Shown: positions 1 to 64,000 of the stretch, piece by piece
How the letters are laid out: each line of letters starts with the position of its first letter
Numbering within the stretch: position 1 is the first letter of the stretch
Source: Burkholderiales bacterium 70-64
Lineage (GTDB): Bacteria > Pseudomonadota > Gammaproteobacteria > Burkholderiales > Burkholderiaceae_E
NCBI GenBank assembly: GCA_001898645.1
Contig: MKUQ01000010.1
Location: forward strand, 1-64,000
Direction of reading: 5' to 3'
Length of the DNA: 64,000 bases
Translations under genes and position numbers: made by a program
Notes under the pieces: generated by a model
Told to the model about the DNA's origin: nothing
Databases searched by the model: none
The model's input: only the letters and a program-made list of their open reading frames with translations

Positions 1-73
1 CGTCCCGTAGGGGATTCGAACCCCTGTACCGACCGTGAAAGGGTCGTGTCCTAGGCCTCTAGACGAACGGGAC
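1..73 (-). tRNA. tRNA-Glu (UUC)
   Basis: The minus strand folds as a 73-nt tRNA body. Its acceptor stem GTCCCGT pairs with ACGGGAC, the T arm carries GGTTCGAATCC, and the anticodon loop CTTTCAC gives UUC. The discriminator G is the first base of the window, so any encoded CCA lies outside. It follows tRNA-Ala(GGC) on the same strand by 12 bp, so the two are probably co-transcribed. Confidence 0.95.
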
Positions 74-85
74 TGCTTGAGATCT

Positions 86-161
<76 letters not shown>

Positions 162-262
162 GAAGAGCCCAAAAGTATAAGGCAGGGGCGCCGCTGCACG
201 CAAGTCGCTCGGCCCGCATGCTACAGTTTCCGGGCCCGTTTCAGACTCTTCCGGAATCGTTC

Positions 263-1114
263 ATGACCGCTCGCATCCTCGATGGCGCCGCCCTCGCCCG
301 ATCCATCCGCGCCGACATGGCGCAGCGTGCCGCCGCCCTCGCGGGGCGCGGCCGTCCGCCGGGGCTGGCCGTCATCCTGGTCGGCGAGGATCCGGCCTCT
401 TCGGTGTACGTGCGCAACAAGGTCAAGGACTGCGAGGAGGTGGGCATCCGCTCGATCCTCGACCATCTTCCCGTGCACACCACCCAGGATTCGCTGCTGG
501 CGCGCATCCGCCAGCTCAACGCCGACCCTTCGGTGCACGGCATCCTGGTGCAGCTGCCGCTGCCGCCGCAGATCGACGCGCACACCGTGATCGAGACCAT
601 CTCGCCGGCCAAGGACGTCGACGGCTTTCACGTGGCCAGCGCCGGCGCGCTGATGACCGGCCAGGCGGGCTTTCTCCCCTGCACCCCCTATGGCGTGATG
701 AAGATGCTCGAGCACGCGGGCGCCGTCCTGAAGGGGGCCGAGGCGGTGGTGGTGGGCCGCAGCAACATCGTCGGCAAGCCGCAGGCGATGCTGCTCTTGC
801 AGTCCGACGCCACCGTCACCATCTGCCACAGCAGGACGCGCGACCTGGCCGCGCACACGCGCCGCGCCGACATCCTGGTCGCCGCGGTGGGCCGCATGAA
901 GATGATCACCGGCGACATGGTCAAGCCCGGCGCGATCGTCATCGACGTGGGCATGAACCGCGATGCGGCGGGCAGGCTGTGCGGCGATGTCGATTTCGAC
1001 GCCGTGCGCGAGGTGGCCAGCTGGATCACGCCCGTGCCGGGCGGCGTCGGCCCGATGACGCGCGCGATGCTGCTGGTGAACACGATCGAGGCCGCCGAGC
1101 GCGCGGCGGCCTGA
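263..1114 (+). CDS. folD: FolD: methylenetetrahydrofolate dehydrogenase / cyclohydrolase
   Basis: Bifunctional cytosolic enzyme of one-carbon metabolism that interconverts 5,10-methylene-THF, methenyl-THF and 10-formyl-THF. At 283 aa it has the usual family length. The N-terminal catalytic part contains the conserved stretch [14 protein letters not shown] (the active-site Tyr and Lys), followed by GILVQLPLP. The C-terminal NADP-binding part has [11 protein letters not shown] and the conserved ending [20 protein letters not shown] chose the ATG at 263 (protein starts MTARILDG) because the 15 residues readable upstream from 218 do not resemble the family. prlC follows 29 bp downstream on the same strand, so the two may form an operon. 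Confidence 0.96.
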
Positions 1115-1143
1115 ACCGAACATCGAAGGACGAACCGACACCG

Positions 1144-3282
1144 ATGACCGACCCCACCCCGCAGGGCTCCACGCCGCACGCAGCCGGCGCCGACAATCCG
1201 CTGCTCGACTTCTCCGGCCTGCCGCGCTTCGCCGACTTCTCGCCCGGGCACGTCGCGCCGGCGATCGATGCGCTGCTCGCCGAGGCGCGCGCGGCGCTGG
1301 CCGCGGTGACCGGCCCCGCCACCCCGCTCACCTGGGACGCCTTCATCGAGCCGCTCGAGGACGCCACCGAGCGGTTGGGCCGCGCCTGGGGCATGGTCGG
1401 CCATCTCAATGGCGTGGCCGACACGCCGCCGCTGCGCGAAGCCTACAACGCGTGCCTGCCGCGGGTGACGCAGTTCTGGACCGAGCTGTCGCAGCACCCG
1501 GCGCTGTTCGCCCGCTACAAGGCCTACGCCGCATCGCCGGAATACCTGCAGTTGCCGGCCGCGCGCCGGCGCATCGTCGACAACGCCCTGCGCGACTTCC
1601 GCCTCGGCGGCGCCGAGCTGGTCTCGCCGGCGCGCGAGCGTTTCGCGCAGCTGCAGGAGCGCATGGCGGCGCTCGGGCAGAAGTTCTCCGAGAACGTGCT
1701 CGATGCCACCAATGCCTTCACGCACCACGTCACCGACGAAGCGCAGCTGGCCGGCCTGCCGGCCGATGCGCGCGAAGCCGCCCGCGAGGCGGCGAGCTCG
1801 GAAGGCCGGGAAGGCTGGACGTTCACGCTGCAGTTCCCTTCCTACCTGCCGGTGATGCAGTACGCGCAGCACCGGCCGCTGCGCGAACGGATGTATCGCG
1901 CGTACGCCACGCGCGCCTCGCGCGAGGCGCTGGCGCCGGCAGGCGAGGCCGCCGCGCAGCTGGACAACGCACCGGTGATCGACGAGCTGCTCGCGCTGCG
2001 CCACGAGGAGGCGCAACTGCTCGGCTACGCGAACTTCGCCGAGGTCTCGCTGGTGCCCAAGATGGCCGAGTCGCCGGCCAAGGTGCTGGAGTTCCTGCAC
2101 GACCTCGCCCGGCGCGCGCGCCCTTTCGCCGAGCGCGATCTCGAGGCGCTGCGCCGCTTCGCGGCCGAGTCGCTCGCCCTGCCCGATCCGCAGGCCTGGG
2201 ACCTCGCCTACGCCAGCGAGAAGCTGAAGGAGGCGCGCTACGCGTTCTCCGACCAGGTGGTCAAGCAGTACTTCCAGCTGCCGCGCGTGCTCGCGGGCCT
2301 GTTCGGGCTGGTCGAGCGGCTGTTCTCGGTGCGTATCGTGCCCGACGAGGCGTCGACCTGGCACCCCGACGTACGCTTCCATCGCGTGGAGCGCGACGGG
2401 CAGCTGATCGGGCAGTTCTACACCGACCTGTACGCGCGCGCCTCCAAGCGCCCCGGCGCGTGGATGGACGATGCGCGTTCGCGCCGTCGCCGCCACGGCC
2501 GCCTGCAGACGCCGGTGGCCTACCTCACCTGCAACTTCCAGCCGCCGGTGGGCACGCGCCCCGCGCTGCTCACGCACGACGACGTGACCACGCTGTTCCA
2601 CGAATTCGGTCACGGCCTGCACCATCTGCTCACCCGCATCGACGACCTCGGCGTCTCGGGCATCAGCGGAGTGGAGTGGGACGCGGTCGAGCTGCCCAGC
2701 CAGTTCATGGAGAACTTCTGCTGGGAATGGGACATCGTGCAGTCGATGAGCGCGCACGTGGACACCGGCGAGCCGCTGCCGCGCGAGCTCTTCGACCGCA
2801 TGCTGGCGGCCAGGAACTTCCAGAGCGGCATGGCCACCCTGCGCCAGATCGAGTTCTCGCTGTTCGACATGCGCCTGCATGCCGGCTTCGAGCCCGGCAC
2901 TGCGCGCAGCGTGCAGGACATGCTCGACGAAGTGCGCCGCGAGGTGGCGGTGGTCGTGCCGCCGGCGTGGAATCGCTTCCAGAACAGCTTCTCGCACATC
3001 TTCGCGGGCGGCTACGCGGCGGGCTACTACAGCTACAAGTGGGCCGAGGTGCTGTCGGCCGACGCCTACGCCGCCTTCGAGGAAGCGATGGCGCAGCCGC
3101 AGCCGCAGGCCCACGTGGCCGAGACCGGTCGGCGCTTTCTCGCCGAGATCCTCTCGGTCGGCGGCAGCCGACCGGCCATCGACTCGTTCCGTGCGTTCAG
3201 GGGACGGGATCCGCAGCTGGATGCCTTGCTTCGCCATAATGGAATGGTCGAGGCATCTGTTGCGGAACCGTCCCATGGCTAG
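1144..3282 (+). CDS. prlC: Oligopeptidase A (M3 family zinc metallopeptidase)
   Basis: Cytosolic thimet-type oligopeptidase that cleaves short peptides, including signal-peptide remnants. The 712-aa product carries the zinc motif HEFGHGLHH, with the first His at about residue 486. It is followed by the downstream part of the M3 active site, GVEWDAVELPSQFMENF (third zinc ligand Glu). The segment GAWMDDARSRRRRHGRLQ before PVAYLTCNF matches the spacing in E. coli PrlC. The start at 1144 gives MTDPTPQG. A longer reading frame back to 979 overlaps folD and is an artefact. Its last 8 bases overlap the start of the next gene, which suggests translational coupling. Confidence 0.95.
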   Translation: MTDPTPQGSTPHAAGADNPLLDFSGLPRFADFSPGHVAPAIDALLAEARAALAAVTGPATPLTWDAFIEPLEDATERLGRAWGMVGHLNGVADTPPLREAYNACLPRVTQFWTELSQHPALFARYKAYAASPEYLQLPAARRRIVDNALRDFRLGGAELVSPARERFAQLQERMAALGQKFSENVLDATNAFTHHVTDEAQLAGLPADAREAAREAASSEGREGWTFTLQFPSYLPVMQYAQHRPLRERMYRAYATRASREALAPAGEAAAQLDNAPVIDELLALRHEEAQLLGYANFAEVSLVPKMAESPAKVLEFLHDLARRARPFAERDLEALRRFAAESLALPDPQAWDLAYASEKLKEARYAFSDQVVKQYFQLPRVLAGLFGLVERLFSVRIVPDEASTWHPDVRFHRVERDGQLIGQFYTDLYARASKRPGAWMDDARSRRRRHGRLQTPVAYLTCNFQPPVGTRPALLTHDDVTTLFHEFGHGLHHLLTRIDDLGVSGISGVEWDAVELPSQFMENFCWEWDIVQSMSAHVDTGEPLPRELFDRMLAARNFQSGMATLRQIEFSLFDMRLHAGFEPGTARSVQDMLDEVRREVAVVVPPAWNRFQNSFSHIFAGGYAAGYYSYKWAEVLSADAYAAFEEAMAQPQPQAHVAETGRRFLAEILSVGGSRPAIDSFRAFRGRDPQLDALLRHNGMVEASVAEPSHG

Positions 3283-3994
3283 CAGTCACCCGGAGTCGAA
3301 GCCGGCCCGCGCCCCCTTCCTCCTCGCCGGTCTCTCCCCGGCGGCGGGCCTGCTCGCCCTCGCGGCCTGCCTGGCACTGTCGCCGATCGACGCCCTGGCA
3401 CAGTACAAGTGGATCGGCGCCGACGGGCGCGTCAACTACAGCGACATGCCGCCGCCGCCCGATCACCGGCGCCTGCTGCGCGCGCCCGGCGGCATCGCCA
3501 CCGCCGAAGCACCGGCCGCCGGCGACGCACGCCTGCCCTATGCGCTGCGCTCGGCCGCGCACCGCTACCCGGTGGTGCTGTACACGGCGGCCGACTGCGA
3601 GCCCTGCGAGCAGGGGCGCAGCTATCTGAGCAAGCGCGGCGTGCCCTTCACCGAGAAGCGCGTGCAGACGAAGGCCGACATCGAGGCCTTCAACGCGCTC
3701 GGCTTCGCCGAGGCACAGTTCCCGAGCGTGAGCGTGGGGCGCGAGAAGATGGTCGGCTTCGAGACCTCGCGCTGGGACCAGATGCTCGACGCCGCCGGCT
3801 ATCCGAAGTCCTCGATGCTGCCTGCCAACGTGGCCGCGCACACCGTCGAGCCGATGCGCGAGGAGCGGCCGGCGCGGACCGAGGCGCCGCGAGACTCCGC
3901 AGCCGCGGCGGACGATGCCCGCCGCGCCATCGATGCGGCCGGCCTGCTGCTGCCCGCCGCCCAGCAGGGCGACCCCGGCGGCTTCAGGTTCTGA
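3275..3994 (+). CDS. Exported DUF4124 plus glutaredoxin-like domain protein
   Basis: Predicted secreted or periplasmic protein of 239 aa. A hydrophobic signal peptide (about residues 17-41, ending near ALA-QYKW) is followed by a short DUF4124 module (YKWIGADGRVNYSDMPPP). A thioredoxin-fold domain comes next, with the glutaredoxin-type redox motif CEPC at about residue 109 and the cis-Pro region FPSVSVG. The C-terminal 50 residues are Ala/Arg-rich. The start ATG lies inside the 3' end of prlC (overlap ATGGCTAG), so coupling is likely. The combination suggests a periplasmic thiol-disulfide protein. The redox partner is unknown. Confidence 0.85.
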   Translation: MASSHPESKPARAPFLLAGLSPAAGLLALAACLALSPIDALAQYKWIGADGRVNYSDMPPPPDHRRLLRAPGGIATAEAPAAGDARLPYALRSAAHRYPVVLYTAADCEPCEQGRSYLSKRGVPFTEKRVQTKADIEAFNALGFAEAQFPSVSVGREKMVGFETSRWDQMLDAAGYPKSSMLPANVAAHTVEPMREERPARTEAPRDSAAAADDARRAIDAAGLLLPAAQQGDPGGFRF

Positions 3995-4028
3995 TCGCCG
4001 GCGCTTGGTGATCGGCGGCGCGATGGCC

Positions 4029-4064
4029 GCCTCTGTTGCTGCCTCTGTTGCCGCCGCTGTTGCC
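4029..4064. repeat. Three 12-bp tandem repeats between convergent genes
   Basis: Three adjacent copies of a 12-mer (GCCTCTGTTGCT, GCCTCTGTTGCC, GCCGCTGTTGCC) fill the space between the glutaredoxin gene and the convergent membrane-protein gene, ending 1 bp before the latter's stop codon. The copies differ at one or two positions. The repeat is non-coding in both annotated genes and could vary in copy number by slippage. Confidence 0.8.
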
Positions 4065-4065
4065 C

Positions 4066-5526
4066 CTATTCCTTGCGGCGCAGCAGCGAGAACCAGTACT
4101 CCATCAGTCTCCCGGCCGCCTCGCGCCCGCCCAGGCCGAAGGCCAGGGCCACCGCCACGGCCACCGCACCGAAGGTGAGGCCGAAGGCGAGATTCACGAT
4201 CGAGTCGGCAATGCCCATGGCGCGCAGGCCCATGGCGAGCACCAGCCCGATGATCAGCGCGCGCACCAGCCCGCCCAGCCAGGCGGCCGCCGGCTGACCG
4301 CTGCGTGCGACCACCGCGCCGAGCAGGTTGGCCAGCCACAGCCCGATCAGCAGGATCACGATGCCGAGCAGCACGTCGGCGCCGAACACGATGAAGGTGC
4401 CGACCAGGTCGCTCACCTGCGCGAAGTGCAGGCGGTTCGCGGCTTCGGCCACCGCCATCAGCATCGCGAAGAACAGCAGCACCCGTCCCGCCAGCACCGA
4501 CAGGCGCAGCGAGCCGAGCATCGTCTGCAGCCCGAGACGCTCGCCGAGCCGGTCGACCCCGGTGCCCTCGAGCAGGCTGGCCACCAGGCCGGCCACGAAA
4601 CGCGCGACGTACCAGGTGACGCCGAGGATCAGCGCCGCGGCCAGCAGGTCGGGCAGCGCCGCCACCAGTTGGCTCAACATGCTGCGTGCCGGATCGGAGA
4701 TCGCCTCGAGCTCGAGTGCGTCGAGCGCCGAGATCAGCGCCGGCACGAAGATGACGAAGAACACGATCATGCCGATCAGCTTCGGCAGGTCGGCGCTTTC
4801 CGCGATGCCGGCGCTGCGCGCGAGCGACTGCAGGCGGGTCGCCACGAGCAGGTTGGTCACGATGCCGCGCACGATCTTGGCCACGTAGTAGCCGACGAAG
4901 CCGATCACCAGCGCGCCGACGAGGTTGGGCACGAAGGCGAGCAGCCGGTCGACCAGGTTCTGCACCGGGCCCAGCAGCCCTTGCAGCCCGAGGGCGCCCA
5001 GCACCATCGGCAGGAACAGCAGCAGCACGATCCAGTAGCCGACGTGCCCGATGCTCTCGCTGATCGGGCGCATGCCCGCCTCCGCGCTCAGCCGTTCGTC
5101 GATGGTGGTGCGATCAAGCAGCCTGCCGAGGCCGGTGCGAACCAGCATCGCGATCATCCACCCGACGAGCGCCAGCACCAGCGCGGCCAGCACCCGGGGC
5201 AGATAGCCCACCACGTCGCCGATCATGGCCGCGAACGGCGCCGACACGACCTGCAGGTCGAGGTTGTTGAACGCCGCGACGATCGCCACCAGCAGGATGA
5301 ACCAGAACACCAGCCGGGACACGACCTTCTCGGCATCGAGCGTCTCCCCGAAAGCCGGCGCGAGCCGCCGGTTGACCTGCGCCAGCGACATCAGGCGGTG
5401 CACGCCGGCGGCCGCGACCAGCGCCACGACCCAGCCGAGCAGCAGCAGCGCCACGGCGCCGACGATGGTGAGCAGATGGACCCCGAGCGCGCCCTTGAGC
5501 GCGCCGGCGAAGCTCTCGTATTGCAT
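4066..5526 (-). CDS. Multi-pass membrane protein with TM_helix repeats (CmpX/mechanosensitive-channel-like)
   Basis: Inner-membrane protein of 486 aa built from four or five copies of a module made of one long hydrophobic helix ending in charged residues (for example LLGWVVALVAAAGVHRLM, ALVGWMIAMLVRTGLGRLL and LGVTWYVARFVAGLVASLL). This is the conserved TM-helix repeat family (PF05552) usually annotated as a mechanosensitive ion channel. I see no MscS beta-domain, so channel activity is not established. Two ATGs stand 6 bp apart. The Shine-Dalgarno AAAGGAG ends one base before the first ATG (5532) and about 7 bases before the second (5526), so I prefer 5526. It is the last gene of a minus-strand series. 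Confidence 0.8.
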   Translation of the reverse strand: MQYESFAGALKGALGVHLLTIVGAVALLLLGWVVALVAAAGVHRLMSLAQVNRRLAPAFGETLDAEKVVSRLVFWFILLVAIVAAFNNLDLQVVSAPFAAMIGDVVGYLPRVLAALVLALVGWMIAMLVRTGLGRLLDRTTIDERLSAEAGMRPISESIGHVGYWIVLLLFLPMVLGALGLQGLLGPVQNLVDRLLAFVPNLVGALVIGFVGYYVAKIVRGIVTNLLVATRLQSLARSAGIAESADLPKLIGMIVFFVIFVPALISALDALELEAISDPARSMLSQLVAALPDLLAAALILGVTWYVARFVAGLVASLLEGTGVDRLGERLGLQTMLGSLRLSVLAGRVLLFFAMLMAVAEAANRLHFAQVSDLVGTFIVFGADVLLGIVILLIGLWLANLLGAVVARSGQPAAAWLGGLVRALIIGLVLAMGLRAMGIADSIVNLAFGLTFGAVAVAVALAFGLGGREAAGRLMEYWFSLLRRKE

Positions 5527-5557
5527 GGCCATTCTCCTTTTTCGTCTCGCGGGGGGA

Positions 5558-7357
5558 TCATCGCCAGCGGCGCCAGCCGCCGGTGGTGCGCTTCTCCGGT
5601 TCGGGCTCTTGCGCGTGACGCGCGGCGATGACCAGGCGCCCGTCCGTGGCTGCCTCGATCATCGGCAGCCCCCTGGACCGGAGATCGGCGAAGGTGCCGG
5701 GACGCAGGACGGCATAGGCCTGCCCCGGCTGCGCGCGCCAAAGGCGTTCGAAATCCTCGAGCGTCGCGACGGCCTTGCCCGGCTCGGCATCGATCCCGGG
5801 ACCCAGTTCGCCGCGCGTGGCCACGAGCGTCGTGGTTCGCCCGAGGTAGAAAGGCACCGATGGATCGAACTGGGCCACCGAGTAGAACGGCACCTCGGGC
5901 CGATACGGCTTGCGATCGTCGGTGAACTCCTCGATCAGCCGCTCGGACGAGAAGTCGGCGTCCGTCTGGTGCAGGAAGCCGAATACGAGGTGCCAGAAGC
6001 CGAGCGTGGCGATGACCAGCATGAAGGCGGCCGATGCGAGCCGGCCGGCGCGCACCCGCGCCACGGCGACCGCCCCGCCCGCGAGCAGCGCCGCCGCCGC
6101 CGCGTACAGCCATGGCAACTGCGCGACGGCGTGCTCGCCCAGTGCGACGAACTTCTGCGTGCGCGGCAGGCCGTGCGCCGCCGCGAGGAGAACGATGCCG
6201 GCCGCGCACGTGCCCCAGGCCGACCAGCTCAGCGCGGCGGCGTCGCGCTCGCGCGGGCGCATCGCGAGCAGCAGCGCGATGGCCGGGAACGCCGGCAGCA
6301 CGTACGCCGGCAGCTTGGAACGGGAAACGCTGAAGAAGACCACGATCACCGCGATCCACGCGACGCAGAACAGCCGCGGCGAGAAGCCGGCCGCGGCCTG
6401 CCGCGGGGCGCGGCACGAGGCACGGCGCAGCCACTGCCAGCCCTCCCTGGCCAGTGCCGGCGTCCAGGGCATCATCCCGGCCAGCAGCACCGGGACGTAA
6501 TACCACCACGCGCCGACGCGATGATGGTCGGTGCGCGTGAAACGCTCCAGGTGCTCGTAGACGAAGAAGAAGTGGAAGAACTCCGGATTGCGGTGCTGCA
6601 CCACGAGGAACCACGGCGCGGCGATCGCCACGAAGATCGCCACGCCGGGCAGGAGGCTCAGCCGTCGCAGCAGCCCCACCTGCTCGCGCCGCAGCGCGAG
6701 GTAGGCGAGCAGCGCGCCGGCCGGCAGCACCACGCCGACCAGCCCCTTGGCGAGCACGGCCAGCGCCGCTGCCGCCCACGCTGCCGACATCCATGCATTG
6801 CGCCGGCGCACATCGGCGGCACTCTGGGCGAGCAGGAAGGCGCACAGCGCGAAGGTCAGGCAGGCGGTGAGCGTCATGTCCAGGGTCAGGTACTGCCCGG
6901 CCAGGAAATACGCCCACGAGCTGCCCAGCAGGGTTGCGGCGACCAAGCCGGTACGCACGTCGCGCAACCGGTAGCCGGTGAATCCGAGCATCAGCAAGGC
7001 GAAGAAGCCGAGCATCGCCGAAGGCAGCCGGGCGGTCCATTCGTCCTCGCCGAACAGCCGGTACGACACGGCCGTCATCCAGTACTGCAGCGGCGGCTTC
7101 TCGAAATACTTCAGGTCGTTCAGGCGCGGCGTGATCCAGTCGCCGCTCGCCGTCATCTCGCGCGGGATCTCGGCGTAGCGCGCCTCGTCGGGCACGAACA
7201 GCCCGCGCAGCTCCAGGCTGCCGAACCAGGCCAGGAGCACGACGAGGGCCAGGGCGATCCAGGCGGCTGCCAGCGGGCGTGCACGCGCGGCCACCACCCC
7301 TGCTGCGGACGAGGCGTCGATCCGTTGCGGCTGCGGCGGCAGGTGGGGCAAAGGCAC
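5558..7357 (-). CDS. ArnT-like glycosyltransferase, family 39 (PMT superfamily)
   Basis: Integral inner-membrane glycosyltransferase that would move a sugar from a polyprenyl-phosphate donor onto a periplasmic acceptor such as lipid A or glycan. The N-terminal region has one membrane helix followed by the diagnostic loop FVPDEARYAEIPREM (the acidic catalytic pair DE) and the segment YFEKPPLQYW. About ten more hydrophobic helices follow, then a C-terminal periplasmic domain of about 150 aa. The start is uncertain. No ATG precedes the conserved region in frame, and GTG 7357 gives 599 aa; GTG codons just before the first helix are alternatives. The lipid A target is an inference from similarity to ArnT. 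Confidence 0.85.
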   Translation of the reverse strand: MPLPHLPPQPQRIDASSAAGVVAARARPLAAAWIALALVVLLAWFGSLELRGLFVPDEARYAEIPREMTASGDWITPRLNDLKYFEKPPLQYWMTAVSYRLFGEDEWTARLPSAMLGFFALLMLGFTGYRLRDVRTGLVAATLLGSSWAYFLAGQYLTLDMTLTACLTFALCAFLLAQSAADVRRRNAWMSAAWAAAALAVLAKGLVGVVLPAGALLAYLALRREQVGLLRRLSLLPGVAIFVAIAAPWFLVVQHRNPEFFHFFFVYEHLERFTRTDHHRVGAWWYYVPVLLAGMMPWTPALAREGWQWLRRASCRAPRQAAAGFSPRLFCVAWIAVIVVFFSVSRSKLPAYVLPAFPAIALLLAMRPRERDAAALSWSAWGTCAAGIVLLAAAHGLPRTQKFVALGEHAVAQLPWLYAAAAALLAGGAVAVARVRAGRLASAAFMLVIATLGFWHLVFGFLHQTDADFSSERLIEEFTDDRKPYRPEVPFYSVAQFDPSVPFYLGRTTTLVATRGELGPGIDAEPGKAVATLEDFERLWRAQPGQAYAVLRPGTFADLRSRGLPMIEAATDGRLVIAARHAQEPEPEKRTTGGWRRWR

Positions 7358-7512
7358 AGGGTCGGGATCCCATCGCTCGCCGCCGCCATCGAAACGACGG
7401 CGAACGACTCGCGGCTCAGAGCGTGATGGCGACGACGCGCATCGGCGCGTCCAGGCCCAAGCATACCAACAGGACGGCGCCGCGGCCGAAGACCCGGCAC
7501 GACCCGGTGCGA

Positions 7513-8604
7513 TCAGGCCGAGGATGCGCGCCGCCGGCCCGCGCCGAACATCGCCAGTGCGATCGCACCGGTGCCGAACAGCAAGGCCGCCAGCCAGACC
7601 ATCCAGCCCACGTACGGCAAACGCCCCAGCGCGAACAGGACGAGCAGCACCACGGCGGTCGCAAGCACGCGCCGCCACGTCCTCGCGGGCCCCGTCCGCT
7701 CGGCCAGCAAATCCCCGAGTGCGACAGCGGTTGCCAGGCACCCCAGGAGGATCAGCACGAGCGATGTCGCAATGACGAGCAGGCCGAGCGGGATGCCCAC
7801 CACCGAGATCAGCAGCAGCAGCGTCGCCAGCGGCAGTCCCACGAGCAGCGCCGCGCCGAGCAGCGGTGCGGCCAGTGGCCTCGCGCGCAGCGCCTGTGTG
7901 ACGCGGCGCCACGCACCCGGCGCGATCGCCAGCAGCACCGCGGCGGTCGCGATCCAGCCGATGACCCAGAGCACCGACGCGCCGCGAGGCAGGCTGCCGC
8001 GGACGCCCACCGCTTCGGCAATGCCGCCTTGCACCTGGGCGCCCGGGGCGATGCGCAGCAGCCTGGTGCCGCGATAGTCGAGCCGCCCCTGCACGACGGC
8101 AGTCGGGCCCAGCGAGAGCTCGCCGCCGACCACGCGCAGGTCGCCGTCGACGCGGCCGTTGACCTCGGCGCGGCCGGCACTGATGAGCACGTAGCGGCGT
8201 ACGTGCCCATCGAGCGTCACGCGGCCGCCGGCCACCGTCGCGCCGCCGGCGATGTCGGCATCGGCGGTGACGATCACCCGGCCGCCAGCGAGCCGCGCGT
8301 TGTCGCCGACCGGTGCCGCGACTCGCACCTCGCCGCCCGCGGCATACAGGTCGTCGCCGACGCTCGATTCGATGCTCACGGCGCCGCCCGCCAGCAAGGC
8401 ATCGCCGCCCACGGGCCCGGTCACGGCGACGCGTCCGCCGACGACCACCGCATCGCCCGGCACCGCCGTCCGCATCGTGACCTGGCCGCCCGCGACATAG
8501 GTATCGTTGCCGAAGTGCTGCGACAGCGGCTCGGAGGTCGAGCTCGTTTCGCCGGCCATCAGCGCGGCCGGCAGGAGGGTCGCGATCAGCAGTCCTGCGC
8601 GCAT
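7513..8604 (-). CDS. Exported bactofilin-like polymer-forming protein with C-terminal membrane helices
   Basis: Protein of 363 aa. It has a signal peptide (MRAGLLIATLLPAALMAGE), then about 190 residues of short Gly/Val-rich repeats such as DAVVVGGRVAVTGPVGGDAL, the pattern of the right-handed beta-helix of bactofilins (DUF583). The last 130 residues contain four hydrophobic helices (for example LWVIGWIATAAVLLAIAPGA). A clear Shine-Dalgarno, GGAGGAA, stands 6 bases before the ATG. Classical bactofilins are cytosolic and lack signal peptides, so this is probably an envelope-anchored variant whose beta-helix lies in the periplasm. It is 50 bp downstream of the DUF72 gene. Confidence 0.85.
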   Translation of the reverse strand: MRAGLLIATLLPAALMAGETSSTSEPLSQHFGNDTYVAGGQVTMRTAVPGDAVVVGGRVAVTGPVGGDALLAGGAVSIESSVGDDLYAAGGEVRVAAPVGDNARLAGGRVIVTADADIAGGATVAGGRVTLDGHVRRYVLISAGRAEVNGRVDGDLRVVGGELSLGPTAVVQGRLDYRGTRLLRIAPGAQVQGGIAEAVGVRGSLPRGASVLWVIGWIATAAVLLAIAPGAWRRVTQALRARPLAAPLLGAALLVGLPLATLLLLISVVGIPLGLLVIATSLVLILLGCLATAVALGDLLAERTGPARTWRRVLATAVVLLVLFALGRLPYVGWMVWLAALLFGTGAIALAMFGAGRRRASSA

Positions 8605-8654
8605 CTGATATTCCTCCGCTTTCCTCGGCTCGCGGTGCTCCCCGGACGTCCGGC

Positions 8655-9716
8655 TCAGTTGCCGGCCAGCTCGCGGATGGCGCGCGCCAGCGCGAACACC
8701 GACAGCGGTGCGGAGCCCTCGGCCTTGTTGCTGAGCGTCACGTAGGCATTCCGGCCCGCCCCCACGGTACCGCCGATCACACGCGCCAGCGCCGTGCGCG
8801 TCTCCAGGTCGGGGTCCACCAGGCGGTCGAACGGTGCGTATTGCCGGCGCGCTTTTTCGTAGCCGAACGCGCCGTGCAGCGGGTTGAGGTTCCAGCGGCA
8901 CACCAGCGGCCCGGGCCACAGCGCACGCAGGATCGGCAACTGCTCGGCGATGCGCGGCATCTTGGCGTGCAGGCCCATGCAGTAGGTCGCGCCGGCATCG
9001 CGCAGCGCCTGCGTGAAGTCCGGCACCAGCCATTGCGGATCGCGCACCTCCACGGCGAGCACGCCGTCGGGCGCCGCCCCGCGCAGATCAGGAACGGCAC
9101 GCAGCAAGGCGTGCAGGCGCGCGACCAGATCGGGGATCCGCGCCAGCAGCGCCGGCGGCAGCGGGCTGATCTGGAACACCAGCGCGCCGAGCTTGCTTCC
9201 CAGCCCCAGCAGGGCGGGCTCGACGAAATCGCGCAGCGCGGAGGGGGCATCCAGGAAATTGGGGTTGGCCTGCATGCCGCGGCCGGATTCGTCGCGCACC
9301 ATGGCATCGGTCACCAGGCTGGGCGCCTTGACCACGAAGCGGAAATCCTCCGGCACCTGCGCGGCATAGACCGCGAACTGCGCGGCGGTCAGCGGCCGGT
9401 AGAAGCCGCGATCCAGGCTGACCGTGCGAAACAAGGGGTGCCGCGCATACGCCGCCAGCCCGTACCGCGCCAGCTTCGCTTCGGAGTACTCGCGATCCCA
9501 CACCGTACCGATCCAGCCGGGATAGCTCCAGGACGAGGTGCCCAAGCGCAGCCCCGGCGGCAGCGCGGAGGCGAGCTCGATCAGCGCCGGGTCGGGTGCC
9601 GCGGCCTCGACCGGCGAATGGCCTCCTGCCGGAGCGTCGTCGTGCGCCGGTTCGGACGCAGCAGCGCGGGATCCGGAGAAGAGCGAAACCTGCCGTGATC
9701 GCGACGATTCTTTCAA
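8655..9716 (-). CDS. DUF72 (YecE-like) family protein
   Basis: Cytosolic TIM-barrel-like protein of the DUF72 family (353 aa); its biochemical role is unknown. Family marks are LGTSSWSYPGWIGTVW near residue 58, FRFVVKAPSLVTDAM in the middle and YVTLSNKAEGSAPLS near the end. The first 50 residues are a variable Ala/Ser-rich extension not typical of the family. The start shown is TTG at 9716, four bases after the stop of the methyltransferase gene; the ATG just upstream is closed by a stop after two codons. The tight spacing suggests co-transcription with the AraC and methyltransferase genes. Confidence 0.85.
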   Translation of the reverse strand: MKESSRSRQVSLFSGSRAAASEPAHDDAPAGGHSPVEAAAPDPALIELASALPPGLRLGTSSWSYPGWIGTVWDREYSEAKLARYGLAAYARHPLFRTVSLDRGFYRPLTAAQFAVYAAQVPEDFRFVVKAPSLVTDAMVRDESGRGMQANPNFLDAPSALRDFVEPALLGLGSKLGALVFQISPLPPALLARIPDLVARLHALLRAVPDLRGAAPDGVLAVEVRDPQWLVPDFTQALRDAGATYCMGLHAKMPRIAEQLPILRALWPGPLVCRWNLNPLHGAFGYEKARRQYAPFDRLVDPDLETRTALARVIGGTVGAGRNAYVTLSNKAEGSAPLSVFALARAIRELAGN

Positions 9717-9720
9717 GTCA

Positions 9721-10536
9721 TCAGCTTACCGCGGTCTTGCTCTCGTCCATCGGGCGCACCCTGACCACGGCGGGCAGCAGATTGCGCAGCCCCGGCGTGC
9801 GCGAGAACAGCGGCAGCAGCCGGCCGGCGATGCCGCGGTAGCTCCCGTAGGGAACGATCTCGATGCGACGGGTATGCGGAATCCAGCGCCGCAGCGTCGG
9901 GACGATCTCCCGCTGGGCAATGCCCCACGGCATCGGCGGCACGCGGTAGTGCGGCGTCTTGTAGAACCCGGCGAGCGTCTTGCGCGAGAACCAGGGCGGG
10001 ATCGTATCGAACATCAGCTCGGCCATGGGCAGCCGGGCGCCGATGGCGGCGAGCAGCTCGCGCACCTGCGCTTCCTCGAAGTACATCAGCAGCCCCTGGG
10101 CCGTGACGAAGACGCCCTGCGAGACATCCACCACATCGAGCCACGAGAGGTCCAGCGCACTCCTGGCCAGGTAGGTGCAGCGCTCGCTGGCCGGCAGGAA
10201 GCGCTCGCGCACCGCGATCGACTCGGGCACGTCCACGCACAGCCATCGCACCCGGCCGTCGTCGCAGCGCTGGAACTGGGTCTCGAGGCCGCATGCCAGC
10301 TCGACCACCATGCCGCCGGGATGGGCGACCATCCAGGGCTTGACCGCCTCGTCGAACATGAGCGAGCGCAGCGCGTGCGAGCCGTCGGGCTTGCCGAAGC
10401 TGCGCGCGTAGTCGTAGTCGATGGCACGGTACAGGCGCACGGCATCGGGATCGCGCAGCAGGGCGTCGGGGCGCATGGCCTCCTGGGCCCGGTTGTGCAG
10501 GGTCCACAAAAGGGTCTCCGGGACGCCGGTCAGCAT
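9721..10536 (-). CDS. SAM-dependent methyltransferase, leucine carboxyl methyltransferase (LCM/Tcmp) family
   Basis: Class I methyltransferase of 271 aa. SAM-binding motif I reads VVELACGLETQFQR, and the acidic residue ending the second strand is in WLCVDVPESIAVRERF. The later family segment is GVFVTAQGLLMYFEEAQV. The start ATG at 10536 lies inside the end of the AraC gene (overlap ATGCTGA), which implies translational coupling. Bacterial relatives methylate carboxyl or hydroxyl groups of small molecules and often sit in siderophore or polyketide loci. Here the neighbours are a PchR-like regulator and a TonB receptor, so a role in modifying or handling a metallophore is plausible but not proven. 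Confidence 0.85.
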   Translation of the reverse strand: MLTGVPETLLWTLHNRAQEAMRPDALLRDPDAVRLYRAIDYDYARSFGKPDGSHALRSLMFDEAVKPWMVAHPGGMVVELACGLETQFQRCDDGRVRWLCVDVPESIAVRERFLPASERCTYLARSALDLSWLDVVDVSQGVFVTAQGLLMYFEEAQVRELLAAIGARLPMAELMFDTIPPWFSRKTLAGFYKTPHYRVPPMPWGIAQREIVPTLRRWIPHTRRIEIVPYGSYRGIAGRLLPLFSRTPGLRNLLPAVVRVRPMDESKTAVS

Positions 10537-11492
10537 TTGCACGACCTCGACCAGTCGCGCGGCAGGACACCCCGGGAGAGCTTGAACGCCTTGCTGAAAT
10601 GGCTGAGGCTCGCGAAGCCCACGGCCAGCGCGGCTTGCGTCACGCCGGTGCCGCCGGCCAGCATCGCTGCCGCGGTCGACAGGCGCACCTCGCGCAGGTG
10701 CTCGTGCACCGAACGGCCGGCCATGGCACGGAACCCGGCCCGCAGTTTCTTTTCGCCGAGCCCGACTTCCCGTGCCAGCCGCACGAGCGTCCAGTCCTCT
10801 TCGAAGCGCTCGTCGAGCAGCCGGCGGGCCTGCAGGAGCCGCGCGCGCTCGCGCGAGAAGGCCGATCGAGGCGATGCCGAACCCACCGTCTGCAGGACGA
10901 TCGCCAGGGCTTCCAGCGCCTTGGCATGCAGGTAGAGCGAGCGCACGGTCTCGTCCGCGAAGTCGCAGGTCAGGATGTCGGTGGCCACGCGCAGCAACGA
11001 GGCCGGCGCCGGGAATCCTCCCATCAGCGTGTGTGCCTGCGGCAGGCTGCAGTCCTGCAGGAACCGCCCCTGCAGGGCGAGCAGGGGACGTCCGCCGGCG
11101 CGGCGCAGACCGTCCAGGGTGAAGCGGATGTCCACGAGACGGCTGGGTCTGCCGCCAAGCATCGCGAAGCGTCCGGCGGCCGGCCGGTCCGCCGTCTGCA
11201 CCACCGCCATGCCGGTATGCAGGTGCAGGGGCGGCCCGCCGTTGAGCGCCATGCTCGCCTGCCCCTCCAGCAGGATGCCGATGCAGAACATGGCCGGGCC
11301 CTCGGCCTCGATGTCCAGTCCGCTCGACGGTTGCCCGCTCCAGCACCCGATGGTGATGTCCTGATCGAGGTCGTGCACCCGGACCATGCGCGCCCAGTCC
11401 GCCGGGATGTGCACGCGCGGCAGCAGGCGATGGCCGTTCAGGCCCGATTCGCCGTCGCCATCCCATTCGTTTGCGCCGCTGCCCAGGTCCAT
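10530..11492 (-). CDS. AraC-family regulator, PchR-like
   Basis: Transcription factor of 320 aa with a variable N-terminal sensing domain (about residues 1-210) and a C-terminal double helix-turn-helix AraC domain (LVRLAREVGLGEKKLRAGF, then TQAALAVGFASLSHFSKAF). This architecture matches the PchR group, which activates siderophore receptor genes when the ferric siderophore is bound. It is divergent from the TonB receptor at 11593, with a Fur-box match between them, and is coupled to the methyltransferase gene. The start ATG 11492 has GAGGAG eight bases upstream. Confidence 0.9.
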   Translation of the reverse strand: MDLGSGANEWDGDGESGLNGHRLLPRVHIPADWARMVRVHDLDQDITIGCWSGQPSSGLDIEAEGPAMFCIGILLEGQASMALNGGPPLHLHTGMAVVQTADRPAAGRFAMLGGRPSRLVDIRFTLDGLRRAGGRPLLALQGRFLQDCSLPQAHTLMGGFPAPASLLRVATDILTCDFADETVRSLYLHAKALEALAIVLQTVGSASPRSAFSRERARLLQARRLLDERFEEDWTLVRLAREVGLGEKKLRAGFRAMAGRSVHEHLREVRLSTAAAMLAGGTGVTQAALAVGFASLSHFSKAFKLSRGVLPRDWSRSCKC

Positions 11493-11549
11493 GCGATTTC
11501 TCCTCGAAACCGCTAATCGCGGCCGGAATTCGTTAGCGACAAGCCGGAA

Positions 11550-11568
11550 GATGAGAACAATTCGCATT
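11550..11568. promoter_or_regulatory. Putative Fur box
   Basis: GATGAGAACAATTCGCATT matches the 19-bp pattern AATGAGAATNATTCTCATT at 16 of 18 defined positions. It lies in the 100-bp divergent space between the AraC-type gene and the TonB receptor, 25 bp before the receptor's ATG and 58 bp from the regulator's. Iron-dependent repression of one or both genes is the natural inference. Confidence 0.75.
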
Positions 11569-11592
11569 AATTTTATGTGAATCACCTCTTCC

Positions 11593-13737
11593 ATGCACCC
11601 TTTTCTCTTCGACAAGCGCATGCCCCTTCCCGGCCGCGGCGGCGCTCGGAACGCGCGCGCAGCTGCCGCCCTGGCCCTGCTCTGGACCTGTGCCGGCGCG
11701 CAGACCGCGCCGCCGCCGACGGAGCCGGCGCTCCAGCAGGAACAGGTGCTGCCCGGCGTCACGGTGACGGCCAGCAAGCGGGACCAGTCGCTCGACAGCC
11801 TCAACGGTGCGGCCACCATCGTCGACGGCCGCGCCCTGGACGACGCGCAGGCGACGACGACGCTGGACCTGGCCCGCACTCTGCCGGGCGTGCTGATGCA
11901 GCAGAGCGGCTCGCTGCTGTTTCCCGTGATCACCGTGCGCGGCGTCACCTCGGCGCAGGACTTCTACAACCCGGCCCTCACGGTCTACGTGGACGGCGTG
12001 CCGCAGCTGCCGGTCTTCTCGACCCAGACGCTGCTGGGCGTCGAGCGCGTGGAGCTGCTCAAGGGCCCCCAGGGCACGCTCTACGGCAAGAGCGCCGAAG
12101 GCGGCATCCTCAACATCGTCACGACCCCTGCCGACAACGTGCCCCGCTTCCGGCTGCGCGCCGGCGTCGCCAGCCGCGACGGCTACCAGCTCCAGGGCGA
12201 AGCCGCCGGCCCGCTGGTCGCGGATCTGCTCTACGGCTCCGTTTCCGTCGCAGGGATCGACGCGCCCGGCGACCTGCACAACCCGGTGACCGGCGCCGAC
12301 CACCAGGGCGGCGCGCGCAGCAGCGCGGGCATGGCACGGCTGCGGCTGGCGCCCGCCGGCGCCACCTGGGAAGCAAGCCTCGCGCTCGGGCGGGACTGCG
12401 CGAAGGCGAGCCAGGATGCCTACGTCGCATTCGCCGATCCTTCGAGCCGGACTGCCTACGTGATGCCGGGCATGCCCGCGGCATTCGCCGGTTTCCACCA
12501 GCGCCGCTGCGGCGACAGCCGCTCCCTCACCGGCCGCCGCGACTTCGGGCAATGGCGCCTGAGCGCGCTGGCGGCATGGCAGGAGGTGGATATCGAGCGC
12601 GCCTTCCCGATCGGGCCGTACTACTCGCAGCAGCCCGAGCACTGGCGCCAGAACGTCCAGGAAGTCCGGCTGGCGACGAACGCGCCGGGACGTGCCTGGG
12701 ACGCGGTGTTCGGCCTCTACCGGCAGGACGTGGACCAGCGCCGCACCTACATCAACGACCTCGAGCTGCCGGTGGCCGTCAACGCGCTCGCCACGGCCTC
12801 GAGCAACCAGAGCCGGTCGCTGGCAGCCTACGGCGATGCGACCTGGCATGCCAGCCGCGCGCTGGATCTGTCGGCCGGGCTGCGCGTCTCGCGCGACGAG
12901 GCGCGCACGCAGTTCGCGGGCAGTGCGCTGGACTTCTCGACCTTCACGCCGCAGCCCTTCTCGGGCAGCAGCAGCCTCGACGGCCACCATGTGCTGGGCA
13001 GGCTGTCCGCGGGCTATCAGCTCGCGCCGGCCTGGCGCCTCTACGCCAACGTCTCCCAAGGCTACAAGCCGGGCGGCTACAACCTGGCGCCCTCGAGTCC
13101 GGCGGACACCCAGGCTTTCGACAAGGAACGCTCCACCAGCACCGAGATCGGCGTCCGGTTCTCGCAGCGCGAGTTCAGGGCCTCGGCAGCGGTCTATCGC
13201 ATCGACGTCAAGGATGCGCAGCTCTACGGCAGGAACACCATCGGGTACCAGATGCTGACCAATGTCGGCGACACGCGCTCGACGGGGCTGGAGTTCGATG
13301 CCGAATTGAGTGTCTCCCGCCATTGGATGCTGGGGCTGTCGGGTTTCGTCAACGAAGCCAGGTTCCGCCGCTACGCGGATCCCGCATGCGCGAACTGCGA
13401 GGGCAACCGCGTTCCCTTCGCGCCGCCGCAGGGTCTGTCGGCCGGCATCAAGGGGGAATGGCCCATGGCGGCCTGGGTGCTGCGCCCGCAGCTGTCCGTC
13501 CGCCGGATCGGCGCACAGTATTTCGATACCGCCAACCAGCTGCGGCAGGCCGCGTACACGGTGGTGGACGCAACGATAGGCTGGCGCCTGCGGCCCGGCG
13601 CCGAGCTCGCGCTGTACGCGCACAACCTGACCGACCGCCAGTACCGCACCTATGCCTTCTCCGGCGGCCCGCTGGGCGACTTCGCCCAGGTCGCGCTGGG
13701 ACGGACGGTGGGCGCGACGCTCACCTGGGACTACTGA
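11593..13737 (+). CDS. TonB-dependent outer-membrane receptor, siderophore type
   Basis: Outer-membrane active transporter of 714 aa. After an N-terminal export signal (about residues 20-36, ending GAQT) comes a TonB-box-like region (LPGVTVTASKR), a plug domain (VLMQQSG, then VITVRGVTSAQDFY, VERVELLKGPQGTLYGKSA and GGILNIVT), and a long beta barrel. The barrel includes VSQGYKPGGYN and ends GATLTWDY with an aromatic terminal residue (Tyr rather than the usual Phe or Trp). The locus (Fur box, PchR-like regulator, methyltransferase) points to ferric-siderophore uptake, but the ligand cannot be told from sequence. No TonB/ExbBD or cytoplasmic uptake genes are nearby. Confidence 0.92.
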   Translation: MHPFLFDKRMPLPGRGGARNARAAAALALLWTCAGAQTAPPPTEPALQQEQVLPGVTVTASKRDQSLDSLNGAATIVDGRALDDAQATTTLDLARTLPGVLMQQSGSLLFPVITVRGVTSAQDFYNPALTVYVDGVPQLPVFSTQTLLGVERVELLKGPQGTLYGKSAEGGILNIVTTPADNVPRFRLRAGVASRDGYQLQGEAAGPLVADLLYGSVSVAGIDAPGDLHNPVTGADHQGGARSSAGMARLRLAPAGATWEASLALGRDCAKASQDAYVAFADPSSRTAYVMPGMPAAFAGFHQRRCGDSRSLTGRRDFGQWRLSALAAWQEVDIERAFPIGPYYSQQPEHWRQNVQEVRLATNAPGRAWDAVFGLYRQDVDQRRTYINDLELPVAVNALATASSNQSRSLAAYGDATWHASRALDLSAGLRVSRDEARTQFAGSALDFSTFTPQPFSGSSSLDGHHVLGRLSAGYQLAPAWRLYANVSQGYKPGGYNLAPSSPADTQAFDKERSTSTEIGVRFSQREFRASAAVYRIDVKDAQLYGRNTIGYQMLTNVGDTRSTGLEFDAELSVSRHWMLGLSGFVNEARFRRYADPACANCEGNRVPFAPPQGLSAGIKGEWPMAAWVLRPQLSVRRIGAQYFDTANQLRQAAYTVVDATIGWRLRPGAELALYAHNLTDRQYRTYAFSGGPLGDFAQVALGRTVGATLTWDY

Positions 13738-13752
13738 TCCCATCCATGGTGT

Positions 13753-14472
13753 TCAAGCGGGCCGCTCCCTTGCGATGAATCTCAATCCGACCCCGGGCTC
13801 GGTCACGATGTAGCGGGGGGCCGAAGCATCGTCCCCGAGCTTGTGGCGCAGCTTGCCGACGAGGACGCGCAGGTAGTGGGCATCCTCCTCGTGCGTCGGC
13901 CCCCACATCTCCCGCAGGAGCTGGGTCTGGGTCACGAGCCTTCCCGGCTGGCGGACCAGCAGGGCCAGCAGGGAGAACTCCTTGCGGGTCAGCGCGACGG
14001 CTTGCCCGAGCACGCTCACCTCGCGTCGCGCCAGGTCGATGCGCAGGGTTCCATCGTCATAGACGGGGCCGGCCTCCCCGCGGGATCCCGCTGCTCGCAG
14101 GAATGCACGGATGCGCGCCATGAGCTCCTCGATGCCGAACGGCTTGGTCACGTAGTCGTTGGCGCCCGCATCCAGCAAAGCCACCTTCTCCTCCTCGCCC
14201 GAGCGTACCGTCAGCACGATGACGGGCACCCCGGACCACTGCCGAAGCTCCTCGAGCACCTCACCGCCGTCCTTGTCCGGCAACCCGAGATCCAGGACCA
14301 CCAGATCGGCACCCTTGCTGGCCAGCAGGGTCAGCCCCTCCTGACCCGTCGCCGCCAGCAAGGTGGCGTAGCCTTGCGACCGGAGGCTGATGTCGATGAA
14401 CTTGCGGATCTGCGGCTCGTCGTCGATGACGAGCACGCGCGGCGCAGGCGTCGAATCCACCGGCGTGTTCAC
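13753..14472 (-). CDS. kdpE: KdpE response regulator
   Basis: OmpR/PhoB-family response regulator (239 aa) for the potassium pump operon. The receiver domain contains IDDEP, the phospho-acceptor Asp61 in LVVLDLGLPDKDG and the conserved Lys in YVTKPFGIEEL. The C-terminal winged helix has LTRKEFSLLALLVRQPG and THEEDAHYLRVLVGKLRHKL. The start is GTG at 14472, four bases after the kdpD stop, so the genes are coupled. It is convergent with the TonB receptor gene. It probably acts at the repeats upstream of kdpA. Confidence 0.95.
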   Translation of the reverse strand: MNTPVDSTPAPRVLVIDDEPQIRKFIDISLRSQGYATLLAATGQEGLTLLASKGADLVVLDLGLPDKDGGEVLEELRQWSGVPVIVLTVRSGEEEKVALLDAGANDYVTKPFGIEELMARIRAFLRAAGSRGEAGPVYDDGTLRIDLARREVSVLGQAVALTRKEFSLLALLVRQPGRLVTQTQLLREMWGPTHEEDAHYLRVLVGKLRHKLGDDASAPRYIVTEPGVGLRFIARERPA

Positions 14473-14476
14473 GTGC

Positions 14477-17197
14477 TCAAGCCCCCGTACCCGATGGCTC
14501 GCCCTGCGGCAGGATCAGCCGCACGGTCGTTCCGCGCCCTTCCGGCCCCGGCAAGGCCTGCACCTTGCCCATGTGCGCCCCCAGGATGCCCTGGACGATG
14601 GTCAGGCCCAGGCCGGTACCTTGCTTGCCGCGGTCTCCGCGCTCCACGGTATAGAACATGTCGAAGATCCGGCGCCGCTCATCCTCCGGGATGCCCGGCC
14701 CCCGGTCCGAGATGTCGATGCGCACCAGGCCGCCTTCGGCCCGTCGGGCCTGCACCTCGATGGGCTCGCCGGGCGGGGAGAACTTGGCGGCGTTCTCCAG
14801 GACGTTGAAGATTGCCTGCTCGATCAGGGCCGGATGCACGTGGATCAGCCCGATCCCTGCATCGATGTCGCTCTCCACCTTCACCGCCGGCTCGTAGCGC
14901 TGCAGACGGCGCGAGGCGGATCCCACCAGCTCGTCCACGCCGATCCAGTCACGCGACAAGGTCAGGCCCTGCTGCCCCAGCCGGGTCATGTCCAGCAGGT
15001 TCTGGATGTACCGGTCCAGACGCTCGCCCTCGACACGAATGGTCTCCAGCAGGCTGCTGCGGTCGTCCGGGCCCATGTCCTTTCCATAACGGGCCAGGCT
15101 GTCGGCCGCGCCGATCATCGACGAAAGCGGCGAACGCAGGTCATGCGACACGGAGGACAGGAGCGCCGAGCGCAGCCGCTCCGTTTCCCCCGCCACCCGG
15201 GCTCCCTCCAGCTCCGAGACCAGGCGCACGCGCAGCGCGGCCTGCCCGATGTCCTCCGTCATGCTTTCGGCCAGGCGCCGCTGCTCGAACGACAGGCTTC
15301 CCATCGCCGAAGGAAACCGCAACCCGACGACCCCCAGCGTATCCTGGTCGGAGCGCACGGGCAGGAACCACCACGAGGAATTGCCCAGCGTGTCGGTGTA
15401 GCGGCCGCTCGGCTGCCCATGCTGCTGGCTCCAGTCGGCGGCGACCTTGTCCTTCTCGCTCAGGCCGTCCGCCGCGGCGACAGGCCCCGACTCGCCGTTG
15501 ATGCGTATCCACGCTTCGGCGTTCAAGGTCGACCGCAGCACCGAGGCGCTTGCGGCGATCACCTGGCCCAGATCGGCGGCCTTGGACAGCTGCCGGGCCA
15601 GGTCCTGCATGGCCGTGGCATGCGTGTTCGCGGCGCGCAACGCGATCACCTGCATCCGCAGCCGCGAAGCCAGGCGGCCCGCGATCAGTGCCGCGGCCAT
15701 GAACAGCAGCGCCGTCGCCAGGCCCTGTCGGGCGCTGATGAGGAAGGTGTAGCGTGGTTCGATGAACAGGAAGTCGTATGCGAGGAAGCACAGCACCGCG
15801 GTGATGGCCGCCGCGACCATGCGCGTGCGCGAGGCCACGAGCAGCACCGCGATCAGGAACACGGTGGAGAGATCTTCCAGCCCCACGAGACGCTCGGAGA
15901 CGGCGGCGGTTCCGATCGCACCGAGCGTCGCGAGCCCGATCAGCGCGGGTTCGCCTCTTGCCAGCCGCTCCCCCGCCAGATCCTGCAGCCGGCGGGCGCG
16001 GTACCGGGCCTTCGGCGTGCTGACGATGGTCAGTTCGTACCGGGCACCCCGCTGCAGCAGCAGCTGCGTCAGCGTGCGGTTGAAGATGCGCGCGATCGGA
16101 CGCTCGCGCGTGCGGCCGATCACGATGGAGCGCGCGCCGCGCGCCGCCGCGGCGTCCAGCAGGGCCTGCGTGACGTCCGTGTTGTGCAGCACCTCCGTCT
16201 CCCCGCCCAGGCTGCGCGCCAGGGCGAATGCCCGGTCCAGCTCCATCTGGCGCTGTTGCTCCGCCCTGGCCGTCGGGCTGCGCGCGGAGCGGGCCCGCTC
16301 CGGGTCGTCCGCATGCAGCGTCGCATCCGCCGAATGGCCGGTGTCCACGGTGACCACCGACCACGGAGCGCCGCGTCGCTCGGCGATGCGCGCCCCGGCG
16401 CGCACCAGATACTCCGACTGGCCTTTGCCGTCGATCGCGATGAGCACGTGCCGCTGGATCGCGATGTCCGCCAGCCCCCGGGCGGTGCGCTTCTCGCGCA
16501 GATCGGCATCCACGTGCTCCGCCACCGTCTGCATGGCCAGCTCGCGCAGCGCCGTGAGGTTGGATGGGGAGAAGAAGGCCTGCAGCGCCTGCGCCGCCTG
16601 CTCCGGAAGGTAGACCTTGCCCTGGTTGAGGCGTTCGATCAGCTCGCGCGCCGGCAGATCGACCAGGCGGATGTCCCTCAGCCGTTCGAACACGGAATCC
16701 GGCACCGTCTCGTTGACCCGGATGCCGGTGATCTGGTGCACCACGTCGTTCAGGCTCTCCAGATGCTGGATGTTGACGGTGGTGTAGACGTCGATGCCCG
16801 CGTCCAGCAGCTCGTCGACGTCCTGCCATCGACGCTCGTGGCGGCTGCCGGGCGCATTCCGGTGGGCCAGCTCGTCGACCAGGGCGATGGCCGGCCTGCG
16901 GGCCAGCAGGCCATCGAGGTCCATTTCCTCGAGCGTGCGTCCCTGGTATTCGACTTTCCTGCGAAGCAGCTGCGGCAGGCCTTCGACCAGCGCCTGGGTC
17001 TCGCTGCGGCCATGGGTCTCGACGATGCCGATGACGACGTCGACGCCCTGCCGATACAGTTCCCGCGCGCGGACCAGCATGGCGTAGGTCTTGCCCACGC
17101 CCGGCGCGGCTCCCAGGAAAACCGTGAGCCGGCCGGCCGCCTGGCGCTGCAACTCACCGATCAGGGCGTCCGCCTGTTCCGTGTTCCCGGCCCCCAT
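14477..17197 (-). CDS. kdpD: KdpD sensor histidine kinase
   Basis: Membrane sensor of potassium limitation and turgor (906 aa). The N-terminal KdpD domain carries a Walker A motif (GAAPGVGKT) and a USP-like domain follows (SIVIGRTRERP). Four closely spaced transmembrane helices lie near the middle, then a GAF-like region, a HisKA domain with phospho-acceptor His685 in SSVSHDLRSPLSSM, and an ATPase domain (NVLENAAKFSP, DRGPGIPE, GTGLGLTI). The start ATG 17197 gives MGAGNTEQ; in-frame sequence further upstream does not look conserved. It is 100 bp downstream of kdpC and directly precedes kdpE. Confidence 0.95.
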   Translation of the reverse strand: MGAGNTEQADALIGELQRQAAGRLTVFLGAAPGVGKTYAMLVRARELYRQGVDVVIGIVETHGRSETQALVEGLPQLLRRKVEYQGRTLEEMDLDGLLARRPAIALVDELAHRNAPGSRHERRWQDVDELLDAGIDVYTTVNIQHLESLNDVVHQITGIRVNETVPDSVFERLRDIRLVDLPARELIERLNQGKVYLPEQAAQALQAFFSPSNLTALRELAMQTVAEHVDADLREKRTARGLADIAIQRHVLIAIDGKGQSEYLVRAGARIAERRGAPWSVVTVDTGHSADATLHADDPERARSARSPTARAEQQRQMELDRAFALARSLGGETEVLHNTDVTQALLDAAAARGARSIVIGRTRERPIARIFNRTLTQLLLQRGARYELTIVSTPKARYRARRLQDLAGERLARGEPALIGLATLGAIGTAAVSERLVGLEDLSTVFLIAVLLVASRTRMVAAAITAVLCFLAYDFLFIEPRYTFLISARQGLATALLFMAAALIAGRLASRLRMQVIALRAANTHATAMQDLARQLSKAADLGQVIAASASVLRSTLNAEAWIRINGESGPVAAADGLSEKDKVAADWSQQHGQPSGRYTDTLGNSSWWFLPVRSDQDTLGVVGLRFPSAMGSLSFEQRRLAESMTEDIGQAALRVRLVSELEGARVAGETERLRSALLSSVSHDLRSPLSSMIGAADSLARYGKDMGPDDRSSLLETIRVEGERLDRYIQNLLDMTRLGQQGLTLSRDWIGVDELVGSASRRLQRYEPAVKVESDIDAGIGLIHVHPALIEQAIFNVLENAAKFSPPGEPIEVQARRAEGGLVRIDISDRGPGIPEDERRRIFDMFYTVERGDRGKQGTGLGLTIVQGILGAHMGKVQALPGPEGRGTTVRLILPQGEPSGTGA

Positions 17198-17297
17198 CAC
17201 AGTCCACCCTTCCCGTGGAGTTTCCCTTGCGCTGCTGTGTCGTTCAGTAGCGCGTGGGCGCTTCCCTGTCAACGTGGCCGGCGCTCGACGATGCCCT

Positions 17298-17942
17298 TCA
17301 CTTCCCGATCGGCGCCTCCAGCGCATCCAGCGCCAGGTTGAGGTTCAGCACGTTGACGCGGGGCTGCCCGAACACGCCGAGCTGCCTGCCCTCCGTATGA
17401 TCGGCCACCAGCCGTTCGACGACGTCACGGTCCAGGCCCCGTGCACGGACCACCCGTTCGATCTGGACGGCCGCCCCTTGCGGACTGACGTGGGGATCGA
17501 TTCCCCCGCCGGACTGGGTGATCAGGTCGCCCGGCACCGCCGAAGGATCGACACCTTCGCGCCGCGCAACGGCTGCCCGCGTCTCTTCGAGACGCTTGCG
17601 CAGGTCGGGATTCGTGCGCGCCTGGTTGCTGCCGGCCAGGGCCATCGTGTCGTAGCCGGCGGCCGAAGGACGTGGCTGGAAATACCGGTCGCTGACGAAG
17701 GGCTGGGCCACCAGCAGGGAGCCGATGACCTTGCCGTCGCGCTCGATCACGCTGCCGTTGGCCGCGTCCGGGAACAGCGCCTGCCCGATCCCGACGCCGG
17801 CGAGCGAGTAGAGGAACCCGAAGCCGGCCAGGGACACGACGGTGAGCACGATGGCGCCGCGGACGATCCCCCCGTCGGACACGGACGTGGGTGCGGAAGG
17901 AGCCTTGTCGTTGCGCAAGTTTGCTGTGATGGCCGTTGTCAT
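17298..17942 (-). CDS. kdpC: KdpC subunit of the potassium-transporting ATPase
   Basis: Small subunit (214 aa) of the KdpFABC high-affinity potassium pump, anchored by one N-terminal membrane helix (about residues 27-50) with a periplasmic domain. Conserved segments are GSLLVAQPFVSDRYFQPRPSA and the C-terminal VNVLNLNLALD. The N-terminal tail of about 25 residues before the helix is longer than in E. coli KdpC. It starts 9 bp after the kdpB stop, in operon order kdpA-B-C-D-E. Confidence 0.95.
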   Translation of the reverse strand: MTTAITANLRNDKAPSAPTSVSDGGIVRGAIVLTVVSLAGFGFLYSLAGVGIGQALFPDAANGSVIERDGKVIGSLLVAQPFVSDRYFQPRPSAAGYDTMALAGSNQARTNPDLRKRLEETRAAVARREGVDPSAVPGDLITQSGGGIDPHVSPQGAAVQIERVVRARGLDRDVVERLVADHTEGRQLGVFGQPRVNVLNLNLALDALEAPIGK

Positions 17943-17951
17943 GGTGGATCC

Positions 17952-19991
17952 TCAGAGATTGAACAGGGCCGACAGCACGATGTCGATGAGCTTGATCCCG
18001 ATGAAGGGCAGCAGCACGCCCCCCGCGCCGTAGATCAGCATGTTGTTGCGCAGCAGCTCGGTCGCGTTCGCCGGCTTGAAGCGCACGCCGCGCAGGGCCA
18101 GCGGGATGAGCGCCGGGATGATGAGGGCGTTGAAGATCAATGCCGACAGCACGGCGCTGGTCGGGCTGGACAGGTTCATCACGTTGAGCGCGGCCATCTG
18201 CGGAATCGCCGCAGCGAACAGCGCCGGCAGGATGGCGAAGTACTTCGAGACATCGTTGGCCAGCGAGAAGGTGGTCAGCGCACCGCGCGTGATGAGCTGC
18301 TGCTTGCCGATCTCGACGACCGCGAGCAGCTTGGCCGGGTCGGAGTCCAGGTCCACCATGTTGCCGGCTTCCTTGGCCGCCTGCGTGCCCGAGTTCATCG
18401 CCAGGCCGACGTCGGCCTGCGCCAGCGCGGGGGCGTCGTTGGTGCCGTCGCCCACCATCGCCACCAGCCGTCCCCCCGTCTGCTCGGCACGGATGCGCGC
18501 CAGCTTGTCCTCGGGCCGGGCCTCGGCGATATAGTCATCGACGCCTGCCTCGGCGGCGATGTTGGCGGCAGTCAGTGCATTGTCGCCGGTGATCATCACC
18601 GTCTTGACCCCCATTTCGCGCAGGCGGGCAAAACGGTCCTTGATACCGCGCTTGATGACATCGGACAGCTCGATGACGCCCAGCACCTGGCGTCCTTCAC
18701 TGACGGCAAAAGGTGTCGCACCGGCACGGGCCACCGCCGTGACGCGCATGCCCAGCTCGGCCGGAACATCGCCGCCCAGAGACCTGATGTGCTTCGCGAT
18801 CGCGTCGGGGGCCCCCTTGCGGATGACTCGGCCGCCCGGCAGGTCTACGCCCGACATGCGCGTCTGCGCGGAAAACGGTACGAAGTGAGCGCCTTCGGGA
18901 TCGACGAGCGTTTCGCCTTTTTCACGCGCGAGCCTGACGATCGACTTGCCTTCCGGCGTCGGGTCGGCGAGCGAAGCCAGCATCGAGGTCTGGCGTAGCT
19001 GTACCTCGTCCATCGTCGCGAGCGCATGGAAGGCAACAGCCTGGCGATCGCCGTAGGTGATGGTGCCGGTCTTGTCCAGCAGCAGCACGTCCACGTCGCC
19101 CGCCACCTCCACCGCCTTGCCGGACTTGGCCAGCACGTTGGCCTTCAGCGCGCGGTTCATGCCCGCGATGCCGATGGCCGGCAGCAGGCCGCCGATGGTG
19201 GTCGGGATCAGGCACACCAGCAGCGCCACCAGGAGCACGACGTTGGTCTCGACATCCACGAAGCCGCCGATGAACGGCAGCGTGACGACCACGATCAGGA
19301 ACGACAGCGTCATCACTGCCAGCAGGATGCCGAGGGCGATCTCGTTCGGCGTCCTCTGCCGGATCGAACCTTCGACCAGGGCGATCATACGGTCCAGGAA
19401 GCTGTTGCCCGGCTCGGCCGTGATGCGCACGACGATGCGGTCGGACAGCACCTTGGTGCCGCCGATCACGCCGGACCGGTCGGTGCCGGCTTCGCGCAGC
19501 ACAGGGGCGGATTCCCCCGTGACGGCGGCCTCGTTGACGGTCGCCAGACCTTCGACGATCTCGCCGTCGGCGGGGATCAGCTGGCCCTCCTCCACCACGA
19601 CGAGGTCGCCGGGATGCAGCTCCGCTGCGGCGATGGTCGCCTCCCCCCCGCCCGCCTCGTCGAGGCGGCGAGCGACTAGGTCCTTGCGCGCACGACGCAG
19701 CGATGCGGCCTGGCCGCGCCCGCGCGCCTCGGCGACCGCTTCGGCGAAGTTTGCGAACAGCACGGTGACGAACAGGATGATCGTGACGGCCCAGCCGAAT
19801 CCGGCGCTGGTCCAGCCGGCCAGCGTGGCCGCGGCCGTCACGACGGTGCCGGCCCACACCACCGCCATGACGGGGTTCTCGATCGCGTGCCGGGGCGCCA
19901 GCTTCACGAACGAATCGATCAGCGCGGGCTTCAGGTCATGCCCGATGCCGGCGGATCGACCGGCACCTCGGGTTGCATGCAGTGTGCTCAT
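17952..19991 (-). CDS. kdpB: KdpB catalytic P-type ATPase subunit
   Basis: ATP-hydrolysing subunit (679 aa) of the Kdp potassium pump. The phosphorylation motif DKTGTIT has its Asp at residue 306. The actuator TGES motif appears as [11 protein letters not shown], the nucleotide-binding region has KGAPDAI, and the hinge reads [18 protein letters not shown]. Transmembrane helices flank these domains as in other class IA P-type ATPases. It lies between kdpA (12 bp upstream) and kdpC (9 bp downstream) on the minus strand. Confidence 0.97.
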
Positions 19992-20003
19992 TTCGGCTTC
20001 CCT

Positions 20004-21719
20004 TCAGCGAGCGAGCAGCGACGTCAGCGCCAGATGGTCGGCCACGGGGCCCAGGACCAGCACCGGCATGAACTGCAGCAGCGTGAGGATGACGACGATG
20101 CCGATCAGCGTCAGGGCGAAGGTCGGCGTCTCCACATGGAGCGTTCCCGAGCCTTCGGGTGCGCGGCGCTTGCCGGCAAGCATGGCGGCGATGGCCAGCG
20201 GAATCACCAGGGCGGGATAGCGGCCGGCAGCCAGCACGATGGAACAGCTGACGTTCCACCACACGGTGGCGTCGCCCAGTCCTTCGAAGCCGGAACCGTT
20301 GTTGGCGTAGGCCGAGAGGTACTCGTAGAACACCTGGCTGATGCCGTGGAATCCAGGGTTGGAGTTGCCCGCGAGACCGGGAATGGCCAGGGCCACGGCG
20401 GTGAACCCCAGGATGATCAGCGGCTGCCACAGCACCAGGATGGCCAGCAGCCTGACTTCCGGCCCCTCGATCTTGCGCCCGAACAACTCCGGCGTGCGCC
20501 CCGTCATCAGGCCCGCGAGGAAAACGCTCAGGAGCAGGTACACGATGAACTGCTGGAGCCCGCAGCCCACGCCGCCCCAGATGGCATTGATGAGCATGTC
20601 GACCATGGCCACCATCCCGGTCAGGGGGGCTGCGGAGTCGAGCATCGAGTTGACCGAGCCGTTGTTGACCTGGGTCGTCAAGGCAGCCCACAAAGCCGAT
20701 GCGTCCGCTCCGAGACGGACCTCCTTGCCCTCCATCAATGCCATGTCCGATGCAGTGCCGGAATGGCCTTCGGACCAGATTGCCAGTCCTGCGGATACGA
20801 CCGACATGATCAGCATGGTGCCGAACACCATGGCGCCGAATTTGTACCGTCCAGTAAAGGGACCGACCATGAAGATGATGCTTATAGGGATCAGGCAGAT
20901 CGCGAGCGCCTCCAGGAAGTTGGACAGCGGCGTCGGGTTCTCCAGCGGGACCGTGCTGTTGGGGCCGTACCAGCCACCGCCATTGCTGCCCAGCTGCTTG
21001 ATCGCCACCATCGGTGCCACCGGGCCCAGAGGGATCTTCTGCTCCTTGAACTCCGCTGTCGCCTCGACCGGGGTTGCCACAGGTCCGGCCTTCAGTGTGG
21101 CAGGCACGCCTTGCCAGCTCAGCAGCGCCGACAGAACCAGACACAGCGGCAGCACGAAGCGCAGCGTGGCGCGCGTCACGTCGACCCAGTAGTTGCCCAC
21201 GTCGATCGCGGCGGCCGTTCCATCCGCGTTCTGCGCCCCGGCCCGACGGCCTCCGAAGAGGCCGCGCAGGGTGGCTGTGACCAGCGCCAGCCCCATCACC
21301 GGCGTGACCACCTGCAGGCCGACGATGCCGGTCATCTGCGACAGGTAGGAGAGTTGCGCCTGGCCCGAGTAGTGCTGCTGGTTCGTGTTGGTGAGGAACG
21401 AGACCATCGTGTGCAGCGCCAGATCCCAGCTCATGTTGGGCACGCCGTCCGGGTTGAGCGGCAGCCAGGTCTGGGTCATGAAGATGGCCCAGACCACGAT
21501 CGCGAGGAACAGGTTGCTCACCAGGAAGGCGCCGGCGTAGCCGCGCCAGCTCATGCCGACTTCAGGCCGTACGCCCAGCAGGCCATGGATCGGCCGCTCC
21601 AGCCAACGGAAAAGCACGTCGCTGCGCATGGGCTCGCAGCGCATGACCGCGGCCAGGTAGCGTCCCAGCGGCCAGCCCAGGACGATGAGCAGTGCAAGGA
21701 GAAGAAGGGACTCGACCAT
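20004..21719 (-). CDS. kdpA: KdpA potassium-binding subunit
   Basis: Potassium channel-like subunit (571 aa, about ten membrane helices) of the Kdp pump. The four selectivity-filter regions are recognisable, among them TNTNQQHYSGQ, SNGGGWYGPNST and ANNGSGFEGLG. The start ATG 21719 gives MVESLLLLALL, which fits the first helix, although I see no strong Shine-Dalgarno. It is the first gene of the operon. No kdpF-like short hydrophobic frame is visible between it and the promoter repeats. Confidence 0.96.
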   Translation of the reverse strand: MVESLLLLALLIVLGWPLGRYLAAVMRCEPMRSDVLFRWLERPIHGLLGVRPEVGMSWRGYAGAFLVSNLFLAIVVWAIFMTQTWLPLNPDGVPNMSWDLALHTMVSFLTNTNQQHYSGQAQLSYLSQMTGIVGLQVVTPVMGLALVTATLRGLFGGRRAGAQNADGTAAAIDVGNYWVDVTRATLRFVLPLCLVLSALLSWQGVPATLKAGPVATPVEATAEFKEQKIPLGPVAPMVAIKQLGSNGGGWYGPNSTVPLENPTPLSNFLEALAICLIPISIIFMVGPFTGRYKFGAMVFGTMLIMSVVSAGLAIWSEGHSGTASDMALMEGKEVRLGADASALWAALTTQVNNGSVNSMLDSAAPLTGMVAMVDMLINAIWGGVGCGLQQFIVYLLLSVFLAGLMTGRTPELFGRKIEGPEVRLLAILVLWQPLIILGFTAVALAIPGLAGNSNPGFHGISQVFYEYLSAYANNGSGFEGLGDATVWWNVSCSIVLAAGRYPALVIPLAIAAMLAGKRRAPEGSGTLHVETPTFALTLIGIVVILTLLQFMPVLVLGPVADHLALTSLLAR

Positions 21720-21772
21720 GACGTCTTGCGATCGAACGGCGAAACTGCCAATCGCAAGTATTCGAGGAAGCC

Positions 21773-21825
21773 GCGTAAATTCTCCATTCCGGAGGCGGTC
21801 GCCGACGTAAATTCTGCGTAAATTC
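21773..21825. promoter_or_regulatory. Tandem GTAAATTC repeats upstream of kdpA (candidate KdpE sites)
   Basis: The decamer GCGTAAATTC (or ACGTAAATTC) occurs three times in the same orientation, at 21773-21782, 21805-21814 and 21816-21825. The last two start 11 bp apart and the first two 32 bp apart, which is one and about three helical turns. OmpR/PhoB-family regulators such as KdpE bind direct repeats with this kind of spacing. The repeats lie 54-106 bp upstream of kdpA and just before xth. Confidence 0.55.
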
Positions 21826-21863
21826 GCGGCGTGCGCGGCTGGTTACAATGCTCGGACAACACC

Positions 21864-22652
21864 ATGAAGCTCGCTACCTGGAACATCAATTCCCTGAACG
21901 TGCGCCTGCAGCGGGTCCTCGACTGGCTGGACGCCCACCCGGTCGACGTGCTGTGCCTGCAGGAGACCAAGCTGCGCGACGAACGCTTCCCGCGCGCCGC
22001 CTTCGAGGCGATCGGCTACGAGAGCGCCTTCGCCGGCCAGCCCACCTACAACGGCGTGGCGATCCTCGCGCGGCGCGACTCGGTCGGCGCGCCGGCATCG
22101 GTGGTGGTGGGCAATCCGCTCTTTCCGGACGAGCAGCAGCGGCTGATCAGCGCCACGCTCGCGGGCCTGCGCATCGTCTGCGCCTACTTCCCGAACGGGC
22201 AGTCGGTGGACAGCGACAAGTACGTCTACAAGCTGCGCTGGATCGATGCGCTCATCGAATGGCTCTCCCAGCCCTCGCCGCTGCCGACGGTGCTGCTCGG
22301 AGACTTCAACATCGCCCCCGAAGACCGCGACGTGCACGACCCCGTGGCCTGGGAGGGGCAGGTGCTGTGCTCGCCGCGCGAGCGCGAGCGCTTCGCGCGC
22401 CTGGTCGCGCTGGGCTACGCCGACGCCTTCCGCCTGTTCGAGCAGCCGGCCGGGCTCTACAGCTGGTGGGACTATCGCCAGCTCGCCTTCCCGCGCAACG
22501 CCGGCCTGCGCATCGATCACATCATGGTGGCCGAGGCGCTGGCGCCGCGCGTGCGCGAGTGCCGCATCGACCGTGAGGCCCGCAAGGGCAAGCAGCCCTC
22601 CGACCACGCGCCGGTAATCGCCGACATCGAGCCCGGCGGCGCATCGGGCTGA
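21864..22652 (+). CDS. xth: Exodeoxyribonuclease III (AP endonuclease)
   Basis: DNA base-excision-repair nuclease of the Xth/Ape family (262 aa) that cleaves at abasic sites and has 3'-5' exonuclease activity. The fold's motifs are all present: LATWNINSLNVR at the start, LQETKL (metal-binding Glu), LLGDFNIAPEDRDV (catalytic Asp/Asn), RIDHIM and the final SDHAPV. The start at 21864 gives MKLATWN, the usual beginning; the longer frame from 21831 adds residues unlike the family. It is divergent from kdpA and convergent with ntrC. Confidence 0.95.
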   Translation: MKLATWNINSLNVRLQRVLDWLDAHPVDVLCLQETKLRDERFPRAAFEAIGYESAFAGQPTYNGVAILARRDSVGAPASVVVGNPLFPDEQQRLISATLAGLRIVCAYFPNGQSVDSDKYVYKLRWIDALIEWLSQPSPLPTVLLGDFNIAPEDRDVHDPVAWEGQVLCSPRERERFARLVALGYADAFRLFEQPAGLYSWWDYRQLAFPRNAGLRIDHIMVAEALAPRVRECRIDREARKGKQPSDHAPVIADIEPGGASG

Positions 22653-22686
22653 GCGCGCCCGGCGCCTCGGCTCCAGGGCCTGTTCA

Positions 22687-24261
22687 CTAGTCCGCGCCGG
22701 CCTCGTCGTCCAGGTGCAGGCCCTGGATCTTGCGCGTGATGGTGTTGCGTCCGATGCCCAGGCGCAGCGCGGCGTCGATGCGCCGCCCGCGCGTATGGCG
22801 CAGCGCCGCGCGGATGATGGTGCCTTCGAACTCGCGCGTGAGCCGGTCCATCAGGTCGCTGTGCCCGTCGACGTCGAGCACCGCCGGCTGCGCAGCCAGA
22901 TGCGCCGCCACCTCGCGCTCGAGCAGCGTCGACCAGCCCGGCGCGTCGGCCGCCGCAAGCGATTCCGCCGCGCCCTCGTCTTCTCCCTCGCCCGCCGCAG
23001 CGGCGCCGGATCCGGATGCCTCCGATGCCGCCGCCTGGGCGTCCGCCGGCGCAATGGAGGCAGCCGGCGCGGCCCCGGCGGTATCGGGCCGCGCCGCCGG
23101 TCCGGCGGCTGCAGCGCGGATCTCGGGCGGAAGATCCTTCACGTCGACGCCCTGCGCCGGCGCCATCACCGTGAGCCAGTGACAGACGTTCTCGAGCTGG
23201 CGCACGTTGCCCGGCCAGCCGAACGCGCGCATCGCCTGCATCGCCGCCTCGCTCAGCCGCTTGGGCTCCACGCCGAGGTCGCGCGCGCTCTTCTGCAGGA
23301 AGTGGCGCGCGAGCAGCGCGATGTCCTCGGTGCGCTCGCGCAGCGGCGGCAGCCGCAGGCGGATCACGTTGAGGCGGTGAAAGAGGTCTTCGCGAAACAG
23401 CCCCTGGCGCACGCGCGCCTCGAGGTCCTGGTGCGTGGCGGCGATCACGCGCACGTTCGCCTTGAGCGGCTGGTGCCCGCCCACGCGGTAGTACTGCCCG
23501 TCCGAGAGCACGCGCAGCAGCCGCGTCTGCAGCTCGGCCGGCATGTCGCCGATCTCGTCCAGGAACAAGGTGCCGCCCTCGGCCTGCTCGAAGCGGCCGC
23601 GGCGCATCTGCTGCGCGCCGGTGAAGGCGCCGCGCTCGTGCCCGAACAGCTCCGACTCGAGCAGGTCGCGCGGGATCGCCGCGGTGTTCAAGGCCACGAA
23701 GGCCGCCCCGGCGCGCGGACTGTGCTCGTGCAAGGCGCGCGCCACCAGCTCCTTGCCGGTGCCCGATTCGCCGGTGATCAGCACCGTCACGTTCGATTGC
23801 GACAGCCGCCCGATGGCGCGGAAGACCTCCTGCATCGCCGGGGCCTGGCCGAGCATGTCGACGCCGGCCTCGACGCTCTCGTCGGCGCCGGCCTCGCGCT
23901 CGCTCTCCCCGACGGCGCGACGGATCAGCTCCACCGCTCGGGGCAGGTCGAAGGGCTTGGGCAGGTACTCGAACGCGCCGCCCTGGAACGCCGAGACCGC
24001 GCTGTCCAGGTCGGAATAGGCGGTCATGATGATCACCGGCACCGCCGGCTTGCGCCGGCGCACCTGCTGCAGCAGATCGATGCCGCTGGCGCCCGGCATG
24101 CGGATGTCGGAGACCAGCACCTGCGGGCTGTCATCCTCCAGGGCGCGCAGGCACTCGCCCGCGGTGGCGAAGGCGCGCACCGCGAGCCCTTCGCGCGCCA
24201 GCGCCTTCTCGAGCACCCAGCGGATCGATTGGTCGTCGTCGACAATCCAGACTGCATTCAT
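22687..24261 (-). CDS. glnG: NtrC nitrogen-regulation response regulator (sigma54 activator)
   Basis: Enhancer-binding protein of 524 aa. The receiver domain has phospho-acceptor Asp52 (LVSDIRMPG). The AAA+ domain carries Walker A GESGTGKE, the sigma54-contact loop GAFTGA and Walker B GTLFLDEIGDMP. The C-terminal Fis-type helix-turn-helix ends RLGIGRNTITRKIQGLHLD. Between the last two lies an Ala-rich linker (about residues 385-435) longer than in enteric NtrC. It is 12 bp downstream of ntrB. The glnA promoter at 27534-27630 has matching sites, so this gene very likely controls it. Confidence 0.96.
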   Translation of the reverse strand: MNAVWIVDDDQSIRWVLEKALAREGLAVRAFATAGECLRALEDDSPQVLVSDIRMPGASGIDLLQQVRRRKPAVPVIIMTAYSDLDSAVSAFQGGAFEYLPKPFDLPRAVELIRRAVGESEREAGADESVEAGVDMLGQAPAMQEVFRAIGRLSQSNVTVLITGESGTGKELVARALHEHSPRAGAAFVALNTAAIPRDLLESELFGHERGAFTGAQQMRRGRFEQAEGGTLFLDEIGDMPAELQTRLLRVLSDGQYYRVGGHQPLKANVRVIAATHQDLEARVRQGLFREDLFHRLNVIRLRLPPLRERTEDIALLARHFLQKSARDLGVEPKRLSEAAMQAMRAFGWPGNVRQLENVCHWLTVMAPAQGVDVKDLPPEIRAAAAGPAARPDTAGAAPAASIAPADAQAAASEASGSGAAAAGEGEDEGAAESLAAADAPGWSTLLEREVAAHLAAQPAVLDVDGHSDLMDRLTREFEGTIIRAALRHTRGRRIDAALRLGIGRNTITRKIQGLHLDDEAGAD

Positions 24262-24273
24262 TCGGGCTCCCGC

Positions 24274-25272
24274 TCACGGCAAGGGCAGCAGAATCCGGAA
24301 GTCGGTGCGCCCGGGCCGGCTCTCGCATTCGATCAGGCCCCCGTGCTGCTGCACGAAGGTCTGCGCGAGGGTGAGCCCGAGCCCGCTTCCGCCGTCGCGG
24401 CCCGTCACGAGGGGAAAGAAGATCCGGTCGCCGATCTCTTCCGGCACGCCGGGGCCGTTGTCGATCACATGCAAATCCAGTGCCAGCTTCCAGCGGGTAC
24501 CGGCGATCGTCACCTGGCGCGCGATGCGCGTGCGCAGCAGAATCTCGCCGCGCCCCTGCATCGCCTGCGCGGCATTGCGCACCAGGTTCAGCAGCACCTG
24601 GATCAGCTGCTCGCGATCGCCGCGGAACTCCGGCAGGCTCGCATCGTAGTCGCGTGCGATGACCAGCCCCTGCGGGAACTCGGCCAGCACCACCGAGCGC
24701 ACCCGCTCGCAGACCTCGTGGATGTTCACGTCGCCCACGATGCGCGGATGCCGGTGCGGCGCGAGGAGGCGATCGACCAGCCCCTGCAGCCGGTCGGCCT
24801 CCTTGATGATCACCTGGGTGTACTCGCGCAGCGCCGGCGCCTTCAGCTCGGACTCGAGCAGCTGCGCCGCGCCGCGCAGGCCGCCGAGCGGGTTCTTGAT
24901 CTCGTGCGCGAGATTGCGCACCAGCTCGCGGTTGGCCTGGGCCGACTCCAGCAGGCGCGCCTCGCGATCGGCGCGCCAGCGCTGGTCGCGCTCGTGCAGC
25001 TCGAGCAGCAGCGTGCCCGGGCCGTCCTGCAGCACCACCGCGGTGACGGCGAACTGCTGCGCCTCGCGCCCGGGGCGCTCGAGCACGAGATCGGTGCGTT
25101 TCTCCTCGAAGGCGCCGCTGCGCGCCTCGGCGCACAGCTGCTCGAGGGCCTCGCCGTGGACGAACAGGCGCGCGAACGGCTGGCCCGTCACGAAGCGCAG
25201 GGACACGCCGAGCAGCTGCTCGGCGGCCTGGTTCAGGAACACGATGCCGCCGCCGGCATCGAGCACGGCCAC
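24274..25272 (-). CDS. glnL: NtrB nitrogen-regulation sensor kinase
   Basis: Cytosolic histidine kinase/phosphatase partner of NtrC, without membrane segments. A PAS domain (AVLDAGGGIVFLNQAAEQLLG) is followed by the HisKA motif NLAHEIKNPLGGLRG (His123 from this start) and an ATPase domain with NLVRNAAQAM, DNGPGVPEEIGDRIF and GSGLGLTLAQ. GTG 25272 is the first standard start codon in frame and gives 332 aa. However, in-frame codons upstream of it (RLAGLDLLASAVAVLDAG) look like the true beginning of the PAS domain, so translation may begin earlier at a non-standard codon. The gene follows the DUF4124 gene on the same strand. Confidence 0.93.
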   Translation of the reverse strand: MAVLDAGGGIVFLNQAAEQLLGVSLRFVTGQPFARLFVHGEALEQLCAEARSGAFEEKRTDLVLERPGREAQQFAVTAVVLQDGPGTLLLELHERDQRWRADREARLLESAQANRELVRNLAHEIKNPLGGLRGAAQLLESELKAPALREYTQVIIKEADRLQGLVDRLLAPHRHPRIVGDVNIHEVCERVRSVVLAEFPQGLVIARDYDASLPEFRGDREQLIQVLLNLVRNAAQAMQGRGEILLRTRIARQVTIAGTRWKLALDLHVIDNGPGVPEEIGDRIFFPLVTGRDGGSGLGLTLAQTFVQQHGGLIECESRPGRTDFRILLPLP

Positions 25273-25373
25273 CGCGCTGGCCAGCAGGTCGAGCCCGGCG
25301 AGCCGTGCCTGCGGCGCGCGCCGGCGCGGCGTTGCAGGGGTCGAGGCGCGCGGGCCTGCCTTGGCGATCGCAG

Positions 25374-25892
25374 CTATTCCTTGATCGCGTCGATCTCGCG
25401 GCGAAGCGACGCGATGTTACCCTCGGAGCGGTCGATGTCGTCCTTCAGCCGCTGGACGCGGTCGAGGTACTTCTGGTAGTTACGCTCGCCGCCGACGCGG
25501 TCGGGCTCGCCGCCCTTGTATTCCTGCTTCAGCTCGCCCAGCCGGCTCTCCTCCTTCCTGAGCTCGTCTTCGAGGATGCGCCGCCGGTCGCCGTCGCGGG
25601 CGCGCTGGGTCGCCGCATCGACCTTCGGGAAGCCCTCGGGCGCGGCGCGCGCACCGTTGGGTGCCGCCCCCGCCGGGGAGCGGGCCGCCGGCAGCTTCGG
25701 CGCCGGGATGGTGGTGAGGGGAGCCAGGTCGAGCGGGCGGCAGTTGCGCCCGTTCGGCGTGCCCTGGTAGATCGGCACGCCGGTGTCGGATTCGCAGCGG
25801 TAGACCTGCGCCCAGGCCGGAGCGACAAGGCTCAGCGCAAGGACGGCGCAGCACAGCGTGCGCGCGGGAAAGGCGTAGCGAGGCGGATTCAT
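25374..25892 (-). CDS. Exported DUF4124 protein with coiled-coil tail
   Basis: Predicted periplasmic protein of 172 aa. It has a signal peptide ending near APAWA-QVYRC, and a DUF4124 module (VYRCESDTGVPIYQGTPNG) with two Cys that could form a disulfide. A Pro/Ala-rich linker leads to a C-terminal half made of charged heptads (ILEDELRKEESRLGELKQEY and RLKDDIDRSEGNIASLRR), predicted to be a coiled coil. It sits between glnA and ntrB, a placement I associate with betaproteobacteria. Its role in nitrogen control, if any, is unknown. Confidence 0.88.
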   Translation of the reverse strand: MNPPRYAFPARTLCCAVLALSLVAPAWAQVYRCESDTGVPIYQGTPNGRNCRPLDLAPLTTIPAPKLPAARSPAGAAPNGARAAPEGFPKVDAATQRARDGDRRRILEDELRKEESRLGELKQEYKGGEPDRVGGERNYQKYLDRVQRLKDDIDRSEGNIASLRREIDAIKE

Positions 25893-26018
25893 GGCGCGGC
25901 GGAAAGTCCGCGGCCAGTGTAAGGCAGCGCGCCCGGGGATTCAAACCGGCCGGACGGCCGACCGATCTGCGGGGCGCCGCAGCCGACCTGCGAATCCGCG
26001 CCCCGCCTCGTCCGCACG

Positions 26019-27431
26019 CTACAGGCTGTAGTACATGTCGAACTCGACCGGATGGGTGGTCATGCGAAAGCGCGTGACCTCCTCCATCTTCAGTTCGATG
26101 TAGGCGTCGATCAGGTCGTTGCTGAACACCCCGCCGCGAGTGAGGAACTCGCGGTCCTTGTCCAGGTACTCGAGCGCCTGGTCCAGCGACGAGCACACGG
26201 TGGGGATCTGCGCCTCTTCCTCGGGCGGCAGGTCGTACAGGTTCTTGTCGGCCGCCTCGCCGGGGTGGATCTTGTTCTGCACGCCGTCCAGCCCGGCCAT
26301 CATCAGCGCCGTGAACAGCAGGTAGGGGTTGGCGGTGGGATCCGGGAAGCGCACCTCGATGCGCCGGCCCTTGGGGTTGCTCACGTAGGGGATGCGGATC
26401 GACGCCGAGCGGTTGCGCGCCGAGTAGGCGAGCTTCACCGGCGCCTCGAAGCCCGGCACCAGCCGCTTGTACGAATTGGTGCCCGGGTTGCTGATGGCGT
26501 TCAGCGCGCGCGCGTGCTTGATGATCCCGCCGATGTAGAACAGCGAGAAGTCGGACAGCCCCGAGTACTTGTCGCCCGCGAACAGGTTCTGGCCTTCCTT
26601 CCAGATCGACTGGTGCACGTGCATGCCCGAGCCGTTGTCGCCCACGATCGGCTTGGGCATGAAGGTGGCCGTCTTGCCGTAGCTGTGCGCGACGTTGTGG
26701 ACCACGTACTTCATCAGCTGCAGCCAGTCGGCGCGCTGCACCAGCGTCGAGAACTTGGTGCCGATCTCGTTCTGCCCGGCCCCGGCCACCTCGTGGTGGT
26801 GCACCTCGACCGGGATGCCCATCTGCTCGAGGATCAGGCACATCTCCGAGCGCATGTCCTGGAAGGAATCGACCGGCGGCACCGGAAAGTAGCCGCCCTT
26901 GACCGACGGCCGGTGCGCGAGGTTGCCGCCCTCCATGTCCTTGCCGCTCGACCAGGCCGCTTCCTCGGAGTTGATCTTCACGAAGCAGCCCGACATGTCG
27001 ACGTTCCAGGTCACCGAGTCGAAGATGAAGAATTCGGGCTCCGGACCGAAGTAGGCGGTATCGCCCAGGCCGGTCGACTTCAGGTAGGCCTCTGCGCGCC
27101 GCCCGAGCGAGCGCGGATCGCGCGAATAGCCCTTGCCGTCGGACGGTTCGATCACGTCGCAGCTCAGCAGCAGCGTGGCCTCCTCGCGAAACGGGTCCAT
27201 GTTGGCGGTGGCCGGATCGGGCATCAGCAGCATGTCCGAGGATTCGATGCCCTTCCAGCCGGCGATCGAGGAGCCGTCGAACGGATGGCCCGAGGTGAAC
27301 TTGTCGTCATCGAAGCCCTTGACCGGCACCGTGACGTGCTGCTCCTTGCCGCGGGTGTCGGTGAAGCGCAGATCGACGAATTTGACTTCGTTGTCCGTGA
27401 TCATCTTCATCACGTCTTTGACGGTGGCCAT
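26019..27431 (-). CDS. glnA: Glutamine synthetase, type I
   Basis: Dodecameric cytosolic enzyme (470 aa) that makes glutamine from glutamate, ammonia and ATP. Conserved regions are [52 protein letters not shown] and [13 protein letters not shown]. The adenylylation site is Tyr399 in [11 protein letters not shown], so control by GlnE-type adenylylation is expected. The start ATG 27431 has AGGAG nine bases upstream; codons further upstream are leader sequence. A sigma54 promoter and NtrC sites lie 100-200 bp upstream. Confidence 0.98.
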
Positions 27432-27533
27432 GCTGCGAATCTCCTGGAGACGGTGGGGCGGTTCGGATGCGCGCTCCCGCGGCAGGGGAAGCGGACGCGC
27501 GATTCTGGTCCCTTTCGGGCTCGGACTCAAACT

Positions 27534-27549
27534 AGCAGGTTCTGTGCCA
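27534..27549 (-). promoter_or_regulatory. Sigma54 (RpoN) promoter of glnA
   Basis: Minus-strand TGGCACAGAACCTGCT matches the -24/-12 consensus TGGCAC-R-N4-TTGCW with a single mismatch (CTGC for TTGC). The invariant GG and GC are at the required 10-bp spacing. It would give a leader of about 90 nt before the glnA ATG. Confidence 0.85.
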
Positions 27550-27598
27550 CCGACCGGCTTCGGGATTTCGGGTTTTGCGCCCGCAAACGACAATGGTG

Positions 27599-27630
27599 CG
27601 CACCTTATTGGTGCGCACCATTCTAGTGCA
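27599..27630. promoter_or_regulatory. Two overlapping NtrC-binding sites upstream of glnA
   Basis: Two 17-bp dyads match TGCACCANNNTGGTGCA. They are CGCACCTTATTGGTGCG at 27599-27615 and CGCACCATTCTAGTGCA at 27614-27630. They share two bases and their centres are 15 bp apart. They lie about 50-80 bp upstream of the sigma54 promoter, the usual place for NtrC enhancers. Confidence 0.85.
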
Positions 27631-27650
27631 ATCGCGAGTTTCGCCCTCCG

Positions 27651-27678
27651 GCGGTGCAGTCCTCAGGGGTTGCACCGC
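27651..27678. repeat. Inverted repeat GCGGTGCA-N12-TGCACCGC
   Basis: Perfect 8-bp arms at 27651-27658 and 27671-27678 with a 12-bp spacer, between the 3' end of the acyl-CoA ligase gene and the NtrC sites. It could be a weak terminator hairpin for the ligase transcript (there is no T run), or isolated NtrC half-sites in the reverse arrangement. I cannot decide between them. Confidence 0.5.
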
Positions 27679-27704
27679 TCCCGCTCAGGCAGGGCCAGTG
27701 CCGG

Positions 27705-29417
27705 TCACGGCCATTCCCACCCCGCATAGCGCTCGCGCAGCTTCGCCTTCCAGAACTTGCCGGTGGAGGTGCGCGGCACCGCCTCGATGAACTCGATCGC
27801 ATCGGGCAGCTGCCAGCGCGCGAACCCGGGAGCCAGGAAGCGCAGCAGCTCGTCGGCCTCGAGCGCCGCGCCCGGCTTCCTCACCACGCAGGCCAGGGGC
27901 CGCTCCAGCCACTTCGGATGAGGCACCGCGATCACCGCGGCCTCGGCCACGGCCGGGTGGGCCATGATCGCGTTCTCCAGCTCGACCGAGCTGATCCACT
28001 CGCCGCCCGACTTGATCAGGTCCTTGGTCCGGTCGGCGATGCGGATGTAGCCCTGCGGGTCGATGGCTGCCACGTCGCCGGTGCGCAGCCAGCCGTCGCC
28101 GGTGAACTTGCCGGAGTCGGGGTCCTCGCCGTGGTACGAGCCCGCGATGAAGGGTCCGCGCACCTGCAGCTCGCCCACGTCGCGCCCGTTCCAGGCGCAC
28201 GGGCCGTCCTCGCCCATGATGCGCACCTCCACCAGCGGCCCGGGAATGCCCGCCAGCGCCTTGCGTGCGAACCACTCGTCCTCGCCGAGGCTCCCGCGCA
28301 GCTCGGGCTTCTCGAAGAACAGCGACCCCATGGGCGAGGTCTCGGTCATGCCCCAGCCCTGGGCGATGCGGATGCCGTGGCGCGCGAACTGCCGGATCAG
28401 CGACTCCGGCACCGCCGCACCGCCGACCATGCTGCGCATGCCGGCCGGCAGCCGCCAGCGCCCAGGATCCGCCTCGCAGGCCTGGATGAGCGCCAGCCAG
28501 ATCGTCGGCACGCCCAGCGTGAGCGTCGGCGGCTCGGCCTGCATCAGGTCGAGCAGGTCTTCCGGGTGCAGGTGCGGGCCCGGGAACACCAGCTTGGCAC
28601 CCAGCATCACCGCGGCATACGGGATGCCCCAGGAGTTGGCGTGGAACATCGGGGTCACCGGCATCACCGTGTCGGCGCACGACAGGCCGACGTAGTCGGG
28701 CAGCGCGCACGACAGCGAGTGCAGCACGGTCGAGCGATGCGAGTACACCACGCCCTTGGGCTTGCCGGTGGTGCCCGAGGTGTAGCACATCGCCACCGGG
28801 TCGTTCTCGTCGTGCGCGGCGTACTCGAAATCGGCCGGCGCCCGCGCCAGCAGCCGCTCGTAGTCCTCGAACGGCGGCGGCGCCTCTGCACCGGCCGCCC
28901 GGCCCGCCGCCGGCTTGCCCGCTGCCGCTTCTCCCGCTGCCGCTTCCGTTGTCGCCGCCTCCCCTGCCACCGGCGTGCCGCCGAACCGGAACACGATCAC
29001 CCGCTCGAAGCGGTGCGCGGTGGCGAACTGGCGATACAGCGGCAGCAGGATGTCGTCGACGACCAGGAAGCGGTCCCCGGCGTGATGAGCGATCCAGCCG
29101 ATGTCGTCGGGCGCCAGGCGCAGGTTCAGCGTGTGCATCACACCGCCGGCGGCCGGGATGCCGAAGTAGCACTCCAGGTGGGCATGGTGGTTCCAGCACA
29201 GCGTGGCCACGCGATCGCCCTTGCGCAGGCCGAGCTGGCGCAGCGCCGCCGCCAGCGCGCGCGTGCGCCGGTACAGGTCGGAATAGGTGTGGCGGCGCAG
29301 CGACTTGTCGGGCAGCCGCGACACCACCTCCGATTGCGGGAATTGCCGGCCGGCGTGCTCGAGCAGCCGGTTCAGTGACAGCGGCACCGGCATCATCGTG
29401 CTGCGGATCGTCTCCAT
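27705..29417 (-). CDS. AMP-dependent acyl-CoA ligase (medium/long-chain fatty-acyl-CoA synthetase family)
   Basis: Adenylate-forming enzyme of 570 aa that would activate a fatty acid to its CoA ester with ATP. Family motifs are the P-loop-like YTSGTTGKPKGVVYSHR, GWGMTETSP, GWLRTGDVAAIDPQGY and DRTKDLIKSGGEWIS, and the catalytic Lys in RTSTGKFWKAKLRE. The closest family pattern is that of FadD-like synthetases of 540-550 aa. The extra length is an Ala/Gly-rich insertion at about residues 150-185. The ATG at 29417 has GGGGAG eight bases upstream. It lies 14 bp downstream of hemW, but this pairing need not be functional. Confidence 0.9.
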   Translation of the reverse strand: METIRSTMMPVPLSLNRLLEHAGRQFPQSEVVSRLPDKSLRRHTYSDLYRRTRALAAALRQLGLRKGDRVATLCWNHHAHLECYFGIPAAGGVMHTLNLRLAPDDIGWIAHHAGDRFLVVDDILLPLYRQFATAHRFERVIVFRFGGTPVAGEAATTEAAAGEAAAGKPAAGRAAGAEAPPPFEDYERLLARAPADFEYAAHDENDPVAMCYTSGTTGKPKGVVYSHRSTVLHSLSCALPDYVGLSCADTVMPVTPMFHANSWGIPYAAVMLGAKLVFPGPHLHPEDLLDLMQAEPPTLTLGVPTIWLALIQACEADPGRWRLPAGMRSMVGGAAVPESLIRQFARHGIRIAQGWGMTETSPMGSLFFEKPELRGSLGEDEWFARKALAGIPGPLVEVRIMGEDGPCAWNGRDVGELQVRGPFIAGSYHGEDPDSGKFTGDGWLRTGDVAAIDPQGYIRIADRTKDLIKSGGEWISSVELENAIMAHPAVAEAAVIAVPHPKWLERPLACVVRKPGAALEADELLRFLAPGFARWQLPDAIEFIEAVPRTSTGKFWKAKLRERYAGWEWP

Positions 29418-29431
29418 GGTGGCGTCTCCCC

Positions 29432-30613
29432 TTATTTCAGGAACAGCTCGAGCAGGTCGTTCAGGAACCGCATGCCCAGCGGTGTGGGCCGCAGGCGCCA
29501 GCGGTCGCGATCGAGCAGCCCGCGCTCGACGGCCAGCGCGCGTTCGCGCTCGATGGCCGCCAGCGGCAGGCCAGTGCGCTCGGTGAACATCGCCGCGGGC
29601 ACCCCCTCGGTCAGGCGCAGCGCGTTGAGCATGAACTCGAAGGGGATCTCCTCGCGCGTCAACGTGCGTCGCTCGGCGAGCACGTCGCCGCCTGCCAGCG
29701 CCGCCTGCATGTAGCGCTCGGGCTGGCGCAGGCGCGCCTCGCGCACGATGCCGTCGTGGAACGACAGCTTGCCGTGCGCCCCAGCCCCGATCCCGAGATA
29801 GTCGCCGAACTCCCAGTAGTTCAGGTTGTGCAGGCAGCGAAAGCGCGGCCGCGCCCACGCCGACACCTCGTAGCGCTGCAGGCCGTGCGCGCCCATCATC
29901 TCCTCGGCGAGCGCCAGCATGTCGGCCGCCGCGTCCTCGTCGGGCAGCTTCGGCGGATGTTGTGCGAAGGGCGTGCCCGGCTCGAGCGTGAGGTGATAGA
30001 GCGACAGGTGCGGCGGCGCGAAGGCCAACGCGCTCGCCAGGTCGCGCCCGAAGGCCTCCGGCGTCTGGCCCGGCAGCGCGTACATCAGGTCGATGTTGTA
30101 GCGCTCGAAGCTGCGTGCCGCCTCCTCGATCGCCGCGCGCGCCTGACGCGCGTCGTGCACGCGCCCGAGCGCCCGCAGCGCGTCGTCGGAGAAGCTCTGC
30201 ACGCCGATCGACAGGCGCGTCACGCCGGCCTGCGCACAGGCGGCGAAGCGCTGCGCCTCGAAGGTGCCCGGGTTGGCCTCCATTGTCACTTCCGCGTCCG
30301 GGGCGGTGCGCACGCGGGTGCGGATCATGGTCAGCAGGCGATCGATGCCTTCCGGCGAGAACAGGCTCGGCGTGCCGCCGCCGATGAACACCGTCGAGAC
30401 CGTACGCCCCCAGATCGCCGGCAACGCCGCCTCGAGATCGGCCTGCAGCGCGTCGAGATAGCGCGCCTCGGGCGGCTCCGCCGCGCCGCCGCGCAGGGCA
30501 TGCGAGTTGAAGTCGCAATACGGGCACTTGCTCAGGCACCACGGCAAGTGCACATAGAGCGACAGCGGCGGCGGCGAGGACACCGCCGCCGGGCCGGCCG
30601 GGTCGCCGCTCAC
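29432..30613 (-). CDS. hemW: HemW, radical-SAM heme chaperone
   Basis: Radical SAM protein of the HemW group (formerly called coproporphyrinogen III oxidase-like), thought to deliver heme to target proteins. The 4Fe-4S motif is CLSKCPYC (CxxxCxxC). Other marks are the SAM-binding GGGTPSLF, TMEANPGTFE, RLSIGVQSF and DLMYALPGQT, and a C-terminal HemN_C region. The start is not certain. GTG 30613 gives 393 aa, a usual length, 37 bp after the rdgB stop; a second GTG about ten codons in is also possible. It is part of the minus-strand series kinase-PP2C-rph-rdgB-hemW. Confidence 0.93.
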   Translation of the reverse strand: MSGDPAGPAAVSSPPPLSLYVHLPWCLSKCPYCDFNSHALRGGAAEPPEARYLDALQADLEAALPAIWGRTVSTVFIGGGTPSLFSPEGIDRLLTMIRTRVRTAPDAEVTMEANPGTFEAQRFAACAQAGVTRLSIGVQSFSDDALRALGRVHDARQARAAIEEAARSFERYNIDLMYALPGQTPEAFGRDLASALAFAPPHLSLYHLTLEPGTPFAQHPPKLPDEDAAADMLALAEEMMGAHGLQRYEVSAWARPRFRCLHNLNYWEFGDYLGIGAGAHGKLSFHDGIVREARLRQPERYMQAALAGGDVLAERRTLTREEIPFEFMLNALRLTEGVPAAMFTERTGLPLAAIERERALAVERGLLDRDRWRLRPTPLGMRFLNDLLELFLK

Positions 30614-30650
30614 CGGACAGGCCCCCGCTCGCGCAGGCCCGTGCGGACGC

Positions 30651-31304
30651 TCACGGCGCCTCGACGAGCCGCTCGCGGCGCAGCCGTCGTACCAGGGTGC
30701 GCAGCGCCCGCCCCCGGTGCCCCAGCGCGTTCTTGCGCTGCGCATCGAGCTGCGCGGCCGTGCAGCCGAGCTCGGGCAGCAGGAAATGCGGGTCGTAGCC
30801 GAAGCCGCCGCCGCCGCGCGGCGCATCGATGACCTCGCCGTGCCAGCTCGCATCGGCCACCAGCGGCTGCGGATCGTCGGCCGAGCGCAGCAGTACCAGC
30901 ACGCAGTAGTAGTGCGCAGCGCGCTCGCTGCGGCCGGCCAGGTCGACGATCAGCTGCACGTTGTTCGCGGTGTCGATGTCGCCCGCCGGGTACGCCGGCG
31001 CGACGCCGCCCAGGGCGCGCGCGCGCTCGGCGGCCCAGCGCGCCGACAGCACGCCCGGGCGCCCGCCCAGCGCATCCACGCACAACCCCGAATCGTCGGC
31101 GAGCGCCGGCAGGCCGGTAGCGCGGCTCGCATGGCGCGCCTTGGCCAGCGCATTCTCCAGGAACGTGCCGAACGGTTCCTCGGCCTCGGTGACGCCCAGC
31201 GCAGCCTGCGCCTGCAGCACCAGGCCGAGCGGCGCGAGCAGCGCCGAGAGCTCGCGCAGCTTGCCGGCATTGTTCGAGGCCAGCACGATGCGCTCGAGCT
31301 TCAT
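30651..31304 (-). CDS. rdgB: RdgB/HAM1 dITP/XTP pyrophosphatase
   Basis: House-cleaning nucleotide pyrophosphatase (217 aa) that hydrolyses dITP, ITP and XTP to monophosphates, keeping deaminated purines out of nucleic acids. The signature SNNAGKLREL is at the N-terminus. Further conserved parts are TFLENALAKARHAS, LADDSGLCVDALGGRPGV, the catalytic region ADASWHGEV and GGGFGYDPHFLLPELG. It starts 24 bp after the rph stop, a pairing common in proteobacteria. Confidence 0.95.
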   Translation of the reverse strand: MKLERIVLASNNAGKLRELSALLAPLGLVLQAQAALGVTEAEEPFGTFLENALAKARHASRATGLPALADDSGLCVDALGGRPGVLSARWAAERARALGGVAPAYPAGDIDTANNVQLIVDLAGRSERAAHYYCVLVLLRSADDPQPLVADASWHGEVIDAPRGGGGFGYDPHFLLPELGCTAAQLDAQRKNALGHRGRALRTLVRRLRRERLVEAP

Positions 31305-31328
31305 GTCGGCTCCGGGTCGGGCCTGGGC

Positions 31329-32051
31329 CTAGCCCGCGAGCGCGGCCTTCTGCGCGGTGATCAGCTGCCGGATGCCGCCCGCGGCCAGGTCGACTAGCCG
31401 GTCCATCTGCGCGCGCGTGAAGGGCTCGCCCTCGGCCGTGCCCTGCACTTCCACGAAGCCGCCGGCGCCGGTCATCACCACGTTCAGGTCGGTGTCGCAG
31501 GCCGAGTCCTCGGCGTAGTCGAGGTCGAGCACCTCGACGCCCTCGTACAGCCCGACCGAGACCGCGGCCACGAAATCGCGCACCGGCGTCTCGCCGATCG
31601 CCCCGGCCGCCAGCAGCCCGGTGACCGCATCGTGGGCAGCCACGAAAGCGCCGGTGATGGCGGCGGTACGCGTGCCGCCGTCGGCCTGCAGCACGTCGCA
31701 ATCGAGCGTCAGGGTGCGTTCGCCCAGCCGGGCGAGATCGAACACCGCGCGCAGGCTGCGTCCGATGAGGCGCTGGATCTCCTGCGTGCGCCCGCTCTGG
31801 CGGCCGCGCACGGCCTCGCGCTCGCCGCGCGTATGCGTCGCACGCGGCAGCATGCCGTACTCGGCCGTGAGCCAGCCGCGGCCGGCGCCGCGCAGGAACG
31901 ACGGCACCTTGTCCTCGACGCTGGCGGTGCACAGCACCCGCGTCTGGCCGAACTCCACCAGCACCGAGCCTTCGGCGTGGCGAGTGAAGCCGCGCGTGAT
32001 GCGCACCGGACGCAGGGCGTCGGGCGCGCGCGCGCTCGGACGGATCGACAT
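31329..32051 (-). CDS. rph: Ribonuclease PH
   Basis: Phosphate-dependent 3'-5' exoribonuclease (240 aa) that trims tRNA precursors; it forms a hexameric ring. Conserved segments are [48 protein letters not shown] and [20 protein letters not shown]. Two ATGs lie 6 bp apart. GGGAG ends one base before the first (32057) and seven before the second (32051), so the second is preferred. It belongs to the kinase-PP2C-rph-rdgB-hemW series. Confidence 0.95.
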
Positions 32052-32108
32052 CGGCATGCTCCCAGGAGTCTGTCGGAGGAATCGAATCGAGCCCGCGCCG
32101 GCGCGCCC

Positions 32109-33020
32109 TCAGCTGCCGTTGGTGCGCGCGATCGCCTCGCGGATCTCGCGGATGGTACGCTCGATCTCGTCTTCGGACATCGCTTCCCCGGGCGCCGCCT
32201 CGTCGATCAGGCCGACCGCGATGGTGGTGGTGATCGCACCCTCGGGCACGTCGTGCGAGGACAGCGACGAAACGCGCGTCTCGTCGCCCTCCCAGGTCAT
32301 GGCCAGCGCCGTCGCGTTGTCGGCGCCCATGCCCGCGTTCTCCACCGAGCGCTGCACCACCCAGGACACCGCGCTGGGTACCGGGACGCTCGAGAGCCGC
32401 TCGACGATCTCGGCTTCGCCCAGCGCCGACCACACGCCGTCGCTGCACAGCATCACCGCATCGCCCGGCTCCAGTGCCACGTCGCCGCCCAGCTCGATGG
32501 TCGGCTCGCACGGCGAGCCCAGGCAGTTGAGCACCTTGTTGCGCTCCGGGTGGGTGTCGCTCTCGCGCGGGTCGAGCTGGCCGAGGTCGATGAGGTTCTG
32601 CACCTTGGAGTGATCGCGCGTGCGCCGCATCAGCCGCGCGCCGCGCACGAAATACAGCCGCGAATCTCCGGCATGCGCCCACCATGCGCGCCCGTCCTGC
32701 ACCACGCAGGCCACGATGGTGGTGCGCGGCGCCTCGGGCAGGTCGTGCAGCGCCTGGTAGCGCAGGATGTCGCGATGCGCACGCCGCAGCGCCCGATCGA
32801 GAAAGGCCGCCGGATCGTCCAGCGCCAGCCGCGCATCGGCCTGGAAGCAGGCGGCGGCCGACTGCAGCGCGAGATGCGCGGCGACCTCGCCGCGCAGGTG
32901 CCCGCCCATGCCGTCGGCCACCATCATCAGCAGGCTGTCGCGCGTGTAGCAGTAGCCCATGCGGTCCTGGTTGGACGCGCGCGCGCCCACGAGGCTGTCC
33001 TGGTAGATCGAGAAACGCAT
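32109..33020 (-). CDS. PP2C-family serine/threonine phosphatase
   Basis: Cytosolic metal-dependent protein phosphatase (303 aa) of the bacterial PP2C/Stp type. The metal-binding motifs are present in order: NQDRMGYC, VADGMGGH, WWAHAGDSRLYF, CSDGVWSA and GADNATALAM. The last 60 residues form an acidic extension beyond the catalytic core. It is 25 bp downstream of a Ser/Thr kinase gene, its probable antagonist. The pair lies ahead of rph as in many Burkholderiales. Confidence 0.92.
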   Translation of the reverse strand: MRFSIYQDSLVGARASNQDRMGYCYTRDSLLMMVADGMGGHLRGEVAAHLALQSAAACFQADARLALDDPAAFLDRALRRAHRDILRYQALHDLPEAPRTTIVACVVQDGRAWWAHAGDSRLYFVRGARLMRRTRDHSKVQNLIDLGQLDPRESDTHPERNKVLNCLGSPCEPTIELGGDVALEPGDAVMLCSDGVWSALGEAEIVERLSSVPVPSAVSWVVQRSVENAGMGADNATALAMTWEGDETRVSSLSSHDVPEGAITTTIAVGLIDEAAPGEAMSEDEIERTIREIREAIARTNGS

Positions 33021-33045
33021 CGCTGTTCCCTGGATAGCGCCGCCC

Positions 33046-34089
33046 TCAGCCGGGCAGCGTCAGGCCTTCGTCGTCGCGGCGGCGCGAGCCCGAGCGTCCG
33101 GTGAGCGTATCGAACCAGCGTCCCACCGCCCCCGGCCGCTGCGCCTTGGCGTCCGGCACCTCGATGCACCGCAGCGCGCGCTGCAGCGCGAACACGCTCT
33201 GCGGACGCTCGAGCGAATCGAGCTTCAGGCACCACGTGACGATATCGAGCAACGCCCGCGAGTACGCCCCCGCCATCGCGTCGATGGCCGCCGGCACCTT
33301 GTCCTCGAGCTCGCGCTGGTCGGCCGGCTGCGGCGGCTGCCCGGCCATGCAGCCGAACATGCTCGCGCCCAGCCCGTAGGCATCGGTCCAGGGCCCCAGC
33401 TGCTGCGTGCGGCGGTACAGCTCGGGCGCAGCGAAGCCCGGCGTATACATCGGAAACAGCTTCTGCGGCTCGGCATCCAGCGCGCGCCGCGCCGCCCCGA
33501 AGTCGAGCAGCAGCGGCGTACCGTCCATGCGCAGGTAGATGTTGGCCGGCTTGAGGTCGAGGTGCAGCAGGCGGTTCGCATGCACCTCGCGCAGGCCGCT
33601 CATCACCTGGTTGAACACGCGCAGCACATGCCGCTCTGGCAGGATCGCGCCGGCCTGGCGCGCCCGGTGGCGCAACACCGTCTCCTGCAGGCTGCGGCCG
33701 CGCTCCCAGGCCATCACCATGTAGACCGTCTCGTTGGCGCGAAAGAAATTGACCACCCGCACCACGTTCGGATGGAAGATGCGCGCCAGCGCCCGCCCTT
33801 CCTCGAAGAAGCAGCGCAGGCCGTTGCGGAACGTCACCTCGCTGGCCGGCGCGATCTCCGGCACCAGCTCGCCGCTCTTGCGCTTGACCAGCGAGCTGGG
33901 CAGGTATTCCTTGATTGCGAACTTCTCGCCCGCGGCGTCCTCGGCCAGGTAGACGATCGAGAATCCGCCGCTCGAGATCTTCCTTACAATACGGTATCCG
34001 CCGATCTCCAGCCCCTCGGGCAGCGGCGCATTCGTCTGGGTGCCCATCAGCGTCGGTGAAACGACCTTCGATACCGGTAACCCGGACAT
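33046..34089 (-). CDS. Hanks-type serine/threonine protein kinase
   Basis: Soluble eukaryote-like kinase of 347 aa with no membrane segment. The Gly-rich loop ISSGGFSIVYLAED comes first, then the ATP-binding Lys in KFAIKEYL, the catalytic loop HLDLKPANIYLRM, the metal motif DFGAAR and an APE equivalent (AAPELYRR). The catalytic loop reads HLD instead of HRD, so this is a non-RD kinase that may not need activation-loop phosphorylation. The start could also be the ATG at 34047. It is divergent from yicC and its phosphatase partner follows immediately. Confidence 0.9.
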   Translation of the reverse strand: MSGLPVSKVVSPTLMGTQTNAPLPEGLEIGGYRIVRKISSGGFSIVYLAEDAAGEKFAIKEYLPSSLVKRKSGELVPEIAPASEVTFRNGLRCFFEEGRALARIFHPNVVRVVNFFRANETVYMVMAWERGRSLQETVLRHRARQAGAILPERHVLRVFNQVMSGLREVHANRLLHLDLKPANIYLRMDGTPLLLDFGAARRALDAEPQKLFPMYTPGFAAPELYRRTQQLGPWTDAYGLGASMFGCMAGQPPQPADQRELEDKVPAAIDAMAGAYSRALLDIVTWCLKLDSLERPQSVFALQRALRCIEVPDAKAQRPGAVGRWFDTLTGRSGSRRRDDEGLTLPG

Positions 34090-34119
34090 TCTAAAGACTT
34101 CCCGTCATAAAGATTCATC

Positions 34120-35034
34120 TTGAACAAACGAGCCGCCGAACGGCGCCCCCTGCACAGCATGACCGGCTACGCGCAGGTCACGCGCGAAACCGCCGCCGGC
34201 CAGCTCATCGTGGAAATCCGCAGCGTCAACTCGCGCTTCCTCGACCTGTCGTTCCGCATGCCCGACGAGCTGCGAGTGGCCGAACCGGCGCTGCGCGAGC
34301 TGATCGCCGGCGCCGTGCAGCGCGGCAAGGTGGAGTGCCGGATCGGCCTGCGCGCGCGTTCGCGCGACGAATCGGCGCCGGGCATCGACGCCCGGGCGCT
34401 CGCCCAGCTCGCCGAGCTCGCCCGGCAGGTGAACGAAGCCATGCCCCAGGCCCACCCGCCCGGCGTCGCCGACGTGCTGCGCTGGCCGGGCGTGCTGGCC
34501 GAACCGGCCGGCGCCGAGGCGCTCGCACCCGAAGTGCTCGCCGCAACCCGCGAGGCGCTGGCCGAATTCACCGCCAGCCGCCAGCGCGAGGGCAGCAAGC
34601 TGGTCGAGTTCATGCTCGAGCGCGCCGACGCCGTCACCGCCATCGTCGAACCGCTCGCGCAGCGCAGCCCCGAACTGCTGCAAGCGTGGCAGGACAAGCT
34701 GGTCGAACGCCTGCGCGCGGCGCTCGACCAGGCAGACGCCGCGATCCCGCACGAGGAGACCATGGCGCGGGTACGCCAGGAGGTCACCGCCTACGGCCTG
34801 CGCATCGACATCGCCGAGGAGCTCTCACGCCTGCAGGCGCACGTGGCCGAGCTGCGCCGCATCCTCGAAGCCGGCGGCGCGGCCGGCAAGCGGCTCGACT
34901 TCCTGCTGCAGGAATTCAACCGCGAAGCCAACACCCTCGGCTCCAAGGCCGCCGCCATCGACCTCACCGGTGCCTCGATCGAACTCAAGGTGCTCATCGA
35001 GCAGATGCGCGAGCAGGTGCAGAACATCGAGTGA
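34120..35034 (+). CDS. yicC: YicC-family endoribonuclease
   Basis: YicC/YloC family protein (304 aa from this start), reported to act as an endoribonuclease in RNA turnover. Diagnostic parts are SMTGYAQVTRE near the N-terminus, EIRSVNSRFLDLSFRMPDEL, and the C-terminal DUF1732 region ending GKRLDFLLQEFNREANTLGSKA. The frame opens with TTG 34120. The internal ATG 34159 (MTGYAQ) would cut the usual few residues before this motif, so the earlier start is preferred but unproven. In Burkholderiales gmk normally follows closely; here it is 25 kb away. Confidence 0.92.
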   Translation: MNKRAAERRPLHSMTGYAQVTRETAAGQLIVEIRSVNSRFLDLSFRMPDELRVAEPALRELIAGAVQRGKVECRIGLRARSRDESAPGIDARALAQLAELARQVNEAMPQAHPPGVADVLRWPGVLAEPAGAEALAPEVLAATREALAEFTASRQREGSKLVEFMLERADAVTAIVEPLAQRSPELLQAWQDKLVERLRAALDQADAAIPHEETMARVRQEVTAYGLRIDIAEELSRLQAHVAELRRILEAGGAAGKRLDFLLQEFNREANTLGSKAAAIDLTGASIELKVLIEQMREQVQNIE

Positions 35035-35038
35035 GGGC

Positions 35039-36871
35039 TCAGGACGCCGCATCCGCGAGCCAGCCCGAGGGCACGCGCAGCGGCAGCGCCAGCAGGATCT
35101 GCCCCATCCCCTTGCCCAGCGCATCGTTGCGCAGCGAGGCCATGCCGCCGCCGCCCAGCGCCTGCTCGCACACGAAGTTGAAGGCGTGGATGCCGGGAAC
35201 CTCGTAACGCGTCACCCGGCCCCTGACCAGGTGTGCCAGCCACTGGCCCACCCGCGCCTCGGTGAGCTGTTCGCGCAGCAGCGGCAGCCATTCCGGCCTG
35301 CGCGCGATGACGCCGATGTTGGAGGTGTCCCCCTTGTCGCCCGAACGTGCCCAGGCCAGGCGGATCAGCGGCACCTCGACCATTTCATCCGCCGCGGCTG
35401 TGGGCGGCACGCTGCCTGCCCCGCCGTCCCTGGCTTCATGCGGGCCCGCTGCGCGCGCCGCGCCGGCGACCGCAGGCAGCGGGGCCGGGAGCGCGACCGC
35501 AGCGCCATCGAGGGTGACCACAGGCACGACCCGGGCCTTGTCCAGCAGGAATGCGTACTGACGAATGAGCGGCGAGACGCTGGCGCGCCCGCCTGCGCCG
35601 GTGGTGCCCGGTGCCCACGAGGTGCCCGCGGGGGCCACCTCGCGCGCCAGCAGCTCCAGCGCGGCCTTGTCGGGGTGGCGCGCGCTCAGGCGCAGCACGG
35701 CCTCGCGCATCTGCGCCGCGGCCGGGTGGGCGTGCGGACCGTACGGGCTCTCCGCGCCCAGCACCTCGATATGCGTCGCGCTGAAAGGCGCCAGGCCGCG
35801 CGCCTGCAGCAGCTCGCCCACGCGCTCGAGGATGGCATCGCCGGTGCGCCGGGCCTTCGGCACCGCGTCGAAGCCGACAATGGACAGTTGCGCCGAGGTC
35901 TTGAACCCATCGACGTAGGTGGCGCTCACCTTGTAGCTGCCGGTGGGCGCGCGGCCGCGCGCACCCTGCACGCGCACGCGCTGCTCGCCCACGGCGTCGA
36001 TACGCACCTGGCTGAAGTCGCACACCACGTCGGGCAGCAGGTAGGCGGCCGGATCGTGGATCTCGTAGAGCAATTGCTCGGCCACGGTCTGCGGCGCCAC
36101 CAGGCCGCCCGTACCCCGGGGCTTGGTGACGGTGAAGCTGCCGTCCATCTCGCACTCGACGATCGGGTAGCCGATGTGCGCCCAGTCGGGCACGGCCCGC
36201 CAGTCGGTATGCAGGCCGCCGGTGGCCTGGCAGCCGCATTCGATGATGTGGCCGGCCAGGCTCCCGCCGGCCAGTTGGTCCAGGTCGCTCGCCGTCCAGC
36301 CGAAGTCGTGCATCAGGATGCCCAGCGTCACGGCCGAATCGACGCAGCGGCCGGTGACGACGATCTGCGCGCCTGCGTCCAGCGCGGCCTTGATCGGCAT
36401 CGCGCCCAGGTAGGCATTGGCGGTGACCACCCTGGCCGGCAGCGGCGCGCCGCTTTGCAGCTCGGCCACCGCGGGCTGCTGCTCGCGCAGCGTGGGCAAC
36501 AGCGGCATCACGTCGTCACCCGTGACGGTGGCGATCTTCACCTGCACGCCCAGTTGGCTTGCCAGCGCCCGCAGCGCCTCGGCGCAGCCCTCGGGATTGA
36601 CGCCGCCGGCGTTGCTGACCACGCGGATGCCCTTGGCCACCACGTCCTCGAGCACCGACTTCATGGCCACCGTGACGAAGTCGGTGGCGTAGCCGAGCTC
36701 CGGCTTCTTCAGGCGCGCAGCCGCCAGGATCGACATGGTGAGTTCGGCCAGGTAGTCGAACGCCAGGTAGTCGACCTGGCCGCTGGCCACCAGCTGCGGT
36801 GCGCCCACGCTGGAATCGCCCCAGAAGCCGCTGGCGCCGCCGATGCGGACCACCTTCTGCCTGTCGCTCAT
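35039..36871 (-). CDS. atuA: AtuA-like acyclic terpene utilization protein (DUF1446)
   Basis: Protein of 610 aa of the AtuA family (PF07287), required for citronellol/geraniol breakdown in Pseudomonas; its exact reaction is not established. The N-terminal DUF1446 part begins VVRIGGASGFWGDSS and includes VSNAGGVNPEGCAEAL, VVTGRCVDSAVTLG, IIECGCQATGG and TVAEQLLYEIHDPAAYL. A Pro/Ala-rich linker leads to a separate C-terminal domain of about 110 aa (LAWARSGDKGDTSNIGVIARR). The ATG at 36871 overlaps the stop of a truncated hydratase gene (ATGA). Its codon use resembles the housekeeping genes more than the atuF-B block upstream. Confidence 0.88.
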   Translation of the reverse strand: MSDRQKVVRIGGASGFWGDSSVGAPQLVASGQVDYLAFDYLAELTMSILAAARLKKPELGYATDFVTVAMKSVLEDVVAKGIRVVSNAGGVNPEGCAEALRALASQLGVQVKIATVTGDDVMPLLPTLREQQPAVAELQSGAPLPARVVTANAYLGAMPIKAALDAGAQIVVTGRCVDSAVTLGILMHDFGWTASDLDQLAGGSLAGHIIECGCQATGGLHTDWRAVPDWAHIGYPIVECEMDGSFTVTKPRGTGGLVAPQTVAEQLLYEIHDPAAYLLPDVVCDFSQVRIDAVGEQRVRVQGARGRAPTGSYKVSATYVDGFKTSAQLSIVGFDAVPKARRTGDAILERVGELLQARGLAPFSATHIEVLGAESPYGPHAHPAAAQMREAVLRLSARHPDKAALELLAREVAPAGTSWAPGTTGAGGRASVSPLIRQYAFLLDKARVVPVVTLDGAAVALPAPLPAVAGAARAAGPHEARDGGAGSVPPTAAADEMVEVPLIRLAWARSGDKGDTSNIGVIARRPEWLPLLREQLTEARVGQWLAHLVRGRVTRYEVPGIHAFNFVCEQALGGGGMASLRNDALGKGMGQILLALPLRVPSGWLADAAS

Positions 36872-36975
36872 CGCCCACTCCATTTCGGTGCCCGCTTCTC
36901 GCGAAAGGCGGCCTGCCCCTCGGCCGCGTCCTCGGTCAGGGCAAACAGGCCGATCTGGCTTTCGGTGAAGGCCAT
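36868..36975 (-). pseudogene. C-terminal remnant of an enoyl-CoA hydratase (probable atuE)
   Basis: A 35-codon frame starting at ATG 36975, six bases after the atuF stop, reads MAFTESQIGLFALTEDAAEG and ends EKRAPKWSGR. This is the classic C-terminus of crotonase-family hydratases (EDAxEGxxAFxEKRxPxW). The rest of the roughly 260-aa protein is missing: the in-frame codon just before is the atuF stop. Its stop overlaps the atuA start as ATGA, so it was once translationally coupled to atuA. The missing enzyme is expected to be isohexenylglutaconyl-CoA hydratase (AtuE), by position in the cluster. Confidence 0.8.
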
Positions 36976-36981
36976 CGTCGA

Positions 36982-39078
36982 TCATGCAGCCTCCGGTTCG
37001 ATGCGTACGAGAAGTGTGGCCGGCGAGACCTGTGCACCGACCGAGACGGCAATCGCCGCGACCCGTCCGCCGGTGGGTGCATCGATCCGGTGCTCCATCT
37101 TCATCGCCTCGATCGACAGCAGCGCCTGGCCGGCGCGGACGCGTTCGCCTTCGGCCACGGCGAGCGATGCGATGCGGCCGTGCATCCGTGCGCGCAGCTC
37201 GCCGCCGGCGTCGGCGCTCGCGCGGCGCACCGGCAGTGATGCGGCGTCGACGACGCCCGCTGCAAAGCCGCAATGGTCGAGCCACATCCGCAACGGACGG
37301 GCAGGCGTGCCTTCGAAGGCGACGTGGACCGGCAGCCGGTGACCGTCGATGCGCATCGATTCGGCCGATTCGATCTGCAGCGTGCTTTCGTGCGCCCCGA
37401 TGCGTACCGTGAGCGCATCGTCGTGCGCAGCTTCGACCTCGGCGTTCCAGCGCATCGGCTCTTCGACCGGGGACTTCGCCAGGCGGTGGGTGCCTTCGCC
37501 GCGTTCGCTGCCCTCGCTTCCCTCGGTATCGCCTTGGGCGCGAGCATGCGCCTCACCGACGTCGACGCCGACCACGGCGAGCGACACCCGCGAGCGGCGC
37601 GCGCCGTTCGATGACCAGTTCGCGAGCGGCCCGTGGCGGCGCATCACCGCTTGCACCCACAGTGCGCTCGCCACCGCCTGCCATCGGGAATCGGGCGCGG
37701 GCGCGCGCCAGCACGAGGCTGCGTCCTCGAGCCAGCCCACATCGAGATCGCCGGCGACGAAACGCGGTGCGCGCAAGCATTCGAGCAGCAGGGCGCGGTT
37801 CGTGGTCGGGCCGAGGATCGAACTGTGCGCGAGCGCCGAAACCAGGCGCAGCCGCGCGTCTTCGCGATTGCCGCCGCGCGCGACGAACTTGGCGATCAGC
37901 GAGTCGAAGTGCGGCGAGACGTACGTACCCGCGCCGAGCGCGTGGTCGACGAGTACTGCGTCGTCGTGCGCGACCCGCCAGCCGTGGATGGCGCCGCTGC
38001 GCGGCACGAAACCTGCGAAGGCGTCTTCGGCGCACAGCCGCGCCTCGATCGCGTGCCCGTCGAAGCGAAGGTCGGCCTGCGCGAAGGGCAGCGGCTCGCC
38101 GCGCGCGATGCGCAGCTGCATCTCGACGAGATCGACTCCGGTGACCGCCTCGGTGACTCGATGCTCGACCTGCAGCCGCGTGTTCACCTCGAGGAACCGG
38201 AAGTCGCCGTCGGGATCGAGCAGGAATTCGACGGTTCCCGCTCCGACGTAGCCGGCTGCCTGCGCGAGGCGTACGGCCGCTTCGCCCATCGCCGCGCGCG
38301 TCTGCGCGGAAACGCCCGGCGCGGGCGCTTCCTCGATGATCTTCTGGTGGCGGCGTTGCGTCGAGCAGTCGCGCTCGCCGAGGTGCACGCAGTGTCCGAA
38401 GCGATCGGCGAGGATCTGGATCTCTACGTGGCGCGCTCCGTCGACGCATCTCTCGAGCAGCAGCCGGCCGTCGCCGAAGGCGGATTGCGCCTCCTTCGCC
38501 GCCGCTTCGCGCAGCCACTCGAAATCGGCCAGAGAATCCACCCGGCGCATGCCGCGCCCGCCGCCGCCCGCAGCAGCCTTGATCATCAGCGGCACGCCGA
38601 TGCGTTCGGCCTCGGCCGCCATCGCCGCCGGCGACGGGTCGTCGCCGGCGTATCCGGGGAGGCAGGGCACACCGGCGCGCTGCGCGATCGCCTTCGCCTG
38701 CGCCTTGTCGCCGAGCGCCTCGATCGCCTCGGCGGACGGCCCGACGAAGACGATGCCCGCCGCTGCGCAGGCGCGCGCGAACGCCGGGTTCTCCGAGAGG
38801 AAGCCGTAACCGGGATGAACGGCGCCGGCGCCGCTGCGCCGGCATGCATCGATCACCGCCTCGATCGAGAGGTAGGCGGCGAGATCGGAATCGGCGCGCA
38901 GCTCGAGCGCCTCGTCGGCAGCGGCGACGTGCGGCGCATCGCGCTCGCCCGATGCGTGCACGGCGATCGTGCGCAGGCCCAGTGCGCGTGCGCTGCGCAG
39001 CACGCGATGCGCGATCTCGCCGCGGTTCGCGACGAGCAGCGCGTCGAACGCGGGCGGCGGGGACGCGAAGCGTTTCAT
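36982..39078 (-). CDS. atuF: Acyl-CoA carboxylase alpha subunit (geranyl-CoA carboxylase AtuF-like)
   Basis: Biotin-dependent subunit (698 aa). The N-terminal biotin carboxylase domain starts ALLVANRGEIAHRVLR and includes VHPGYGFLSENPAFA, the ATP-grasp loop KAAAGGGGRGMR, ERDCSTQRRHQKIIEEAPAP and FLEVNTRLQVEHRVTE. A middle domain of about 200 aa leads to the biotinyl domain with Lys660 in EAMKMEH. With the beta subunit at 40257 it would carboxylate geranyl-CoA in terpene degradation; methylcrotonyl-CoA is the alternative substrate. atuA and atuD as neighbours favour geranyl-CoA. Its ATG overlaps the stop of the dehydrogenase gene (ATGA). Confidence 0.88.
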   Translation of the reverse strand: MKRFASPPPAFDALLVANRGEIAHRVLRSARALGLRTIAVHASGERDAPHVAAADEALELRADSDLAAYLSIEAVIDACRRSGAGAVHPGYGFLSENPAFARACAAAGIVFVGPSAEAIEALGDKAQAKAIAQRAGVPCLPGYAGDDPSPAAMAAEAERIGVPLMIKAAAGGGGRGMRRVDSLADFEWLREAAAKEAQSAFGDGRLLLERCVDGARHVEIQILADRFGHCVHLGERDCSTQRRHQKIIEEAPAPGVSAQTRAAMGEAAVRLAQAAGYVGAGTVEFLLDPDGDFRFLEVNTRLQVEHRVTEAVTGVDLVEMQLRIARGEPLPFAQADLRFDGHAIEARLCAEDAFAGFVPRSGAIHGWRVAHDDAVLVDHALGAGTYVSPHFDSLIAKFVARGGNREDARLRLVSALAHSSILGPTTNRALLLECLRAPRFVAGDLDVGWLEDAASCWRAPAPDSRWQAVASALWVQAVMRRHGPLANWSSNGARRSRVSLAVVGVDVGEAHARAQGDTEGSEGSERGEGTHRLAKSPVEEPMRWNAEVEAAHDDALTVRIGAHESTLQIESAESMRIDGHRLPVHVAFEGTPARPLRMWLDHCGFAAGVVDAASLPVRRASADAGGELRARMHGRIASLAVAEGERVRAGQALLSIEAMKMEHRIDAPTGGRVAAIAVSVGAQVSPATLLVRIEPEAA

Positions 39079-40223
39079 GGGCGCGGCAGGATGCCCATCG
39101 TCTTGGCAATGATGCCGAGCATCACCTCGTCGGCGCCTCCGCCGATCGAGACGAGTCGGGAATCGCGCCAGTAGCGGTTCACGCGCGTGTCCGCGATGTA
39201 GCCCATCCCGCCACAGAACTGCACGCACCAGTCGGCGACCTCGCGCGAGACTCGTCCGGCCTTCAGCTTGGCCATCGACGCGAGTTGCGTGACGTCGGCG
39301 CCGCCGACGTACAGTTCGACCGCGCGGTACAGCAGCGCGCGCAGGCATTCGATCTCGGTGTTCAGCTCGGCGAGCTTGAAGTGGATGAACTGGTTGGCGA
39401 GCAGCGGCTGGCCGAAGGCGCGGCGCTCGCGCAGGTAGCCGATCGTCTCGGCGAGGATCGTGCCTGCCCCCAGCGAGTTTGCCACCCCCCAGAGCCGTTC
39501 CTCCTGGAACTGCATCATCTGGTAGGCGAATCCCATGCCTTCCTCGCCGATCCGGTAGCGCTGCGGCACGCGCACGTCGTCGAAGAAGATCTGCGCGGTG
39601 TCCGAGGAATGCATGCCGGCCTTGTTCAGCTTGCGCGCGACTTGGACGCCGGGCGTATCCATCGGAAGGCAGATCAGCGCCTTGTTCCGGTGCGCCGCGC
39701 CGTCGGAGGTGTTCGCCAGCAGGCACATCCAGTCGGCCTGCGTGCCGCTGGTCGTCCACATCTTGCCGCCGCGGATGCGGTAGTCGCCGCCGTCCTTGTG
39801 CGCGAAGGTGCGGATCGAGGCGACGTCGGAGCCGGCCCCGACCTCGGACACGCCGAGGCAGGCGACGCGCTCGCCGGCGATCGACGGCGCGAGGAACTCG
39901 CGCTTGAGTTCGTCGCTGCCGAAGCGCGCGAGAGCCGGTGTGGCCATGTCGGTCTGCACGCCGATCGCCATCGGCACGCCGCCGCAGTGCGCGTGCCCGA
40001 GCGCCTCGGAAACGGCCACCGAATACGAATAGTCGAGGCCCGAGCCGCCGTATTCGACCGGCTTGGTGACGCCGAGGAAGCCGAGCCGCCCCATCTTGCG
40101 GAACAGCTCGTGTGCGGGAAAGATGCCGGCACGCTCCCATTCCTCGACGTGCGGATTGATTTCGGCGTCGACGAAGCGGCGCACGGAGTTCTTCAGTTTT
40201 TCGTGTTCCTCGGTGTAGATCAT
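39075..40223 (-). CDS. atuD: Acyl-CoA dehydrogenase, citronellyl-CoA dehydrogenase (AtuD)-like
   Basis: FAD-dependent acyl-CoA dehydrogenase of 382 aa. Its start MIYTEEHEKLKNSVRRFV and the segments DAEINPHVEEWE and GGVPMAIGVQTDMATPALAR follow the pattern I know from AtuD, which oxidises citronellyl-CoA to geranyl-CoA. FAD-binding marks are ACLGVSEVGAGSD and MWTTSGTQADW, with the C-terminal CVQFCGGMGYIADTRVNRYWRD. It lies between the carboxylase beta (34 bp upstream) and alpha (4-bp overlap) genes, in line with the pathway order dehydrogenation then carboxylation. Confidence 0.88.
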   Translation of the reverse strand: MIYTEEHEKLKNSVRRFVDAEINPHVEEWERAGIFPAHELFRKMGRLGFLGVTKPVEYGGSGLDYSYSVAVSEALGHAHCGGVPMAIGVQTDMATPALARFGSDELKREFLAPSIAGERVACLGVSEVGAGSDVASIRTFAHKDGGDYRIRGGKMWTTSGTQADWMCLLANTSDGAAHRNKALICLPMDTPGVQVARKLNKAGMHSSDTAQIFFDDVRVPQRYRIGEEGMGFAYQMMQFQEERLWGVANSLGAGTILAETIGYLRERRAFGQPLLANQFIHFKLAELNTEIECLRALLYRAVELYVGGADVTQLASMAKLKAGRVSREVADWCVQFCGGMGYIADTRVNRYWRDSRLVSIGGGADEVMLGIIAKTMGILPRP

Positions 40224-40256
40224 CCTTCTCTCCGTTCGCTTCCGCGTTGATCGATC

Positions 40257-41900
40257 CTAGGGGCGGGCGACGCCGAAGCTCGACGGACGCAGCGCGCGCG
40301 TCTGCGCGCCTGCGCAGGTGTCGAGCAGGAAGCCCAGCAGCTTGCGGGTATCGCGCGGATCGACGATGCCGTCGTCGAGCAGCCGCGCGCTGGTGTGCAG
40401 CACGCCGGCCTGCGCTTCGAAGTGCTCCACGATGCGCGCGGACAATGCGTCGAGCTTCGCCTCGTCGACCGGCTCGCCGCGCCGGCGTGCGGTGGATTCG
40501 CTGACGATGCGCATCGTCAGCGCGGCCTGCTCCCCGCCCATGACGGCGGTTCGCGTGTTCGGCCACGAGAAGACGAAGCGCGGACCGAAGGAGCGTCCGC
40601 ACATTCCATAGTTGCCGGCGCCGAAGGAGGCGCCACAATGCAGCGTGATCGACGGAACCGTGGCGTTCGAGACCGCCTGGATCATCTTCGAGCCGTGCTT
40701 GATCATCCCCGTCTGTTCGCTCGCGCGTCCGACGATGTAGCCCGTGGTGTTCTGCAGGTAGAGCAGCGCCGTTGCGCTCTGGCAGCAGGCCTGGATGAAG
40801 TGCGTAGCCTTGTTGGCGCCGGCCGGATCGATCGGCCCGTTGTTGGTGACGATGCCGACGCGGTGGCCGTGCAGTTCGGCGTGGCCGCACACCGTCTGCG
40901 GTCCGTAATCGGGCTGGAACTCGAGGAAGCGCGAGCCGTCGACGATGCGTGCGATCACCTCGCGCATGTCGAAGGGCTCGCGGAAATCGAGTGGAACGAC
41001 GCCGGCGAGCTCCTCGGGCGCGTGCAGCGGCTCTTCGAAACACGCGGAGGCCGCAGCGGTATCGCTTCGGGCGTGCGGCGGTGCGTCGTCGTCGAAGCCG
41101 AGCCGGCCGACCACCTCGCGCGCGATGCGCACCGCGTCGGCGTCGTCGTCGGCGAGATAGTCGGCCAGCCCCGAGATCGTCGCGTGCATCTCGGCGCCGC
41201 CGAGTTCCTCGTCGGTAGCGATCTCGCCGGTGGCTGCCTGCAGCAGCGGCGGGCCGGCGAGGAAGGCCTTCGCGCGTCCGCGCACCATGACGACGTAGTC
41301 GGACAGGCCCGGCAGGTAGGCGCCGCCCGCGGTGGACGAGCCGTGCACGATCGCCACCACCGGAATGCCGGCGGCCGAGAGCCGCGCCAGGTGGTGGAAC
41401 AGGCGTCCGCCGTGCACGAAATCCTCGACGCGATAGCGCAGCAGGTTCGCGCCCGCCGATTCGATCGACTGCACCAGCGGCAGGCGGTTCTCGAAGGCGA
41501 TCTGCTGCGCACGCAGGATCTTCTCGCCGCCCATGCTCGGGATCGCGCCCGCGTCGATGCCGGAGTCGTTGACGACGACGACGCAGCGCGTGCATGCGAC
41601 GAAACCGATGCCGCACACGACGCCCGCGCCTGGAATGCTGCGCTGCGGGTCGGCGGCGTCGAGACGGTAACCCGCCATCGTCGAGAGCTCGAGCCACGGG
41701 CTGCCCGCGTCGAGCAGCCGTGCGAGCCGCTCGCGCGGCAGCAGCTGGCCGCGTCGCTCGAAAAGCGGCGCCGCGCGCGCCGAGGCATCCCGCGTGCGCT
41801 GCTCGAGCGCGCGCAGCTCGGCGATGCGCTCGATCATCGCGGCTCGACGCGCCGCGAATTCCGCGCTGCCGGTGTCGATTCCCGTGTCGAGAGGGAGCAT
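40257..41900 (-). CDS. atuC: Acyl-CoA carboxylase beta subunit (geranyl-CoA carboxylase AtuC-like)
   Basis: Carboxyltransferase subunit of 547 aa with the duplicated crotonase fold. The N-terminal half has RERLARLLDAGSPWLEL, VVNDSGIDAGAIPSMGGEKI and GSSTAGGAYLPGLSDY. The C-terminal half has GIVTNNGPIDPAGANKATHF, LLYLQNTTGYIVG, SFGAGNYGMCGRSFGPRFVF and MGGEQAALTM. Sequence alone does not separate geranyl- from methylcrotonyl-CoA carboxylase with certainty; the atu neighbours decide. The start at 41900 is preceded by a weak ribosome site. The SDR gene ends 17 bp upstream. Confidence 0.88.
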   Translation of the reverse strand: MLPLDTGIDTGSAEFAARRAAMIERIAELRALEQRTRDASARAAPLFERRGQLLPRERLARLLDAGSPWLELSTMAGYRLDAADPQRSIPGAGVVCGIGFVACTRCVVVVNDSGIDAGAIPSMGGEKILRAQQIAFENRLPLVQSIESAGANLLRYRVEDFVHGGRLFHHLARLSAAGIPVVAIVHGSSTAGGAYLPGLSDYVVMVRGRAKAFLAGPPLLQAATGEIATDEELGGAEMHATISGLADYLADDDADAVRIAREVVGRLGFDDDAPPHARSDTAAASACFEEPLHAPEELAGVVPLDFREPFDMREVIARIVDGSRFLEFQPDYGPQTVCGHAELHGHRVGIVTNNGPIDPAGANKATHFIQACCQSATALLYLQNTTGYIVGRASEQTGMIKHGSKMIQAVSNATVPSITLHCGASFGAGNYGMCGRSFGPRFVFSWPNTRTAVMGGEQAALTMRIVSESTARRRGEPVDEAKLDALSARIVEHFEAQAGVLHTSARLLDDGIVDPRDTRKLLGFLLDTCAGAQTRALRPSSFGVARP

Positions 41901-41917
41901 TCGTGCGGCGGCGTTCT

Positions 41918-42805
41918 TCAGGATTCGTCGAGCACGCGCGGACGGCTCGCGAGCGGGAAGGCGTCGAACGGACGCGTTGCATCGCTGTCGTGCTCCATCG
42001 GCTGCGCGGGCCAGGTGTGGCGCGCGTTGGGCACGCCGCCGTCGACCCGGATGCAGCTTCCGGTGATGAACGCCGCAGCGGGCGACAGCAGGAAGACGAT
42101 CGCCGCCGATACCTCGGCTTCGGTTCCGAAGCGCCGCAGCGGCACGACGCGATGCAAGCGGCGCATCTGCGCGATGGTCTCGGGCGGGTAGCGGTCGAGC
42201 CCGCTCGAGGCGATCCATCCGGGTGCGACGGCGTTCACGCGAACGCCGCTGCGCGCCCATTCGGCGGCGAGCGACTCGGTGAGGTTCAGCATGCCGGCGC
42301 GCGCGGCGCCGGAGTGCACCATGCCCGGCATGCCGTTCCACATGTCGGCGATGACGTTGACGATGGCGCCGCCGTGCGCGTGCAGGAATTGCCGGTACGC
42401 CTCGCGCGCGACGAGGAAGCCCCCGCTCAGGTTGGTTCGCACGACCGCTTCCCAGCCGTTGAGCGAGAGGCTTTCGGCCGCCGCCGTGAACTGCCCGCCG
42501 GCATTGTTCACGACGGCGTCGAGCCTTCCGTGCGCGCGCAGCACCTCGCCGACCACGCGCTGGACCGCTTCTTCGTCGCGGATGTCGAGCGGGTGCTGGG
42601 TGACCTGCGTGTCCTTGTCGTGAAGCTCGGCGGCAACCGTCTCGAGCCGGTCGGCTTTGCGGCCGGCGAGCGCGACCGCGGCGCCGAGCGCCGTCAGCTC
42701 GTGCGCGGTGCAGCGGCCGATTCCCGACCCGCCTCCGGTGACGAGCACGACGCGCCCCGCGAACAGGCCGGGACGGAACACGCTGCGATAGTCGGTAAGA
42801 GGCAT
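41918..42805 (-). CDS. atuB: Short-chain dehydrogenase/reductase, AtuB-like
   Basis: NAD(P)-dependent SDR of 295 aa. The cofactor motif is VLVTGGGSGIGR (TGxxxGxG), followed by VVNNAGG and a C-terminal TGSCIRVDGG. The catalytic Tyr position of classical SDRs (YxxxK) is not evident. The matching region reads GMVHSGAARAGMLNL, as in the trans-2-enoyl-CoA reductase-like branch, so it may not be a typical alcohol dehydrogenase. It is the first gene of the minus-strand atu operon and is divergent from the TetR gene. The ATG 42805 (MPLTDYR) fits the family start better than longer alternatives. Confidence 0.82.
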   Translation of the reverse strand: MPLTDYRSVFRPGLFAGRVVLVTGGGSGIGRCTAHELTALGAAVALAGRKADRLETVAAELHDKDTQVTQHPLDIRDEEAVQRVVGEVLRAHGRLDAVVNNAGGQFTAAAESLSLNGWEAVVRTNLSGGFLVAREAYRQFLHAHGGAIVNVIADMWNGMPGMVHSGAARAGMLNLTESLAAEWARSGVRVNAVAPGWIASSGLDRYPPETIAQMRRLHRVVPLRRFGTEAEVSAAIVFLLSPAAAFITGSCIRVDGGVPNARHTWPAQPMEHDSDATRPFDAFPLASRPRVLDES

Positions 42806-42821
42806 AGCGAGTGCGTAATAA

Positions 42822-42834
42822 TGAGCAACACTCA
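42822..42834. promoter_or_regulatory. Candidate TetR operator in the atu divergent promoter
   Basis: TGAGCAACACTCA is an inverted repeat (TGAG-N5-CTCA), extended by imperfectly matching A/T flanks, 17 bp upstream of the SDR start and about 150 bp before the TetR gene. The 177-bp divergent region is otherwise unremarkable, with an AT-rich stretch just beyond the repeat. Binding by the adjacent TetR protein is an inference from position. Confidence 0.45.
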
Positions 42835-42982
42835 ATAAAATGCCCGGTGCTTCCTGCCCCGTCAAGCCGCAGTGCAGCATGCGCACCGTGCGCAGCGAGG
42901 CAACAACAGGGAGGCGGCTGCGTCGATGACCGAGATCCCACGACCTGCTCTATACTGAGTCGCGCCCACGATCTCCCGAACG

Positions 42983-43651
42983 ATGTCCGCAACATTGCCC
43001 CGCAGGAGAAAACCGGTTCGCCGCGACGAGATCCTCGCCGCCGCTCGCGAGGTCTTCCTCGAGCGTTCCTTCGAGAACGCCTCGGTGGCCGAGATCGCCG
43101 CACGCGCCGGGTGCGTGGAGGGAACGATCTACACCTATTTCCGCAGCAAGCGCGAGCTGCTCGATTCGCTGTTCGTGACGTTCTACGATCGGCTGATCGA
43201 GGACATAGAGGCCGGCTTCGCCGCCATCGTCGACACGCGGGCGCGGCTGCACTACCTGATCGCCCGTCACCTGCAGATCGCGATCGACGATCCCGCCTTC
43301 ACGCGGCTGATCGTCAGCGAGTCGCGCGGCCACCAGCCGTACTTCGGCTCCCAGCTGCACGCGCTGAACCAGCGCTACGGCCAGTTCCTGATCCGCACGC
43401 TGCGCGACGGCATCCAGCGCGGCGAGCTGCGTGGCGACCTCGAGGTGGCGCTCGCGCGCGACCTCGTCTTCGGCGGGATCGAGCACCATGTGTGGAACCG
43501 GCTTGCGCGCCGGCGGCAGCTCGTTGCCACGCACACGGCGACGGCGATCGTCGAGCTGCTCTGGAGCGGCTGGGCGGCGCAAGGCGCCGACGACCTGCGC
43601 GGCCTCGCGCAGCGCGTGCAACGGCTCGAGCGTCGCATCGATCCGCGCTGA
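42983..43651 (+). CDS. TetR-family repressor (AtuR-like)
   Basis: DNA-binding regulator of 222 aa. The N-terminal TetR helix-turn-helix reads AAREVFLERSFENASVAEIA followed by GTIYTYFRSKRELLDSLF. The C-terminal half is an all-helical ligand domain of the type found in acyl-CoA-responsive regulators. It is divergent from the atu operon, matching atuR in Pseudomonas, where the repressor is released by intermediates of the pathway. It is the last gene before the sharp drop in G+C at about 43,660. Confidence 0.85.
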   Translation: MSATLPRRRKPVRRDEILAAAREVFLERSFENASVAEIAARAGCVEGTIYTYFRSKRELLDSLFVTFYDRLIEDIEAGFAAIVDTRARLHYLIARHLQIAIDDPAFTRLIVSESRGHQPYFGSQLHALNQRYGQFLIRTLRDGIQRGELRGDLEVALARDLVFGGIEHHVWNRLARRRQLVATHTATAIVELLWSGWAAQGADDLRGLAQRVQRLERRIDPR

Positions 43652-43777
43652 TACTGTGTCAAGTCAACAAGGTTCTATGCGCTCCCACCGCCTTTGGAAA
43701 GACAGTCACGGGAGCATCTGCTGAAAGCGGGAACAGGGAAGACCCATCAGTCGAACCGCTCCATAATAGGAAAGCCA

Positions 43778-44788
43778 TTATTTCAGTCGTTCACCGGAAA
43801 CGATCACACTCTTGGCCTGCCGCCCCACTCTATCAGCCACACGCTCCAGAATCCCCATGACCCCGCGAGGCATGAAGATCATTACCAAAATTATCAAAGT
43901 GCCGTAGATCACCATACGGTACTCCGTAGCCACACGCAGGTATTCCGGAAGAAAAACCACCAGCGCCGATCCAATGACCGGCCCCCAGACAGTCCCTGCC
44001 CCACCGATAATGACCGCCAATATAGCGTTCAACGATACGCCCAGATGAAATGGGGTCGGATTCACAAAGTTGATATAGTGAACATAAAATGCCCCGGCGA
44101 GGCTCCCCAAAATCGCGCTGATGCCAAATGCCAGCCGCTTGCTTCTTGTCGTATCGATCCCGATAGCCGCCGCCACCGCCTCGTTCTCGCGCACCGCAAT
44201 TATCGCTCGCCCCACCCGGGAGCGAACGAGTCGCCCGACAAATACCACACTCAGGACCGCCGCAATCAGTACCAAGTAGTAATAACCTTGCGGACTTCCA
44301 AGCTCGAATCCCCACAGTTCCAACTCCGGACGCGGAATGCCTTGCAGTCCTGCATCTCCACCTGTAACCACCTTCCAATTAAGCATCACCGAACTGACCA
44401 ACACCGCAAAAGCCATCGTAGCGATGGCAAAATAGTGTCCCTTCATTTTCAGTGATGGCCACCCGATCAACAAGCCTGAGAGGAGGCCGGCCAGCGCCGC
44501 GGCCGCAAATCCCGTGCCAACCGGCCAACCGAGCTTGCTAGTCACGAGCGCTGATGCATAAGCCCCAATACCGAAAAACGTGGCCTGACAAATCGAAACA
44601 TAGCCGGCATACCCTTGGATCACATTGAGCCCCTGCGTCAATATGATCCATATCAACATTATCGTTACAAGGTGCAAATAATACACCTTCTCTACAAACA
44701 TGGGGAGCGTCATCAAAATCGGCAACAAGACTATCCATATTGCCAAATCAGACCTGCCGTGCCGAGAACTTGATCGTAACAGGCTCAT
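43778..44788 (-). CDS. LivM-type ABC transporter permease
   Basis: Inner-membrane permease of the branched-chain amino acid (HAAT) importer family, 336 aa with about eight to ten hydrophobic helices. Diagnostic segments are LNVIQGYAGYVSICQATFFG, the EAA-like loop VRSRVGRAIIAVRENEAVAA and GGAGTVWGPVIGSALVVFLPE. Its ATG directly follows the livH stop (TAAATG). It is the last gene of the probable seven-gene operon starting at 51644. Base composition is clearly more AT-rich than the atu block. Confidence 0.92.
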   Translation of the reverse strand: MSLLRSSSRHGRSDLAIWIVLLPILMTLPMFVEKVYYLHLVTIMLIWIILTQGLNVIQGYAGYVSICQATFFGIGAYASALVTSKLGWPVGTGFAAAALAGLLSGLLIGWPSLKMKGHYFAIATMAFAVLVSSVMLNWKVVTGGDAGLQGIPRPELELWGFELGSPQGYYYLVLIAAVLSVVFVGRLVRSRVGRAIIAVRENEAVAAAIGIDTTRSKRLAFGISAILGSLAGAFYVHYINFVNPTPFHLGVSLNAILAVIIGGAGTVWGPVIGSALVVFLPEYLRVATEYRMVIYGTLIILVMIFMPRGVMGILERVADRVGRQAKSVIVSGERLK

Positions 44789-45655
44789 TTAGACATCCTT
44801 ACCAAACATGCCTGACGGCCTGAACCATAGCACCAAGATCAATATAATGAACCCAAAGCTGCCCTTGTATGCCGACGAAATAAGCGCACCGCCCAAGCTC
44901 TCCGTCAAGCCGATGATCATGCCGCCCAACACAGCCCCGACAAGACTACCCATGCCGCCCAAAATCATGACGGCAAAACCTTTGAGCACCAGTTCTTCGC
45001 CCATAGAAGGATATAGAGCAGTCAAGGATCCTACAAAGGCGCCCGCCACAGCCGCCAATGCCGATCCTATCGCAAAAACCGCTCCGGAAACCCAATCTAC
45101 ATTTACCCCTACCATGGCGGCCGCATCACGATTCTGAGCCACGGCGCGAATCGCGCGACCAAGCTTCGTGCGTTGAAGCAGGACGACAAGCGCAATCAGA
45201 AGAACCAGGTTGCTTCCGAGCATATAGATTCGTAATGCAACAACGTTGACCGACCCAACGCTGACAACATCGGTATACGGCGACCGTATAAGAGTTTGCT
45301 CCGGTCCAAAAACCAGCAACGCGATGTTATCCAAAATAAACATCAAGCCAAGCGCAATAATAAATGTGTTTATTGGCGGCGCCTCGCGTACCGGGCGATA
45401 GAATAGCCTCTCGAGCAATACGCCCACAATCGCAGTTATCGGCATGGCAAACAGCATGGCAACCCAGAGGTTGATGCCAAGATGTTTCATGAGAATAAGT
45501 GTCGCGTAACCCCCGAGCATCGCGACCGACCCATGGGCGAAATGCGCGATACCCAGAATTCCGAACACCAGGGATAGACCCAATCCAATCAATACGTAGA
45601 CACTACCAGCAGCCAGGCCGTTGACTATCTGCTGCAAGAGTTCCGGACCGCCCAT
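44789..45655 (-). CDS. LivH-type ABC transporter permease
   Basis: Second permease (288 aa) of the Liv-type importer. It shows NGLAAGSVYVLIGLGLSLVF at the N-terminus, AHFAHGSVAMLGGYATLIL, the cytosolic loop TKLGRAIRAVAQNRDAAAMV and ILGGMGSLVGAVLGGMIIGL. It lies 63 bp downstream of the binding-protein gene and abuts livM. Confidence 0.93.
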   Translation of the reverse strand: MGGPELLQQIVNGLAAGSVYVLIGLGLSLVFGILGIAHFAHGSVAMLGGYATLILMKHLGINLWVAMLFAMPITAIVGVLLERLFYRPVREAPPINTFIIALGLMFILDNIALLVFGPEQTLIRSPYTDVVSVGSVNVVALRIYMLGSNLVLLIALVVLLQRTKLGRAIRAVAQNRDAAAMVGVNVDWVSGAVFAIGSALAAVAGAFVGSLTALYPSMGEELVLKGFAVMILGGMGSLVGAVLGGMIIGLTESLGGALISSAYKGSFGFIILILVLWFRPSGMFGKDV

Positions 45656-45718
45656 CGTAACCAGCCCCCTTCATTGATGGAGCCCTACTGACGTAGAGCC
45701 CCAGCCCCACACAGCGCG

Positions 45719-46996
45719 TTACTTCTTCTTCACCTGCTGCGACAGGAACTTCGAAAATCCTTCCGGATCACCCGGGAGAAACTCTCGAAAGACCCAGTTA
45801 CCGTCTTTCCAGTCGAATGACCCGATCGGCGCAAAGCCCTGCCCGTTCGAGTCAAAGAGCTTGCCGTTCAAGAGAGAATAGGGTAACAGCGCCTGCTCGG
45901 GAATTCCGATTTCGCGAATCGCGTCGGCCACCTTCCTCCAATCTGTCGTACCGGCTCGTTTCAAACCTTCCATAAGCACCCAGAACATGTCGTAAGAGTT
46001 GGCGGTGGTCGCATCCGGCGCATGTTTGAAGCGCTTTTCGAAATCAGCCGCGAACTGCTTGCCTTTTGGTCCGAGAATGTTGGGATCGAAAGCCACCAGA
46101 TAGATTTCGGTGCCATTCTTCATCTGCTCGGGGGTAGCCACCTTCAGAAACTGCGCTGCAGTGCCAGCTGAAACGCTGTACACCTTCCCCTTGTAGCCCA
46201 ACTCGTTGGCCTGGCGATACACAAACGCCACTTGTTCGACATTGCCGATGGCAAACAATGCGTCAAAAGTCTGCCCCTTGATCTTGGTCAGCTGCGTATA
46301 CATGTCACGATCGGCGCTTTGAAAGGTCTCCTCGGCAACGATCTTTCCACCTAACGCTGTGTACGCTTCCTTGAGGAGCAGATATTCGTCGGAAAAACCG
46401 GCGTTGGTAAGATCACCAATGACCGCGATACTCTTCGCCCCTTGCTTATATAACCATTTTCCCAAAGGCGCTCCAACATAAGAGTTCGGAGCGCGCGCTC
46501 GGAACACGTTCTTTGCACCCTGGGTAGTGATCGCCTGTCCGGCTGCATTGCCGACCAGCAAAATACCCTTCTCACGCCCGAAGGACTGGGCTACAGGCAT
46601 TGTCGCCGGGGTGCTGGCGAATCCGAGTATAAAGTTGACATCGTCCAGATCCAGCAACTTCCGTACTGCGGAAACAGACTCCGTAGCGTCGCTTCTATTA
46701 TCGTAATGAGTCAGCTTCAGCGTGTATCGCGTGTCGCCGACGAGTACGCCGCCCGCAGCGTTCACTTGCTCCACCGCGAGCGTCACGGCTTCGAACTGAG
46801 GAAGCCCGTAAACTGCACCCGTACCGGTGAGCGCATCTACAAATCCAATGTTGAGTTTTCCCGTTTTCGCCGCAACACCTGTTCCGCTCGAACCTGCTGC
46901 GTGCGCGACACCAAAGGTGCCATATCCGAGCGCCATAGCAGAAGTCATCAGTCCAGCTATGGCCATGCGAAACATCCGAAGACCGTTCCTTTTCAT
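45719..46996 (-). CDS. Periplasmic ligand-binding protein of a Liv-type ABC importer
   Basis: Solute-binding protein (425 aa) of the Leu/Ile/Val-binding family (Peripla_BP_6). It has a signal peptide (about residues 1-33, ending GVAHA-AGSS). The mature protein opens LNIGFVDALTGTGAVYGLPQ and contains LILGFASTPATM-like and VIGDLTNAGFSDEY segments typical of the two-lobed fold. GGGAGG stands six bases before the ATG. The binding site residues do not let me name the ligand; amide, urea, aromatic or amino acid substrates are all known for this family. The gene lies between livF and livH. Confidence 0.92.
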   Translation of the reverse strand: MKRNGLRMFRMAIAGLMTSAMALGYGTFGVAHAAGSSGTGVAAKTGKLNIGFVDALTGTGAVYGLPQFEAVTLAVEQVNAAGGVLVGDTRYTLKLTHYDNRSDATESVSAVRKLLDLDDVNFILGFASTPATMPVAQSFGREKGILLVGNAAGQAITTQGAKNVFRARAPNSYVGAPLGKWLYKQGAKSIAVIGDLTNAGFSDEYLLLKEAYTALGGKIVAEETFQSADRDMYTQLTKIKGQTFDALFAIGNVEQVAFVYRQANELGYKGKVYSVSAGTAAQFLKVATPEQMKNGTEIYLVAFDPNILGPKGKQFAADFEKRFKHAPDATTANSYDMFWVLMEGLKRAGTTDWRKVADAIREIGIPEQALLPYSLLNGKLFDSNGQGFAPIGSFDWKDGNWVFREFLPGDPEGFSKFLSQQVKKK

Positions 46997-47019
46997 GAAA
47001 TGCCTCCCGTCAGATTGAA

Positions 47020-47724
47020 TTAAACACCTAAATATGCGTTCTTTATATAGCTACTCGCCATCAATTCCGGGCTGGAAGCCTGCATTACCAACTCTCCTGT
47101 TTCGAGAATGTACGCATAATGCGCAAGATCCAACGCCATCTGCACGTTTTGCTCAACTAAGAGTATGGTCGTCCCCCTTTTTCTAATATCCTGGATCGCC
47201 TGGGCCACCTCTTCCAGGATGATCGGGGCCAAACCCCACGAGGGTTCGTCCAGTAGCAGCAGTTTGGGGCGTGCCATGAGCGCCCTGGCGATCGCCAACA
47301 TTTCCTGCTCGCCACCTGATAACGTCCCGGCCAGTTGCGTTCGCCGCTCGAACAGGCGCGGAAAACGTTGAAACATTTCCTCGATATCGGCCTGAATCAG
47401 CGCTGAATCGGAGCGCAGATACGCTCCCATAAGCAGATTTTCGTTGACGGACATCTGTGGAAATACCTGCCGGCCTTCGGGACACATTGCCAGCCCCAGT
47501 CTGGCAACTTCATGCGGTCGTTTTCCACTCAGGCTCGCAGGACCGAAGGTAGCCCTTCCGCCGGCACTCGGCACAAGGCCCATCAAGGCTTTCAGGACCG
47601 TCGTCTTTCCGGCACCGTTACCACCGAGAATCGCCGTGATCTCACCCTCCTCGGCACGAAACGAAATTCCATGAACCACTTCAAGATTGCCATAAGAAAC
47701 GCGTAGGTTCTCTACCTCAAGCAT
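47020..47724 (-). CDS. LivF-type ABC transporter ATP-binding protein
   Basis: ATPase of 234 aa. Walker A is GGNGAGKTT, the family segment GLAMCPEGRQVFPQMSVNEN follows, the signature is LSGGEQEMLAIARAL and Walker B is LLLLDEPSWGLAP. The ATG 47724 (MLEVENLRVSYGN) overlaps the end of livG by eight bases, so the two ATPases are coupled. Residues readable upstream of this start belong to the livG region. Confidence 0.95.
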   Translation of the reverse strand: MLEVENLRVSYGNLEVVHGISFRAEEGEITAILGGNGAGKTTVLKALMGLVPSAGGRATFGPASLSGKRPHEVARLGLAMCPEGRQVFPQMSVNENLLMGAYLRSDSALIQADIEEMFQRFPRLFERRTQLAGTLSGGEQEMLAIARALMARPKLLLLDEPSWGLAPIILEEVAQAIQDIRKRGTTILLVEQNVQMALDLAHYAYILETGELVMQASSPELMASSYIKNAYLGV

Positions 47725-48487
47725 GAACCGCGCTCCTTCCGAGGTAGGCTTGAATAACCGATTCAGTAGATTGGATCTCGGCCGGGGTACCCTCAGCAAT
47801 CTTCTCTCCTCCCGAGAGCACGACCACTTTGTCACAGATCCCCATGATCAGGCGCATATGGTGCTCGACGAGTACGATAGTTATGCCGATATCCCTTACC
47901 TTGAAGATCAGATCGGTAAGGTTGACCTGCTCGTCCCTGGTCATGCCCGCACCCGGTTCATCGAGCAACAACAACTTTGGCTTTGTAGCCAAGGCCATGG
48001 CTATCATCAGCCTTCGTTGCTCCGCACTCGACAGCGCATCTGCGCGAATTCGACTCCGCCTTTCCAATCCCACGAATTGAAGAAGTTCATGACTATGCTC
48101 GACTGCGGCAACTTCCTCTTCAATTGTCTTCCTCGATCGGAAGACACCGGAAACCAGGCCGGAATCCAATTGGATATGATGCGACGTCAAAACATTATCC
48201 AATCCGGTCAGCGCAGGGAAATAGCTGCTTGTCTGAAACGTCCTGGCGACACCCTCAGCCGCAATCCGATGCTGAGGGAGTCCGCTAATCAAGTCACCAT
48301 TGAAATAGATATTTCCGCTGGTAGGGACGTAGAGGCCGGAAACAAGATTGAAGCACGTCGTCTTGCCTGAACCGTTCGGACCAATCAGCCCGACGATCTG
48401 CCCCACTTCCACGTCGAAGGAGACACCCCTTACCGCCGCAAGCCCGCCAAAAAAACGGGTCACGCCTTCTAGCCGAAGTAACGCCAT
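47717..48487 (-). CDS. LivG-type ABC transporter ATP-binding protein
   Basis: ATPase of 256 aa. Walker A is GPNGSGKTTCFN, followed by GVARTFQTSSYFPALTGLDN, Walker B LLLLDEPGAGM and switch His in LVEHHMR. The ABC signature is degenerate, LSSAEQRRLMIAMAL, where LivG proteins usually have LSYGEQRR. The start ATG 48487 (MALLRLEGVTRFFGG) has AGGGAA upstream and is preferred to the longer frame from 48523. It is the first transport gene after the FAD oxidoreductases, behind a large hairpin. Confidence 0.93.
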   Translation of the reverse strand: MALLRLEGVTRFFGGLAAVRGVSFDVEVGQIVGLIGPNGSGKTTCFNLVSGLYVPTSGNIYFNGDLISGLPQHRIAAEGVARTFQTSSYFPALTGLDNVLTSHHIQLDSGLVSGVFRSRKTIEEEVAAVEHSHELLQFVGLERRSRIRADALSSAEQRRLMIAMALATKPKLLLLDEPGAGMTRDEQVNLTDLIFKVRDIGITIVLVEHHMRLIMGICDKVVVLSGGEKIAEGTPAEIQSTESVIQAYLGRSAVHA

Positions 48488-48595
48488 ATCGTTCCCTGAG
48501 GCTTCGCTTTCCTGGCTCGCCAACCTCCCCCGAAGGCCAGGGGCGTTTCTTTTGATCTCTATAACCGATACGAGAGCTCTTCTGCAGCCGAGGAT

Positions 48596-48648
48596 CTGTT
48601 CACTCTACGATCGGCCCCGCGCCGGGATGTCGATCGTAGAGCGAACAG
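48596..48648. repeat. Long hairpin between the FAD-oxidoreductase and livG genes
   Basis: Arms of 18 bp at 48596-48613 (CTGTTCACTCTACGATCG) and 48631-48648 are inverted copies with a single mismatch. The 17-bp loop contains a further CCCG/CGGG stem. In the minus-strand mRNA it lies between the FAD1 stop and livG. No T run follows, so it is not a standard terminator. mRNA processing, stability or partial attenuation are possible roles. Confidence 0.75.
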
Positions 48649-48660
48649 GCCCTGGAGGCG

Positions 48661-50088
48661 CTAGATTCGCAAAGGCTTTGCCTCTTCAGCTCGCCGCTCG
48701 TAGTCCTTGATCACCGCATCGGGCAATGTCCGCACGGTGGTTCTTTGCCCTGCGGAAATCAAAGCTGCTTGAATCATCTTCACGTCGAGCCGCTTTGGAG
48801 ATACGTTCTGCCTTACGGCTAACGCGGCAGCCGTGCCCGCTGCCTGTCCGGTGCAGACGCTTGGAGTGTTGTATCGTACCGCCGCCCAGGTAACCAGGTC
48901 CATGGATACGGACGAGCCGGCTGCCAACAAATTGTCGACTTCGGCAGAAATAAGGCAGCGGAAAGGAATGTCATAGGGCGTAACGTCGTACGCAAATTTG
49001 TGCCCGCCATTCGGATAAAAGATGTCTGGCGGCATGTTGCACACCGCTATTGCGTCATCGAATGACTTGACGTGGCGAATGTCGTGCTCCGTCAGAATGT
49101 ATTCACCTAAAATCCGATGACCATCACGCATGAGCGGCTGTTGCGGCGTCTGCTCGATGACTGCGTCTTCGAATCCGGGCACTTCGGCTTTGAACAGATT
49201 GTGCAGTTCGCGCGCCTGCCTTCGAAGATCAATCTCACCGGCTGTCATCGCTTCAACTTCCCAGGGATGCTGCCCCTCCTGCAATGAGTAGCTCGGATTC
49301 AAAATCCAGGCACGCCCCCCGATCCGCTCTCGTATGAGGGCGCTATTCCGCAAGAGACGGACTCGGCCGTCAGCCTTTGCTTGGGTAATCAGGTCACGGC
49401 CGGCCGAAAACTCGCCCCACTCGGCTTGATGCTTCGCTGCGTACGCGCGGAATCGATCTATATCGATTCCAGATGCGTAGTAGGCGTAGCCGTAGCCCAT
49501 ATGTTGACCTTTGCACTCACCGTCAGCGAACCCTTCCTCACCAATAACCGGTGCGCCAGACTTCCAGGCGATCTCCCCAAGGCCGCTGCAATCAATAACG
49601 ACTTTTGCAGTGACCGCAAACCGGCCTTGACGACTCTCGACCACAACACCGCGAATCGAATTACCCTCACGGATTGTAGCCACCGCGAATGAGTGAAAAA
49701 GGACCTTGACTGCAGCCTCCTTCATCATGTTGTCCAGTAAGTACTTGTAGTACTCACCATCGAAGAAGTGGACTCCTTGCTCGGGCCCCCAGCCAGATCG
49801 GTTTACCTTTTCAGGGCAGTCCAGGACGATGCCACCGCCCTTTCCCAATCTTTCGATAATCTCTTGTATGATTCCGCCCTGAATTCGGGGATCCACGAAG
49901 GCAAATAGATTCGAGAACGTAAGTGTCTGGTTACCGCCCAGGCAACCGAACCGCTCGAGTAGTATCGTCTTCGCTCCGTGGCGTGCCGAGGCCAATGCAG
50001 CGCCAATTCCGGCTGGCCCCCCTCCAACAACGAGCACATCCGCCTCATAAAGCACAGGCGTATCGAATTGCTCGCGTATCGTAGACAC
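48661..50088 (-). CDS. FAD-dependent oxidoreductase (PF12831 type), copy 1
   Basis: Flavoprotein of 475 aa, probably cytosolic. The N-terminal Rossmann motif is ADVLVVGGGPAGIGAALASA, then ERFGCLGGNQTLTFSN and later VVIDCSGLGEIAWKSGAPV. The C-terminal FAD contact region is LLAAGSSVSMDL with CTGQAAGTAAALA. The same architecture and many identical blocks occur in the next gene upstream (50205-51644), so the two are tandem paralogues. Start choice: GGAGGTGA stands seven bases before GTG 50088, so the GTG is preferred over ATG 50109, which precedes that site. The reaction is unknown; the ABC importer downstream may supply the substrate. Confidence 0.88.
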   Translation of the reverse strand: MSTIREQFDTPVLYEADVLVVGGGPAGIGAALASARHGAKTILLERFGCLGGNQTLTFSNLFAFVDPRIQGGIIQEIIERLGKGGGIVLDCPEKVNRSGWGPEQGVHFFDGEYYKYLLDNMMKEAAVKVLFHSFAVATIREGNSIRGVVVESRQGRFAVTAKVVIDCSGLGEIAWKSGAPVIGEEGFADGECKGQHMGYGYAYYASGIDIDRFRAYAAKHQAEWGEFSAGRDLITQAKADGRVRLLRNSALIRERIGGRAWILNPSYSLQEGQHPWEVEAMTAGEIDLRRQARELHNLFKAEVPGFEDAVIEQTPQQPLMRDGHRILGEYILTEHDIRHVKSFDDAIAVCNMPPDIFYPNGGHKFAYDVTPYDIPFRCLISAEVDNLLAAGSSVSMDLVTWAAVRYNTPSVCTGQAAGTAAALAVRQNVSPKRLDVKMIQAALISAGQRTTVRTLPDAVIKDYERRAEEAKPLRI

Positions 50089-50204
50089 AGGCTCACCTCC
50101 CATATTCATTGAACGATGCTTCTATCGAATATTTCGTCGACGAGTCACCCGAGGCTCCAAACTTGTACACCGGTTTGAGAGCGCGTCGGCGCTTTGAAAA
50201 ATCC

Positions 50205-51644
50205 TTAGCCAGCGTAATCCTTGATCGCAAGCGCTTCCTGGGCCATTCGCTCGTATTGCTTGATGATCCGCTCGGGGACCTCCTTGACGCTCGTTCGCAA
50301 CCCTTGCGAGCGCAACGTCTCCTGCAATGTCCGGACATTCAGATGTCTCGGGATGACATTCTTCTTCGCGCACAGCGCCGCCGCGGTTCCCGCAGCCTGT
50401 CCCGTGCACATGCTCGGGGTGTTATACCGTACGGCCGCCCATGCCTTGAAATCCAGAGAGACAGAGGCACCTGCTGCAAGCAGGTTATCGATCTCGGTCG
50501 ACACGAGGCAGCGATATGGTATGTCGTAGGGCGTAACGTTGAACTCGAATTCGTGCGTTCCATTGGGCAAGAAGTAGTCGGGCGGCATGTTGCAGACTGT
50601 GATCGCATCATCATGTACCTTCACGGTTGTCATGTCGTGTTCGGTCAAGATGTGCTCACCACGGATGCGATGTCCATCCCGGAGCAGAGGTTGAACGGGT
50701 GTCTGCTCGATATAGGAATTCTCGAATCCGGGAACGTTCTCCTTCAGCAACTTGTGCAGTGACCAGGCTTGTTTGCGCAGGTCGATTTCACCGGCTGTCA
50801 TTGCCTCGACTTCCCAAGGATGTTGCCCCGGCTTCAGCGTATAGCCGGGGCTCAGTACCCACACTCGTCCGTTTTCTCGCTCACCCAAGATCACGCTGTT
50901 ACGCAGCAGGTACAACTCACCTTTTGCCTTTGCCTGCTTGATCAGCTCACGGCCGGAAATATACTGGTTCCATTCCTCCGGGTTCTCCTTCTCGAACGCT
51001 CGATATCTCTTTACGTCCAGACCGCCGATGAAGAACGCCCATCCATAGCCCATGTGCTGGCCTTTGTAAGGACCGTCCGGAAAGCCTTCTTCACCAATAA
51101 CCGGCGCCCCGGATTTCCAGGCGATATCACCGATGCCTGTGCAATCGATTATCACCTTGGCCCGGATCGCGAACCGGCCTTCACGACTTTCAACAATAAG
51201 CGCCTTGAGGGTATTACCATCCCGGATCGTGCCGACCGCGAACGAGTGAAAAATAACCTTTACACCCGCTTCTTCCACGATCTTGTCGAGGAAATGCTTG
51301 TAATATTCGCCGTCGAAGAAAACAACACCTTGCTTGGGGCCCCAGCCTCCACGGTCCCATTTCTCCGGGATGTCGTGCACAACCCCGCCACCCTTATCTA
51401 TCCGTTCCGTGATTTCTTTGACAAAGCCACCCTGCAGCTCATTATTGACGAACGCAAAACTGCTGGAGTAAGTGAGAGTTTGCGAGCCACCCAAGCATCC
51501 GAAGCGTTCCACCAACAGCGTCTTGGCTCCGTTTCGCGCTGCGCCTAACGCAGCACCGATTCCCCCAGGGCCACCACCGACGACAATTACATCGACTTCG
51601 TAGCGAACCGGTATTTGGCGCTCTGGCTCGACAACGTGATTCAT
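50205..51644 (-). CDS. FAD-dependent oxidoreductase (PF12831 type), copy 2
   Basis: Flavoprotein of 479 aa and first gene of the probable operon running down to livM. The FAD motif is VDVIVVGGGPGGIGAALGAA, followed by VERFGCLGGSQTLTYSSSFA, VIIDCTGIGDIAWKSGAPVI and LLAAGASVSLDF. It shares with copy 1 long runs such as GQHPWEVEAMTAGEIDLR and AVRYNTPSxCTGQAAGTAAAL. GGGAG lies seven bases before the ATG. The 116-bp gap to copy 1 has no other gene. Substrate unknown. A heteromeric pair or activity on two related substrates is possible. Confidence 0.88.
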   Translation of the reverse strand: MNHVVEPERQIPVRYEVDVIVVGGGPGGIGAALGAARNGAKTLLVERFGCLGGSQTLTYSSSFAFVNNELQGGFVKEITERIDKGGGVVHDIPEKWDRGGWGPKQGVVFFDGEYYKHFLDKIVEEAGVKVIFHSFAVGTIRDGNTLKALIVESREGRFAIRAKVIIDCTGIGDIAWKSGAPVIGEEGFPDGPYKGQHMGYGWAFFIGGLDVKRYRAFEKENPEEWNQYISGRELIKQAKAKGELYLLRNSVILGERENGRVWVLSPGYTLKPGQHPWEVEAMTAGEIDLRKQAWSLHKLLKENVPGFENSYIEQTPVQPLLRDGHRIRGEHILTEHDMTTVKVHDDAITVCNMPPDYFLPNGTHEFEFNVTPYDIPYRCLVSTEIDNLLAAGASVSLDFKAWAAVRYNTPSMCTGQAAGTAAALCAKKNVIPRHLNVRTLQETLRSQGLRTSVKEVPERIIKQYERMAQEALAIKDYAG

Positions 51645-52050
51645 TTCACATCTCCCGTCAATAATCGATTTCGAATAAGGAATAGGAAGCGCAGCGGCAG
51701 AGGAATCTTCTTCTCATCGCGCGATATCATCAATGATTGGAATCGATGGTGATCGTGCTGAAAAACGGCCGACGCGACCATGAAGAGCTGGCACTTCGCG
51801 ATCCGACCAAGCGAGCGGCTCACGCTCAACCTGGACAACCCACAGGGTGCGATCATGCGCGGCTTCGGATTCACGACATCCCGAATCCGCCTGAAGGGAG
51901 CGGAAAGCCCATGAAAGAGCGGAATTCGCCCGATTCACGGCGCTCGATTGCCGGAATATCCGGTCGGCGGATGAAGAAATCGACGACATCGAGTTGACTC
52001 AGCGATTCGGCAGATCAACGCGTGTTGACCAGACCATCTGCAGGCCACAA

Positions 52051-52074
52051 GGATGCCCAGCACAACAGGCATCC
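52051..52074. repeat. Hairpin GGATGCC-N10-GGCATCC
   Basis: Perfect 7-bp arms at 52051-52057 and 52068-52074 with a 10-nt loop, inside the region upstream of FAD copy 2. Read on the plus strand, a T6 run follows about 10 bp later; read on the minus strand, it would lie early in the operon leader. Confidence 0.5.
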
Positions 52075-52112
52075 ACGATCAAATTTTTTCGTATTGAAGT
52101 GTAGCACGTCTA

Positions 52113-52134
52113 TTTGATTTCGCATAGCATCAAA
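52113..52134. promoter_or_regulatory. Inverted repeat TTTGAT-N10-ATCAAA (candidate operator)
   Basis: Perfect 6-bp arms flank a 10-bp centre in the most AT-rich part of the intergenic region, about 470 bp upstream of FAD copy 2. Position and symmetry suggest a regulator site for the FAD-Liv operon. No regulator gene is present within that operon. Confidence 0.4.
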
Positions 52135-52316
52135 ACGAGAGCATATATCTTCTCAAAAAGTTCATTTGGATTCGCTTGGCTTATCGTTGTCCGCCTCTGA
52201 ACGAGGGTTTTCCCTAGCCATGACCGGCAGACTCCGGCATCGGTCCATGTGCAATGCGCGAGCAGCCTGGCCGCGCAGACCTGATATCGGTCGATGGTTC
52301 GATCGGGGGCGATCAT

Positions 52317-52342
52317 CGAGCGGTCTGACGACGCTCCGCTCG
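52317..52342 (-). terminator. Possible glpD terminator hairpin
   Basis: CGAGCGG and CCGCTCG are perfect 7-bp arms with a 12-nt loop, about 30 bp past the glpD stop. No T run follows on the minus strand, so if it terminates, it may need Rho or act as an mRNA end stabiliser. Confidence 0.4.
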
Positions 52343-52372
52343 ACAGGCCGCCTTGTGCGACTGGGGCGTGTT

Positions 52373-54040
52373 CTAGCCCGCATGGCCTGCGCTGGCGGGC
52401 ATACACGCGCCGTTGCCTGCCCGGTGAGCGGACATCCAACCTTCGAGCCGTTCCACTTCGCCAGCCTGGAGCCGCAGCCCCAGCTTGGTCCTGCGCCAAA
52501 CTACGTCCGAAGCCTCACTCGCCCATTCTTCGCGCATCAGGTAGCGCAGCTCAGCTTCGTACAGGCTCGACACGATCACGGGGCCCAGATCCTGCAGGCA
52601 ACGCGCATCTCCGACGATGCGATCGACCCGTGAGCCGTACGACTGCGCATAGCGCCGCAGAAGCTCCGTTGGCAACCACGGCCACTGCGCTGCCTTTGCC
52701 TCGACAAAGCGCGCGAAATCGAGATCCGGGCGCCGGGGCGCGCCGATCGTGGCCGACAAGTCGCCGCCAGGCAGCCGTGCGTCGTGGGTCCAGGCGCCCG
52801 CCCGATTGCCGAGCATCGGAGCGAGCAAATCGACCGCCTCCTCGGCGAGCTTGCGGAAGGTTGTGATCTTGCCGCCCCAGACGTTGAGTAGCAGTGCCGG
52901 CGATCGATCGAGTTCGAGCCGGTAGTCGCGGGTCACCGACGATGGATCGCCCGACTCGTCGTCGAGCAGTGGGCGCACGCCCGAAAAGCTCCAGACCACG
53001 TCCGCGCGCTCGATCGACCGGCGAAAATAGCGCTCGACCGACGCGCGCAGATAGTCGATCTCGTCGACATCGATATGGGCATTGCCCGGATCGGCGTGAT
53101 GGTCGACGTCGGTCGTGCCGATCAACGTGAAATCCTGCTCGTAGGGAATCGCGAATACGATTCGGCCGTCAGGATTCTGAAACAGGTAGGCCAAGTCGTG
53201 GCTGAACAGGCGCGGCACGACAATGTGGCTGCCCTTGACCAGGCGCAGACTGTGCGGGCCGTGTTGGTGCAAGACCTCGTCGAGAAAATGCTTGGCCCAG
53301 GGTCCGGTGGCATTTATCAGTGCGCGTGCACTGGTCTCGCTATGCATGCCCTGGCGATCGAGCAGGCGGACGCGCCACCCGCCACCTTCGGGCTTTGCCT
53401 CGACGCAGCGGGTGCGAGTCAGGACCATGGCGCCGCGGTCGGCAGCATCGCGCGCGCACAACACCACCAGGCGGGCATCGTCGACGCGGCCGTCGGAGTA
53501 AACGAAGGCCCGGCTGAATCCCGGCTTCAGCGGCTCGCCGGCCGGGTGTTCCGCCAGCAGAATCGAGTTGGACGCCGGCAGGATCTCACGCCGAGCCAGG
53601 TGATCGTAGAGCCAGATGCCGGCCCGCATTATCCAGACCGGCCGCATCGACGGATCGTGCGGCATCACGAATCGCAGTGGCTGCATGATATGGGGCGCCG
53701 AGCGCAGCAGCGACTCGCGCTCGAGCAGCGACTTGCGGACCAGCCGGAATTCGTAACGCTCGAGGTAGCGCAGTCCGCCGTGGATCAGCTTGGTTGAAGC
53801 CGACGAGGTGTGCGAGGCGAGATCATCTTGCTCGCACAGCAGTACCGACAGGCCGCGGCCGGCGGCGTCGCGAGCGATGCCCGCGCCGTTGACGCCACCA
53901 CCGACAACCAGCACGTCATGGTCGAAACGCGCCGGGCCCGGGCCCCGAGGGTTGACGCCTGGATTGCCGGCACTACCGGAAACGTCGAAGCTGCTGGAAG
54001 CGTCAGGACGGCCGGAATAGCCGGGACTGGGTCTGAGCAT
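52373..54040 (-). CDS. glpD: Aerobic glycerol-3-phosphate dehydrogenase
   Basis: FAD-dependent, membrane-associated enzyme (555 aa) that oxidises glycerol 3-phosphate to dihydroxyacetone phosphate and feeds electrons to quinone. The FAD motif is DVLVVGGGVNGAGIARDAAG, followed by the GlpD signatures SSASTKLIHGGLRYLE, VKGSHIVVPRLF, IGTTDVDHH and NVWGGKITTFRKLAEEA. An N-terminal extension of about 38 residues precedes the dinucleotide fold; a start inside it cannot be excluded. It is divergent from glpR-glpK across a clear operator. Confidence 0.94.
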   Translation of the reverse strand: MLRPSPGYSGRPDASSSFDVSGSAGNPGVNPRGPGPARFDHDVLVVGGGVNGAGIARDAAGRGLSVLLCEQDDLASHTSSASTKLIHGGLRYLERYEFRLVRKSLLERESLLRSAPHIMQPLRFVMPHDPSMRPVWIMRAGIWLYDHLARREILPASNSILLAEHPAGEPLKPGFSRAFVYSDGRVDDARLVVLCARDAADRGAMVLTRTRCVEAKPEGGGWRVRLLDRQGMHSETSARALINATGPWAKHFLDEVLHQHGPHSLRLVKGSHIVVPRLFSHDLAYLFQNPDGRIVFAIPYEQDFTLIGTTDVDHHADPGNAHIDVDEIDYLRASVERYFRRSIERADVVWSFSGVRPLLDDESGDPSSVTRDYRLELDRSPALLLNVWGGKITTFRKLAEEAVDLLAPMLGNRAGAWTHDARLPGGDLSATIGAPRRPDLDFARFVEAKAAQWPWLPTELLRRYAQSYGSRVDRIVGDARCLQDLGPVIVSSLYEAELRYLMREEWASEASDVVWRRTKLGLRLQAGEVERLEGWMSAHRAGNGACMPASAGHAG

Positions 54041-54132
54041 GGTCTGCGCCTGCGCGCCCTTGTCTTGAAAACGGCCCGGCTTCGAACCGAATCGCCTTCA
54101 AAATGATTGGGTTGCGAAATGACACGAATTCT

Positions 54133-54166
54133 ATATAGTTCGTATTGCGATAAGATCGAACTATAT
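54133..54166. promoter_or_regulatory. Inverted-repeat operator between glpD and glpR (candidate GlpR site)
   Basis: Perfect 10-bp arms ATATAGTTCG (54133-54142) and CGAACTATAT (54157-54166) with a 14-bp spacer, in the 232-bp divergent region. Further TTCGA/TCGAA half-sites occur just downstream (54167-54210). DeoR-family GlpR proteins bind TTCG-containing, AT-rich palindromes, so this is the likely site controlling both transcripts. Confidence 0.65.
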
Positions 54167-54272
54167 CGAACCTGAAGAAGGTCTGCAAAACTCGTTCGAA
54201 ACTGGTCGAATGGATGCGATGATTCGGTTACCGATTTGACAACGAGCAAGAGCCAGCCTCTGACAACCATTG

Positions 54273-55097
54273 ATGTCGCTCAATCCCCGTCAGCAACGCC
54301 TGCTCGACGAGGTCGCCCGCGACGGTGCGATTTCGGTCGAGATTCTTGCCAACCGGCTCGAGGTCACCCCGCAAACAGTTCGCCGCGACGTCAGGACGCT
54401 GGTCAGCGCCGGGCTGCTGTCGCGCTTTCACGGCGGCGTGGCCGTACCCGACTCGACGACCCGCAACCTCGGCTACGCGCAAAGGCAGGCGCTCAACGCC
54501 GACGGCAAGCGCAGGATCGCAATCGAGGTCGCGCGTCGGATTCCCGACGGCAGTTCGCTGATCCTCAACCTCGGCACCACGGTCGAGGAGGCGTCCCGCG
54601 CGCTGGTCCATCACGACCGCCTGCGAGTGGTGACGAACAATCCGAACGTTGCTGCGATTCTCGTGCATGCGCCCAATGCCGAGGTGATGCTCGCCGGCGG
54701 TCTGGTGCGCGCGCACGACCACGGTATCGTCGGCGAAGCCACGGTCGACTTCGTGCGTCAGTTCAAGGTCGACTTCGCGCTGATCGGGATTTCGGGGATC
54801 GAGAGTGATGGCACGCTGCGCGACTTCGACTTTCGCGAAGTCAAAGTCGCGCAACAAATCATCGGCGCAGCACGCGAAGTCTGGCTGCTCGCCGACCATA
54901 GCAAGTTCGAGCGCCGAGCGATGGTCGAAGTAGGCCATCTGTCACAGGTCGACGTGCTGGTGACCGATGTGCCGCTGCGCGAGCCTTTCACGTCGCTGCT
55001 GCGCGAAACAAGTGTGCGCTGCCTGGTAGCCGGGCAGGTCGACACCGCAGCCGATCCGATAAGCGAGCGTACCGGCGCGGTGGACGGACGCGCATGA
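54273..55097 (+). CDS. glpR: DeoR-family regulator (GlpR-like)
   Basis: Repressor of 274 aa. The N-terminal DeoR helix-turn-helix reads [20 protein letters not shown] followed by [13 protein letters not shown]. The C-terminal sugar-phosphate-binding domain has [48 protein letters not shown] and the Lys-containing [16 protein letters not shown]. This matches glycerol 3-phosphate repressors. ATG 54273 is preferred over the TTG immediately before it. glpK follows after 16 bp, and glpD is divergent, so all three are likely under its control. Confidence 0.9.
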
Positions 55098-55113
55098 CCT
55101 CACGGAAGCCCAC

Positions 55114-56595
55114 GTGAAATACCTGCTGGCCTTGGATCAGGGCACGTCAAGTTCGCGCAGTATCGTCTTCGATACGAGCGGCGCCATCGTTGCGCAGGCC
55201 CAGCGTGAGCTCCATCAGAGCTATCCGCAGCCGGGCAGAGTCGAGCACGATCCGCTCGAGATCTGGAACACTCAGATCGAGACCGCGCGTGAGGCGCTTG
55301 CAGTCGCGGGCCTCGAGATCAGTGAAATCGCTGCGCTGGGCATCACGAACCAGCGCGAGACCACGGTGGTCTGGGAGCGCGCCAGCGGCCGACCGATCCA
55401 TCCGGCCATCGTCTGGCAGGATCGGCGTGGCGAACCGTTGTGCGAGGAGTTGCGCCAGGCTGGCCTTGCACCGACGATCGCGCAGCGCACCGGGTTGGTC
55501 ATCGATGCCTATTTCTCGGCCACGAAGATCCGCTGGATCCTGGATCACGTACCCGGGGGGCGCCAGGCTGCCGAACGCGGCGAACTCGCTTTCGGCACGG
55601 TAGACAGCTGGCTCGTTTGGCAATTGACCGCCGGACGGCTGCACGTGACCGATGTCAGCAACGCCTCGCGCACGATGCTGTACGACATCCGGCGCGGCGC
55701 CTGGGATGGCGAACTGCTTGCCGCCTTGCAGATACCCCGTTCGATGCTGCCGACGGTCCATCCGTCCAGCTACCTCTATGGCGAAACGGAAGCCGCGCTA
55801 TTCGGCGCACCGCTGCTGATCGGCGGGATCGCCGGCGACCAGCAGTCGGCGCTGTTCGGCCAGGCCTGCTTCAATGCCGGCATGGCCAAGAATACCTACG
55901 GCACCGGATGCTTCATGCTGATGCACACCGGTGGGAACTTCGAATCGTCGACTCACGGTCTGGTAGCGACCGCAGCCGCCCAACCTTCGAATCTGAGGCA
56001 ATACGCGCTCGAGGGCAGCGTGTTCATCGGTGGAGCAGTGGTGCAATGGCTCCGCGACGGCTTGCATGCGATCAAGAGTTCGTCCGACGTGGAGGCGCTG
56101 GCCGAGTCGGTTCCTGATGCGGGTGGCGTCGTACTCGTGCCGGCCTTCACCGGCTTGGGTGCACCATACTGGCGCCCTGAAGTCAAAGGCGTGATAAGCG
56201 GGTTGACCCGTGGCAGCACAATCGCGCACATCGCGCGCGCCGCTCTCGAGTCGATTGCCTTTCAGGTTGCCGCGCTGTTGCAGGCGATGCAGCGCGACGG
56301 CGGTTTACCGATCACCGAGTTGCGGGTCGACGGCGGCGCCTGCGTCAACAACCTGTTGATGCAGTTCCAGGCCGATCTACTCGGCATCCCGGTCGTACGA
56401 CCCGGCATCGTCGAAACCACTGCGCTCGGCGCCGCCTATCTGGCCGGGCTTTCGGCCGGCATCTGGGGCGGCCTGGATGAACTATCGCGGCAGTGGCGTG
56501 CCGAGCGCCTTTTCGAGCCGGCGATGGATCGTGCGCATGCCGCTGGCCTGATGCAGGCCTGGGAGCATGCAGTACGACGAACGGTCGCCGACTGA
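55114..56595 (+). CDS. glpK: Glycerol kinase
   Basis: FGGY-family kinase (493 aa) that phosphorylates glycerol to glycerol 3-phosphate. The start is GTG. Marks are the N-terminal ATP-phosphate loop [82 protein letters not shown] and the C-terminal [20 protein letters not shown]. Together with glpD it completes entry of glycerol into glycolysis. No glycerol facilitator (glpF) gene is present here. Confidence 0.96.
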
Positions 56596-56754
56596 TCCGC
56601 GCGGCATGGCAACCGTCGCCCGATACACTGTCGCTCGATCACGGCGATTCGTCCGGATCGATGCGCAGTGCATCGATGCCGATCTCGCGCCCCAGGGAAG
56701 GTGAACCGATCTCGGGGTTCTCCTCGAGCGCGTCGGGCACAGCGGCAGCGAGCC

Positions 56755-57405
56755 TCACCCCGCCCCGAGCACCCCCGGCTTGCCGGCCTGCCAGCGCGCA
56801 TGCTCGGTACCCAGCAGCTGCGCGTGCTCGCGTTCCTCGGCGGCCAGCTCGCGGTAGAGCTGACGCTCGGGCGAGCCTTCCGGCGCCCGGTTGGCGCACT
56901 CGGCGAACCAGCTCGCCGCCCGGTTCTCCAGCGCGATGGCGATGCGGAACAGGTTCGACGGATCGGCCGGGCGGTGCTCGACGCCGCCGAAGATCGCCGC
57001 GAGCTCGACGCCCACGCCCGCCTGCAGGTCGGGAACCTGCGCGTGATAGCGCCGCGACAGCGTCTCCATGTGCTCGTGCTCCATGGCGGCGAGCGCACCG
57101 AAGAGGTCCTTCATGAGCGGATCCTGGCTCTCGATGGCGGCGCGCCGGTAGAACGCCTGGCCGCCGAGCTCGATCTCGAACGCCTTGCGGATGCCCTCGA
57201 GCGCCGCGGCGCCCTCCAGGCGGGGCGGCGCATCGACGATCTCGAGGCCGCCGCCGCAGTGCGGGCAGCGGCCGTAGGGAAAGGCGAACCCCTCGCTGAC
57301 CTTGGCGCACTGCGTGCAGCGCCACTGCAGGACGGCATCGGCACAGCAGATGTAGACCCCGTCGTCGGCGTCGTCGAGGGGGCGGTGGCATTTCGGGCAC
57401 TGCAT
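56755..57405 (-). CDS. Rubrerythrin-like protein with N-terminal zinc-ribbon/rubredoxin-type Cys pairs
   Basis: Cytosolic non-heme iron protein of 216 aa. The first 55 residues hold Cys pairs CPKC (3-6), CTQC (30-33) and CPHC (47-50), a rubredoxin or zinc-ribbon arrangement. The rest is a ferritin-like four-helix domain with diiron ligands in FEIELGGQAFYRRAA, MEHEHMETL, ALENRAASWF and AAEEREHAQLL. Rubrerythrins reduce peroxide. The gene lies 10 bp after the fused flavoprotein gene, which could provide electrons. This pairing suggests oxidative-stress defence in low-oxygen growth. Confidence 0.88.
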   Translation of the reverse strand: MQCPKCHRPLDDADDGVYICCADAVLQWRCTQCAKVSEGFAFPYGRCPHCGGGLEIVDAPPRLEGAAALEGIRKAFEIELGGQAFYRRAAIESQDPLMKDLFGALAAMEHEHMETLSRRYHAQVPDLQAGVGVELAAIFGGVEHRPADPSNLFRIAIALENRAASWFAECANRAPEGSPERQLYRELAAEEREHAQLLGTEHARWQAGKPGVLGAG

Positions 57406-57415
57406 GGCGCGCTCC

Positions 57416-59758
57416 TCAGTTCGGTGCCGTCGCGGCGAGCGGGATGGGCGGCACGAAGGCCTCGATGTCCTCCATTGTGACCGGCCAGCGGCGCGGCCGG
57501 CCCTGCAGCCAGGTCGCGATGGCGCGTGCCGCGCGGCGGCCGGCGCTCATCGCCAGGATCACGGTGGCCCCGCCGGTGACGATGTCGCCGCCGGCGAACA
57601 CGCCGGGCAGGTTGGTCGCCTGGGTACGTTCGTCGGCCACGATGTAGCCCCACTTGTTCAGCGCCAGGCCCTGGGTGGCCTGGCCGACGATGGGGTTGGC
57701 CTTGGTGCCCAGCGCGTAGATCACGGTGTCGCACTCCCATTCGACGAACTCGCCCAGCGGCACCGGCGAGCGCCGCCCGCGCTCGTCGGGTTCGCCCAGC
57801 GCCATCTTCTGCACCCGGATGCCGCGCACGTCGCCCTCGTCGTCGAGCAGGATCTCCACCGGCGCGTGCAGGAAGCTGAACTCGATGCCCTCCTCCCTGG
57901 CATGGCGCAGCTCCTCCACGCGCGCCGGCGCCTCGGCCTCCGAGCGGCGATAGACGCAGCGCACGTGCGCCGCGCCCACGCGCTTGGCCACGCGCAGGCA
58001 GTCCATGGCGGTGTTGCCGGCGCCGATGACCACCACGCTCTCGCCCAGGCTGACGGGCGTGTCGTGGTAGGGGAACTCGTCGCCGCCCATCAGGTTCACG
58101 CGGGTGAGGAACTCGTTGGCCGAATAGACCTGCCCGGCGAACTCGCCGGGGATGCCCAGGAAGGCCGGCGCGCCGGCCCCGGCGGCGATGAACACCGCGT
58201 CGAAGCCCATCTTCTCGACGAGTTGCGGCACGGCGAAGGTCTTGCCGATCACCTTGTTGGTCTCGAAGCGCACGCCGCAGTCCTTCAGGCGCTGGACTTC
58301 GCGGTCGATGATGTCGCGCGGCAGCCGGAACGACGGGATGCCGTAGCGCAACACGCCGCCCACCACGTGCAGCGCCTCGTAGACGGTGACCTCGGCGCCG
58401 TACTTGACCAGGTCGGCCGCGGCGGCGAGCCCGCCCGGCCCGGAGCCGACGATCGCGACGTTGCCCAGCGTGGTCTCGAAGCACGGCGGCTCCGCCCTGT
58501 GCGGCCGCGCGTTGTCGCCGACGAAGCGCTCGAGCCGGCCGATCGCCACCGGCTCCATCTTGGCCTTGACGAGCACGCACTGCGCCTCGCACTGGCTCTC
58601 CTGCGGACAGACGCGCCCGCACACCGACGGGAAGATGCTCGACTCGTGGATCGCGCCGACGGCGCCCTCGAGGTCGCGCACCATCAGGTGGCGGATGAAG
58701 CGCGGGATATCGATGCTGACCGGACAGCCGTCGATGCAGGTGGGCTTGAGGCACTGGATGCAGCGCTCGGCCTCGCGCAGCGCCGCGGCCCAGTTGTAGC
58801 CGAGGTTCACCTCGGCGAAGCTCTGCGAACGCTCGACGGGATCGCGCTCGGGCATCTTGACCTGGTGGCGCTCCAACGTCGAGAACTTCTTGTAGGTGCG
58901 CTTGCCCTCCACGAACAGCTTCTGCTCGATGCTGCAGACATGGGCCACATCCTCGTTGGCCACCGCCTCCTGCTTGCGAAAGCGCTTCTGCCGCGCGTGC
59001 AGCTCCTTGAAATCGACCTGGTGGCCGTCGAAGTCGGGGCCGTCGACGCATGCGAACTTCACCTCGCCGCCCACGGTGACGCGACACGAGCCGCACATGC
59101 CGGTGCCGTCGACCATGATGGTGTTGAGCGACACCATGGTCTTGACGCCGTACGGCCGCGTGGTGTCGGTACAGGCGTGCATCATCGGCATCGGGCCGAT
59201 CGCCACCACCAGATCGGGCTCGTCGCGCTCGAGCACGTCCGCGAGCGCGGCGGTGACGAAGCCGGGCCGTCCGGTGCTGCCGTCGTCGGTGCACACGATC
59301 AGCTCGTCGGCATACTCGGCCAGCTTGTCGGCCCAGAACACCAGGTCCTTGTTGCGAAAGCCGACGATGCAGGTGGTGCGGTTGCCGGCCTGCTTGAACG
59401 CGCGCAGCTGCGGGAAGATCGGCGCGACCCCGAGCCCGCCGCCCACCAGCACCACGTGGCCGACCTGCTCGATGTGTTGCGGCAGACCGAGCGGGCCGAC
59501 GAAGTCGTCGAAGTCGTCGCCCTCGGCGTAGTTGTCGCGCATCTCGCGGGTGGTCTTGCCGAGCGCCTGCACCACCACCGTCACCGTGCCGCGCCCGCGA
59601 TCGTAGTCGGCCACGGTGAGAGGAATGCGTTCGCCGCCCTCGGACAGGCGCAGCATCACGAAATGTCCCGGCTCGGCGGCCATCGCCACGTCCTGTGCGC
59701 GGACCTCCCACAGAAAGGAGTTCTCCGAAAAGACCTCGCGGCGAACGATCGTGTACAT
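57416..59758 (-). CDS. Fused ferredoxin-NADP reductase / glutamate-synthase-small-subunit-like protein (SudB-SudA, NfnB-NfnA type)
   Basis: Flavo-iron-sulfur protein of 780 aa joining two normally separate subunits. Residues 1-280 are a PyrK/SudB-type FAD- and NAD-binding module (GHFVMLRLSEGGERIPLTV, VVLVGGGLGVAPIFPQ, 2Fe-2S Cys in GTGMCGSCRVTV). Residues 320-780 are a GltD-like module with 4Fe-4S Cys in ERCIQCLKPTCIDGCPV and CGRVCPQESQCEAQC. It also has two Rossmann motifs, VAIVGSGPGGLAAAADL and VVVIGAGNTAMDCLRV. Known relatives act as NADH-dependent ferredoxin:NADP oxidoreductase or sulfide dehydrogenase. The start ATG 59758 has GGAG upstream. The electron partner here is unknown. Confidence 0.88.
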   Translation of the reverse strand: MYTIVRREVFSENSFLWEVRAQDVAMAAEPGHFVMLRLSEGGERIPLTVADYDRGRGTVTVVVQALGKTTREMRDNYAEGDDFDDFVGPLGLPQHIEQVGHVVLVGGGLGVAPIFPQLRAFKQAGNRTTCIVGFRNKDLVFWADKLAEYADELIVCTDDGSTGRPGFVTAALADVLERDEPDLVVAIGPMPMMHACTDTTRPYGVKTMVSLNTIMVDGTGMCGSCRVTVGGEVKFACVDGPDFDGHQVDFKELHARQKRFRKQEAVANEDVAHVCSIEQKLFVEGKRTYKKFSTLERHQVKMPERDPVERSQSFAEVNLGYNWAAALREAERCIQCLKPTCIDGCPVSIDIPRFIRHLMVRDLEGAVGAIHESSIFPSVCGRVCPQESQCEAQCVLVKAKMEPVAIGRLERFVGDNARPHRAEPPCFETTLGNVAIVGSGPGGLAAAADLVKYGAEVTVYEALHVVGGVLRYGIPSFRLPRDIIDREVQRLKDCGVRFETNKVIGKTFAVPQLVEKMGFDAVFIAAGAGAPAFLGIPGEFAGQVYSANEFLTRVNLMGGDEFPYHDTPVSLGESVVVIGAGNTAMDCLRVAKRVGAAHVRCVYRRSEAEAPARVEELRHAREEGIEFSFLHAPVEILLDDEGDVRGIRVQKMALGEPDERGRRSPVPLGEFVEWECDTVIYALGTKANPIVGQATQGLALNKWGYIVADERTQATNLPGVFAGGDIVTGGATVILAMSAGRRAARAIATWLQGRPRRWPVTMEDIEAFVPPIPLAATAPN

Positions 59759-60069
59759 CGGGGAGCTCCGGTCCGTAGGCGTCGGGGGGCCATTGTGCAT
59801 GATCGGCCGGCGTGCGGAGCATCTTTCGAGCGCATCGGCGCGCGACGTCGCGCGCCTCGCCGCAGCCCTCCATTGCCCCGCCCGTGCCGAAACGAATCTC
59901 GTTCGAATATGCCGCGGCACGCGCACCCCGCTTCCGTGGCCCACGAGCCTGTCACGCTGCCCCGTGCGCGGCTGATAGACTGGATTGCTCCGCGCGCGCC
60001 GACCGGCTCGCGCCTGGCGCCTCCGCCCCCGGAGGTACCAGCCTCTTTCACGAGCCTCGTCCGCCTCCC
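59759..60069. other. 311-bp divergent intergenic region
   Basis: It separates the minus-strand flavoprotein gene from gmk and must contain both promoters. A TAGACT hexamer at 59976-59981 is a possible -10 for gmk, without a convincing -35 at standard spacing. I see no RNA gene or mobile element in it. Readable frames across it are extensions of gmk and of the flavoprotein gene and lack family similarity. Confidence 0.5.
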
Positions 60070-60717
60070 ATGACCGCTCCCGTTTCCAAGGCCGGCAACC
60101 TGTTCGTCGTCGCCGCACCCTCCGGCGCCGGAAAGACCTCCCTGGTGCGCGCGCTCCTGGCCGAACGTCCGACCATGCAGCTGTCGGTGTCGTTCACCAC
60201 CCGCCCCCCGCGCCCGGGCGAAGTCGACGGCCGCGACTACGTGTTCGTCGACGCGGCCGATTTCACGCGCCGCCGCGAAGCCGGCGAGTTCCTCGAATGG
60301 GCCGAGGTGCACGGCAACCTGTACGCCACCTCGCGGGCCTGGATCGAGGACCGCATGGCCGCCGGCGTCGATATCGTGCTCGAGATCGACTGGCAGGGCG
60401 CGGTCCAGGTGCAGCGGCTGTTCGCCGACGCGGTGGGCATCTTCGTCGTTCCGCCGTCGATCGATGCGCTGCGGGAGCGCCTGATGCAGCGCGGCCAGGA
60501 CAGCACCGAGGTGATCGAGCGCCGCGTCGAAGCCGCCGAGGCCGAATTGAAGCAGGCTCATCGCTTTCAATATGTTATTATTAATCAAGAGTTTGCAAGT
60601 GCGTTGGGCGATCTGCGCACGATCGTCGAAGCCGCCCGGCTGCGCTTTTCCAAACAGCATGCCCGGCATCCGGCCACGTTCGCCGCGCTGGGCATCCCGA
60701 ACCGAAGACAGGTGTGA
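60070..60717 (+). CDS. gmk: Guanylate kinase
   Basis: Essential enzyme (215 aa) that phosphorylates GMP to GDP with ATP. It has the P-loop [11 protein letters not shown] at residues 17-27, the GMP-binding [19 protein letters not shown] and [13 protein letters not shown], and [13 protein letters not shown]. The ATG at 60070 gives the usual length. The stop is followed after one base by rpoZ. It starts the conserved series gmk-rpoZ-spoT. Confidence 0.97.
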
Positions 60718-60718
60718 A

Positions 60719-60922
60719 ATGGCCCGCATTACCGTCGAAGACGCCCTGAAGCAGATCCCCAACCGTTTCGAGCTGGCGCTCGCCGCCACCTACCGCGCGC
60801 GCATGCTGGCCCAGGGGCACACGCCCAAGGTCGAATCCAAGGACAAGCCCACCGTCACCGCCCTGCGCGAAATCGCCGCGGGCAAGGTCGGCGCCGAGAT
60901 GCTCCGACGCGTCCCCACCTGA
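60719..60922 (+). CDS. rpoZ: RNA polymerase omega subunit
   Basis: Small RNA polymerase subunit (67 aa) that helps assemble the beta' subunit and forms part of a ppGpp site. It begins [20 protein letters not shown] and contains [14 protein letters not shown], both typical. It is separated from gmk by a single base (TGAAATG) and precedes spoT by 43 bp. Confidence 0.97.
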
Positions 60923-60965
60923 TACGCTCCCGGCCGGGCCTCGCCCGGCCGCCGCGGATGCCGCG

Positions 60966-63263
60966 ATGAACATTCCGCCGACCGCCGTCACACCCCCGAA
61001 GCGCGGGCGCCGGCGAGTCGCGGCCGGGACGGCGCAGCCCGGCGATGCGACCGGCAAACCGCGCGCGGCGCGCGGCGCCGCTTCCCCGAATGCCGCCGCG
61101 CCGGGCGGCAGCGGCTTCGCGGCGGTGGCCGACGAACGCCAGGTCGCCTCGCTGGCCACCCTCACCCGCCAGGCCGGCTCCTACCTGTCCGAAGACGACC
61201 TGCGCCGCATCCGCGAGGCCTACCGCTTCAGCGACGAAGCGCACCTCGGGCAGTTCCGCTCCAGCGGCGAGCCCTACATCTCGCACCCGATCGCGGTCGC
61301 CGAGATCCTGTGCAACTGGAAGCTCGACGCCGATTCGCTGATGGCCGCGCTGCTGCACGACGTCATCGAAGACACCGCCGTGGGCAAGCAGGTGCTCGTC
61401 GAGCGCTTCGGCCTGCACGTGGCCGAGCTGGTCGACGGCCTGTCCAAGCTCGAGCGCGTCGAGTTCGCCTCCAAGGAGCAGCAGCAGGCCGAGAGCTTCC
61501 GCAAGATGCTGCTGGCGATGGCGCGCGACGTGCGCGTCATCCTGATCAAGCTCGCCGACCGCCTGCACAACATGCAGACGCTCGATGCCGTGCCGCCCGA
61601 CAAGCAGCTGCGCATCGCCCACGAAACGCTCGACATCTACGCGCCCATCGCCAACCGGCTCGGCCTGCACGAGCTGTTCCGGGTGCTGGTCGATCTGTCG
61701 TTCCGCACCCTGCACCCGTTTCGCTACCGCACCCTGCAGAAGGCGGTGCAGGCCGCGCGCGGCAACCGCCGCGAGGTCATCGGCAAGATCCTCGAGGCGG
61801 TGCAGAAGACGCTGCCCGAGGCAGGCCTGAGCGCCGAGGTGTTCGGCCGCGAGAAGACGCTCTACGCCATCTACAGCAAGATGCGCGACAAGCGGCTGTC
61901 CTTCTCCCAGGTGCTCGACATCTACGGCTTTCGCGTGCTGGTCGACACCGTGCCCCAGTGCTATCTCGCACTGGGCGCGCTGCACGCCACCTACAAACCG
62001 GTGCCGGGCCGCTTCAAGGACTACATCGCGATTCCCAAGATCAACGGCTACCAGTCGCTGCACACCACGCTGGTGGGCCCCTTCGGCACGCCGGTGGAGT
62101 TCCAGATCCGCACCCGCGAGATGCAGCGCGTCGCCCAGGCCGGCGTGGCGGCGCACTGGCTGTACAAGGCGGAGAAGGAAAGCTTCACCGACCTGCAGAA
62201 GCGCACCCACGAATGGCTGCAGTCGCTGCTCGACATCCAGAGCCAGACCGGCGACTCGCTCGAGTTCATCGAGCACGTCAAGGTCGACCTGTTCCCCGAC
62301 GCCGTCTACGTGTTCACGCCGCGCGGGCAGATCCGCGCCATGCCGCGCGGGGCCACCATCATCGATTTCGCCTACAGCGTGCACACCGACATCGGCGACC
62401 AGGCGGTGGCCGCGCGGGTGAACCAGAAGCCGGTGCCGCTGCGCACCGAGCTGCAGAACGGCGACGTAGTCGAGGTCGTCACCGATCCGCGCTCCAAGGC
62501 CAACCCGAACTGGCTGAGCTTCGTGCGCACGGGCAAGGCGCGCGCCGGCATCCGCCAGTGCCTGAAGACCCTGAAGTACAAGGAATCGGTGGAGCTGGGC
62601 CGCCGCCTGCTGGTGCAGGCCCTGGGCACTCTGCGCATCGACATGGACGCGCTCGAGACCGCCGCCCTCGACCGCGGCGCGCGTGACGCGGGCGCCAAGG
62701 GCATCGAGGAGCTGTACGCCGACATCGGCCTGGGCAAGCGCCTGGCGCCGGTCATCGCGCGCACCATCGCGCTGCAGTTCTCCGGCAAGCCCAGCGGGGC
62801 CACGCTCATCCTGCCGCGGCCCGCCCCGATGACGATCAACGGCACCGAGGGCGCAGCGGTCACCTATTCGCCGTGCTGCCACCCGCTGCCCGGCGACGAG
62901 ATCATCGGGCACCTGCGCGGCGGCCACGGCCTGTTCGTGCACCGCGCCGAATGCAAGGTGGCCCGGCGCCAGCGCGCCAAGGACGCCGAACGCTGGATCG
63001 ACGTCGACTGGGGCGAGGAGGTGGCCGGCCAGTTCCGCACCGAGATCGAGGTGCAGGTGCGCAACGATCGCGGCGTGCTCGGCAAGGTCGCCGCCGAGAT
63101 CTCGGCCAGCGAGGCGAACATCGTGCACGTGGCCATGGACGAGGAGGCCACCGAGTCGGCCACGATGCGCTTCGCGCTCGAGGTGCGCGACCGGGTCCAC
63201 CTCGCCCAGGTGATGCGCAACCTGCGCCACCTCTCGGAAGTGTCGCGCATCACCCGTAACTGA
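60966..63263 (+). CDS. spoT: SpoT/RelA bifunctional (p)ppGpp synthetase/hydrolase
   Basis: Stringent-response enzyme of 765 aa. After a poorly conserved N-terminal tail of about 50 residues comes an HD hydrolase domain with intact motif LLHDVIEDT and DRLHNMQTL, which implies ppGpp hydrolysis. A synthetase domain follows with KMRDKRLSFSQVLDIYGFRV and KINGYQSLHTT, then a TGS domain (VFTPRGQIRAMPRGATIIDF) and a C-terminal ACT domain. Intact hydrolase residues favour SpoT over RelA. Its last 14 bases overlap the 3' end of the convergent greB. Confidence 0.95.
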   Translation: MNIPPTAVTPPKRGRRRVAAGTAQPGDATGKPRAARGAASPNAAAPGGSGFAAVADERQVASLATLTRQAGSYLSEDDLRRIREAYRFSDEAHLGQFRSSGEPYISHPIAVAEILCNWKLDADSLMAALLHDVIEDTAVGKQVLVERFGLHVAELVDGLSKLERVEFASKEQQQAESFRKMLLAMARDVRVILIKLADRLHNMQTLDAVPPDKQLRIAHETLDIYAPIANRLGLHELFRVLVDLSFRTLHPFRYRTLQKAVQAARGNRREVIGKILEAVQKTLPEAGLSAEVFGREKTLYAIYSKMRDKRLSFSQVLDIYGFRVLVDTVPQCYLALGALHATYKPVPGRFKDYIAIPKINGYQSLHTTLVGPFGTPVEFQIRTREMQRVAQAGVAAHWLYKAEKESFTDLQKRTHEWLQSLLDIQSQTGDSLEFIEHVKVDLFPDAVYVFTPRGQIRAMPRGATIIDFAYSVHTDIGDQAVAARVNQKPVPLRTELQNGDVVEVVTDPRSKANPNWLSFVRTGKARAGIRQCLKTLKYKESVELGRRLLVQALGTLRIDMDALETAALDRGARDAGAKGIEELYADIGLGKRLAPVIARTIALQFSGKPSGATLILPRPAPMTINGTEGAAVTYSPCCHPLPGDEIIGHLRGGHGLFVHRAECKVARRQRAKDAERWIDVDWGEEVAGQFRTEIEVQVRNDRGVLGKVAAEISASEANIVHVAMDEEATESATMRFALEVRDRVHLAQVMRNLRHLSEVSRITRN

Positions 63264-63819
63264 CCGACAGCACCTCCAGCTCGTCCATGCCGGCCGGCGT
63301 GCGCAGCGACACCACGTCGCCCTCGCGCGCCTTGAGCAGCGCCCTGGCCACGGGCGAGATCCAGCTCACGCAGCCGCCGGCCGGATCCACCTCGTCGACG
63401 CCCACGATGCGCACCGTCTCCTCGCGCTCGCCGTTGCGCAGGTAGGTCACCGTGGCGCCGAAGAACACCTGGTCGAGGCGCTCCTGGCGCGAGATGTCGA
63501 CCACCTCGGCGGCGTCGAGCCGGCGCGTGAGGAAACGGATGCGCCGGTCGATCTCGCGCAGCCGCTTCTTGCCGTAGATGTAGTCGCCGTTCTCCGAGCG
63601 GTCGCCGTTGGAGGCCGCCCACGACACCACGCGCACCACCTCCGGACGTTCGGCGTCGATGAGCTGCAGCAGCTCGGCCTGCAGCCGCTCGTAGCCCTGC
63701 CGGGTGATGTAGTTGCGGGTGCCGGCGGCCTGCTTCGCCGCCTCGTCGGCGGCCTCGCGCCCGGGCATCTCGTCGTCGTCGTCCCCGGCCGCGTCGTCCC
63801 TGATGAATGCCTTGCTCAT
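63250..63819 (-). CDS. greB: Transcription elongation factor GreB
   Basis: Transcript-cleavage factor (189 aa) that rescues backtracked RNA polymerase. An acidic N-terminal extension (DDAAGDDDDEMPG) precedes the coiled coil (NYITRQGYERLQAELLQLI, then WAASNGDRSENGDYIYGKKR, whose acidic tip residues are the catalytic ones). A C-terminal FKBP-like domain includes GGCVSWISPVARALLKAREG. ATG 63819 (MSKAF) is chosen over GTG 63837. It is convergent with spoT. Confidence 0.94.
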   Translation of the reverse strand: MSKAFIRDDAAGDDDDEMPGREAADEAAKQAAGTRNYITRQGYERLQAELLQLIDAERPEVVRVVSWAASNGDRSENGDYIYGKKRLREIDRRIRFLTRRLDAAEVVDISRQERLDQVFFGATVTYLRNGEREETVRIVGVDEVDPAGGCVSWISPVARALLKAREGDVVSLRTPAGMDELEVLSVSYG

Positions 63820-63987
63820 CGTCGCGTATTCACCCACATCGCAAGCCGTGCGCTCGCGCCGGCCGGCCGCTCGTCCGTGAAGCAGTTCCTCGCCGCGGCC
63901 GGCCGATACGATGGACCATACCTCAAACCCGCGTCGACGTCGCCCAGAGCAGAGTTCCAGTCACGCCGCCCAACCGGAGCGTCCGCC

Positions 63988-64000
63988 ATGCCCCACCGCC
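63988..64000 (+). CDS. Possible start of a gene running off the window
   Basis: An ATG at 63988 is preceded by GGAG eight bases upstream, and the frame is open for the last four codons of the window (MPHR...). Too little is present to identify it. Confidence 0.25.

Follow-up and report, generated by a model that had tools for sequence, protein, structure and literature searches.

The DNA analysed here, which we call the window, is a 64,000-nt stretch of contig MKUQ01000010.1 from Burkholderiales bacterium 70-64. Its minus strand carries atuB, atuC, atuD, atuF, a short stub and atuA, in that order (Table 1). The cluster shares with the acyclic terpene utilization genes of Pseudomonas (atuABCDEFGH) an AtuA family protein, an SDR, the carboxylase subunits and an acyl-CoA dehydrogenase. 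Its beta subunit, AtuC, is closest to 5ikl and scores 630.8 bits as a geranyl-type and 463.7 bits as a methylcrotonyl-type subunit, and the alpha subunit, AtuF, has its best match to methylcrotonyl-CoA carboxylase. The cluster differs from that of Pseudomonas in its order (B-C-D-F-A), in having no hydratase that passes the AtuE cut-off, in lying within an insertion, and in the deletion of its 3' part. Betaproteobacterial atu genes in an order unlike that of Pseudomonas have been described in Thauera linaloolentis (PMC4847356; see also PMC4097962). Unlike the window, T. linaloolentis has atuCFE adjacent and atuA separate, and the passages of that paper that were consulted mention no remnant.

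Table 1. Features of the atu region, in window coordinates
Feature	Position	Strand	Description
Insertion	35035..60090		about 25 kb, carrying the atu cluster, between yicC and gmk
648-codon open frame	35039..36985	-	begins at the ACAD2 ATG, crosses the stub in another frame and continues into AtuA, adding 38 residues at the N-terminus
atuA	35039..36871	-	PF07287 (487.9 bits) and PF23544; 610 aa; 96% amino acid identity to G003
Stub	36868..36975	-	C-terminal 35 codons and stop of a crotonase-family hydratase, equivalent to codons 228-262 in the G003 gene
ACAD2, first 4 codons (MIDD)	36974..36985	-	ATG overlaps the atuF stop (ATGA)
Joint	36974..36977		4-bp microhomology CGAT, common to both parent sequences
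atuF	36982..39078	-	biotin carboxylase with biotin-carrier domain; geranyl-CoA carboxylase alpha-like
atuD	39075..40223	-	acyl-CoA dehydrogenase, citronellyl-CoA dehydrogenase-like
atuC	40257..41900	-	carboxyl transferase; closest among solved sequences to geranyl-CoA carboxylase beta (5ikl); start inferred from open frame
atuB	41918..42805	-	SDR dehydrogenase; start inferred from open frame
TetR-type regulator	42983..43651	+	named by eye; similarity to G003 contig C72 stops exactly at its end

The stub translates as MAFTESQIGLFALTEDAAEGQAAFREKRAPKWSGR and ends in a TGA that overlaps the atuA ATG. A sequence-only reading had described it as the last 35 codons of a hydratase from which some 220 upstream codons were absent, and a relative of the same genus, G003, bears this out. 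In G003, a complete 262-codon crotonase gene lies directly before atuA, with matching flank, and its C-terminus is identical to the stub in all 35 residues and all 108 nucleotides; 227 upstream codons are missing from the window. Among solved crotonases, too, the stub peptide finds matching C-terminal ends (51 distinct sequences at E<=10, the best of them at 9.3e-4). Since the full hydratase of G003 ends in the same residues and nucleotides, the stub is, on this comparison, a genuine gene tail, with chance excluded. Crotonase catalytic residues lie well before the last 35 residues, so the stub, without most of the enzyme, cannot be a hydratase.

In the window, matches to two contigs of G003 meet at the upstream end of the stub. 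Window positions 35046-36977 match contig C48 at 97.05%, with the right match ending at 36977, and positions 36974-43651 (atuF, atuD, atuC, atuB and the TetR gene) match contig C72 at 95.98%, with the left match ending at 36974. Beyond the matched part, the 19,999 bases of C48 that were compared gave one 78% stretch of 99 bp and were otherwise unmatched, and the 269-base end piece had no match. On C72, ATGATCGACGATCGACTC begins an intact 392-codon gene with Pfam acyl-CoA dehydrogenase domains, here called ACAD2. Both parent sequences, the joint and its microhomology are thus seen directly: four ACAD2 codons are fused to 35 hydratase codons, and the recombination joint that had been proposed to cut the hydratase is real. 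Microhomology of at least 4 bp occurs at 3.0% of random position pairs in C72 and C48, or 0.8% when weighted per distinct junction, and the overlap at the joint is weak evidence for any mechanism. A deletion within one gene, with the ATG that overlaps the atuF stop as the native hydratase start, was ruled out, as this start is that of ACAD2 in C72.

The sequence-only reading had further proposed that one atu-type block replaced another, with host-like codon use in the stub and atuA but not in atuF and beyond. Neither part of this proposal held. Both sides of the joint are about equally close to the same relative and stand in operon orientation, so no second lineage is needed, and the left side runs into ACAD2 rather than into another hydratase. 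Scored against seven host genes of the window, codon use shows no split between the sides (atuA 0.52, atuD 0.50, atuC 0.49, atuB 0.39, atuF 0.34), and the stub scores 0.13, within the lowest 1.3% of 530 host 35-codon stretches. Core DNA is only 80-90% identical to G003 (84% and 90% for gmk-spoT; five stretches at 80-87% for window positions 21862-34900, with three paralogue-like matches at 67-72% set aside). Because the atu halves are 96-97% identical, the atu material was probably shared more recently than the core, by horizontal transfer. The dN/dS ratios between the window and G003 (atuA 0.35, atuF 0.30, atuD 0.34, atuC 0.15, atuB 0.29, tetR 0.12) indicate constraint on average; one pair of sequences cannot show whether constraint outlasts the deletion. 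In a scan of named genomes, the best 80 of 578 confirmed AtuF places were 35-54% identical in their best segment, so there is no close relative among the matches listed. A plasmid search returned 881 matching records, none covering 80% of the query.

We think it probable that the stub is the scar of a single deletion of about 9.9 kb in a G003-like operon. The ancestral order would have been the TetR gene, divided from atuB-atuC-atuD-atuF-ACAD2-(regulator)-livK-livH-livM-livG-livF-acyl-CoA synthetase-hydratase-atuA. The deletion would have run from codons 4-5 of ACAD2 to codons 227-228 of the hydratase, removing ACAD2, the liv transporter genes, the acyl-CoA synthetase and most of the hydratase (6679 + 725 + 2464 = ~9.9 kb), and the break would have been sealed at the 4-bp word CGAT. 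After atuF, C72 carries ACAD2, a frame with an integrase arm and a TetR regulator, livK (PF13458), livH, livM and livG, and then ends within livF. The first bases of C48 lie about 725 bp beyond this point, in an acyl-CoA synthetase gene (PF00501); in sister operons the synthetase follows livF. The last 55 bases of C72 are identical to the end of another contig, C133, which holds a second liv operon, and this shared word is a sign of an assembly fork. Similarity profiles point to C72 as the contig that leads into C48. The C48 synthetase is closest in DNA identity to G017 (87.1%) and G011 (88.9%), compared to 81.5-83.0% for G000:C4, G005, G008, G013, G014 and G004, and the C72 liv genes share this profile (87.0 and 86.9% to G017 and G011, 82.6-83.5% to the other six). 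The liv genes of C133 show the reverse (83.0 and 82.6% to G017 and G011, 85.1-87.3% to the other six), and C133 carries the UbiA-paaG flank of G000:C4. If C72 leads into C48, the window is accounted for by one deletion of about this size; the contiguity of the two contigs and the single event are inferred, with good support, from similarity and not from a spanning sequence, G003 being a draft (83% complete, 6% contamination, 480 contigs). None of the genomes searched carried atuF and the hydratase-atuA pair on one contig.

An alternative is that two separate G003-like donor loci, one with atuBCDF-ACAD2 and one with synthetase-hydratase-atuA, were stitched together while a mosaic insertion of about 25 kb formed, with no single deletion. 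The G003 parts do lie on different contigs, across the assembly fork; the insertion is patchy (GC 0.51-0.58 in its liv part and 0.66-0.74 in its atu part), and its left edge likewise cuts at the very end of atuA. However, stitching requires two captures that ended in operon orientation with similar divergence from the same relative, and the similarity profiles make C72 and C48 neighbours, and we consider it unlikely. An assembly or read chimera is very unlikely. The window's own assembly is a draft of 63 contigs, but the joint lies inside a 234,682-bp contig, and related genomes have deletions at the same place. In addition, the sequence common to the parents is only 4 bp long at the joint, and up to 300 nt from the breakpoints they have no common word of more than 10 bp, which gives a k-mer assembler little ground for a false join. 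It is highly improbable that the stub was retained as a working short frame, such as a leader peptide or a translation coupler for atuA: it has its own ATG, 6 nt past the atuF stop, an ATGA overlap with atuA and 108 nt unchanged from G003, but the overlap is inherited from the full G003 gene, zero changes in 108 nt are expected a few per cent of the time at 3% divergence, a stronger start signal (GGAGG) precedes the ACAD2 ATG, which reads another frame, and a search of 30 loci with the stub gave no other clear matches than full genes, in G003 and G055.

Ordinary bacterial gene remnants can arise by deletions between short repeats. The single-deletion reading gives the window the same marks, namely a truncated tail, microhomology and an intact copy in a relative, and it shows no essential difference from such remnants, the in-frame restart into atuA being incidental or putative. 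The stub is likely a real and fairly ordinary gene remnant, left by a deletion sealed at a 4-bp microhomology, and a precise rearrangement in this way accounts for a short "stub gene" within a catabolic operon. The beginnings of the abstracts found for deletions involving atuF, atuA and an acyl-CoA dehydrogenase contained nothing relevant to this question.

The stub's parent gene had been named atuE, a name that the parent in G003 does not support. It belongs to the crotonase superfamily by a full-length match to solved crotonases (best 5jbw, E 2.4e-39), but it scores 139.9 bits against the AtuE model NF004227, for which the cut-off is 426. Its match to 4zu2, the AtuE of P. aeruginosa, has an E value of 3.7e-29 and ranks behind 37 other distinct solved sequences. 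On these scores the parent, although a crotonase, cannot be shown to be an AtuE (isohexenylglutaconyl-CoA hydratase). A divergent atu hydratase has precedent in T. linaloolentis, where the hydratase assigned as AtuE has a value of only 30 in the paper's column of amino-acid similarity (PMC4847356). The AtuE cut-off was passed in none of 101 genomes, the window's own included (22 first-look candidates scored in the larger genomes), and none of 14 control genomes passed, leaving the scan with no positive control.

A search of the rest of the genome for a full AtuE- or LiuC-type hydratase had been suggested as a check. No match to the parent at E<=1e-60 was found in the window's own genome (26 of 41 first-look candidates scored), and 10 of 101 genomes had one, with G003 and G010 the only members of the genus among them. 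The missing 5' part of the hydratase was sought elsewhere in the genome; short words aside, the best candidate was 67% identical in DNA over about 360 nt, and none reached E<=1e-60. The genome's best match to the AtuE model is C25:126850-127641 (266.6 bits). Its neighbour, at C25:125806-126811, is a carboxylase match with about 70% identity to atuF DNA; this arrangement suggests LiuC beside LiuD. In total the genome has 36 ECH_1 matches, 35 of them over the cut-off. No further copy of ACAD2 was found in it at the threshold used.

The operons of the genus show what commonly stands beside the atu genes. They run atuBCDF-(ACAD2, intact or broken)-paaG-type hydratase-livHMGF-synthetase; the atuBCDF block and the order up to atuF are as in the window, but the hydratase is PaaG-like rather than the stub's parent (the G017 copy scores 313.8 bits against a PaaG cut-off of 345). 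The pathway reading is corrected accordingly in that the genus operons examined have a PaaG-like hydratase or none beside the atu genes, and no Pseudomonas-type AtuE. Adjacency of atuF and atuA with no hydratase between them was also seen in G010:C83 and G042, and in G022 if an unaligned atuF end is allowed.

The deletion in the window is one of several losses of ACAD2 in the genus, and this recurrence is the more interesting part of the result. The atuBCDF block was followed past atuF in 11 of the 18 genus genomes searched, the window's own included. The others were G012 (block at about 71% DNA identity; 14 kb read without an atuF match), G010 (C83 is arranged differently, and C170 ends within atuD) and G001, G002, G006, G007 and G016 (only short, roughly 70% matches to the atuF part). 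ACAD2 is broken or missing in six of the 11 loci (the window, G017, G011, G014, G004 and G013) and intact in five (G003, G009, G005, G008 and G015), with G009, whose contig stops at codon 390 of 392, scored intact. At all 11 loci tblastn recovered atuB, atuC, atuD and atuF essentially at full length, with atuC of G004 in two pieces. The deletions, whose ends vary with the reference used, span about 981 nt in frame in G017, about 316 nt in G011, 965 nt in G014, about 1162 nt in G004 and about 1.2 kb in G013. G011 and G017 lack different parts of ACAD2 and therefore represent separate events; the nested deletions of G014, G004 and G013 could be one growing deletion. Counted in this way, ACAD2 would have been lost in at least four independent events, including that in the window. 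On a tree of atuC, atuD and atuF, the ACAD2 label requires at least three changes, and 72 and 50 of 500 shuffles were as low; the losses are not clearly clustered or scattered.

In the wider family, where many of the genomes surveyed are drafts, ACAD2 follows atuF in G052, G031, G030, G036, G026 and G053 (the last cut by a contig end), and no match to it was found between atuF and the paaG-type gene in G019, G049, G023 and G024. In G021 neither ACAD2 nor a paaG-type gene follows atuF, G034 has no atuF, and in G042 ACAD2 comes after atuA. That ACAD2 is lost repeatedly and independently while its upstream neighbours stay intact suggests that, in a terpene operon conserved in other respects, this step is dispensable or costly.

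The surviving ACAD2 start may still be used. Its ATG (36985) has GGAGG four bases upstream, is coupled to the stop codon of atuF and shares the frame of atuA, and the own start of AtuA retains an upstream GGAG. Judging by these signals, a form of AtuA lengthened by 38 residues may be made beside the one that begins at its own start. By chance, a frame coincidence like that joining the ACAD2 start to atuA would arise about one time in three. In G004, too, the retained ACAD2 start is in frame into the next gene, extending the paaG-type hydratase. One speculation, which we regard as doubtful, is that ACAD2 is repeatedly discarded under selection and that surviving deletions tend to spare the coupled start, leaving the next gene translated, the product here being a new 648-residue AtuA.

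The site of the insertion can be compared among relatives. In G005, G002 and G001 the tblastn matches to yicC and gmk lie next to each other, 22, 91 and 787 bp apart; the stretch of G010 that was read had no yicC within about 3.7 kb of gmk, and G010 gives no support for an empty site. The atuBCDF block lies beside a UbiA-family gene in nine of ten relatives' loci, the exception being G003. The window's own genome has a UbiA-flanked site on contig C4, with a paaG-type hydratase and liv genes and no atu genes.

Several further features of the neighbourhood were observed. At window positions 35035-35046, atuA ends two codons past the similarity to G003, in which the frame continues for about 25 residues; the atuA stop codon may derive from the insertion edge. 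Positions 43700-51700, a foreign-looking segment of the insertion, hold liv genes and two FAD_oxidored (PF12831) genes; their GC content is about 51-58%, in a region of about 70%. Also between yicC and gmk, positions 52373-59764 contain glpD-, glpR- and glpK-like genes, of which glpD and glpK have intermediate codon use, together with a gene resembling rubrerythrin and one for a flavoprotein that bears a dihydropyrimidine-dehydrogenase domain, both with host-like codon use; all are named by eye, with fitting Pfam domains. On G003:C72 (L235), positions 10877-11875 before livK form one frame with an N-terminal integrase arm domain and a C-terminal TetR regulator, which is another recombination fusion. 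Finally, window positions 5468-21861, about 16.4 kb, correspond to about 145 bp in G005, a second insertion near the first.
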